35,733 nt of DNA. It comes from Candidatus Omnitrophota bacterium. Its GTDB lineage: Bacteria > Omnitrophota > Gorgyraeia > Gygaellales > Profunditerraquicolaceae. Position 1 is the stretch's first letter. Every line of letters starts with the position of its first letter. Position numbers and translations under genes: made by a program. Under the pieces are notes generated by a model. That model worked only from the letters and a program-made list of their open reading frames with translations. It was not told the DNA's origin and searched no databases. Location: assembly GCA_023818655.1 (NCBI GenBank), contig JAMWCI010000007.1, positions 1-35,733 of the forward strand. The letters run 5' to 3'. Positions 1 to 35,733 of the stretch are shown one piece after another.

Positions 1-1595
1 ACTATAGTAGTAAATCCATTCCTTGCAGCCTTAAGTGCCTTCAGGATATCCGTCTCTGCGGCGGAGTCAATTGAGGAGGTAGCTTCATCAAGGATAAGCA
101 CATCGGGTTTTCTGATAACTGCTCTGGCAAGGGCAATCCTCTGCTTATATCCTTGCGAGAGAAAAACAGCATTCTCTCCAAGCGAAGAATCAGCTCCTTG
201 CGGCAAATGACGCAGAAGCTCTTCCAGACGGACAAATGCAACAGTCTCATTGAACTCTCTCTCTGAAACATAAGGCAGACCTAAGCAAATATTCTCTTTT
301 ACCGAGAGGTCAAACAAAAACGGCTCTTGGGTAGCGACGGAAATCTTTTTTCTGAGCGATTCTATCTTAATCGTCCTGAGGTCAATGCCATCCAAAAGGA
401 TGACTCCTTCCTGCGGCTCGTATAATCTAAGCATAAGCTTAACCAGTGTAGTCTTACCGCAACCCGAATACCCTACAATCCCTAGCCATTTCCCCGCAGG
501 AATAGCAAGGTCAAGGCGGTTGAACACGGGCTTATCCGTTGTATAACCAAAACGCACTGCCTGAAAAAATATTTCTTTTTTGATGGACTCTATACGTACG
601 GATTTGGCGGCGTCCTTTATCATCGGCTGGCTGTCAATGACCTCAAAAAATTTCTCCATAGATACCCCCTGCTGCACAAAATATTCCATCCGATAGCTTA
701 ATAAATTTAATACGCCTCCCGCCTGACTGATATACAGCATCACTGCCGTGTAACTTCCCAGAGAAAGCTCCCCTCTAATAATCAGCCAGCCTCCGTAAAG
801 ACTCAATATTCCATATACCGCCTTGGATAAAAACGTAGAGCTCAATGAATTCGCCGCAAACCAGCGAAAGCCCTTTACCGAAAGACGGATATTTTCTATC
901 AACAGGCGGATATAAAAGCGACGCTCAAACGTCTCCAGATTCAACGCCTTGATAATCTGCATTTTTGATAAAGACTCCTGCAGCATCTTGGAAAGTCTTG
1001 CATTAGAGCGCCAGATCTCTAAGAAGATAGGCTTAATTTTACTGCGTAGATAAAAACTATGTAACAGCAAAAACGGACTGAGAATAAATAAAAGAACGGT
1101 CAGCCTGGCATTGATAAAAAGTGCCACTACCACAACAATCACTAAACGCAAGGAATCCACTAACAACCGAGGGACCTCTTCGCTGATAAAATGCGCGATA
1201 GACTCTATATTGGATATCCTGTAGATGTTCTCTCCTACCGACTTTTCATGAAAAAAGGCAAGGTCTAACGTATAAAGCCTTCTGATAAAGGCGTTTGCCA
1301 GACTGAGTTTAATGCTAAGCAAGGTCTTATTTCTGATGACATCTGCGATAAAATTAGCTAATGTACTGAACAGAAAAATAACTATCCCCACCAAACTCAG
1401 ACGGATAAAGGCAGTCAAGTCTCTATTTAAGAATGAGGTATCGATATAAAAGCGTGAGAGGTACGGTCCAGCCAGAGAAAAAAGTGAGGCAAAAAACCCA
1501 AGACTGGTAGAAAGAATGATGTATCTACAATGAGGGAAAAAGTATCGTATGCGATCCCAAGTCCTTCTTAAGGTGGAACGTGTATTCTTGCTCAT
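1..1595 (-). CDS. ABC exporter half-transporter (membrane domain + ATPase), 3' end outside window
   Basis: An MsbA/LmrA-type half-transporter that would export a lipid, peptide or drug through the inner membrane; the substrate cannot be told. I translated 531 codons up to the window edge. Residues about 20-310 are the hydrophobic six-helix membrane domain. The ATPase follows, with Walker A GYSGCGKT (375-382), Q-loop ATQEP (Q423), signature LSQGY (479-483, Gln to Tyr against LSGGQ) and Walker B ILDEATSSID (D503, E504). The H-loop lies beyond the edge. ATG at 1595 is the first start after an in-frame stop at 1623-1625. There is no Shine-Dalgarno sequence in front of it, so the start is less certain than the gene. 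The altered signature may mean it pairs with a second, different half-transporter encoded just outside. Confidence 0.9.
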   Translation of the reverse strand, partial: MSKNTRSTLRRTWDRIRYFFPHCRYIILSTSLGFFASLFSLAGPYLSRFYIDTSFLNRDLTAFIRLSLVGIVIFLFSTLANFIADVIRNKTLLSIKLSLANAFIRRLYTLDLAFFHEKSVGENIYRISNIESIAHFISEEVPRLLVDSLRLVIVVVVALFINARLTVLLFILSPFLLLHSFYLRSKIKPIFLEIWRSNARLSKMLQESLSKMQIIKALNLETFERRFYIRLLIENIRLSVKGFRWFAANSLSSTFLSKAVYGILSLYGGWLIIRGELSLGSYTAVMLYISQAGGVLNLLSYRMEYFVQQGVSMEKFFEVIDSQPMIKDAAKSVRIESIKKEIFFQAVRFGYTTDKPVFNRLDLAIPAGKWLGIVGYSGCGKTTLVKLMLRLYEPQEGVILLDGIDLRTIKIESLRKKISVATQEPFLFDLSVKENICLGLPYVSEREFNETVAFVRLEELLRHLPQGADSSLGENAVFLSQGYKQRIALARAVIRKPDVLILDEATSSIDSAAETDILKALKAARNGFTTI

Positions 1596-1947
1596 GATTA
1601 TACCATAACACAGGACGCTTTTTCAGGCAAGGCATTTTCTCCATAGCACTGCATACAATAAAATCTGCCGTTCGGATAAAGAGGAGCTTAAATGAGTTAG
1701 AGATAAACTCCATTCTGCTAATTCTCTTCAGACTAAGGTTATAATCTAAATAACTTTTGACCGTTCCTTGAGCGCCTTATAAAAGAAAAATTATGAAGAA
1801 CGAATGCGGTATTGAGAATATTTATTATACCCGTCCATACAATCATATGCGAAGAATGGATGGAGATGCGAGGATGCCAATAGGTAAGAGATAAACATTG
1901 AAAAGCGGAGAAAACCAACAGATTGATACGAGAATAATATCCCTGCC
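1596..1947. other. Intergenic gap between nadE and the ABC exporter
   Basis: About 350 bases with no convincing gene, tRNA, terminator or repeat. A perfect extended -10 match on the minus strand (TGGTATAAT, -10 at 1597-1602) ends only one base before the exporter ATG. It would put the transcription start inside the gene, so its role is doubtful. Short open frames here overlap real genes and look random. Confidence 0.6.
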
Positions 1948-3630
1948 TTATCCTCTATACCTGCTGGTGATAGGCATGCGACGGTCGCGGCCAAATGCCT
2001 TGGGCGTTATCTTTATGCCCGGAGGGGATTGCCTGCGCTTGTATTCGCTTCTATCAACCATACGCAGGACCTTTTCTACTGTTTCTTTATCAAAACCGGA
2101 GGCGACAATCTTCTCCAGCTCTTTATCTTCTTCCACATAGGCCTTTAAGATAGGGTCAAGCGTCTCATAAGACGGCAGGGTGTCTGCGTCTTTTTGATTC
2201 GGCCGAAGCTCTGCGGTAGGGGGCCTGGTCAGGATATTTTCTGGGATAACCGGGCTTAAAGAATTGCGGTAGCGGGCCAATTGATAAACGAGCGTCTTGG
2301 GGACATCTTTGATTACCGCCAATCCTCCTGCCATATCTCCGTAAAGTGTAGCGTAACCTGTGCTCATCTCGGATTTGTTGCCGGTAGTCAAGACCAACCA
2401 GCCGAATTTATTGGAGAATGCCATAAGTATATTTCCTCTGATACGCGCCTGGATATTTTCTTCGGCAATCCCCCTATTCAAGCCTGCAAAATGCGGCTCA
2501 AGCACAGCCAGATACATATTATAAATCTGCTCAATAGAAATAACCATTAATTTTATACCTAAATTCTCCGCAAGGGCGCTTGCGCCTGTTGCGGATTCCT
2601 GCGAAGAATAGCGCGTGGGCATAAATAAACCCACCACATTCTCTTTTCCTAAGGCATCCACCGCTAAAACAGCTACCAGAGAAGAATCTATCCCTCCGCT
2701 TAAGCCTATAACCACCTTTTGAAAACCGTTTTTCCTGACGTAATCCCTTAAACCTAAAAGCAACGCCTGATAGACCTCAGCCACAGGTTCTAAAGGGGAG
2801 CATTTTTTCTTTGTAAGAGCGGGTTTATCTGCTGGACAAAGCTTCTCTGTAATTACAATCGTATCCTTAGACCTTTTAATATTGCCTTCGGGTATTTCTA
2901 TATCCGTAACCAATAAATCTTCCCGAAACGCCTCTGCCCTGCTGATTATCCGGCCCTGACTATTTACAATCATACTCTGACCATCAAAAACCAGTTCATC
3001 CTGTCCGCCGACTAAATTAGTGTAAGCGATTACCGCCCGATTTATTTTTGCCTGTTTACGGAGAACATCCTCTCTCTCTTTTACCTTTCCGGAATAGTAA
3101 GGAGAGGCGTTTATGTTTAAAATCAGTTTTGCCCCTGCCTTTGCCTGAGTCTTAACTGGTCCGTCTTTATGCCAGATGTCTTCGCAGATATTTACCGCAA
3201 AACAGGATTTTCCCAAGAAAAATAAAATTGGTTTTTTGCCCGATTCAAAGTAACGTCTCTCGTCAAAAACGCCGTAATTCGGCAAAAACATCTTCTGATA
3301 TGTGCCGTAAATCTTGCCATTATAAATAACCGCTGCGGCATTATATAGATATGCCTTTTTTTTCTCCGCAAACCCCACAACAGCAACAATATCATTCACA
3401 GAGGCGACTAATTTTCTTAGCGTCTTGAGATTGTCTTCTATAAATTTGGGTTTATGCAGTAAATCTTCCGGCGGGTAACCAGTAAGCGCTAGTTCTGGAA
3501 ATGAGATTATGTCTACTCCCAGCTCTTTTGCCTGGTTAATATATCTGAGGATTTTTTGACTATTGCCCTCTAAATCTCCAACTGTAGAATTTATCTGCGC
3601 AATAGCTATGCGCAACCCGCATTTTTTCAC
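1948..3630 (-). CDS. nadE: Glutamine-dependent NAD+ synthetase
   Basis: Makes NAD+ from deamido-NAD+, ATP and glutamine, the last step of NAD synthesis, in the cytoplasm. It has the two-domain form at full length (560 aa). The N-terminal nitrilase-type glutaminase has the Glu-Lys-Cys triad: FPE (E46), K113 in YQKMFLPN, and C149 in NICEDIW. The C-terminal synthetase has the pyrophosphate loop SGGIDSS (311-317) and the family ending RMPITSRYRG. The start is GTG at 3630 with AAAGG upstream. The preceding gene ends 5 bases upstream, so it is the last gene of the lrp-aminotransferase-ANTAR operon. No terminator is visible after it. Confidence 0.97.
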   Translation of the reverse strand: MKKCGLRIAIAQINSTVGDLEGNSQKILRYINQAKELGVDIISFPELALTGYPPEDLLHKPKFIEDNLKTLRKLVASVNDIVAVVGFAEKKKAYLYNAAAVIYNGKIYGTYQKMFLPNYGVFDERRYFESGKKPILFFLGKSCFAVNICEDIWHKDGPVKTQAKAGAKLILNINASPYYSGKVKEREDVLRKQAKINRAVIAYTNLVGGQDELVFDGQSMIVNSQGRIISRAEAFREDLLVTDIEIPEGNIKRSKDTIVITEKLCPADKPALTKKKCSPLEPVAEVYQALLLGLRDYVRKNGFQKVVIGLSGGIDSSLVAVLAVDALGKENVVGLFMPTRYSSQESATGASALAENLGIKLMVISIEQIYNMYLAVLEPHFAGLNRGIAEENIQARIRGNILMAFSNKFGWLVLTTGNKSEMSTGYATLYGDMAGGLAVIKDVPKTLVYQLARYRNSLSPVIPENILTRPPTAELRPNQKDADTLPSYETLDPILKAYVEEDKELEKIVASGFDKETVEKVLRMVDRSEYKRRQSPPGIKITPKAFGRDRRMPITSRYRG

Positions 3631-3635
3631 CGCTG

Positions 3636-4361
3636 TTATGACCTTTTTGCCTTTATATCCTTTGCCAGGATTATTGCCTCGGCAATCTCGCGCATAGACT
3701 TGCGGCTATCCATACTCTGCTTTTGGATAAGCCGGTAGGCCTCAGAGGGAAGGATATTTGCTTCCTGCGAAAGAATATCCTTTGCCCGCTCAATAAGTTT
3801 GCGCGTAGTCAAGGCCTCTTCGGCGCTGCGCGCCCGTAAATCCAACTCTGCATTCTCAATGGCGATTGCCGCCTGATTCGCCAAGGCAGTAAGCACACTT
3901 ATCTCATGCTGGGAAAACTTATGTTTCTTGGAAGTATAACAGTTGAGCACTCCGATTACCCTCCCCTTTACTGCCAAGGGGACGCTGACCAAAGAACATA
4001 AACCTTCTTTCTTGGCGATATCCTGATTAAGATAGCGGCTATCTTTCTTGACATCATCTACCACAATTAATTTATTTTCCTTTGCCACAATTCCGGCAAT
4101 ACCTTCGCCCAGTTTTATATTTGGCTTTTTATTGTAAGCCTCGGATATTGACTGGGTGGCCTTAACCACCAACTCCTGCCTATTCGGGTCAAGGAGCATA
4201 AGAGAAGAAATCTTGGAGTGCATTAGCTCTGCGGTAACCTGCACGATCAGACGCAGGAGTTCCTCTAGGTATAAGCCGCTAGTGATAAGATTAGCGATTT
4301 TGGAAAGCGCCTCAATCTGTTTTACATAAATCTGGTAATGTTCTGTCTTTCTTTTAACCAT
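3636..4361 (-). CDS. GAF-ANTAR sensor / RNA-binding antiterminator
   Basis: A predicted cytoplasmic regulator of transcription termination. Residues about 15-175 form a GAF domain (for example GEGIAGIVAKENKLIVVDD, VPLAVKGRVIGVLNCY), which would sense a small ligand. Residues about 185-240 form an ANTAR domain (LIERAKDILSQE, EAYRLIQKQSMDSRKSMREIAEAI), a three-helix fold that binds paired hexaloop RNA hairpins and frees transcription from a terminator. It sits 1 base from the aminotransferase and 5 bases from nadE. ANTAR proteins are often activated by phosphorylation or by a ligand; here the only nearby receiver gene is broken (6075-6418), so the GAF domain is the likely input. The RNA target is not identified. 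Confidence 0.9.
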   Translation of the reverse strand: MVKRKTEHYQIYVKQIEALSKIANLITSGLYLEELLRLIVQVTAELMHSKISSLMLLDPNRQELVVKATQSISEAYNKKPNIKLGEGIAGIVAKENKLIVVDDVKKDSRYLNQDIAKKEGLCSLVSVPLAVKGRVIGVLNCYTSKKHKFSQHEISVLTALANQAAIAIENAELDLRARSAEEALTTRKLIERAKDILSQEANILPSEAYRLIQKQSMDSRKSMREIAEAIILAKDIKAKRS

Positions 4362-4362
4362 A

Positions 4363-5529
4363 CTACTTATCCCTGCAGTTATTATTGAGAAATCTCTTTA
4401 TCCTCTCTAAAGCCTCTTTAAGATTATCGTAATTAGTGGCATAAGAAATGCGCACATAATCCGCAAACCCATTGCCAAAGGCGCTCCCCGGCACAACTGC
4501 CACCTTCTCTTCCTTAAGGAGTTTATTGGCAAAGTCTATATCCTGCATTCCGCTTCTGTTTATATTTGGAAAGAGATAGAACGCCCCTGCTGGCGGAGCG
4601 CAATTAAGGCCTATGCTGTTTAAACCATAAAGCATAAACTCCCTTCTTCTTTTGTATTCGCGTTTCATCTCCTCAACCGCTTTTCTTCCAGAGTGCAACG
4701 CCTCACAGGCAGCCATCTGGCTGGTAATCGGAACGCACATAATGGTATATTGGTGGATTTTTGTCATCGCGGCAATTATCTCTTTTGCCCCGCAGACAAA
4801 GCCTACCCGCCAACCAGTCATAGCGTAACTTTTGGAAAAACCGTTAAGGTAAACTGTATTTTCCTTTGCCCCAGGCAAAGTAGCAAAAGGGGTGTGTTCA
4901 AAGTCGTAAGTTAAATCGCCGTATATCTCATCCGATATGCAAAGCATCCTATATTTATGGAGCACCTCGTTAATCTCGCTTAACTCTTTTTTCCTGTAAG
5001 AAACTCCCGTAGGGTTTGCCGGATAATTAAAAATCAGGGCCTTGGTCTTTCTATCTATATGTTTCTTGAGGTCTTCCGGCGTAAGTTTAAAACCGTTCTT
5101 TGCCGTATCGATATACACGGGTATGCCGCCGCATAAATCTACCAGAGGACCGTAGGAAACGTATCCGGGCGTAGGAACAATGATTTTGTCTCCGGGGTTA
5201 ATAATTGCGCGCAATACCAAGTCCATTGCCTCGCTCACTCCCACAGTAATAAGGATTTCCTCATCCGGAGAATAATCCAGTCCGTATTTATTATTCAGGT
5301 AACGGCTAAGCGATAAGCGCAATTTATACAACCCTTTATTGGAAGTATAAGAGGTAAACCCTTCTTCCAAGGAATAAATCCCTGCCTCGCGTATCTGCCA
5401 GGGCGTGACAAAATCCGGCTCTCCCACCCCCAAGGAGATTACATCTTTCATCCCAAGCACCAAATCAAAGAACGCCCTGATTCCCGAAGGCTGCATATCC
5501 TTGACTTTTTTAGAAATAATGTTTTTCAT
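4363..5529 (-). CDS. Class I/II PLP-dependent aminotransferase
   Basis: A fold-type I aminotransferase of the aspartate/aromatic/alanine group, 388 aa, cytoplasmic. It moves an amino group between an amino acid and a 2-oxo acid through pyridoxal phosphate. Visible motifs are NPTG (172-175), SDEIYGDL with the ring-contacting Asp (D200), and the Schiff-base lysine K233 in GFSKSYAMTGWR. The substrate cannot be read from the sequence. It lies 1 base after an Lrp/AsnC regulator, a pairing that suggests regulation by an amino acid that is its substrate or product (inference). Confidence 0.93.
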   Translation of the reverse strand: MKNIISKKVKDMQPSGIRAFFDLVLGMKDVISLGVGEPDFVTPWQIREAGIYSLEEGFTSYTSNKGLYKLRLSLSRYLNNKYGLDYSPDEEILITVGVSEAMDLVLRAIINPGDKIIVPTPGYVSYGPLVDLCGGIPVYIDTAKNGFKLTPEDLKKHIDRKTKALIFNYPANPTGVSYRKKELSEINEVLHKYRMLCISDEIYGDLTYDFEHTPFATLPGAKENTVYLNGFSKSYAMTGWRVGFVCGAKEIIAAMTKIHQYTIMCVPITSQMAACEALHSGRKAVEEMKREYKRRREFMLYGLNSIGLNCAPPAGAFYLFPNINRSGMQDIDFANKLLKEEKVAVVPGSAFGNGFADYVRISYATNYDNLKEALERIKRFLNNNCRDK

Positions 5530-5530
5530 T

Positions 5531-6016
5531 TTAATACGAGATGGTTATTCTCTTGTTTTCCTCCTTATGCTTCAGGATTACCCCGTCCTCTTTGTATTTC
5601 TTAAGCAAAAAATGAGTGGTGGTGCCTTTAACATTTTCAAGGGGAGCCAGCTTCTCTGCCACAAAGCGGGATACCGTATGCAAATCTCTTCCTTCTACAA
5701 TCAAGAGAAGGTCGTAAGTTCCGGAAACAAGATAACAGCTGGAGACCTCCGGAAAAGAATAGATGCGCTCTGCAATCTTATCAAACCCAACATCTTTTTG
5801 GGGCGTGATATTTACTTCTATTAACGCACGGCAGCTGGAATACTCTTCTTTTATCAGGTCTTTATTGATTATCGTTTTGTATTTCAAGATTACGCCTTCT
5901 TTTTCGTACTTCTTAATCGCATCCTTTACTCCCTTCAGACTTCTTTTAAGCATCTTAGCGATATCTTCAGCCGGCGTTCTTGCGTCTTTCTCCAGAATCT
6001 CCAGTATCTCATCCAT
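5531..6016 (-). CDS. Lrp/AsnC-family transcriptional regulator
   Basis: A small amino-acid-responsive DNA-binding protein of 161 aa. Residues about 1-50 form a winged helix-turn-helix (ARTPAEDIAKML, VKDAIKKYEKEGVILKYKTIIN). Residues about 65-145 form a RAM ligand and oligomerisation domain (EVSSCYLVSGTYDLLLIVEGRD). The start ATG at 6016 has a strong GGGAGGAG site just upstream. It is followed after one base by the aminotransferase and probably controls this operon, which begins at the promoter at 6430-6457. Confidence 0.92.
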   Translation of the reverse strand: MDEILEILEKDARTPAEDIAKMLKRSLKGVKDAIKKYEKEGVILKYKTIINKDLIKEEYSSCRALIEVNITPQKDVGFDKIAERIYSFPEVSSCYLVSGTYDLLLIVEGRDLHTVSRFVAEKLAPLENVKGTTTHFLLKKYKEDGVILKHKEENKRITISY

Positions 6017-6074
6017 TATCTCCTCCCTGTTTGGCTATCCTCAAGCCCGCTTTTTATTTCCCGACTAAGAAAAT

Positions 6075-6418
6075 TTATTTTTTGAGCAATTTGTCTTCTA
6101 TAAATTCTATCCTGAACGGCTGGGTAATAAAGTCTTCTACGCCCATCTGACTGATCTGCTCCATACTGACATTTGCATTCAGGATAGTAACTACAACTGT
6201 CTTTATGCCGGAGCCAATTTCTTTTACCCTCCGCAACAGCCCCAGCCCAGAACTGTATATCAAGTAACGTCGGGCTCCTTTTGGAGCATCTCTATTGCCT
6301 CTTTCACGTTATGTGCGCCAAAGACGCAACAGCTTGCTTTTCTTAAGAAATTGCGGGCAATCTCACAACTTCCTGTCTTATCATCAAGCGCTAAAACTTT
6401 AATTACACTCCTAACAAT
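6075..6418 (-). pseudogene. Broken response-regulator receiver domain
   Basis: A remnant of a CheY-like receiver domain. Upstream of 6263 the frame reads VIKVLALDDKTGSCE...AIEMLQKEPDVT and then hits TGA. After a one-base shift it continues LIYSSGLGLLRRVKEIG...VVVTI...GVEDFITQPFRIEF. The acidic DD pair is present. The stretch that should carry the phosphoacceptor Asp (normally LLDxxMPGxxGLELL) is about five residues short and frameshifted, the conserved Lys is Gln (TQPF), and no ATG, GTG or TTG start remains at the 5' end. It sits between a good promoter and lrp, so it is probably still transcribed as part of the leader. A single sequencing error would not explain all four defects. Confidence 0.75.
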
Positions 6419-6429
6419 AACTATTTCAT

Positions 6430-6457
6430 ATCATAGCATAATTGGGATGACGGTCAA
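6430..6457 (-). promoter_or_regulatory. Sigma-70-type promoter of the lrp/aminotransferase/nadE operon
   Basis: Reading leftward: -35 TTGACC (6452-6457), a 16-base spacer, and -10 TATGAT (6430-6435) preceded by TGC (extended -10). It sits just after phoU and before the broken receiver gene, and has the right orientation for the genes down to nadE. Confidence 0.7.
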
Positions 6458-6470
6458 CGCCTAACTTAAT

Positions 6471-7136
6471 TTAAAGTTCTTCCGGGTGGTGTTTGACTAC
6501 CTTGGCCTCTACCATATAAATCACGTCTTCGGCGATATTAGTAGCATGGTCGCAGATACGTTCCAAGTGACGGGCAATTAAAAGAAGAGGCACTGCGCGG
6601 TCGGCGGTCTTGGCATCGCGCGCCATATAGTCGTTAATCAACTCTTCCTGAACAGAGTTGCGCAGTTTATCTGCATCAGGGTCGGATAACACAACATTTT
6701 TGGCTAATTCCACATCTTTCCTGACAAGGGCGTCAATGGCATCGCGCACCATACCCTGCGCAACAGCAGAAAGTTTGGGTATATCAATAAGGGGTTTTAA
6801 AAGCGGCTTATCTACCAATTCTAAAACCCTCTGCGAGATATCCACGGCCAAATCCGCGATGCGCTCCAGCTCTGCGTTTATCTTCATAGCTGTGGCAATA
6901 AACCTCAGGTCTGTCGCCATCGGCTGGTAACGCGCAATAAGGTCAATGCACCTCTCGTCAATGACTAACTCTAACTCATCCACTTTTTTATCGCTGGCAA
7001 TGACTTCAGTAGCAATGACCCTGTCGCGGTTCTTTAACGACTCAATTGACTTGTATATTGCCTCTTGCGTAAGCAGGCTCATCCTCAAGATTTCCTTGTT
7101 CAACTCTTTTAACTCTTCATCAAAATGTCTTTCCAT
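6471..7136 (-). CDS. phoU: Phosphate transport accessory/regulator PhoU
   Basis: A cytoplasmic helical protein of 221 aa, usual length, made of two similar three-helix halves. Each half carries an acidic metal-binding motif (DKKVDELELVIDERC near 48-62; HLERICDHATNIAEDVIYM near the C-terminus). PhoU restrains the Pst transporter and, where present, the PhoR kinase. It is the last gene of the pst operon, as usual, and starts 26 bases after pstB1. No phoR or phoB is in the window. Confidence 0.96.
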   Translation of the reverse strand: MERHFDEELKELNKEILRMSLLTQEAIYKSIESLKNRDRVIATEVIASDKKVDELELVIDERCIDLIARYQPMATDLRFIATAMKINAELERIADLAVDISQRVLELVDKPLLKPLIDIPKLSAVAQGMVRDAIDALVRKDVELAKNVVLSDPDADKLRNSVQEELINDYMARDAKTADRAVPLLLIARHLERICDHATNIAEDVIYMVEAKVVKHHPEEL

Positions 7137-7162
7137 ATTGCTTTCCTTTCGGTTTATCTTCT

Positions 7163-7918
7163 TTAGCCATATCTTCCAGTAATATAATCTTCGGTGCGTT
7201 TATCCTTCGGCGCGGTAAAAATATCTTCGCTTCTGCCGAATTCCACTAATTCACCCAGCAGCATAAAGCCGGTATCGTCGGAAACCCTGGCTGCCTGCTG
7301 CATATTATGCGTGACTATTATTATAGTATAATTATTCTTTAATTCACGCATTAATTCTTCTACGCGGCTGGTTGCCTGAGGGTCAAGACTAGAACATGGC
7401 TCATCCATCAAGAGGATATTCGATTTTACGGCGATAAGCCGGGCGATACATAACCTCTGCTTCTGCTCTAATGAAAGGTTAAGCGCAGATTTGTGCAATT
7501 TATCCTTCAGCTCCTCCCACAAAAATACCCTCTTAAGACTAGTCTCAACTATCTCATCCAGCTTACTACGAGAACTCTTTCCACCATGAATCCTTTCGCC
7601 GAAAACAATATTCTCATATATAGATAAAGGAAAGGGATTGGGCCTCTGAAAAACCATCCCTACTTTTCTACGCAAGGCTACTAGGTCTATATTATTCGCC
7701 AATATATCCGTGGCATCAATCAGGACTTTTCCTGTAGTGCGTACGCCTTCAATTAGGTCATTCATGCGGTTAAACACGCGCAGTAAAGTTGATTTTCCGC
7801 ACCCAGAAGGACCGATAATCGCGGTTATTCTTCTCTCTTGAAAGCGCGCGTTTATATCTTTCAACGCATGAAAATTACCGTACCAGAGATTGAGATTTTC
7901 AGTAATAATCTTGGACAT
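7163..7918 (-). CDS. pstB: Phosphate ABC transporter ATPase PstB1 with degenerate signature motif
   Basis: An ATPase of the high-affinity phosphate importer, 251 aa. Walker A GPSGCGKS (36-43), Q-loop VFQRPNPFP (Q91), Walker B LLMDEP (D172, E173), D-loop SSLDP and H-loop VTHN (H204) are all intact. The ABC signature is LSLEQ (148-152) instead of LSGGQ, with both glycines gone. I checked this against the DNA. The next gene upstream is a second PstB with an intact signature but other lesions, so the two probably form a heterodimer. The 65-base gap to pstB2 holds only a weak ribosome-binding site and a short 6-bp inverted repeat. Confidence 0.95.
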
Positions 7919-7983
7919 GTATTTCTTAATCGGTAATATTAAGATTCTACATTACCACTTATGACTTGCGGATTAATTAACGA

Positions 7984-8745
7984 CTATCCGAATTCTCCCC
8001 TGATATAACCGTCGGTGCGCTGGTCAGAAGGCGCAGTAAATATCTTTTCGGTGATATCGAATTCAATCAACTCCCCTGACAAAAAAAACGCCGTTTTATC
8101 GCCGACGCGGGCAGCCTGCTTTACGTTATTGGTAACCAGAACAATGGTATATTCTCTTTTCAAAACAAACATTGTCTCTTCCACCTTTGCCGTAGAAATG
8201 GGGTCCAGGCCAGAGCAGGGTTCATCAAAGAGAATGACTTCCGGCTTCACCGCCAAAGTCCTGGCTATACAAAGACGCTGTTGCTGCCCGCCGGATAATT
8301 TAAAAGCCGACTCATTAAGCCTGTCTTTTACCTCCTCCCACAGAAAAGCCTTTTTTAAAGACTCTTCTGTAATCTCCTCCAGTTTCTTCTTATCCTTTAT
8401 CCCATGTATCTTTGCTCCGTAAGCAACGTTATCGGCTATGGAAAGCGGCAGGGGAAGCGGCAAGGCAAAGACTGTGCCTACCCTCTTTCTCAAAACTTCC
8501 GCTTCTATCTTCTGTATATCCTCTCCGCCGTAAAAAACGCTTCCGGTCATCTTAAAACCGGGATAGAGTTCATTCAAACGGTTCAATGTGCGTAAAAAAG
8601 TGCTCTTTCCGCTGTTGGCAGGCCCGATAATACTCAAAATCTCATTGGCATAAATCTCCAGATTAATGGCTTTAAGGACATGGAGAGAACCAAACCAGGC
8701 ATTAAGGTTCTTTATGCTGAATTTAATCGGATTGTTTTTTACCAT
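7984..8745 (-). CDS. pstB: Phosphate ABC transporter ATPase PstB2 lacking Q-loop Gln and H-loop His
   Basis: A second ATPase of the phosphate importer, 253 aa, clearly paralogous to PstB1. Walker A GPANSGKS (41-48), signature LSGGQ (150-154) and Walker B ILFDEP (D174, E175) are intact. The Q-loop reads VFALPLPLP, with Ala94 where Gln is expected. The H-loop reads VTNNVKQ, with Asn206 where the switch His is expected. A homodimer should hydrolyse ATP poorly, but its signature can complete the ATP site of PstB1. Its start overlaps the end of pstA by 7 bases. Confidence 0.95.
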   Translation of the reverse strand: MVKNNPIKFSIKNLNAWFGSLHVLKAINLEIYANEILSIIGPANSGKSTFLRTLNRLNELYPGFKMTGSVFYGGEDIQKIEAEVLRKRVGTVFALPLPLPLSIADNVAYGAKIHGIKDKKKLEEITEESLKKAFLWEEVKDRLNESAFKLSGGQQQRLCIARTLAVKPEVILFDEPCSGLDPISTAKVEETMFVLKREYTIVLVTNNVKQAARVGDKTAFFLSGELIEFDITEKIFTAPSDQRTDGYIRGEFG

Positions 8746-9590
8746 TTCTTTTTCTTCCTAAACTTATAGCGGATAACGATAGCTGCCAGATTTGTAATCA
8801 GCACCATAGCTAACAGAACCAGGGCTGTGCCGTATCTTATCTTTTCCTCCACATTCGGGACCTGCGTGGAGATGACGTATAAGTGATAAGGCAAGGCCAT
8901 AACTTGGTCAAATATGGATTTCGGCAGGCGCGGCAGATAAAATGCCGCTACCGTAAAAAGTATTGGGGCTGTCTCTCCGGCTGCGCGGCCAATACCTAGA
9001 ATAGTGCCGGTGATAATCCCGGGTATGGCATTAGGAAGCACGATATGCCGGATAGTCTGCCATTTGCTTGCGCCCAGAGACAAACTTACCTCGCGGAATG
9101 TCTGGGGCACGCTCTCCATAGCCTCACGGGAGGCGGTAATGATAATCGGCAGAATCATAATGCCCAAGGTAAGCGACCCTGAAAGTATAGATGCGCCGAA
9201 CTTAAAGAACACTACAAACAACGCCAGGCCGAAAAGGCCGTATACTACCGAAGGGACGCCGGCAAGATTAACGATTGCCAATTTAATGATGCGCGTAAGA
9301 AGATTCTCTCTTGCGTATTCGCTTAAGTAAATCGCCGCCAAAACGCCTATGGGCAGGGCAAAGATAACCGCCCCCAAAACCAGATAAACAGTTCCCGCAA
9401 TGGCAGGAAATATCCCGCCGCTACGCATACCGTTTCTAGGCATATCAGAGATAAATTGCCAGTTTATTGCCGGCAGCCCCTTCTGGATGATAATCACCAC
9501 GATAAGGCCTACCGGCACCACTATTAAAAGCGTAGCCAGGAATAAAAAGAAAAAAGCTATCTTCTCTGTTCGGTAAGGATTGCGTGTCAT
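8739..9590 (-). CDS. pstA: Phosphate ABC transporter permease PstA
   Basis: An inner-membrane subunit, 283 aa, with about six hydrophobic segments and the ATPase-coupling EAA-type loop (FREVSLSLGASKWQTIRHIVLPNAIPGI). It forms the channel with PstC. It overlaps pstC by 4 bases (ATGA) and pstB2 by 7, so it is translationally coupled to both. It carries the family motifs GVPSVVYGLFGLALF and GRAAGETAPILFT. Confidence 0.96.
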   Translation of the reverse strand: MTRNPYRTEKIAFFFLFLATLLIVVPVGLIVVIIIQKGLPAINWQFISDMPRNGMRSGGIFPAIAGTVYLVLGAVIFALPIGVLAAIYLSEYARENLLTRIIKLAIVNLAGVPSVVYGLFGLALFVVFFKFGASILSGSLTLGIMILPIIITASREAMESVPQTFREVSLSLGASKWQTIRHIVLPNAIPGIITGTILGIGRAAGETAPILFTVAAFYLPRLPKSIFDQVMALPYHLYVISTQVPNVEEKIRYGTALVLLAMVLITNLAAIVIRYKFRKKKKW

Positions 9591-10450
9591 TTATCTTTAT
9601 GTAAAAACAGGTCGGCGGTTACATTTATGGCAAAACTTATCGCAAACAGAACAATCCCAATGGCAAAAAGCGCAAAATAATGCTGACTTCCCACTACCGC
9701 CTCTCCCATCTCAGCGGCAATGGTTGCGGTGAGGGTGCGCACCGGAACCAATAGAGTATGCGGTATTACTGCGGCGTTTCCGGTAATCATCATCACCGCC
9801 ATCGTCTCTCCGATAACCCTGCCAATCCCCAGCATTACCGCGGCAAGAATCCCTGAAGAGGCCGCGGGCAACAATACCCGCCAAATGCTCTGCCAATGGG
9901 TCGCTCCCAAGGCCAATGCGCCTTCTTTATAACTCTTGGGAATTGCATAAAGCGCGTCCTCGGCAATAGAAACTATCGTGGGCATAGCCATAAATGCCAA
10001 CATAATAGATCCGGATAAAGCGGTTAGACCTGTAGGCAAACCAAAAATATGCTTGACCCAAGGCACCAGCGTAACCATGCCAATAAAACCCAGCACCACG
10101 CTGGGTATAGCTGCCAACAATTCAATCCCGGCCTTAAGTATCTCCTTTATCTTTGGGGGCGCAATCTCAGCGATATAGACCGCGCACGCCACGCCAACAG
10201 GCACAGAAATAACCACCGCCCCTATGGTAACTATAAATGAACCAAGGATAAGCGGAAAAATCCCTAATTGGGGAGGCTCGGATATAGGATACCAGTTCCT
10301 GCCCATAATGAACTTTAATGGGCTGACGGTTTTGAATACACTTAATCCTTCTTTAAGCAGGAAGAAAAAAATAAGGAGCACAAAGAGTATGGAGGCCAAA
10401 CCGCAGATAAATATCAGCTTTTCAAGGAAAAATTCTTTGAATTTACGCAT
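9587..10450 (-). CDS. pstC: Phosphate ABC transporter permease PstC
   Basis: An inner-membrane subunit, 287 aa, about six membrane segments. Family motifs are AAIPSVVLGFIG, the coupling loop YKEGALALGATHWQSIWRVLLP, and GRVIGETMAVMMITGN. It partners PstA and receives phosphate from PstS. The gap to pstS is 75 bases with no clear promoter. Confidence 0.96.
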   Translation of the reverse strand: MRKFKEFFLEKLIFICGLASILFVLLIFFFLLKEGLSVFKTVSPLKFIMGRNWYPISEPPQLGIFPLILGSFIVTIGAVVISVPVGVACAVYIAEIAPPKIKEILKAGIELLAAIPSVVLGFIGMVTLVPWVKHIFGLPTGLTALSGSIMLAFMAMPTIVSIAEDALYAIPKSYKEGALALGATHWQSIWRVLLPAASSGILAAVMLGIGRVIGETMAVMMITGNAAVIPHTLLVPVRTLTATIAAEMGEAVVGSQHYFALFAIGIVLFAISFAINVTADLFLHKDK

Positions 10451-10525
10451 CTTTGCTCAGTTCGTTTTGCTCGCTTAGTTCGTTATCTTCCTCCACAGCA
10501 TTAACGACAATAACAAAAAATGACA

Positions 10526-11377
10526 TTAACGAACGGGAATAAAGTCCGTCTTTAAAACGATATCCTGCCCTTCTTTGGAAAGCACAAAATCCAGAAACTT
10601 TTTCAATAAGCCCTGTGGTTGACCATTGGTATATAAGTATAACGGGCGGGATATGGGATATTTACCGTTTACTATATCTTTGATATCAGGAATGATGTAT
10701 TCAGATTGCTCATCTTTGGCTACCGCAACGACTTTTTGTTTAGGACTAATATAACCCATACCATAGTAACCTATGGCATTGGGGTTTTGCGCTACCTCGT
10801 CGGCAATAGCTTGACTGGAAGGCATAAGCAGGGCATCGGGAGCGAATTCCTCCGGCCCTTTTTCTATGCCTCTGCGTAACACCTGCTCCTTAAAAAACAC
10901 GTGGGTGCCGGAATTTATCTCGCGGGATAATATGACTATTTTCTTATCCTCTCCGCCTAACTCTTTCCAGTTTTTTACCTTGCCCATAAAGATATCTCTT
11001 AACTGGGCCATAGTAAGTTTATCCACGGGATTTTTGGGGTTAACCACCACGGCAATGCCATCTAATCCTACCACATGCTGAACAGGCTCCACGCCTTTGG
11101 TCTCAGCCAGTTTTATCTCTTCTTCCTTCATAGAGCGGGAGCTGGCGGCCAAATCGCAGGCAGAATTAATCAACGCGGCAATCCCGGTGCCAGAGCCGCC
11201 GCCGGTTACGGCGATAAATACCGCTGGGTCTATCTCCATATATCTCTCAGCCCAGGACTGAACCAAGTTCACCATTGTGTCTGAGCCCTTTATCTGCAAT
11301 GTGTCTTGCTTTATCGCGGCGAATGCGGGGCTGAGAAAGATCGCCGTTACCCATAAACAAGCTATTCTCTTTAACAT
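10526..11377 (-). CDS. pstS: Phosphate-binding periplasmic protein PstS
   Basis: A secreted phosphate-binding protein, 283 aa from the start chosen here. ATG 11377 is preferred over an upstream in-frame start at 11434 because AGGAGG lies five bases before it and a clean signal peptide follows (MLKRIACLWVTAIFLSPAFA). Binding-loop motifs are KGSDTM, TGGGSGTGIAAL and SREINSGTHVFF. There is no lipobox Cys, so it should be a free periplasmic protein, as expected with an outer membrane. The upstream beta-barrel gene ends 8 bases before it. Confidence 0.95.
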   Translation of the reverse strand: MLKRIACLWVTAIFLSPAFAAIKQDTLQIKGSDTMVNLVQSWAERYMEIDPAVFIAVTGGGSGTGIAALINSACDLAASSRSMKEEEIKLAETKGVEPVQHVVGLDGIAVVVNPKNPVDKLTMAQLRDIFMGKVKNWKELGGEDKKIVILSREINSGTHVFFKEQVLRRGIEKGPEEFAPDALLMPSSQAIADEVAQNPNAIGYYGMGYISPKQKVVAVAKDEQSEYIIPDIKDIVNGKYPISRPLYLYTNGQPQGLLKKFLDFVLSKEGQDIVLKTDFIPVR

Positions 11378-11385
11378 ACCTCCTC

Positions 11386-12036
11386 CTAAAATTTGATGTT
11401 TAAATTGCTTACCAACACATTGGAATAAGACCATTTTGATGCTCCCTTTTTGGAATTAAGCATATAACCAAGACCAAAAGAAAGATTTTTTGTGAAACTA
11501 CAGGAGATGCCTGCTGTTGTCCTATGTTCTGTAATGGTGTTAACCTTGCAGTCGTAGAACGGCTCTTCGCTTAAATAAGGGGTAAGCTGGCATTTACCTA
11601 TATTAAATCCCTTGGATAGCTTTAAGGTGTTCCTTAATACTGTCTTTACCTTGTCAAAGTCATATTGATAACGGAACCTGTTGCTCATCTTCGCATTGAA
11701 CAATCCCTTGAGGCGGAAATTTACAGTGGTATCAAAATACATCAAATCCGACCTATCCCAGCCGCTCCGAGATTGCTTCTCTTGATATACGTAATAAGGA
11801 GCTAATTCCAGATATTCGTTTATCCTGAAAGACGGACCGGTCTCCACTTTAAATAAATAATCGCGCTCCATATCCTGATTAAAGCGCCATTCCGTAGTTA
11901 CGATATAATTCACGGTGTTATTAAGCGGGACAGAATAGGCCTCCTGCGACCAATATTCCCAGTCCCTTTCAGCATAAGCGCTTCCTAAGACAGCAACGAG
12001 CGCAAGAAATACTGCTACGGCAAATCGCCTTCTCAT
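11386..12036 (-). CDS. Outer-membrane beta-barrel protein, DUF2490-like
   Basis: 216 aa, starting with a signal peptide (MRRRFAVAVFLALVAVLGSAYA). The rest is alternating polar/aromatic strands ending in NLNIKF, the terminal-Phe pattern of outer-membrane barrels. The opening DWEYWSQ...VPLNNTVNYIVTTEWRF resembles DUF2490 proteins (family match from memory). The start has AAAGGAG upstream. It is the first gene before pstS, 8 bases away, which suggests a role with phosphate uptake, such as a channel, but the function is not established. No Pho-box-like repeat was found upstream. Confidence 0.8.
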   Translation of the reverse strand: MRRRFAVAVFLALVAVLGSAYAERDWEYWSQEAYSVPLNNTVNYIVTTEWRFNQDMERDYLFKVETGPSFRINEYLELAPYYVYQEKQSRSGWDRSDLMYFDTTVNFRLKGLFNAKMSNRFRYQYDFDKVKTVLRNTLKLSKGFNIGKCQLTPYLSEEPFYDCKVNTITEHRTTAGISCSFTKNLSFGLGYMLNSKKGASKWSYSNVLVSNLNIKF

Positions 12037-12149
12037 TTATCTACTCCTTTCTTTCATATGCTCCTGTTTAACAAAAGCAGCGGACTCTTCTATTCTGCCT
12101 AATATCTCCAGAAGGAAATATGGATAGCCAGACCCGCGCCGGATACCAT

Positions 12150-12860
12150 TTATTCTTTCATCCCCTTACATATCTTCGTGCATACTCCGCAGATATACTG
12201 GTCTGCCAATTTCTGTCTCTGAAACTCTTTTAACTTCTCGTAACATCTGATATGGTCAAACTCTGCCGGGTCATCTTTTATCGCTCGTGCAGGACAAACC
12301 GGAATACAGGCGTGGCAGTCCGCGCAATTATCTCCTGAAGGTTTATCTATCTTTAGCGGCATATCCGTAAGGATTGAGGCTAAGCGAAACTGACTCCCCA
12401 ATTTCTTGTTTACCAGCATATTGTTTCTTCCTATCCAGCCCAGACCGGCTAAAAAACCTATCTTCTTATGGGAAAGATGCGCCTTTTGAGTCTGCCAGTC
12501 TAAAATTATTGAAGCAGGCACAGGGAAAGCCGCATAGCCTTTATTTTGTATGTAGTTTGCGACCTTAAGACTAATTTGGTCTAATGCGGCGTTGACCGTG
12601 CGGTAATGGTGGAAATACATCCGCGTGGGAGAATCCGCGATCTCTTCCAGAATACTCTGGGACAATCTTAGGCCCAGACTTACTGCCTTATCAAATTTTT
12701 CTAACACCGCTAGCGAGATATAAAAATCATTCTTGATTGCCGAGATATCCGCTACCCCAAAAAGCTCTATACCCTGAGCCTGACAGAATTCCTTTAGGTG
12801 GAGGTAGTTTCTCTCTAAATTGGCAAGCTGACAACCTGTTGAGTCTGCGATTTTATCCAT
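12150..12860 (-). CDS. QueG-like double [4Fe-4S] protein
   Basis: A 236-aa relative of epoxyqueuosine reductase, shorter than QueG (about 310 aa or more). Residues 134-165 show the family core GFLAGLGWIGRNNMLV...GSQFRLASILTDMPL. Eight cysteines form two clusters: 179/182/185/189 (CADCHACIPVCP) and 206/224/227/231 (CGVCTKIC). The reaction is unknown; assignment as true QueG is not supported, because the N-terminal region is short. Its start overlaps mnmG by 8 bases, and both genes may act on tRNA wobble positions (inference). A one-base shift near its stop opens a further frame of about 38 codons that ends exactly at the next gene's ATG (see findings). Confidence 0.85.
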   Translation of the reverse strand: MDKIADSTGCQLANLERNYLHLKEFCQAQGIELFGVADISAIKNDFYISLAVLEKFDKAVSLGLRLSQSILEEIADSPTRMYFHHYRTVNAALDQISLKVANYIQNKGYAAFPVPASIILDWQTQKAHLSHKKIGFLAGLGWIGRNNMLVNKKLGSQFRLASILTDMPLKIDKPSGDNCADCHACIPVCPARAIKDDPAEFDHIRCYEKLKEFQRQKLADQYICGVCTKICKGMKE

Positions 12861-14709
12861 TATTTATCTTCTTCAAATAAACCATAATGAGCGAGAGCGC
12901 CGCAGGGGTTACTCCAGAGATGCGGGATGCCTGACCCAGATTTATCGGCTTAAATTTATTCAGCTTCTCTTTTATCTCGCGGGAAAGTCCGCTTATGGAG
13001 GCATAGTTTAGCCCTTGCGGTATCTTTATCTTCTCCAGATTATTAAACCTCTCCACATCCTTATATTGCCTGGCGATGAAACCCGCATATTTTACCTCAA
13101 TCTCTACCTGCGGTAAAGCAAATTCTGGCATATCAATATATCCTGCCTTCTTTAACTCCTCTATACTTATCTGTGGCCGCTTCAGAAGTTCTTCCAGGGT
13201 AACGCTCCTGGTTATAGGCGATGAATTTAACTCTGCCAGTCTTGAATTTAACCTTGCATCCGGCTTTATCCTTGTCTTCTTTAAAAAATCTATGCCGGCG
13301 GCAATAGCGCGCATCTTCTCTTCTGTCTTACGATATTCTTCCTGACTGACTAATCCCACCTTAAAGCCTATCTTACGCAACCTGATATCCGCGTTATCCT
13401 GACGCAAAATAAGCCGGTATTCCACGCGCGAGGTAAACATCCGATAAGGCTCAAACGTGCCCTTAGTGGTTAAATCGTCTATAAGCACCCCTATATAGCT
13501 ATTTGTGCGCTCAAGTATAAGAGGGTCTTTTCCTTTCAGGCGCAGCGCAGCATTCATACCCGCAACCAACCCTTGAGCCGCTGCCTCTTCGTAACCGGTA
13601 GTGCCGTTTATCTGGCCGGCAAAGAAAAGGTTTTTAATGCGTTTTGTCTCTAATGTCGGGTAAAGCTGAGTTGGCATAACTACGCTATGTTCTATGCCAT
13701 ATCCAAAGGTCATCACCCTGGCCTCCTCTAGACCTGCAATAGAATGTATCATCTCTAACTGCGCCTCTTCAGGCAGGCTGGTGGATAAACCATTGGGATA
13801 AACCCGCTGCGTATCTTGGCCCTCCGGCTCAAGGAATATTTGATGTCTGTCTTTATCGGAAAACTTAACTATCTTATCTTCTATGGACGGGCAATACCGC
13901 ACCCCGGTAGCTTTAATTATCCCGGTATATAACGGCGATTTATCCAGATTATCCCGGATAATCTTATGGGTATGCTTATTAGTATAGGTAATATAGCAAG
14001 GCAGCTGTGGAGCGGTTATCTTCCCGGTGGAAAAAGAGAACGGCACAGGGCAAGAATCCCCTTCCTGTATTTTAAGCCGGCTGTAATCAATGGAGTTTTT
14101 GTCTATCCGCGGACAGGTGCCGGTCTTAAACCGCATCAACTCAAAACCCAACTCCTTTAAATTATCCGCAAGAGCAACGCTTGCAGGTTCATTTATCCGT
14201 CCGGCGCTGTGGTGTTTTAGGCCGACGTGGATGAGTCCGTCAAGGAACGTGCCCGGGCAAAGAACCAGACAATCGGCAAATATTTCTTCATCCTTCTCTG
14301 TCACTAAACCTTTTATGGCGTCGGCTTCTATAATAAGCTTCTTTGCCTCTGCCTCCTTTATGGTCAACCCCTCTTGAGCTTTTAGCAGTTGCCGCATATA
14401 TTGATTGTATCTATACATATCTATCTGGGCCCGCAGGGATTGCACTGCCGGACCCTTGGAGGCATTCAGCATGCGGAACTGAATCGCGCAGATATCAGCA
14501 GCGCGCCCCATTACCCCGCCCAAGGCATCAATCTCTCTGACCAACTGAGCCTTGCCTACCCCGCCAATAGCCGGGTTACAGCTCATCCAGCCTATCTTCT
14601 CGGCTTTAAGGGTAAGCAATAATGTCCTGCAATTCATGCGCGCCAAAGCCATTGCCGCCTCGCTCCCGGCATGACCGGCGCCGATAACTATCGCATCATA
14701 CTTTTGCAT
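12853..14709 (-). CDS. mnmG: tRNA uridine-5-carboxymethylaminomethyl modification enzyme MnmG (GidA)
   Basis: A FAD-dependent enzyme that, with MnmE, adds carboxymethylaminomethyl to U34 of certain tRNAs. The N-terminal dinucleotide fold is IVIGAGHAGSEAA. Conserved family stretches are MSCNPAIGGVGK, FLDGLIHVGLKHHSAGRINEPAS, FAGQINGTTGYEEAAAQGL and the C-terminal helical domain (ISGVTPAALSLIMVYLK). ATG 14709 is preferred over TTG 14724 because homologues begin just before the FAD loop; 618 aa is the usual length. It follows the restriction gene by about 66 bases. mnmE is not in the window. Confidence 0.96.
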   Translation of the reverse strand: MQKYDAIVIGAGHAGSEAAMALARMNCRTLLLTLKAEKIGWMSCNPAIGGVGKAQLVREIDALGGVMGRAADICAIQFRMLNASKGPAVQSLRAQIDMYRYNQYMRQLLKAQEGLTIKEAEAKKLIIEADAIKGLVTEKDEEIFADCLVLCPGTFLDGLIHVGLKHHSAGRINEPASVALADNLKELGFELMRFKTGTCPRIDKNSIDYSRLKIQEGDSCPVPFSFSTGKITAPQLPCYITYTNKHTHKIIRDNLDKSPLYTGIIKATGVRYCPSIEDKIVKFSDKDRHQIFLEPEGQDTQRVYPNGLSTSLPEEAQLEMIHSIAGLEEARVMTFGYGIEHSVVMPTQLYPTLETKRIKNLFFAGQINGTTGYEEAAAQGLVAGMNAALRLKGKDPLILERTNSYIGVLIDDLTTKGTFEPYRMFTSRVEYRLILRQDNADIRLRKIGFKVGLVSQEEYRKTEEKMRAIAAGIDFLKKTRIKPDARLNSRLAELNSSPITRSVTLEELLKRPQISIEELKKAGYIDMPEFALPQVEIEVKYAGFIARQYKDVERFNNLEKIKIPQGLNYASISGLSREIKEKLNKFKPINLGQASRISGVTPAALSLIMVYLKKINNG

Positions 14710-14775
14710 AGACCTAGGTAACAATATAGAGACGCCTGCCTCTTTTGCCGCGACTTCTTAAATCACCAACAGTTA

Positions 14776-17331
14776 CTATATCTTTAGTCTCATCTCCGCT
14801 CTATCACGTTGAAAAAATGCTTTTAACTCCTCTCGGCTTTTCTTAAGAAGACTTGCGTGCATCTCTGCGATGAAGGTTTTATCGCTTCTTATTACTCTAT
14901 CAAAAAAACCCGTGTAATCCTGAGGCGTCAAAAAGTAAAAATCATATCTTAATCCAGTTTTTTCAATCTTTCTATTTAACTGTATAAAATAATCTGTTGC
15001 CCCGGCAATCTTGTCTCGGTTTTTTATGTCTGTATCTTCCTCGTGTTTAATCTCCACAAAAATAATTTTGTCTTTCTTCTTAATGATAAAATCAGGGTTA
15101 AATTGCTTCTGTTGGGGATGCGTTCCAGGCTGGTAATTATAAGGTATAGAATAAAACCCTTTGTCTTTTGATTTTATCCAGCTGTCAAAAAATTTTGTAT
15201 TTTCTTCTCTGGTTAACATTTTAGCAAATTCAATCTCCGGCTCTGAAGCAAGGATAGTTATATTAAGGGGACTTTTGTAATTCTTATCTTCTATTTCTAC
15301 TGAGCGTTTACGGGGCAACTCTTCAATTGCTTCTTTGATAATCTCCAACTCTTTTTGACTTGATCTTTTTAATGATTCCTCGCTAAATAACAACCCCTTA
15401 TTCCTCTTTAATTCGCTGATACTTATACTAGATATATTCATCTCCTGCGTATTCTTCTCAATCGGCTTGCTATACACATCAACTATTCGGGACTGACCAG
15501 TTAACTTTCTATAAAGCGTATTAAATGAGGCCTTGGCTCTTTGCAGATTTGCCTCGGTTACAGTCTTTTCTCCGATATCCCTTAGTTCATTCTCAATAAG
15601 GCGTTGAATAAATTCTCTATTGGCTTTCTTAGAAAAATTAGTATTATGAGTTAAATCCAGAAGTAAGATATTGTTAAATACCTCATTTACCGCCTCGCCT
15701 AAAGAATACTCCCCTAAATCAATCTTAGTTCGTTTTATGGTTTCCTCTTGTGTCTTAACTGATTTGTAAATCTGCTCGGCGATATCCTTTCTACTGCTAA
15801 ACCCCAATGACTTAGGTAATTCAACTCTTCCTCGCGCAGGGGTCTTAGAATCCGAAACAATCTTCTTTTCAACATTGATGTAGTAAAGAGAAAAATTATA
15901 TTTTGAGTCTTTATCAACCCTACTGGTAATCTTCTTGCTGATTTCTGCTACATCGCGCACCAAATCGTCAATCCTTGGACCCCAGGCATCGTGATTAAAA
16001 ATAGTTACCTGCGGATGAACTTTTAAGTCGTTTTGATAAACTGGCGGCACGCGCAGGCCTCTGCCAAGAACCTGAGCAATAAGCAACTTAGAATTAAACG
16101 CCCGGTCTTCATGCGGGACAATCTGAAAGACATTATTTACATCCCAACCCTCGGTAAGCATAGAAACAGAAACAATCCATTCTACGGGATTTTCCGGCTC
16201 ATCCACAGTTTTTAGCAACTGGCGGTTAGCTTCATGCTTAGGGCTTGAGGTAACCGCCAATACCTTCTCTTCTGCCTCTTTAGCCGGGATTCCTTCTTCA
16301 GTCCTTAAGAACTTGCTGATTTCCTCAACAATTTTATCGGTCTTTTTAATCTGATTGGTAACAAAAATAGTTATGTGTTTTTTTACTTTCGGATATTTCT
16401 TTTTGTTTTCAAGATGGTTTTTGTAAATCGCCTTAAACTTCTCTTTCCAGCCCCTTGATTCGTCCTTTTCCAGGTAATTGATGTCTTTTACCATCTTCTC
16501 TTCTATCGCCTGCCTGATGGGGTATCTATAAATAACATCTTTAAAATAATTGTCGCCTTTGTAGGGCGTGCCTGAGGAATTAAGGATAAAACTAAAATTA
16601 TATTCGGGATTTTTTAAGAACTTTGCCCATTCCAGTATCTCCTCTTTATTTAATCCACCGCTCGTAGAATTGATAAAATGGTGCGCCTCATCATTGATAA
16701 TCAGGATTTTTCTGTCTTTTCCCCTTAAATCCTTGATTGATGAGCCGACATGGTCGTATGCCTTATGGATATTGTCAATCACAATATCGCCCTTTTTAAT
16801 CGCGGTGTTTGCCTGAATAATTCCCGGATTTCTGTATTTGCCGGCCTTGGGAAAGGCGCTTTGCAGGTTTGTCTTGATGGTAAAATTATTGAATTTTTTA
16901 AGCAGTTCGTATTTAATTGTGCGTGAAGGGCAAACTATCAAAACATTATCCACTACGCCTTCAGCAAGCATTATCCTTGATACTGCATACATCACCCAGG
17001 TCTTTCCTGTGCCAGTGGCTAAATCAATGGTACAGCTTAACTTATCCCTAAAAAGAAGTTCATCCAACAATTCTTTTTCATCCCTAAAAAATTCCTGCAT
17101 CGCCTCGTTTGCCTTAAAATTCTCGCTGACTAACTCGGCTATAGTTTTATACTCTCCGCTTAAAAAGAACTTAACAACCTTCCTGATTGCCTCTTTTTGA
17201 TATTCTCGCTGGCCGCATAACTCTTCAATAAAATCCTCGTATTTGGAAATATCAAAATTGTTGGCTTTTTCAGAAAGTTGCAATACTAAATCTTGCGGGC
17301 TTATCGTCTCTTTTTCCTCTTTAAAATTCAT
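14776..17331 (-). CDS. res: Type III restriction endonuclease Res subunit
   Basis: An ATP-dependent restriction subunit of 851 aa. Superfamily 2 helicase motifs: Walker A LATGTGKT (104-111), NDEAHHF (213-219), SGTPY (253-257), TEGWDV (393-398) and GRGLRVP (423-429). The C-terminal PD-(D/E)xK nuclease shows NPDF (D747) and VEIK (E760, K762). It cuts DNA near unmodified sites, in complex with Mod. It overlaps mod by 4 bases (ATGA). No truncation or frameshift was seen, so it should be active. Codon use is visibly A+T-richer than in mnmG and the pst genes. Confidence 0.95.
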   Translation of the reverse strand: MNFKEEKETISPQDLVLQLSEKANNFDISKYEDFIEELCGQREYQKEAIRKVVKFFLSGEYKTIAELVSENFKANEAMQEFFRDEKELLDELLFRDKLSCTIDLATGTGKTWVMYAVSRIMLAEGVVDNVLIVCPSRTIKYELLKKFNNFTIKTNLQSAFPKAGKYRNPGIIQANTAIKKGDIVIDNIHKAYDHVGSSIKDLRGKDRKILIINDEAHHFINSTSGGLNKEEILEWAKFLKNPEYNFSFILNSSGTPYKGDNYFKDVIYRYPIRQAIEEKMVKDINYLEKDESRGWKEKFKAIYKNHLENKKKYPKVKKHITIFVTNQIKKTDKIVEEISKFLRTEEGIPAKEAEEKVLAVTSSPKHEANRQLLKTVDEPENPVEWIVSVSMLTEGWDVNNVFQIVPHEDRAFNSKLLIAQVLGRGLRVPPVYQNDLKVHPQVTIFNHDAWGPRIDDLVRDVAEISKKITSRVDKDSKYNFSLYYINVEKKIVSDSKTPARGRVELPKSLGFSSRKDIAEQIYKSVKTQEETIKRTKIDLGEYSLGEAVNEVFNNILLLDLTHNTNFSKKANREFIQRLIENELRDIGEKTVTEANLQRAKASFNTLYRKLTGQSRIVDVYSKPIEKNTQEMNISSISISELKRNKGLLFSEESLKRSSQKELEIIKEAIEELPRKRSVEIEDKNYKSPLNITILASEPEIEFAKMLTREENTKFFDSWIKSKDKGFYSIPYNYQPGTHPQQKQFNPDFIIKKKDKIIFVEIKHEEDTDIKNRDKIAGATDYFIQLNRKIEKTGLRYDFYFLTPQDYTGFFDRVIRSDKTFIAEMHASLLKKSREELKAFFQRDRAEMRLKI

Positions 17332-19259
17332 TTCTTTTTAAAATCCTTTATGTCTTTAACTTCCACTCTTTCGTTTCCCAGGACATCAAGGTAGATAATC
17401 ATAATCTTAGGTCCTGCATTATCTTTGGGAAAGATTACTTTAAAATCGTTTTTGACAATCTCATCATTAAAGAAGGAATAATCCATATCAAAGACCTTGC
17501 CGTCATAATCCTTATCAATCATCACCATGCTTAATGCTTCTTTCATCGGGTCTTCAAATTCCACCGGCTTTTTACTAATTTGCACCGGCTCAAACTTTTT
17601 TATCTCTATTACTAAAACATCGCCAGATTTACCAAACTCTAATTGTCCTTTTTGTTTATCCTGATAATATTCGCACTCTACCTTAGGCGGATAGATAAAA
17701 TCAAAACCCACACTTTCTATGGTCTGGTTGATATTTGCCTTTGATAATGGCTGAAGACTGCGGGTATATCCTTTATCTTGAATCTTCTGAATAATAGAAT
17801 ATGGCACGCGCAGGATATAATAACGGACCTTTCCTTTTGTAACATAATCTTCGTTGAATCTTACTACGCTCATCGGCGCGATAATATACATCTCATCCTT
17901 TAATCCCTCTCCAATAGTTTTATGCAAATCCTCAATAAAATCATAAGTCAAATAGTCCTTTTGAGAAAATACCATTATCGGACGGTTATTTAAAATACCG
18001 TCCATCTTAACGCCTTTAATTTTATTATCTTGCGGCTCTGCGCCAAAGAGTTCTAAAACAAATTTTCGGTAATCCGTCTCCTCCATCTTTTCAATAAATC
18101 CAGAGTCCAAATAAAGCCCGGCATTATACAGGACAAATGGCTTTTGCTTTAATGGCTTTCCTTTATTGCCAATCTCTGCCTTCAAATTCAGCATCCGTTT
18201 TTGAATGGTATAGATTGCTAACTTTGAGGAATCAATCATTATCCATTTTCTGCCTAATTTCTCCGCCACTGCGCCAGTAGTGCCAGAACCGGCAAAACAA
18301 TCTAAAACAATGTCGCCTTCGTTGGAGGAGGCTTTGATAAAATATTCGAGCAACGCTTCTGGTTTCTGTGTTGGAAAATCTATCCTTTCGCCACTTGTGG
18401 CTGCCATAACCGCTACATCAATAACGTCATTGGCCTTTTTCCCTTCAGGATTAAAATATGTTTTTCCATAATAAACTGTGCCATCGGTTCTTACTCTTTT
18501 AACTAATGCGTAACGCTTGCCATCTTTATCAATCTTGTTATACCTCTTCATATCAGCATCGCGATAAGGACTGCGCGGTTGATTCCAAATGTAATTCCCA
18601 CTATTTGAGTAAAAGAAAATTAACTCATGAGCCTGTTGATATTCCCTTTTGGCCTCAGTACCTCTAAAACCTTTATTCCAAATAACATCGTTGACAAAAT
18701 TATTCTCCCCAAATATCTCATCCAGTAAAACCTTTACATAATGACCTTTTCTCCAATCCAAATGCACATAAATACTACCGTCTTCAGTCAATAACTCTTT
18801 TAAGAAAATGAGCCGCTTTCTTAAAAATTCTAAAAATTCAGCACCGGCGATTTTATCTTGATACGCTTTTTCGCCTTTTGAACCCCTAAACTCCTGCTCT
18901 GTGGCAAAGGGTGGATCAATATAGATAAGTTTTACGCCGATTTTTCCATCGGGATTTCTTAAAATCCCTTTTTCTTTTAATTTCAATAAGTGTTTTAACG
19001 CCTGCAAATTCTCGCCAAAAATGAGCATATTGTGCCACTGGTTTTCTTTTACCTCGCCAAACTTTTTAATCGGCTGAAATGGCACGCTTAAGGTATCCGC
19101 TAAGATATCTTCTTTTCTTTCCTTACCATCATAAACCAGTTCATACTCTCTTTCGGTCTCAAAAGGAATGAGAAAGCGGTATTCATCGGGAATGGGCTTA
19201 TCTTCCCTGATTTTTTTAATAATTTCTTCTTTTTGTTGGGAGTTAAGTTTTTTCATCAT
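17328..19259 (-). CDS. mod: Type III DNA methyltransferase Mod subunit (N6-adenine)
   Basis: The modification and site-recognition subunit, 643 aa. Motif IV DPPF (115-118) precedes motif I FAGSGTTG (322-329), the beta-class order typical of type III Mod. The segment between them (about 190-290) should hold the target recognition domain; the recognised sequence cannot be predicted. The start ATG at 19259 has AGAGGA seven bases upstream (a second ATG follows directly). It lies 72 bases after the nucleotidyltransferase-like gene and may share its palindrome-controlled promoter. No simple repeat tract that would make it phase-variable was seen. Confidence 0.94.
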   Translation of the reverse strand: MMKKLNSQQKEEIIKKIREDKPIPDEYRFLIPFETEREYELVYDGKERKEDILADTLSVPFQPIKKFGEVKENQWHNMLIFGENLQALKHLLKLKEKGILRNPDGKIGVKLIYIDPPFATEQEFRGSKGEKAYQDKIAGAEFLEFLRKRLIFLKELLTEDGSIYVHLDWRKGHYVKVLLDEIFGENNFVNDVIWNKGFRGTEAKREYQQAHELIFFYSNSGNYIWNQPRSPYRDADMKRYNKIDKDGKRYALVKRVRTDGTVYYGKTYFNPEGKKANDVIDVAVMAATSGERIDFPTQKPEALLEYFIKASSNEGDIVLDCFAGSGTTGAVAEKLGRKWIMIDSSKLAIYTIQKRMLNLKAEIGNKGKPLKQKPFVLYNAGLYLDSGFIEKMEETDYRKFVLELFGAEPQDNKIKGVKMDGILNNRPIMVFSQKDYLTYDFIEDLHKTIGEGLKDEMYIIAPMSVVRFNEDYVTKGKVRYYILRVPYSIIQKIQDKGYTRSLQPLSKANINQTIESVGFDFIYPPKVECEYYQDKQKGQLEFGKSGDVLVIEIKKFEPVQISKKPVEFEDPMKEALSMVMIDKDYDGKVFDMDYSFFNDEIVKNDFKVIFPKDNAGPKIMIIYLDVLGNERVEVKDIKDFKKK

Positions 19260-19331
19260 AATTTATCCTCTCTTTTGTCTTAATAATTTTTCTGTTGCCT
19301 CAAAACCTCGTTTAACTTATCCAGGGTCTTC

Positions 19332-19802
19332 TTATAGTGTAAGTCCAAGTTCTTCTATCTCATCGTTAAACAATGGTAATTCAGACTTTGACTTCTCAAG
19401 CATTCGCAAAATAGCTCCCCGCCACCTTTTGGGCAAAGAATCAAACAGCCGTTTAATCTCCTGCCTATTGACAATCACAGAGGCGCATATTCCTTGCTGC
19501 AGGTCTTTCATGCTTTTATCTGTCTTTATTCTACGGGATGCAATGATAAGTTTATGAAGGCAAAAATTAGCGGGATTTGGGACACGGATTTTTATGCCAC
19601 CTTCGACAATAGTTATCGGATTATCCAATAACAAACGTACAAACCTTAAAGGGTTTGGGATAAGAAAATCTACATCCTGAGTTCTAAGGGGAAAACTTTT
19701 AGCGCCCAAGTGTTTTTGATATAATTGGAAACACCGATTGCCTATAAGCTCTACTCCCTCATCAAAAAGATTATTGTCGGCAAAAACTTTAAGAATTTGC
19801 AA
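19332..19802 (-). CDS. Nucleotidyltransferase-fold protein, shortened (GSU2403-like)
   Basis: 156 aa, resembling proteins of the GSU2403-type nucleotidyltransferase fold (family match from memory). Seen: LFDEGVELIGNRCFQLYQ, then RTQDVDFLIPNP with the expected Asp pair, then IRVPNPANFCLHKLIIASRR. In relatives I expect some 50 residues between the TQDVD motif and the LLDNPI...RVPNP block; here they nearly abut, which suggests an internal deletion. The start is TTG, seven bases after the previous stop, and a shift of one base at the end would add about 20 codons. It pairs with the small gene upstream and may be the toxin-like half of a two-gene unit (inference), or a decaying gene. Confidence 0.55.
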   Translation of the reverse strand: MQILKVFADNNLFDEGVELIGNRCFQLYQKHLGAKSFPLRTQDVDFLIPNPLRFVRLLLDNPITIVEGGIKIRVPNPANFCLHKLIIASRRIKTDKSMKDLQQGICASVIVNRQEIKRLFDSLPKRWRGAILRMLEKSKSELPLFNDEIEELGLTL

Positions 19803-19809
19803 GATAAGA

Positions 19810-20115
19810 TTAATCGCGTTTTCTGCCTTCGGTTCTATTCAGCATCCGCAAGGCTTCGTTGACTTTTTTAAGTTCAGCTTTTAAGACTTTACGCTCAGAT
19901 AGTTGCTTTATAAGATTCTCTGGTTTATCCTTGCCTAAATATTTGTGCGTTATTTTCTTGCCTACTCTTAATTGGAGATAATAATATCCTCTACCGGATA
20001 TCTTGCGTTCCTTAATGCTTCCTTTAGGAAGTCCTGATAGTTTCTTTTCGATCTTTTGCTTTGCGTCAAGATAATACTCTTTACTCTCTGACAATATTCC
20101 CTTTAATATATTCAT
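19810..20115 (-). CDS. Small basic DUF6788-like protein
   Basis: 101 aa (start ATG 20115; GTG 20118 directly before it is possible), behind a clear AAGGAG. The protein is Lys-rich with a core GSIKERKISGRGYYYLQLRVGKKITHKYLG, then a helical tail KPENLIKQLSERKVLKAELKK. This beta-rich GRxYYYLQ pattern occurs in small uncharacterised proteins next to nucleotidyltransferase-like genes, and similar stretches form the N-terminus of some nucleotidyltransferase-fold proteins (both from memory). The gene is directly under the palindromic promoter at 20128-20169. Function unknown; an antitoxin or DNA-binding autoregulator is possible but unproven. Confidence 0.6.
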   Translation of the reverse strand: MNILKGILSESKEYYLDAKQKIEKKLSGLPKGSIKERKISGRGYYYLQLRVGKKITHKYLGKDKPENLIKQLSERKVLKAELKKVNEALRMLNRTEGRKRD

Positions 20116-20127
20116 CACTCAATCTCC

Positions 20128-20169
20128 TTTACACTACATTATACTATAAAATTTAAAATGTAGTGTAAA
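20128..20169. promoter_or_regulatory. 13-bp perfect inverted repeat around the island promoter (probable operator)
   Basis: Arms TTTACACTACATT (20128-20140) and its exact reverse complement (20157-20169) are separated by 16 A+T-rich bases. On the minus strand TATAAT (20138-20143) sits inside the repeat and overlaps one arm. Transcription would start in that arm, just before the ribosome-binding site of the small gene; the other arm lies over the -35 region, which has no good consensus. This looks like an autoregulatory operator rather than a terminator: the arms are A+T-rich and there is no T-tract. Confidence 0.7.
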
Positions 20170-20326
20170 TATTTTATTTGTAAAGTTGCTAGCTTACGCC
20201 CCTTCATTCCAGCTCATTTATCCTCTTTAGCAGTCCACGCGCCATCTTTAATCCACTGTAACGTTCGGTCAGCCGTAATTACATCACCGCATATCTGTTG
20301 AAAAGATATTTTTGAAGAGGCGCTTG

Positions 20327-20653
20327 TTAGGAAAGAAAAATTTCTCTGTATTCAGGCGGGATTTGTATTTTGTTGGATTCGCCGAAATCCAAGCCATACT
20401 GCCAGAGGATGTCATCTATTTTTCTGCTCCAGATTACGGTTGCCTCTTTCCTTAAGTCTTCTTTGGATATAAGAGGCGCATCCATAATTATTGTAATATT
20501 TTGGTTGAGCTCCAGGGTTGTCTCTGAAAGAACAGCTGCGCCCCGCGCACCCAAATCTCTTAAGATAGACGGATATCTTGTGCCTAGAGAGGAAACCAGA
20601 AGACAGGGACGGTTTAGCTTAAAACGGCTATACGACCTTCTGTAGGTTTGCAT
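20327..20653 (-). CDS. PilZ-domain protein (putative c-di-GMP binding)
   Basis: A single-domain protein of 108 aa. It has the PilZ-type Arg-rich start (RRSYSRFKLNRPC), the second motif as DLGARG (normally D/N-x-S-x-x-G, here Gly at the Ser position), and the family ending WQYGLDFGE. It probably senses cyclic di-GMP, but the Ser to Gly change could weaken binding. ATG 20653 is preferred over the adjacent TTG 20656. It starts just after apgM, with the AGAGGA site lying inside the apgM end, so the two are co-transcribed. Confidence 0.8.
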   Translation of the reverse strand: MQTYRRSYSRFKLNRPCLLVSSLGTRYPSILRDLGARGAAVLSETTLELNQNITIIMDAPLISKEDLRKEATVIWSRKIDDILWQYGLDFGESNKIQIPPEYREIFLS

Positions 20654-20657
20654 CAAA

Positions 20658-21941
20658 CTATTCCTCTGCGGATTTTACTAAAAGCGGCATTATCTCTTGG
20701 CCGCGGATTGCTCCTATTGAACCAAGTCTGGCTGCCTTTTCAGAAAAGCTTAAAGACCCGTCCGGAGGCACATTCCCTCCGGAGATTAAAAGGGGAACCG
20801 GATCTGCAGAGTGCGCTTTAAGACTACAGACAGTAGAATGGTCTGCGGTTACTGCTATAACGGTATCATTAATATCTAAGTTGGGAAGCAAACTGGCGAA
20901 GAAGTATTTGTCTATAGCTGTGATGATTTCTTTTTTAAGCAAGAAGTCTCCGTCGTGCGCCGGTTCATCCGGGCCTTTAATATGCACGTAGATGCCGTCG
21001 TATTTTTTCAAAGACTCCAACGCTACCTTTGCCCATATGGGATAATCCACGTCAAGGTGTCCGGTAGAATTAGGGACTTCAATTATCTCCATGCCGGTTA
21101 GAAGCGCTATGCCTTTTTCCACCGGCATCTGCACAAAAGAACCGAATTTCAGGTTAAAGATAATGGAGATAGGAGGAAACTTGGGCAGACTATCTCCGGC
21201 GTCCCTGGCTAGAATTATATTGCCGGCAAGCTTTCCTTCTGAGATGCGTTTTTTGTTCACCCAAGATTCCTTGAGCACCTGATGAGACTTCTGGGTAAAC
21301 TCATTAAGGAGACTGGCGGCTTCTTTTGCCTCTTTTGATTTTTCGTATCCAGGCATAACCTCGCAAGTAGCCACCCTGTTCTCAAATTTCTCCTTGGCTA
21401 CTCCAAAAACACCCTCACGGTCATAAGCCGGGTCGGTATTGGTAATCCATCCTGAGAGTCTGGAATGCATCCCGCGGATTACCAGCACTCCGCGGTGACC
21501 TATGGTATTCTTGAATTCAAAGGTGGCGTTTGATAAAGAGACTTTGTTATTAATCTCCTTGCTTAAAGCTGCGGCCTCCTCGGTAGTCAGGTTTCTGCCT
21601 ACGCGCCTATCTTTAATAGTTGCGCCATCATCTGCAACAGTAGCAAAATTAACCCTAAATGCGACATCTCCGTCATTGACCGCCAACCCCTCAGCAAAAG
21701 ACTCCAAAGGACCTCTGCCAGTATAATATTTGTGCGCATCATAGCCTAAAAGACTTATCACCGCTATATCGGACTCAGGGGCAATTCCCTTGGCCACCGG
21801 ATAGACCAGGCCTGTTTTTCCTTTTTGGGCTAAACGGTCTAGGTTAGGCGTAACTGCCGCCTCCAGCGGAGTTTTATCGCCCAACTCTTTCAAGGGCAAA
21901 TCACCCAGACCATCCAAGACTACATACAGTATCTTCTTCAT
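20658..21941 (-). CDS. apgM: Cofactor-independent phosphoglycerate mutase, archaeal type
   Basis: Interconverts 3- and 2-phosphoglycerate in glycolysis and gluconeogenesis. 427 aa, alkaline-phosphatase superfamily. Metal and phosphate ligands visible are D10 in VVLDGLGD, the nucleophile Ser in PESDIAV (S57), KGPDEPAHDGD and TADHSTV. Length and motifs match the ApgM (aPGAM) form also found in bacteria such as Thermotoga-like and deep-branching groups. It is downstream of nrdJ by 33 bases. Confidence 0.94.
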   Translation of the reverse strand: MKKILYVVLDGLGDLPLKELGDKTPLEAAVTPNLDRLAQKGKTGLVYPVAKGIAPESDIAVISLLGYDAHKYYTGRGPLESFAEGLAVNDGDVAFRVNFATVADDGATIKDRRVGRNLTTEEAAALSKEINNKVSLSNATFEFKNTIGHRGVLVIRGMHSRLSGWITNTDPAYDREGVFGVAKEKFENRVATCEVMPGYEKSKEAKEAASLLNEFTQKSHQVLKESWVNKKRISEGKLAGNIILARDAGDSLPKFPPISIIFNLKFGSFVQMPVEKGIALLTGMEIIEVPNSTGHLDVDYPIWAKVALESLKKYDGIYVHIKGPDEPAHDGDFLLKKEIITAIDKYFFASLLPNLDINDTVIAVTADHSTVCSLKAHSADPVPLLISGGNVPPDGSLSFSEKAARLGSIGAIRGQEIMPLLVKSAEE

Positions 21942-21974
21942 TCACTCGCTCTGTTTAAGGCAAGGATATTAACC

Positions 21975-24269
21975 TTAACATTTAGAAAAACCGCAACCAT
22001 GGCACTTTACGCAACCTTCTTCATGGCGCAAAGCTCCGCCACAATCCGGACACACGCCTACAATATTGCCTTGGTCCTCAATGCTAATCGTAACCTGCTC
22101 GTCTTCATACGAATGCTTCATCGCCACAGGTTCCGTTACAACAGGCTCCTGCATCGCCTTGGGATTGACCAGTCTTCTTTCAATGACCCGGGCAATAGCA
22201 TCAGCGCAGGAGAAGATACGTTGGCCTTTTTCCCAAGATGGCGACGGACAGCGGATATTGCGCAACTGCTCTATAATTGATTTTACTTCAATCCCGGAAC
22301 GAAACCCCAAAGAAACCAGACGTCCGATTGCCTCTAATTGGCTGGCGGCGCATCCGCCTGCCTTGCCCATCTGGGTGAAAAGCTCAAAGGGCAAACCGTT
22401 CTCATCCACATTTATGGTGACATAAAGATTGCCGCAACCGGTGGAAACCTTAGTAGTGGTGCCGATAATAACCTCCGGTCTTGGTCGAGGCGCAATTTCT
22501 CTTTTGGTATCAGCGGCCTTTTGGGGTTGTTTTTCCTCTTCAGGGGTGCCGACATTTAACACCTGCTCCTCGCGGCTTCTGTCGCGATAAATGGTAATCC
22601 CTTTGCAACCCAGATTAAATGCCAATAAATAGGCGTTCCTTACATCTTCAAGGGTAGCTTCATACGGAAAGTTTATGGTCTTAGAGGTGGCGTTATGCAC
22701 ATACTTCTGGAAGGCTGCCTGCATACGCACATGCCACTCCGGAGAGATATCGTGCGCGGTTACAAACACCCTCTTTACATCTTCCGGAATACCGTCTACA
22801 TCCCGGATAGAACAGTTCTCAGCAATCTTCTGCATCAATTCCCGGTTATAGAAACCTCTTTTCCGCGCAACATCCTCAAACAACGGTTCAATCTCCACAA
22901 GTTTGTCATTATCCATTACCTTGCGGTAGTAACAGATGGCAAAGAGCGGCTCAATTCCCGATGAACATGGCCCGGCAATAATACTGATTGTGCCTGTAGG
23001 AGCAATGGTAGTCAGGGTGGCATTGCGCATCTTCAGCGCGCCATCTTTTTTATCATAGACGCTGCCCTTAAAGGCAGGAAACACGCCTTTGCCCTTGCCT
23101 AACTCCACCGACTTCTTTGTGGCTTCATTAAGGATAAATGACATTACCTTTTCCGCCAAAGCCACTGCCTCTTCGCTGTTGTAAGGGATATTTAAACGGA
23201 TAAGCAGACTTGCCCAGCCCATCACACCCAAGCCAATCTTGCGCGTCAGCTTGGTAGCCTTTTCTATCTGCGGAAGAGGAAATCTGTTCACGTCAATAAG
23301 ATTATCCAGAAAATGCACGGCCAGACGCGTCACTTCCCTGAGTTTAACCCAGTCTATTTCAATGTGCCCGGCGACGTTTTTATACATATGGTCTAAGTTT
23401 ATTGACCCCAGGTCGCAACTTTCATAAGGCAAAAGCGGCTGCTCTCCGCAGGGATTGGTAGACTCGATGTTGCCTAACTTAGGGGTGGGGTTGTGTTGGT
23501 TAATCCGGTCAATAAAGATAACGCCCGGCTCGCCGTTCTTATGCGCCTGTTTTACGATTAACTCAAAGACGTCCTTGGTATTCAGGCGTTTTACCGGTTT
23601 ATGGGTATGCGGGTCAATAAGGTCATAATCTTCTGCATTGCTTAATTTTTTCATAAAGTCGTCTGTAATGGCTACCGAAATATTAAAATTGGTAATCTGT
23701 TTATTCTGGTCTTTGCAGGTGATAAACTCCAGAATATCCGGATGGTCCACCCGTAAAATACCCATATTGGCGCCTCTGCGCGTCCCGCCCTGCTTTACCG
23801 CCTCGGTTGCGGCATCATAGACACGCATAAAAGAAATCGGACCTGAGGCAATACCTCCGGTTGAACGTACCACTGCGTTCTTTGGGCGGAGCCTTGAGAA
23901 AGAAAAACCTGTTCCGCCGCCGGATTTGTGGATTAGGCTGGTAACCTTTAACGTCTCAAAAATAGACTCCATGGAATCATCAATGGGCAGGGTAAAACAG
24001 GCAGATAATTGTCCCAGTTCCTTGCCTGCGTTCATCAAACACGGCGAATTGGGAAGAAAATCAAGGCTGCTCATAATCCGATAGAATGATTCTTTTAATT
24101 CAGCAATCTCCTTATCGCTTTTGCCGTATAATTTATCCGCCGCTGCGATAGCAGTGGCTACGCGCATAAACATCTGTTCCGGAGTCTCTATAATCTTGCC
24201 GTTTTCATCCTTGGTAAGATATCTCCTTTCCAGAACCTTGAGCGCGTTTTCAGAAAGTTTCAATGTCAT
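21975..24269 (-). CDS. nrdJ: B12-dependent (class II) ribonucleotide reductase
   Basis: Reduces ribonucleotides to deoxyribonucleotides with adenosylcobalamin, so no oxygen is needed. ATG 24269 is preferred over an upstream in-frame start at 24311 because AGAGGTG precedes it and homologues begin near here; this gives 764 aa. From that start: redox Cys C91 (SACFTLP) and C285 (YESCDLGSINL), and the thiyl-radical Cys and Glu in NPCGEQ (C274, E276). A TSCPD-type region follows (GCGNLYVTINVD...GGCAAS), and the protein ends in a zinc ribbon (CPDCGG...CHGCGFSKC). It is probably controlled by NrdR through the two boxes upstream. Confidence 0.97.
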   Translation of the reverse strand: MTLKLSENALKVLERRYLTKDENGKIIETPEQMFMRVATAIAAADKLYGKSDKEIAELKESFYRIMSSLDFLPNSPCLMNAGKELGQLSACFTLPIDDSMESIFETLKVTSLIHKSGGGTGFSFSRLRPKNAVVRSTGGIASGPISFMRVYDAATEAVKQGGTRRGANMGILRVDHPDILEFITCKDQNKQITNFNISVAITDDFMKKLSNAEDYDLIDPHTHKPVKRLNTKDVFELIVKQAHKNGEPGVIFIDRINQHNPTPKLGNIESTNPCGEQPLLPYESCDLGSINLDHMYKNVAGHIEIDWVKLREVTRLAVHFLDNLIDVNRFPLPQIEKATKLTRKIGLGVMGWASLLIRLNIPYNSEEAVALAEKVMSFILNEATKKSVELGKGKGVFPAFKGSVYDKKDGALKMRNATLTTIAPTGTISIIAGPCSSGIEPLFAICYYRKVMDNDKLVEIEPLFEDVARKRGFYNRELMQKIAENCSIRDVDGIPEDVKRVFVTAHDISPEWHVRMQAAFQKYVHNATSKTINFPYEATLEDVRNAYLLAFNLGCKGITIYRDRSREEQVLNVGTPEEEKQPQKAADTKREIAPRPRPEVIIGTTTKVSTGCGNLYVTINVDENGLPFELFTQMGKAGGCAASQLEAIGRLVSLGFRSGIEVKSIIEQLRNIRCPSPSWEKGQRIFSCADAIARVIERRLVNPKAMQEPVVTEPVAMKHSYEDEQVTISIEDQGNIVGVCPDCGGALRHEEGCVKCHGCGFSKC

Positions 24270-24317
24270 CTTACACCTCTGTTTTAAATGGATTGTGAAT
24301 TTGACTGGCAATTATCC

Positions 24318-24345
24318 AGTATAACACGCCTTTCTTCCCTGTCAA
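24318..24345 (-). promoter_or_regulatory. nrdJ promoter
   Basis: Reading leftward: -35 TTGACA (24340-24345, perfect), a 16-base spacer, and -10 TATACT (24318-24323). It lies about 50 bases before the nrdJ ATG and directly downstream of the NrdR-like boxes. A second TTGACA at 24372-24377 lies between the two boxes and may form another, weaker promoter overlapping the nearer box. Confidence 0.75.
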
Positions 24346-24352
24346 TAGAAAA

Positions 24353-24399
24353 ATACAACATATTGTATTCTTGTCAAAAGAATATCCAATAAATTGTGT
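24353..24399 (-). promoter_or_regulatory. Tandem NrdR boxes
   Basis: Two 16-base sites resemble the NrdR consensus acaCwAtATaTwGtgt. On the minus strand the proximal one is ATACAATATGTTGTAT (24353-24368), which contains the palindrome ATACAA/TTGTAT. The distal one is ACACAATTTATTGGAT (24384-24399). Their start-to-start distance is 31 bases, the three-turn spacing known for NrdR pairs. NrdR is the ATP/dATP-sensing repressor of reductase genes; its gene is not in this window. Confidence 0.8.
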
Positions 24400-24408
24400 A
24401 AACCAGTG

Positions 24409-25440
24409 TTACCGCGTCGACCCCAATGGCCGGCAGGATTCGCGGATTACTAATTCAGTAGGCAGTATTATTTTCTTTACCTGTGTCTCTTTCTTTTCGG
24501 TCATTAACCGATGCAATTCCTTAACACTGTCCTCTGCCATCTTTATCAGAGGTTGCCTTACTGTAGATAGGGCCACCGGCCCGTAGAGGCCGGAGGGATT
24601 ATCGTCAAATCCCACGATGGAAATATCCCGAGGCACATCTTTACCCATCTCTTTGGCAACGGCCATCACTTCCAAGGCCATAGAGTCAGAAGCCACAAAT
24701 ACCGCGGTTGGCGGATCAGACATGCGGAGGAGGCGGTCTGCGGCCAGACGCGCCTGACCACGGGAATAATTCGTATTAAAAATATATCTGGGGTCAATTT
24801 TTATGTTATTCTTCCTTAAGGCGCGCTTGTAACCTTCAAGGCGAAAACTGGCTGCCTGAGTAACTAAGTCGCCCGTAATATGGGCAATTTTTTTATGCCC
24901 CAAGGTAATAAGATAGTTTACTGCTTCTTGTGCTCCTCCGGCATTATCTATAGCGATACAGTTTACGTTAAGGTCATCTATGTAATGATTAATTACCACG
25001 CAAGGAATATTCTTGGAAATGATATCTTCCACCTGATGGCGGTTGCCAATAATATCGGCGAAGATTACACCATCTACTCCACGTAGATTAAGTGAAGAAC
25101 GGACGTCGGTAAGAGAGAGGAGCAAGTCAAGTTTGAAAGCAGCGCAGAGGGTGCCTACGCCGCGGATAAGCTCCAACGCATAAAAAGAATAGAATACGCC
25201 TTCATAGCGCGGGATTACCAAGGCAATTACATTGCTTCTTCCCGTGGCTAACCTCTGCGCAAAGACAGATGGTTCAAACTTCAGTTGCTTTATGGCATCC
25301 AAGACCTTAGCCTTGTTTTTTCCCCGGACGCTGCCTATTTTATTAATTACGCGAGAAACAGTAGCGGTTGATACGCCTGCGAGCTTAGCTACATCCTCTA
25401 TGGAAACACGTTGGGAGGGATTTTTTTTGATACGGGTCAT
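24409..25440 (-). CDS. LacI-family transcriptional repressor
   Basis: A sugar-responsive DNA-binding protein of 343 aa. The N-terminal helix-turn-helix is VSIEDVAKLAGVSTATVSRVIN (two halves near residues 12-33) and is followed by the hinge helix. The periplasmic-binding-protein-like core has the usual GYKRAL and ISIVGFDDNPSG segments. The effector and operator are unknown; the nearby sugar locus makes a carbohydrate signal likely. It follows the coiled-coil gene by 26 bases. Confidence 0.93.
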   Translation of the reverse strand: MTRIKKNPSQRVSIEDVAKLAGVSTATVSRVINKIGSVRGKNKAKVLDAIKQLKFEPSVFAQRLATGRSNVIALVIPRYEGVFYSFYALELIRGVGTLCAAFKLDLLLSLTDVRSSLNLRGVDGVIFADIIGNRHQVEDIISKNIPCVVINHYIDDLNVNCIAIDNAGGAQEAVNYLITLGHKKIAHITGDLVTQAASFRLEGYKRALRKNNIKIDPRYIFNTNYSRGQARLAADRLLRMSDPPTAVFVASDSMALEVMAVAKEMGKDVPRDISIVGFDDNPSGLYGPVALSTVRQPLIKMAEDSVKELHRLMTEKKETQVKKIILPTELVIRESCRPLGSTR

Positions 25441-25466
25441 GGATAAAAAAGAAGACGCTGAAAAAT

Positions 25467-26630
25467 CTATTTTACAATATCGCCTATCTGCAAAGGCGTT
25501 GTTTCATCTATTATATCACAAGCAGAAATATCGTTACGTGTCTGGATAACCTCAAGGTTTGCGATGATTTTATCCTCCCGGTATGCCTGGAGGGTATCAC
25601 CGGCCTTTAATCCCGCTCTTTCTCCTAAATCTATAATAACAAAATTATTCTCTTTGTTTATTGCCACTATCTTGCCTTCGAAGGCAGCAGTCGAAACTGA
25701 CGACACAGAGGAAGACGATGGGGTAGCAACCGGATGCACGACGATAGGCGGCAACTCCACGGCTTCTTTGCCTCCGGCCTGTACCGTATCCGCCTTGCTC
25801 TTTTCCTTACGGATATTTTCAACTGCTTCCTTCAATTCAGAGACATTGCCCACTCTATCGATAAGCATGGTTTCCATTTCGTTTAGCCTACGCTCAAGTT
25901 CCGCCTTCTGTATCTGGAGGTCATGTATCTTTTTATCCAAAGTAACCTTGCGCCCGCTTAAGCTGTTTAACTGTCTAATCAAGGTTGTATTTTCGTTTTT
26001 TAGCTTTTTGTAAGTCTCCTGCAACTTCATCTTATCGCTTCTCTCTCTTACCAGGTCGCGCGCAACGCTGTCCATTAATTTCTGATTATAATCAAGCTGT
26101 CGCATTAAATCTTCCTTCTCCCGTTTATAGTTAGCTATCTCAAGCTGTAAGGCGTTTTTATCCTTCTGCAGCTGTTCATTGTTCAACTGCAACGCATTGA
26201 AATTATTCCGCAGCTCATCCAGCTGCATAGAGAGAACGCTTTTTTCTTTTATGATATTCGCCCAGTATTCGTCAGTAGTCTGAGGTTGCGCTTGCGGCTG
26301 AGGGATAACTACTTGCGCCGAATGCTCTGCTAACTTTTTTGTTAGTTCATCACGTTCATTTTTGATGCGCGCAAAATTCTTATCTAGTTCATCCTTCTGC
26401 TGAAGAACCGTCTCCAACTCTTTCTTGGTTATGGCAAGCTGGTTTTCATAATCGCGGATGCTTGCGTCCAGTTTGTCAATTTTGGCAGTCAAAGTGGCAT
26501 TTTCCTTCTTTAAGGCATCCAGTTCCCGACTGAGCATCTGTTTAGAAACAAGGGTTTGCACAAAAAGAAAAATAAAAACCAAGGATACGCCGCAAACTCC
26601 GATTAACAAAAATTTAATCTTCTGGTCCAT
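25467..26630 (-). CDS. Membrane-anchored coiled-coil protein with C-terminal beta domain
   Basis: 387 aa. One N-terminal membrane helix (about 6-28, FLLIGVCGVSLVFIFLFVQTL) is followed by a long Glu/Lys/Leu coiled coil (about 35-275, with a short Pro/Gln break PQPQAQPQ), then a Ser/Pro linker (TPSSSSVSSVS). The C-terminal domain of about 75 residues (GKIVAINKENNFVIIDLGERAGLKAGDTLQAY...DIVK) resembles the FlgT-C-like/SH3-like domain seen in envelope proteins. It is likely inner-membrane anchored with the rod in the periplasm. No enzyme motif. It is placed between two sugar-type regulators, 10 bases after the ROK gene. Confidence 0.7.
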   Translation of the reverse strand: MDQKIKFLLIGVCGVSLVFIFLFVQTLVSKQMLSRELDALKKENATLTAKIDKLDASIRDYENQLAITKKELETVLQQKDELDKNFARIKNERDELTKKLAEHSAQVVIPQPQAQPQTTDEYWANIIKEKSVLSMQLDELRNNFNALQLNNEQLQKDKNALQLEIANYKREKEDLMRQLDYNQKLMDSVARDLVRERSDKMKLQETYKKLKNENTTLIRQLNSLSGRKVTLDKKIHDLQIQKAELERRLNEMETMLIDRVGNVSELKEAVENIRKEKSKADTVQAGGKEAVELPPIVVHPVATPSSSSVSSVSTAAFEGKIVAINKENNFVIIDLGERAGLKAGDTLQAYREDKIIANLEVIQTRNDISACDIIDETTPLQIGDIVK

Positions 26631-26640
26631 TCACTCTCCT

Positions 26641-27876
26641 CTACCATAATTGAGCGAACATCCTCTGCATCACCAGACTTGCCGCGCCCAGAGCCACGGC
26701 ATTTTCCCGTAATTGAGAATAAAATATCTTAAGACTGTCTGTGCTCTGCCGAAAAGCCCACTGCTTAACAGTTGTGTTTACCGTGCTTAAAAAATCATCG
26801 CCTGCCTCTTCAAAACCGCCTCCAATAATCACCATCTCTGGATTCAGGAGATTCACGAGAAAAGCGATTTTTATACCTAACCTTTTAGCGGCGTTATCCA
26901 GCGCTGAAAGGGCGATAGGGTCTTTGGCGCGTCCGCCAATAAATACGCTCTTTAAGTCTATGTTGTCAATATTGCTGGAGGTTAGTTTAAAAAGATTGGC
27001 TGCATCCTGTTTATTTATAATACAGGCGGCTTTAACATCCTCCACAATACCCAAATCCATTTCCCAGCGCTTAAGAAAACAGGGGTTTCCCGGCGGACAG
27101 CTAAAAAGGTCCTCTTCCTTGAAATTATAAATGGATACCTCTCCGGCATAACCCTGCGCACCGCGATATACCTCTCCATTAATAATAATCCCGCAGCCAA
27201 CCCCGGAAAACATATAGAGCACATTTTTTACCCCACAACCTAATCCCAACCAATGCTCCCCAAAACAGGCGCTGGTGGCATCATTCTCAATAAGCGCCGG
27301 CAGATTAAACTCTTTCTCTATCAGATCTCTAAGCGGCAGATCTACCGAGGCATATGTATAATAATGGTCCATCTTCTGGGGCCAGTGTATGGAACCGGTT
27401 TCTTTATTCACTAATCCGGCGATTCCCACACCTATACCTTTTATATAGCTAGAATATTCTTTGGAACGACGCAATATCTCGCGTACAATCTCCAAGAGAC
27501 ACTCCGAAATCTCCTTTACTGAGGCCTTGGGTCTGACTACCTGCGTCTTGGTTACAATATTACCCTTTAAGTCCACAAGCAATCCCACCATATTCATAAG
27601 ATTTAAACCCACTCCTATTACATAACCAGCCTGCGGATTTAAATCCAAAAGCACCGGCCTTCTGCCGCCTTCAGAAACATCCAGCTCTTTTTCTAAAACA
27701 ATGTTTCTCTTAATGAATTCGTCTATGTAGTTGGAGATGGTGACCACATTTACGCCCATCTCTTTGGAGATATCAGGACGGCTTACCGGACCGCGCCTGC
27801 GCAGGATTTCCAGTATATCAATATTGCGTCTTTCTTTCTCTGTAAGTTCTTCTTTTTGAAAATCTAATTGGCGCAT
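26641..27876 (-). CDS. ROK-family transcriptional regulator (NagC/XylR type) without the usual zinc motif
   Basis: 411 aa. A winged helix-turn-helix (about 18-75, RRRGPVSRPDISKEMGVNVVTISNYIDEFI) is joined to a sugar-kinase-like ROK domain (IGVGLNLMNMVGLLVDLKGNI, ENDATSACFGEHWLG). Where ROK proteins normally carry GH...CxCGxxGCxE, this one reads GYAGEVSIYN then CPPGNPCFLKRWE: the His is Glu and the first Cys is absent, so zinc binding is probably lost or altered. It is the first gene behind the promoter at 27901-27929, which suggests autoregulation and control of the adjacent sugar genes (inference). Confidence 0.88.
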   Translation of the reverse strand: MRQLDFQKEELTEKERRNIDILEILRRRGPVSRPDISKEMGVNVVTISNYIDEFIKRNIVLEKELDVSEGGRRPVLLDLNPQAGYVIGVGLNLMNMVGLLVDLKGNIVTKTQVVRPKASVKEISECLLEIVREILRRSKEYSSYIKGIGVGIAGLVNKETGSIHWPQKMDHYYTYASVDLPLRDLIEKEFNLPALIENDATSACFGEHWLGLGCGVKNVLYMFSGVGCGIIINGEVYRGAQGYAGEVSIYNFKEEDLFSCPPGNPCFLKRWEMDLGIVEDVKAACIINKQDAANLFKLTSSNIDNIDLKSVFIGGRAKDPIALSALDNAAKRLGIKIAFLVNLLNPEMVIIGGGFEEAGDDFLSTVNTTVKQWAFRQSTDSLKIFYSQLRENAVALGAASLVMQRMFAQLW

Positions 27877-27900
27877 AAACTAATTACCTCTTTCCACTTT

Positions 27901-27929
27901 ATACTACTAAAAAAGAAGATATAAGTCAA
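27901..27929 (-). promoter_or_regulatory. Promoter of the ROK / coiled-coil / lacI unit
   Basis: Reading leftward: -35 TTGACT (27924-27929), a 17-base spacer, and -10 TAGTAT (27901-27906), followed by an AAGAGG ribosome-binding site before the ROK start. It sits in the 73-base gap after the TPR gene. Confidence 0.65.
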
Positions 27930-27949
27930 GTGTTTTTAAGAAGTAATGA

Positions 27950-29572
27950 TTATTCTATATCCACAAGATCAATATTGCGGTCAAAGAAGCCCGCAGGCAA
28001 GGCGACGATAAGATTAATGACCTTTGTGCCTGCCGAGACATAAGATGTGTTGAAATTAGAATCTGAATCCTGAGGCTGAATAGCGCCTGTATCTCCTGAC
28101 CAGAGATAGCGCACTTCTGGCTGCATACATCCTGAAGGTGGCATGCTTGTTTCCGAAGAAATCTGGATAGAATCATTCTTCTTCGCCAGATACGGGGAAA
28201 TCTCTAATGCAGATTTAGTCATATCCATTAATGGATTTTCGTCCTTAACCGAAAGGTCTAAGAATGTTTTTAGGTTATATGCAATAGGTTTTTTATCCTG
28301 TATCTCTCCGAGACGCTGCTGTGTAAGCGCGACAATATCCTGATAATCTGTTCCGGCCAAATTCAAAAGTTTATTGTAGTAATTTCTTGCAGACTCTATA
28401 TCGTCCTGCCATTGCGCAAGCAAGCCCAGTTGATATAAACTTGAAATTACATAGGGGTCTTTTTCGTTTTTATCCGCCAACTTATTGAAATATGTTTTTG
28501 CCAAAACCAAATCCCTTAAGACATAAGCATAGACGATACCTATTTTAAAATCTACTTTATTGGCATGAATGGTCTGGGGATAAAGTTGGAGTAATTGGAG
28601 ATATATATCTTTGGCCTTTGTCAGCTCCTTTGCTTTTTCCAAGTTAAAGGCGCGCAGATACAACAACTCCTCGTCAAACACCTCCCTGCCACATAAATCT
28701 TCTAGCTTCTGAAACACCTTCTCCGCATACAGGCAATCTTTTAAACCGCTATCCTTATACGTAAAAAGCTTGGCTATCTCTATCAGAGAGGGACAAAGTT
28801 TATCCTTGGTTCTCGCCAGATTTTTGGAAATCCTCTCTATATAGATATCAAAAAAACTCTGGGCTAGCTGAAGATTGCCCTGCTGATAAAAATCCTGAGC
28901 GGCTGTCTTTAATTGCTCATCACCAGAAAGCGAAGCCAGTAATTTATCCGCATAAAGGCGATAGAGCTGTTTTGCGCTGGCGTTCTCCCCGTATGCCTGC
29001 AATTTATCTGCTACCTCTTTAATTATCCCGTAATACTTGCCGTTATATCCGAAAACCGCTTTTATCAAAGCTGCCAACGCCTCTTGGGCAAAAGGGTCCT
29101 GTTGGTCATAATGAAACTGCCACAAGAGCAGACTGGAACGTAAAAGATACGGACTGCTCTCTTCTGCCCTCTCGATTACCCTTTGTGCGTTAAACGTGAT
29201 ATCGTCGCGGTAATTATTGCCCTGAGAAAAATACTCATCCCATAATTGATTCTCTTCCAGATATTTTAACTGATTATAGCGCGCCAAGGCGATATAGTAA
29301 TTAGCTGCAGTCAGAATGCAGCTTTCTTTACGGGACAAAGACTTAAGAAAATCCACAAAATCCGAATATCTGTTCTCTTTAAAATAACTCTCCTTTAACT
29401 GTTCAAATAATTTTGCGATATCGGTTTTGCAGGTCGCCTCTAAGATATTCTTTTTCAGGGAAATTAGTTCGGTGGTATCAGCGGCAAAGCTGGCGGTCGC
29501 AGAAACCAATAACGCAGAGAGAATAATTCCCCTGATGACAAAAAATACCGGTCTTTTGCAGGAAAGAATCAT
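27950..29572 (-). CDS. Secreted TPR-type repeat protein with C-terminal beta domain
   Basis: 540 aa with a signal peptide ending ATASFAAD (about residue 31). Residues about 40-440 are helical repeats of TPR type (for example AKDIYLQLLQLYPQTIHANKVDFKIGIVYAY, LGLLAQWQDDIESARNYYNKLLNLAG). The last 80 residues look like a PKD/immunoglobulin-like beta domain (VRYLWSGDTGAIQPQDSDSN...AGTKVINLIVALP). A periplasmic or outer-surface scaffold is likely; no catalytic motif. It overlaps the upstream hydrolase by 4 bases (ATGA), so it belongs to the same operon. Confidence 0.75.
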   Translation of the reverse strand: MILSCKRPVFFVIRGIILSALLVSATASFAADTTELISLKKNILEATCKTDIAKLFEQLKESYFKENRYSDFVDFLKSLSRKESCILTAANYYIALARYNQLKYLEENQLWDEYFSQGNNYRDDITFNAQRVIERAEESSPYLLRSSLLLWQFHYDQQDPFAQEALAALIKAVFGYNGKYYGIIKEVADKLQAYGENASAKQLYRLYADKLLASLSGDEQLKTAAQDFYQQGNLQLAQSFFDIYIERISKNLARTKDKLCPSLIEIAKLFTYKDSGLKDCLYAEKVFQKLEDLCGREVFDEELLYLRAFNLEKAKELTKAKDIYLQLLQLYPQTIHANKVDFKIGIVYAYVLRDLVLAKTYFNKLADKNEKDPYVISSLYQLGLLAQWQDDIESARNYYNKLLNLAGTDYQDIVALTQQRLGEIQDKKPIAYNLKTFLDLSVKDENPLMDMTKSALEISPYLAKKNDSIQISSETSMPPSGCMQPEVRYLWSGDTGAIQPQDSDSNFNTSYVSAGTKVINLIVALPAGFFDRNIDLVDIE

Positions 29573-30867
29573 CTTATCTTTCTCCCTTTCAGTTTTTCAT
29601 TCGGATATCTCCAGAAATCGCGGATTACGTAATACGCCTTGCGCGGGATACGTTTATTAATACCTCCTTCCATATCTTCGGAAAGCGCGACTATCCCGAA
29701 CCACTCCTCATTCATATTTTTATTGGCCGGGGCCTGGATATCAAAATAATAACTGCCATTTGACCAGCCTGCTTCTGTGTCGTGCGTCTTCCATCCTTCG
29801 GCATTGTTCTGGTTATGCTTCCACCATTCATCTGTCCATTCAAACATAGTGCCGCCTATGCAATTGCCGCTGCCTGCTGGATTACCGGCTAAATTCTCGT
29901 AAATCTGCCGCCATTGCGACTTCAGAAAAAATGCCTGTATGTTCTGGTCTTCCTTTTTTAAATAGGCGTCGTAGGCATCCGCCCCAAACTCTGACAGCAG
30001 GATTGGTTTGTCAAAAGTAGCGCGCAATGACCTGAAGAGACTGCCAAAGGTCTTACCCCGGTAAATTATGCAGGCAACCAGATCCACATCCTGACAGAAT
30101 TGATTCGCGTATTCCAAACCGATTAATTCTCCGTTACCCAATGCTACAGGATGATTGAAATCTATTTTGTGAATCTCCTTGGCTATATCATTGACATAAG
30201 AATAGTATATTTTAGCGCGCATAGCTTTTTGTTTTTGAGGGTCAGGCTCCTTATCTATCTCTTCGCTTGACCAAGGGTTAACCGTTCCTATGCAGGAAAA
30301 ATTATTTTCATTCCCCAGAATCCACAGCAGTATCCCCGGTTCATCTTTATAAAGCCTAACCATATCCAGAACCTGTTTTTTTATTTTTTCCTGAAATGCC
30401 GCGTCCGCATAAAATGGACAGGGATACTCCCAAAACCCCAACCAGTCGCCGAGGATTGTGCGGATACCATAAAGATTATAAAAATCCCTAATCACCTGTC
30501 TTACGGCATCAGGGTTATCGCCGACCTGATAAATACGGATGGTATTAATCCCCATATCTTTCATAAGTTTACCGTCAACTAACCAGGGTTTGGCCGGGTC
30601 AGACCACCAATCGTAATCGTGGCTTTGACCTATGGATATAGGATTATAGCAAGCCCCCTTTACTACGTAGGGCTTGTTATTAACCATCAATTGGTAGTTA
30701 TTGTTTTTTAGTTTTCTGATATAAACTTTGCCGGGTTTAATAGCAGCGCCTGATTTTGGCGCTACGCCCAAAATAAGAAAACAAAAGAATAAACCACAGG
30801 CTGCAAGCAAAACAGACCTGCAGCCTGTGATTATTTTGTGATTTCGTTTATTCGTACTTAATCTCAT
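29569..30867 (-). CDS. Secreted clan GH-A glycoside hydrolase
   Basis: 432 aa from ATG 30867 (ATG 30888 is an in-frame alternative; neither has a clear ribosome-binding site and both overlap the previous gene). The signal peptide ends near PKSGAA. A GH2/GH5-like TIM barrel follows: MVNNKPYVVKGACYNP, KDMGINTIRIY, acid/base Glu in ILGNEN (E187) and nucleophile Glu in LLSEFGADAY (E293), then MFEWTDEWWK. It is a retaining hydrolase or transglycosidase; the substrate is unknown, with beta-glucan most plausible. It is paralogous to the catalytic half of the 783-aa protein upstream. A terminator-like hairpin lies in its signal-peptide region. Confidence 0.85.
   Translation of the reverse strand: MRLSTNKRNHKIITGCRSVLLAACGLFFCFLILGVAPKSGAAIKPGKVYIRKLKNNNYQLMVNNKPYVVKGACYNPISIGQSHDYDWWSDPAKPWLVDGKLMKDMGINTIRIYQVGDNPDAVRQVIRDFYNLYGIRTILGDWLGFWEYPCPFYADAAFQEKIKKQVLDMVRLYKDEPGILLWILGNENNFSCIGTVNPWSSEEIDKEPDPQKQKAMRAKIYYSYVNDIAKEIHKIDFNHPVALGNGELIGLEYANQFCQDVDLVACIIYRGKTFGSLFRSLRATFDKPILLSEFGADAYDAYLKKEDQNIQAFFLKSQWRQIYENLAGNPAGSGNCIGGTMFEWTDEWWKHNQNNAEGWKTHDTEAGWSNGSYYFDIQAPANKNMNEEWFGIVALSEDMEGGINKRIPRKAYYVIRDFWRYPNEKLKGRKIR
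30795..30829 (-). terminator. Terminator-like hairpin inside the start of the hydrolase gene
   Basis: Perfect 11-bp arms CACAGGCTGCA (30795-30805) and TGCAGCCTGTG (30819-30829) with a 13-base loop. Reading leftward the stem is followed by a T-rich run (GTTTATTCTTTTGTTTTC). It starts about 19 bases after the stop of the binding-repeat gene. It could partly end transcription, or protect that gene's mRNA 3' end, while some transcripts continue. Confidence 0.6.
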
Positions 30868-32041
30868 CAAGATAGAAAGTTGCGCCATCTGGGTTGTTGT
30901 CGATATTCGCTGCCCAACAGAATCCGCCGATAATATAAGACATATCCTTTCCCTTTAAGTCAATAGTGTATTGTTGCCACTCTTTGGTAAGGATAACCGG
31001 CCCTATAACCGCGCTATCCGAATCGGAGAATTCTCCCATAATGCCACCTGTCTTGAACTCCTCAATGCGCTCCCCGCCTTTTTCTCCTTTTGCCCAAAAG
31101 GTAAGCTTTGTTGCCTTGGATAAATCATACCCGCCGTCAACACTACCCCAGTTGTTTGCGGGATGCTGCCAGTAAATACCTGCCCAACGCGCGCCCTGCG
31201 CAGCCTTGCCATTGTAGATAATCTTAATGCAGGTATCGCCTAGATAAGGGTCTTCCTTGGAGGCATTATCGTATTTTATATCGCCGTAATCGCCCATCCA
31301 CCCGGAAGGAATATAGTGGTTTCTCGGCGAGGAACTGTCAGAATAAACATAAAATGGCATTGCCTCTGCCTTTTTTGTTTCAGGTTTCATATTTGGGTCA
31401 GCTTCAAATTTGATATCATCGAGGTAGAATGTAGCGCCCTGCGGTGCTAAATCAGCGGTGATAACCCAGCAAAACCCTCCGTTTATATAGGAGAGGTCTT
31501 TACCGACTAGATTAATGGTATATTGCTTCCAGGTATCCGTCAATTCAATCGGGCCTAATTCTACGCTTGCAGAATCAGGATATACGCCTTTTATGCCGCC
31601 AACCATTACCTTTTGAAGAACCTCTCCGCCTTTAGCGCCTCTTGCCCAGAAGGTCAGCTTCGTCATACCGGTAAGGTCAAACCCGCCCTTTTTACTGCCC
31701 CAGTTATTGGCGGGATTCTGCCAATAAACACCTGCCCAACCCAGCCCCTGTGATTTTTTGGCGCTATAGGTAAACTGGATACAGGTAGAACCGGAATGCG
31801 GATTATCGGTGGATTGGTCGTTCATTTTTATATCGCCGTAATCGCCCATCCACCCGGAAGGAATATAGTGGTTTTCGCGGTTGGCTTTATCTAAATAAAC
31901 CACAAATTCCTTTTTCTCGGCAACTTTTGATGTTGTTCCCCCCGCAGCCACTGTCGTCGATGCGACAGTAGTAGCCTCTTGGGCAAATGCGCAAGGCGTA
32001 ATTACTGCGAGACTAATTAGAATCACAAGTAACTTTTTCAT
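30848..32041 (-). CDS. Secreted protein with two tandem carbohydrate-binding-like repeats
   Basis: 397 aa from ATG 32041, which has GGGAGGTG just upstream (a GTG at 32047 overlaps that site). The signal peptide is MKKLLVILISLAVITPCAFA, followed by a Thr/Ala-rich linker. Two homologous domains follow, about 45-213 and 229-397. Each runs HYIPSGWMGDYGDIK ... WAG(V/I)YWQ(N/H)PANNWGS ... KLTFWA(R/K)G ... IGPxxLTxxWxQYTI(N/D)L ... GGFCW ... GATFYLD(D/E)IK(F/Y)E. The many exposed Trp and Tyr and the jelly-roll-like pattern suggest glycan binding with no catalytic site. It lies between two hydrolase genes and may act with them or as a binding protein for the cell surface. Confidence 0.8.
   Translation of the reverse strand: MKKLLVILISLAVITPCAFAQEATTVASTTVAAGGTTSKVAEKKEFVVYLDKANRENHYIPSGWMGDYGDIKMNDQSTDNPHSGSTCIQFTYSAKKSQGLGWAGVYWQNPANNWGSKKGGFDLTGMTKLTFWARGAKGGEVLQKVMVGGIKGVYPDSASVELGPIELTDTWKQYTINLVGKDLSYINGGFCWVITADLAPQGATFYLDDIKFEADPNMKPETKKAEAMPFYVYSDSSSPRNHYIPSGWMGDYGDIKYDNASKEDPYLGDTCIKIIYNGKAAQGARWAGIYWQHPANNWGSVDGGYDLSKATKLTFWAKGEKGGERIEEFKTGGIMGEFSDSDSAVIGPVILTKEWQQYTIDLKGKDMSYIIGGFCWAANIDNNPDGATFYLDEIKYE
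31274..31322 (-). repeat. 49-bp direct repeat, copy 2 in the gene
   Basis: Identical over 49 bases to 31826-31874 and offset by 552 bases, a multiple of three. It encodes the HYIPSGWMGDYGDIK segment in the second binding-like domain. Identity including third codon positions points to recent duplication or gene conversion. Confidence 0.9.
31826..31874 (-). repeat. 49-bp direct repeat, copy 1 in the gene
   Basis: Partner of 31274-31322; it encodes the same segment in the first binding-like domain of the secreted protein. Confidence 0.9.
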
Positions 32042-32125
32042 ACACACCTCCCTTTCTCTATTTTTAGAAAGCCGATGTCGATATCTAAATTTTTAATTTC
32101 GCGCACCCTACTTTCCCCTCCTTTT

Positions 32126-34477
32126 TTATTTCTCCCAAAGCTTCTTATACAAAAAATAACTTTTGCGTAACTGCCTTAAAAAAGGACTGAGCCTGCCGTC
32201 GCCCTGACTGCACAACCCAAGCCATTCCTCGTGCATATAGCCATCCGGAAATGGACCGGAAAATAAACCCCGCTTATCATGCACAGACGGCTCATAAGCC
32301 TTCCACCACTCATCTAAGTATTCAAAAACAACGCCACCCAGAGAATTTCCTGAGCCGGACTTAAAAGCCATATTGTTCTCAATATCTTCCCAACACCCCT
32401 GATGATAAGCTGCTTGGAGCTCTTCTGTCTCTTCTTCGCTCTTTCCGTCTGCGTAGGCCGGACAGCCAAACTCAGTGATAAATACCGGTCTATCCGTCTC
32501 TTCTTTTACGCTCTTCCACAGCCGGCCAAAACCGGAATTGCCCCTATAAACATTGGTACCAAAAATATCGATATCAGGGGCGCCCTTGCCGAATTTATCC
32601 AAGTAGAGTGTATCTCCGCTGCATATCGCCACAGGATGCTCTGGGTCAATCTCCTTGATTCTCTTAGCCGCTTCATTGGCAAACCTAAAGAACGCATCCG
32701 GCTCTTTATTTGCATTGCAGGCATAACCGTAAACATTTTCATTACCCAACAACCAGAAAAGGATAAATGGCTCGTCCTTAAACTCCGTAACCATCTTGAC
32801 CACCGAATCGATCATATTCTTCTTCTGCTCTTCATTATTATAATCTGTCCCCGGATTCCAAGGAGCGCCAGAGCCAAGCGCGTACTTACCCAGAAAATCG
32901 CCCATAATTACCCTGATTCCATAAGTATTATATAGGTCGCGCAATAGTTCTTTATTCACAGGATAAGGATGATGATAAACCCTGATGGTATTGACGCCCA
33001 TCTCTTTCATTAATGCGAAATCGCCTGCTGACGGCTCATCTTTGTCCTGTAGATTATTCTTATTTTTATCCCAAAAAGCATCGTAAGGACCGTCAATCTT
33101 GCCGTTTTGATTGAAATCGTCATACATCCAATTAGTCATAGTTTTATCATCCGGGGATTGCCCTGTTTTTGTCGGCGCATAGGTTATCCCCCTGATAATA
33201 TACGGCTTGCCATCCACTATAAGCTGCCAGTCTCCTGTTTTATACTGAACAAGGTGCACCTTGCCTTTACCTAACCTGCGCTTTACGCTCAGAATATTTG
33301 TATCCGGTTTACGCTTCCTTTTTTCAAACTTATCAACCTTCACAAACTTGCCCGGGTTACAGATAACTATATCGTTAGACACATCATTGTCATAACCGTT
33401 GATGATTTTGATATCCGCCCCTTCCAGTTTATAGCCAAACTGCGGATAGCGGCGTAAAAGATAATTAATCCTGTCTATAGCAGCCTGCCCCACATACCAT
33501 GGGGTATGCCAGTAGGTCCAACCGTAACTACCCGGAAAATGCACGACAATAGCGTAGTAACATTTTATGGCATGTTTAATAAGACCGGCTTTTTCCAAGA
33601 TAAACGCAGTATAAAATAATCGCACCCCCTGCGGTTCAGACGCAATAGCCCATTTCAGAAATGCCGTTTCTAAATCCGGCGTCTGCAGATAATCCCAGTG
33701 GGAACAATCAAGACGTTTTTCTTTCATCGCCTTGTGAAATTCGGGGTCCCAACGCAATGAGGTGCTATTAGGGTAAATCCCCTCGCCCACCGCAGCCATC
33801 AACTTCTCCTGATCCTTGATGATATATTTGTAATCCTTAGTGCCGATATTTTGAAATTCGCCGTATTTTTGATAATTGACAAAATCTTCTTTCCCTGCAT
33901 CATAGAGGACAATCTGGGAGGGGGTTTTACTGACTTGGCATTCTTGCTTCTTCTCGTCTACTACGCCGGGGCATTTGCAGGGAACGTTGTCGTCGGCGGT
34001 TATCTTAATAATGCTCTCCCGGCTTGCCTTGGCCACTTTCCAAAACCAGCCGCGGGGGTCCCAAGCCTGGGCATAGCAATAATTGTTTACTACCGTCCGA
34101 AAAGCCTTAAGCGCCTCTTCATTATCCTTTTTTATATCCCGCCAGGCCTCCCCTTGGATAAAGTAAGCGGCGCCTACATCATTCAACGCCTGCACTGCTT
34201 CTATATCCGGCCGATTAACAGGAAATCCCTTCAGAGAGTTTTGTTCTTTATCCGCCTGCTCTTTATAAAGTTGAATAACCTGATCGGTGTATTGTAAGGT
34301 CTCCTCAAACTTACCTTCTCCCTTTGCCATCCACGCCTTGACTATTAATTCTCCGGAAGAGGGCTTGGTCTCTTCAGCAGAAACAAGGCTGGCAGAGTAA
34401 AATCCCGTCATCGCGCAAACAAACACCAAGAACGCCAAAACCCTGCTTTGTGACTGTGCGAGACGATAATATTTCAT
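32126..34477 (-). CDS. Secreted TPR + clan GH-A glycoside hydrolase with EF-hand-like loops
   Basis: 783 aa. After a signal peptide (ends about SLVSAEE, residue 36), the N-terminal 400 residues are helical, partly TPR-like (GAAYFIQGEAWRDIKKDNEEALKAFRTVV; EKAGLIKHAIKCYYAIVVHFPG). The C-terminal half is a GH-A barrel paralogous to the 432-aa hydrolase: LIVDGKPYIIRGITYAP, KEMGVNTIRVYH, acid/base E580 (LLGNENVYG), nucleophile E669 (FITEFGCPAY) and FEYLDEWWK. Two Asp/Asn-rich loops (454-466, DFNQNGKID; 470-481, DKNKNNLQDKDE) look like calcium-binding EF-hand or dockerin loops inserted in the barrel. It overlaps the permease gene by 4 bases, so it is co-transcribed with a sugar importer. Confidence 0.83.
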   Translation of the reverse strand: MKYYRLAQSQSRVLAFLVFVCAMTGFYSASLVSAEETKPSSGELIVKAWMAKGEGKFEETLQYTDQVIQLYKEQADKEQNSLKGFPVNRPDIEAVQALNDVGAAYFIQGEAWRDIKKDNEEALKAFRTVVNNYCYAQAWDPRGWFWKVAKASRESIIKITADDNVPCKCPGVVDEKKQECQVSKTPSQIVLYDAGKEDFVNYQKYGEFQNIGTKDYKYIIKDQEKLMAAVGEGIYPNSTSLRWDPEFHKAMKEKRLDCSHWDYLQTPDLETAFLKWAIASEPQGVRLFYTAFILEKAGLIKHAIKCYYAIVVHFPGSYGWTYWHTPWYVGQAAIDRINYLLRRYPQFGYKLEGADIKIINGYDNDVSNDIVICNPGKFVKVDKFEKRKRKPDTNILSVKRRLGKGKVHLVQYKTGDWQLIVDGKPYIIRGITYAPTKTGQSPDDKTMTNWMYDDFNQNGKIDGPYDAFWDKNKNNLQDKDEPSAGDFALMKEMGVNTIRVYHHPYPVNKELLRDLYNTYGIRVIMGDFLGKYALGSGAPWNPGTDYNNEEQKKNMIDSVVKMVTEFKDEPFILFWLLGNENVYGYACNANKEPDAFFRFANEAAKRIKEIDPEHPVAICSGDTLYLDKFGKGAPDIDIFGTNVYRGNSGFGRLWKSVKEETDRPVFITEFGCPAYADGKSEEETEELQAAYHQGCWEDIENNMAFKSGSGNSLGGVVFEYLDEWWKAYEPSVHDKRGLFSGPFPDGYMHEEWLGLCSQGDGRLSPFLRQLRKSYFLYKKLWEK

Positions 34478-35322
34478 CCCACAAGCGCTCCCTGGGTAAC
34501 CCCCTTTACAATATATTTCTGCATCAAAAGGTAGACTATTATTATCGGCAAGGCCGTAATGGTAAGACCTGCCATTAAAAGCGGATAATTCGTGACAAAC
34601 TCTCCCTGAAAAGTCTGCAGAGCTACCTGCAGAGGCATAAACTTGCGTTCATCAAATATAATCAACGCAAGAATATATTCATTCCAAACATTGAGCGCAT
34701 TAAAAACCACCACCACTGCCAACACCGGTTTTGCCAATGGAAGAGCCACATGCCACCAGATACCCAGCTTGGAACATCCATCGATACGCGCGGCATCCTC
34801 AAGCTCTTTTGGCATCTTGTCAAAGAATGTCTTCAAAAGAAAGATGCTCGTGGATAATCCTACGTTTATCATACACAAAATATAACCTATGGGCGTATTC
34901 CTCAGGTGCAGCTTGTTTAAAAGAACATAGAGCGCCACAAAGCTTCCCGGGATAGGAATCATCATCGCCGCCATAAACATAATAAACATAATATTTCTTC
35001 CGGGAAATCTTAAGCGCGAGAAGGCATAGGCAGCAAGCGAAGAAATAACAATAATACCCAATACTACTGAAACGGTATAGATAATGCTGTTCAGAAAATT
35101 TCCGCCAAAGCCTCCCTCTTTCCAAGCCTGCACATAATTCTGCCAGTGGAATTTATCAGGCCAGAGGGATAAATCTTTAAATATGGTATCCTGGGTTTTC
35201 AGACTTGAAGAGACCATCCATAATAATGGAAAAAGACAAGTAGCGGCAATTGAAAGAAGCAAAAGATGTATCAACAGATTGATAGCGACACTTTTAGTTT
35301 TATAGTAGATGGGCGACCTCAT
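34474..35322 (-). CDS. Sugar ABC transporter permease, MalG type
   Basis: An inner-membrane subunit of a carbohydrate importer (CUT1 family), 282 aa, about six membrane helices. The ATPase-coupling EAA loop is ELEDAARIDGCSKLGIWWHVALPLAKP. The start at 35322 has AAAGAG upstream. It is 9 bases after the partner permease and overlaps the hydrolase by 4. The binding protein and ATPase are not in the window. Confidence 0.94.
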   Translation of the reverse strand: MRSPIYYKTKSVAINLLIHLLLLSIAATCLFPLLWMVSSSLKTQDTIFKDLSLWPDKFHWQNYVQAWKEGGFGGNFLNSIIYTVSVVLGIIVISSLAAYAFSRLRFPGRNIMFIMFMAAMMIPIPGSFVALYVLLNKLHLRNTPIGYILCMINVGLSTSIFLLKTFFDKMPKELEDAARIDGCSKLGIWWHVALPLAKPVLAVVVVFNALNVWNEYILALIIFDERKFMPLQVALQTFQGEFVTNYPLLMAGLTITALPIIIVYLLMQKYIVKGVTQGALVG

Positions 35323-35331
35323 ATCTCTTTA

Positions 35332-35733
35332 TCAGAACCTTGCCTTTTTGGAAAGTCGGTATTGCACAAAAGAAATCGCCATTAATATTGCTCCGAAATT
35401 AATCCCCAAGGCGCAGGCATACCCAAACCTGGAAGAACCGCGCATCTCTGCCAATATGCGCAATACGGGCATGGAAGTATGCCCGGCGAACTCTCCTCCA
35501 ACAAGCCCTATAATCAGGACAAATACCTGCATCGTTCCCAGAACTGTCAAGATAGCCACTAACACCATTACAGGTATCATTAGAGGCACGGTAATCTCTT
35601 TAAATTGCCGCCAGGCATTTGCGCCGTCTACCCTCGCCGCTTCATAAAGCTCCCGCGGTATAGTTTGCAATCCTGCCAGGAATATCAAAAAACCCCAGCC
35701 AAACCCCTTCCAGCAGTGCACAATAGCTACGGT
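35332..35733 (-). CDS. Sugar ABC transporter permease, MalF type, 5' end outside window
   Basis: The last 133 residues of the partner permease, open to the right edge. The coupling loop ELYEAARVDGANAWRQFKEITVPLMIP is typical of MalF-type CUT1 permeases and is followed by two or three membrane helices. It forms the channel with the MalG-type protein encoded 9 bases downstream. Confidence 0.92.
   Translation of the reverse strand, partial: TVAIVHCWKGFGWGFLIFLAGLQTIPRELYEAARVDGANAWRQFKEITVPLMIPVMVLVAILTVLGTMQVFVLIIGLVGGEFAGHTSMPVLRILAEMRGSSRFGYACALGINFGAILMAISFVQYRLSKKARF

Follow-up and report, generated by a model that had tools for sequence, protein, structure and literature searches.

A conserved Omnitrophota operon joining a CUT1-type importer to a TPR–hydrolase fusion, a tandem lectin-like protein and a second hydrolase

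Omnitrophota are described as uncultured bacteria, most of them of very small size, with predators or symbionts among them (PMC10066038). Their metagenome-assembled genomes are stated, in general terms, to encode di- and oligosaccharide ABC transporters, β-glucosidases and phosphorolytic enzymes (PMC8542988). The window analysed here, which is one entire contig of 35,733 nucleotides from a Candidatus Omnitrophota bacterium, carries a run of genes that raises a more specific question: does this locus feed the cell on a foreign glycan, or does it tend a glycan of the cell's own? Among the matches listed by a literature search, no title or abstract opening describes such an operon. A check of the open reading frames found the six listed frames from the MalF-like gene to TPR2 in the places and on the minus strand noted for them, with the MalF-like frame open at the contig end. 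These genes and their conserved neighbours are as follows.

35332..35733 (-): MalF-like CUT1 permease, 5′ part lost at the contig end (BPD_transp_1, E 5.6e-14)
34474..35322 (-): MalG-like CUT1 permease (BPD_transp_1, E 9e-19)
32126..34477 (-): TPRGH, a fusion of a TPR domain to a predicted clan GH-A hydrolase (Glyco_hydro_2_C, E 1.2e-11)
30848..32047 (-), listed start: LEC, a tandem CBM-like protein (AF2 model, choice_anch_J)
29569..30888 (-): GHb, the second predicted hydrolase (hhalign to TPRGH)
27950..29572 (-): TPR2, a TPR-like protein with a C-terminal β-domain seen by eye (TPR_12, below cut-off)
26641..27876 (-): ROK-family (NagC/Mlc-like) regulator, conserved neighbour (ROK, E 7.7e-40)
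25467..26630 (-): coiled-coil protein, conserved neighbour
24409..25440 (-): LacI-family regulator, conserved neighbour (LacI, E 1.1e-15; Peripla_BP_3, E 5.2e-34)

The preliminary description had these genes coupled by overlaps. This is correct for MalG/TPRGH (4 bases), LEC/GHb (41 bases using the listed LEC start; the likelier start is a Met 6 bases further in, at 32041) and GHb/TPR2 (4 bases), whereas gaps of 9 and 78 bases separate MalF from MalG and TPRGH from LEC. All TPR matches of TPR2 fall under their cut-offs (TPR_12, E 1.2e-5), and the N-terminus of the ROK regulator shows a weak HTH_11 match (E 1.4e-4).

A scan of contigs, whose reach is that of close relatives, gave 130 related loci, of which 80 were kept and mapped. 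Their common order is [PilZ]-SBP-MalF-MalG-TPRGH-LEC-GHb-TPR2-ROK-coil-LacI, where SBP is the solute-binding protein. Where a contig leaves room, TPRGH is followed by LEC in 71 of 72 loci, and further on by GHb in 59 of 60 and by TPR2 in 47 of 57. Because this order is kept in the 80 related loci, the arrangement is beyond chance, and we conclude that the operon is a genuine and near-constant gene order across Omnitrophota; the unrelated settings for homologues that the preliminary description had considered did not turn up. The operon is not universal in the phylum. Of 384 genomes searched with the TPRGH profile, 255 give a match and 129 none; among relatives, TPRGH matches 49 of 58 genomes and is missing from three of 24 high-quality ones, two of these in the window's own family.

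The binding protein and the ATPase of the importer, both sought by the preliminary description, were found outside the window. A binding protein gene stands upstream of MalF in 52 of the 80 related loci, past the point where the window's contig ends, and one member was confirmed as SBP_bac_8 by Pfam. An ATPase of the MalK type (PF17912) is encoded elsewhere in 20 of 21 genomes, including contig C99 of genome G000, with one copy in 19. The CUT1 set of SBP_bac_1/8 and two BPD_transp_1 permeases thus occurs together, with the binding protein seen in relatives' loci. Closest among NCBIfam models to the MalF-like protein is MalF, and to one scanned binding protein a galacto-oligosaccharide type, each far under its cut-off. 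A MalG query matches 24 of 26 genomes, in single copy in 21; in one genome (G011) the single match (31%) is not the operon's: it is found close to a GH94 gene on a different contig. The operon's importer therefore looks like the only CUT1-type one in most genomes tested. In its SBP-MalF-MalG order and its MalK-type ATPase encoded elsewhere it resembles MalEFGK2-type systems, but here the importer is joined in one operon to a TPR–hydrolase protein, a lectin-like protein and a further hydrolase. Two loci depart from this plan: in L096 the place of the ABC importer is taken by a GH94 gene and an MFS_2/GPH-like symporter that scores under the GPH cut-off, and L093 shows the like on a contig that stops after GH94. 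This exchange fits a small sugar product.

The features mapped within the two hydrolases are listed next.

33998..34357 (-): TPR domain of TPRGH, residues 41-160 (helices in the model; separately encoded homologue in locus L117)
33023..33118 (-): D/N-rich insert of TPRGH, residues 454-485 (likeness to EF-hand/dockerin-type calcium loops, by eye)
32129..33268 (-): GH barrel of TPRGH, residues 404-783
32738-32740 (-): E580 of TPRGH, predicted acid/base (aligned to the GNE motif of GH158)
32471-32473 (-): E669 of TPRGH, predicted nucleophile (aligned to the TE[FW]G motif of GH158)
30307-30309 (-): E194 of GHb
29989-29991 (-): E300 of GHb

The barrels of TPRGH and GHb are homologous (hhalign E 2.3e-78, 38% identity), and both proteins carry the FEW/Y-x-DEWWK motif, as FEYLDEWWK at residues 718-726 of TPRGH and FEWTDEWWK at 349-357 of GHb; the shared barrel and motif had been proposed from the start. 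The D and E of this motif are kept in 81 of 81 TPRGH and 60 of 60 GHb alignment rows that cover them, leaving out rows gapped there (two of 83 and four of 64). Both catalytic glutamates are likewise kept in every row covering their sites (81/81 and 60/60), and the acid/base Glu is preceded by Asn in both proteins (N579-E580 and N193-E194). Loss of catalysis, which the preliminary description had envisaged for most relatives, is ruled out by the presence of the pair in all covering rows, and TPRGH and GHb appear to be two active-looking paralogous hydrolases. In the AF2 model of TPRGH (pLDDT 84), counting residues 428-433 as the first strand, strand 4 (572-577) precedes E580 and strand 7 (665-670) holds E669; by this placement of its catalytic glutamates after strands 4 and 7, the protein is predicted to be a clan GH-A barrel.

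The nearest relative in the PDB by sequence is GH158, both for TPRGH itself (9oro, E 3.2e-12) and for the profiles of TPRGH (6pal, E 5.6e-15) and GHb (E 7.8e-11). By fold, GH158 is among the best matches (9p26: Z 25.9, rmsd 3.0 Å, 271 aligned, VIA-align) and is tied with the GH2 enzyme 1bhg (Z 26.7); the 50 fold matches listed span Z 24.8-26.7. BuGH158 (6pal), whose catalytic residues are taken from the same publication, is described as a β(1,3)-glucanase with a C-terminal Ig-like domain (PMC7157763). The window enzymes share with the GH158 endo-β(1,3)-glucanases BuGH158 and GH158(Pro) (9oro) the clan GH-A barrel, the Asn-Glu acid/base and the Glu nucleophile motifs, but identity in structural alignments is 17-27%, TPRGH has an N-terminal TPR fusion and the D/N-rich insert, and both window enzymes carry FE[WY]xDEWWK. 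The Ig-like domain, which is taken from BuGH158 alone and may not be family-wide, is absent here: in the model TPRGH ends at the last barrel helix (772-782), and GHb ends at most 10 residues from the aligned barrel end. GH2, the family of β-glucuronidases and β-galactosidases, supplies the top Pfam domain of TPRGH as well as the 1bhg match, but of the GH2 set in Pfam the window proteins show the barrel model alone, and the best score against GH2 equivalog and subfamily models of NCBIfam is 33 bits, where the cut-off is 2000.

The TPR–hydrolase fusion initially described is borne out for TPRGH. The window protein's own TPR match is weak (TPR_6, E 0.03), whereas separately encoded homologues of this domain match above cut-off (TPR_6, E 2e-7 in L117; TPR_8, E 2.8e-7 in L115) and the region is helical in the model. 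The D/N-rich insert, which is a gap in GHb (hhalign) and in which D454, N458 and D462 are invariant in 45 rows, is a putative calcium loop. Export signals of TPRGH and LEC were judged by eye.

LEC lies between the two hydrolases and consists of two repeats whose halves are identical at 99 of 170 positions.

31391..31915 (-): LEC repeat 1, residues 45-219
30851..31357 (-): LEC repeat 2, residues 231-399

The preliminary description called this protein a binding protein. LEC is not the solute-binding protein of the importer, because it is modeled as two β-sandwiches (AF2 pLDDT 87) and relatives encode a separate SBP_bac_8 protein upstream. Its first domain matches CBM11 (6r31: Z 13.8, rmsd 3.2 Å, 149 residues) and CBM30 (1wmx: Z 13.7, rmsd 3.0 Å, 152 residues), the top Foldseek match is a tandem CBM22 of a xylanase (4xup, E 2.8e-11), and the NCBIfam model choice_anch_J scores 33.5 bits against a cut-off of 30. 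By sequence, LEC has no match in the PDB at E 1 and matches no CBM family in Pfam. The model thus resembles a tandem β-sandwich lectin, probably glycan-binding, which shares its domain fold with CBM11-, CBM30- and CBM4-type modules but differs from them in being a free-standing tandem protein with identities of 14-16%.

The gene content supports the claim that the locus would cut a glycan and import the products: a CUT1 importer is coupled to TPR proteins, to a protein resembling glycan binders and to two paralogous hydrolases that look active. Our preferred reading, for which we judge the chances about even, is that the operon serves the trapping, trimming and import of a β-glucan or a close β-linked hexan. 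LEC would hold the glucan chain outside the inner membrane, and TPRGH and GHb would cleave it through the retaining, two-glutamate mechanism of clan GH-A, one enzyme perhaps acting on long chains and the other on short ones, while the TPR parts may keep the proteins assembled. Import of short products would then fall to the binding protein with MalF and MalG, driven by the MalK-type ATPase, and the neighbouring ROK and LacI regulators would tune expression. A GH94 phosphorylase might, in some lineages, split the imported disaccharide. A GH94 cluster lies beside the operon in 12 loci (one member, in L095, confirmed by Pfam), and the GH94 protein of locus L087 is nearest in the PDB to cellobiose phosphorylase (E 3.8e-148), with chitobiose phosphorylase at E 4e-130; a GH116 cluster occurs in five loci. 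A diverged GH94-like gene (about 880 aa) with a possible tie to the operon is present in most of 26 relatives; it was inspected in three loci, one of them by Pfam.

Some observations run counter to a β-glucan: the barrel fold is equally near GH2 glucuronidases, the xylanase CBM22 module leads the Foldseek matches of LEC, and the best match of the one scanned binding protein, far under its cut-off, is of the galacto-oligosaccharide type. The incomplete spread of the operon in the phylum and the conserved PilZ gene upstream, atypical of an operon devoted to uptake alone, also count against this reading. In most loci no gene for passage across the outer membrane could be recognised, and Pfam found no SusC/SusD among the window proteins and cluster examples. 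Bacteroides β(1,3)-glucan utilisation loci likewise pair β-glucanases with glycan-binding proteins, but they differ in the SusC/SusD-type genes not recognised in the set just named. They also differ in the binder itself: the surface binding proteins there are reported to show particularly low similarity (PMC7157763), whereas LEC is strongly conserved, with a median pairwise identity of 77.8% beside 78.5% for MalG and 80.3% for ribonucleotide reductase (16 sequences, window included). Since surface glucan binders vary in Bacteroides, such conservation is odd for a food-catcher.

This conservation of LEC, comparable to that of MalG and ribonucleotide reductase, favours another explanation that we regard as rather unlikely, namely that the operon remodels or recycles a β-glucan of the cell's own, in a coat or in the periplasm. 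A GT2 synthase would make the glucan, TPRGH, GHb and a third hydrolase (GHc) would trim it, LEC would hold it, the importer would recover fragments, and c-di-GMP would exert control through PilZ. In 41 of 50 loci a PilZ gene precedes that of the binding protein by no more than three genes, and by a loose pattern the clustered PilZ proteins keep RxxxR in 58 of 58 and [DN]xSxxG in 57 of 58, with one member from each of four clusters confirmed by Pfam. In each of three genomes (G038/L109, G224/L156 and G247/L157) a single frame unites a TPRGH-type TPR with a cellulose-synthase-like GT2, with GHc and with LEC; an upstream GH is seen as well in the first and last, the second being cut there. On contig C89 of the window genome the tail of a GT2 precedes a GHc-LEC gene (63% and 43% identity to L109 over two parts, 56% in the GT2 part), and in G292 GHc is joined, after MalG, to the GH of the operon itself (PilZ, SBP, MalF and MalG named by eye). 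The GT2 is nearest in the PDB to BcsA (E 2e-29), and TPR-plus-barrel proteins occur in eight loci (barrel by eye). Bcs is an exopolysaccharide synthase system with c-di-GMP control, and the PilZ, TPR and GH components, the TPR-barrel proteins and the few GT2 fusions recall it, but the operon has an importer and no synthase gene. The GT2 query matches three of 58 relatives, one being the query's source, against 49 of 58 for TPRGH, and a GT2-GHc query matches 47 of 286. With E. coli controls positive, Cellulose_synt was found in two of 58 genomes and MdoG in none of 40, which rejects cellulose synthase as a partner throughout and an OpgG/MdoG-type periplasmic glucan. The suggestion that the locus processes the cell's own glycan therefore draws support from the GT2 fusions in three genomes, whereas known glucan synthases are missing from most genomes searched.

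The same modules recur in giant proteins, for which few annotated domains have been reported (PMC10066038), and seven of 58 genomes have GH modules inside frames of at least 2,000 amino acids, the longest reaching 57,756 and 70,450. It is conceivable, if distinctly improbable, that the operon serves an attack on the surface polysaccharide of a host or prey, the giants cutting target glycans at contact and the operon importing the products. The predator V. archaeovorus LiM carries the operon (L087), and its giant ORF has been proposed to degrade target-cell surface polysaccharide (PMC10066038). However, the operon is far commoner than giant frames bearing these modules, the GHs of most giants examined form their own clades, and the only two TPRGH-profile matches in the LiM genome (G058) at E 1e-5 are both within the operon, so that its giant ORF is rejected as a GH carrier at this threshold. 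A 45,379-residue frame in G059, likewise searched as a complete chromosome, gives one weak match (E 4.9e-9). We consider it very improbable that TPRGH and GHb act chiefly as transglycosylases, rebuilding glucan instead of hydrolysing it. Pfam places the glucanosyltransferase family Glyco_hydro_72 second for TPRGH (E 8.8e-7, above cut-off) and first for GHb, all of whose Pfam matches are below cut-off, and Gel4 and Gas2 occur among the fold matches; the best PDB sequence matches are nevertheless hydrolases, and the fold and catalytic Glu pair are common to both activities.

A role in handling the cell's own glucan is possible because the modules recur in giant frames and, in three genomes, are found fused with a cellulose-synthase-like enzyme. 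It is an unlikely proposal that Omnitrophota make a conserved extracellular β-glucan that the operon trims, holds and recycles, and that the same TPR, GH and lectin modules were incorporated into synthase fusions as well as giant proteins. The diet of Omnitrophota is poorly known. Because the operon holds what is apparently the only CUT1-type importer in most tested genomes together with a highly conserved lectin-like protein, it offers a testable handle on either the diet or the cell coat of these bacteria, and its modules provide a sequence link into their giant proteins.

Every gene of the operon lies on the minus strand of the window, which is the whole of contig C24 in an assembly of 1.57 Mb and 147 contigs. 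In the direction of transcription these genes are:

minus strand, MalF-like permease, truncated at the contig end
minus strand, MalG-like permease
minus strand, TPRGH, a TPR domain fused to a clan GH-A hydrolase, 783 aa
minus strand, LEC, a tandem CBM-like lectin, 399 aa
minus strand, GHb, a second, paralogous hydrolase, 439 aa
minus strand, TPR2, a TPR-like scaffold, 540 aa
minus strand, past TPR2, a ROK regulator, then a coiled-coil protein, then a LacI regulator
minus strand, after the LacI regulator, the ribonucleotide reductase gene NrdJ (identified by eye)

The genes for MalG and TPRGH overlap by 4 bases, as do those for GHb and TPR2, and 78 bases separate TPRGH from LEC. Export signals were called by eye; a loose N-terminal lipobox pattern occurs in 34 of 52 sequences of SBP (the importer's solute-binding protein, encoded upstream in relatives), 17/64 of GHb, 8/52 of TPR2, 7/83 of TPRGH and 4/72 of LEC. 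Elsewhere in the window, an apparent pst operon contains a tandem pair of PstB-like ATPases (7163-8745). Judged by eye, the ABC signature motif is LSGGQ in one and LSLEQ in the other (7163-7918), and the latter may therefore be regulatory or inactive. Neighbouring genes resembling, by eye, those for a type III restriction enzyme and the matching DNA methyltransferase (14776-19259) fall partly within the stretch of lowest GC (16001-20000, ~0.38).

When ORFs were called in 80 related loci from a scan of species genomes and then clustered, the order PilZ-SBP-MalF-MalG-TPRGH-LEC-GHb-TPR2-ROK-coil-LacI-NrdJ proved little altered, with one end missing in many loci. Profiles run on six-frame translations detected LEC in 71/72, GHb in 59/60 and TPR2 in 47/57 of the loci with room 3' of TPRGH. 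The sole miss for both LEC and GHb is L098, which carries an insertion and a second TPRGH, then LEC. Median intergenic gaps are -1 (MalG-TPRGH), 85 (TPRGH-LEC), -8 (LEC-GHb) and -4 bases (GHb-TPR2). In 41/50 loci, PilZ is among the first three genes upstream of SBP; it is adjacent in 32, always on the same strand and with a median gap of 117.5 bases. The TPRGH protein is matched in 49/58 relatives, own genome counted (21/24 in the high-quality subset), and LEC likewise in 49/58, weakly in G055. Across the phylum, the TPRGH profile matches 255/384 genomes (168/249 of high quality), possibly with paralogues among the matches. The operon is thus widespread, not universal; it is missing from two genomes of the window's own family (G024 and G025), each >90% complete.

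The two hydrolases share a barrel (hhalign E 2.3e-78), and their top PDB sequence matches are GH158 beta-glucanases. Structural comparison of TPRGH leaves GH158 tied with GH2 glucuronidases: Z 25.9 (rmsd 3.0 A over 271 aligned residues) against Z 26.7 (rmsd 2.9 A over 283). For GHb, no Pfam family exceeds the cut-off. The acid/base and nucleophile glutamates of both enzymes align to their GH158 counterparts, which in BuGH158 are E137 and E220; BuGH158 is reported to lose activity when these residues are mutated (PMC7157763). This pair is invariant in all covering rows (81/81 for TPRGH and 60/60 for GHb, with 2 and 4 rows gapped there). Unlike BuGH158, the window enzymes have no Ig-like domain. 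In a midpoint-rooted tree of 37 barrels, whose resolution is limited by long branches, GHb forms one clade and TPRGH another, suggesting that the duplication predates the lineages sampled. G057 encodes the TPR and GH parts as two adjoining genes, and G056 has a GH without TPR close to a LEC of one domain only; thus, the TPR-GH fusion and the LEC duplication are variable in the phylum.

The model of LEC comprises two beta-sandwiches (pLDDT 87), with 99/170 residues identical between its halves. The first sandwich resembles CBM11 (Z 13.8) and CBM30 (Z 13.7); Foldseek by itself ranks a tandem CBM22 top, and NCBIfam assigns the protein to choice-of-anchor J (33.5 bits, cut-off 30). In 16 sets of sequences, the window's among them, LEC has a median pairwise identity of 77.8%, compared with 80.3% for NrdJ, 78.5% for MalG, 68.5% for TPRGH and 66.9% for GHb; fewer sets give 73.5% for SBP (14) and 44.1% for TPR2 (13).

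A MalG query matches 24/26 genomes, in 21 of them once. G037 and G043 each have a fragment as their second match, both matches in G036 are distant ones, and the lone match in G011 (31%) shares a contig with a GH94 gene and belongs to no operon copy. A MalK-type ATPase (PF17912) is encoded outside the operon in 20/21 genomes, in single copy save in G036; by eye, the four sites inspected have accD-like (4/4), sugar-kinase-like (4/4) and transaldolase-like (3/4) neighbours. An MFS symporter cluster (one member scanned: MFS_2; GPH-like, under the cut-off) is present at 12 loci: alongside the full ABC set at four, alongside MalG at L079, and at a contig end at five, while at L096 the symporter and GH94 replace the ABC genes, as they do at L093 up to the contig limit. 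By cluster, GH94 is found at 12 loci and GH116 at five, and the GH94 of V. archaeovorus LiM is closest to cellobiose phosphorylase. Taken together, the importer, symporter, GH94 and GH116 evidence suggests that the sugar taken up is probably a disaccharide or short oligosaccharide of beta-linked glucose. A diverged GH94-like gene of ~880 aa also occurs in the window's genome (L111, G000:C70, 1519-4152) and at L113 (5532-7868) and L118 (10189-12828); its neighbour in L111 and L113 resembles, by eye, a flippase gene. PF17167 is matched in 25/26 genomes, in most of them through this type.

In 7/58 genomes (G010, G020, G030, G033, G038, G042, G047), TPRGH-protein matches lie within frames 2,000 aa or more in length, the longest being 57,756 and 70,450 aa; those retrieved from G020, G030, G038, G042 and G047 span entire contigs, and their lengths are therefore lower bounds. 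The GH of the G010 giant falls on a long branch in the TPRGH clade, and the remaining giant GHs form clades apart. The window's genome has a 1,785-aa frame (L106, G000:C27, 5854-11208) with radical SAM, GH and a TPR start that continues past the contig end, possibly the front part of a giant gene. TPR-barrel proteins occur at eight operon loci; at L124 (G029; 706-3501 and 8572-9744) a second complete LEC lies near a protein whose front resembles them. Short proteins with two TPRGH-TPR-domain matches each (L113, 3417-4163; L115, 5910-6746; L116, 7174-8019) are on contigs distinct from the operon's.

The operon's parts are all of known kinds: a CUT1 importer, clan GH-A enzymes, a CBM-like lectin and TPR. 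Sugar uptake and phosphorolysis in Omnitrophota are described, in general terms, in PMC8542988. Within the portions of the literature covered, among them parts of PMC10066038, PMC12057145, PMC8542988 and PMC7157763, and bioRxiv preprints such as one on giant genes cited in PMC12057145 aside, we found no description of the gene combination, its phylum-wide fixity, or the modules that the operon has in common with giant frames and synthase fusions.

The synthase fusions bear on whether the operon traps, trims and imports beta-glucan or instead remodels the cell's own glucan. At L109 (G038), L156 (G224) and L157 (G247), a single frame joins a TPRGH-type TPR, a cellulose-synthase-like GT2 (top PDB match BcsA in L109), a third barrel (GHc) and a LEC domain, with a GH ahead of the TPR also in L109 and L157; L156 is truncated there. 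In the window's genome, L112 (G000:C89, 1-5315) holds a GT2 tail by the contig edge, its gene start lost, then a GHc-LEC gene; the GT2 match begins only at base 302, and the sequence ahead of it may be an assembly artefact. A further L112 gene matches GH127 weakly, under the cut-off. In G292, GHc is joined to the operon's GH, itself in the TPRGH clade, after PilZ-, SBP-, MalF- and MalG-like genes.

This synthase link of operon modules is real but rare. A GT2-GHc query matches 47/286 genomes, many through GT2 or GHc alone, and the L109 GT2 query matches just 3/58. Cellulose_synt is found in just 2/58 genomes and MdoG in 0/40. Given that MdoG was not found in the genomes searched and that Cellulose_synt and the GT2 are rare there, we rank trapping and uptake of beta-glucan above remodelling of the cell's own glucan.
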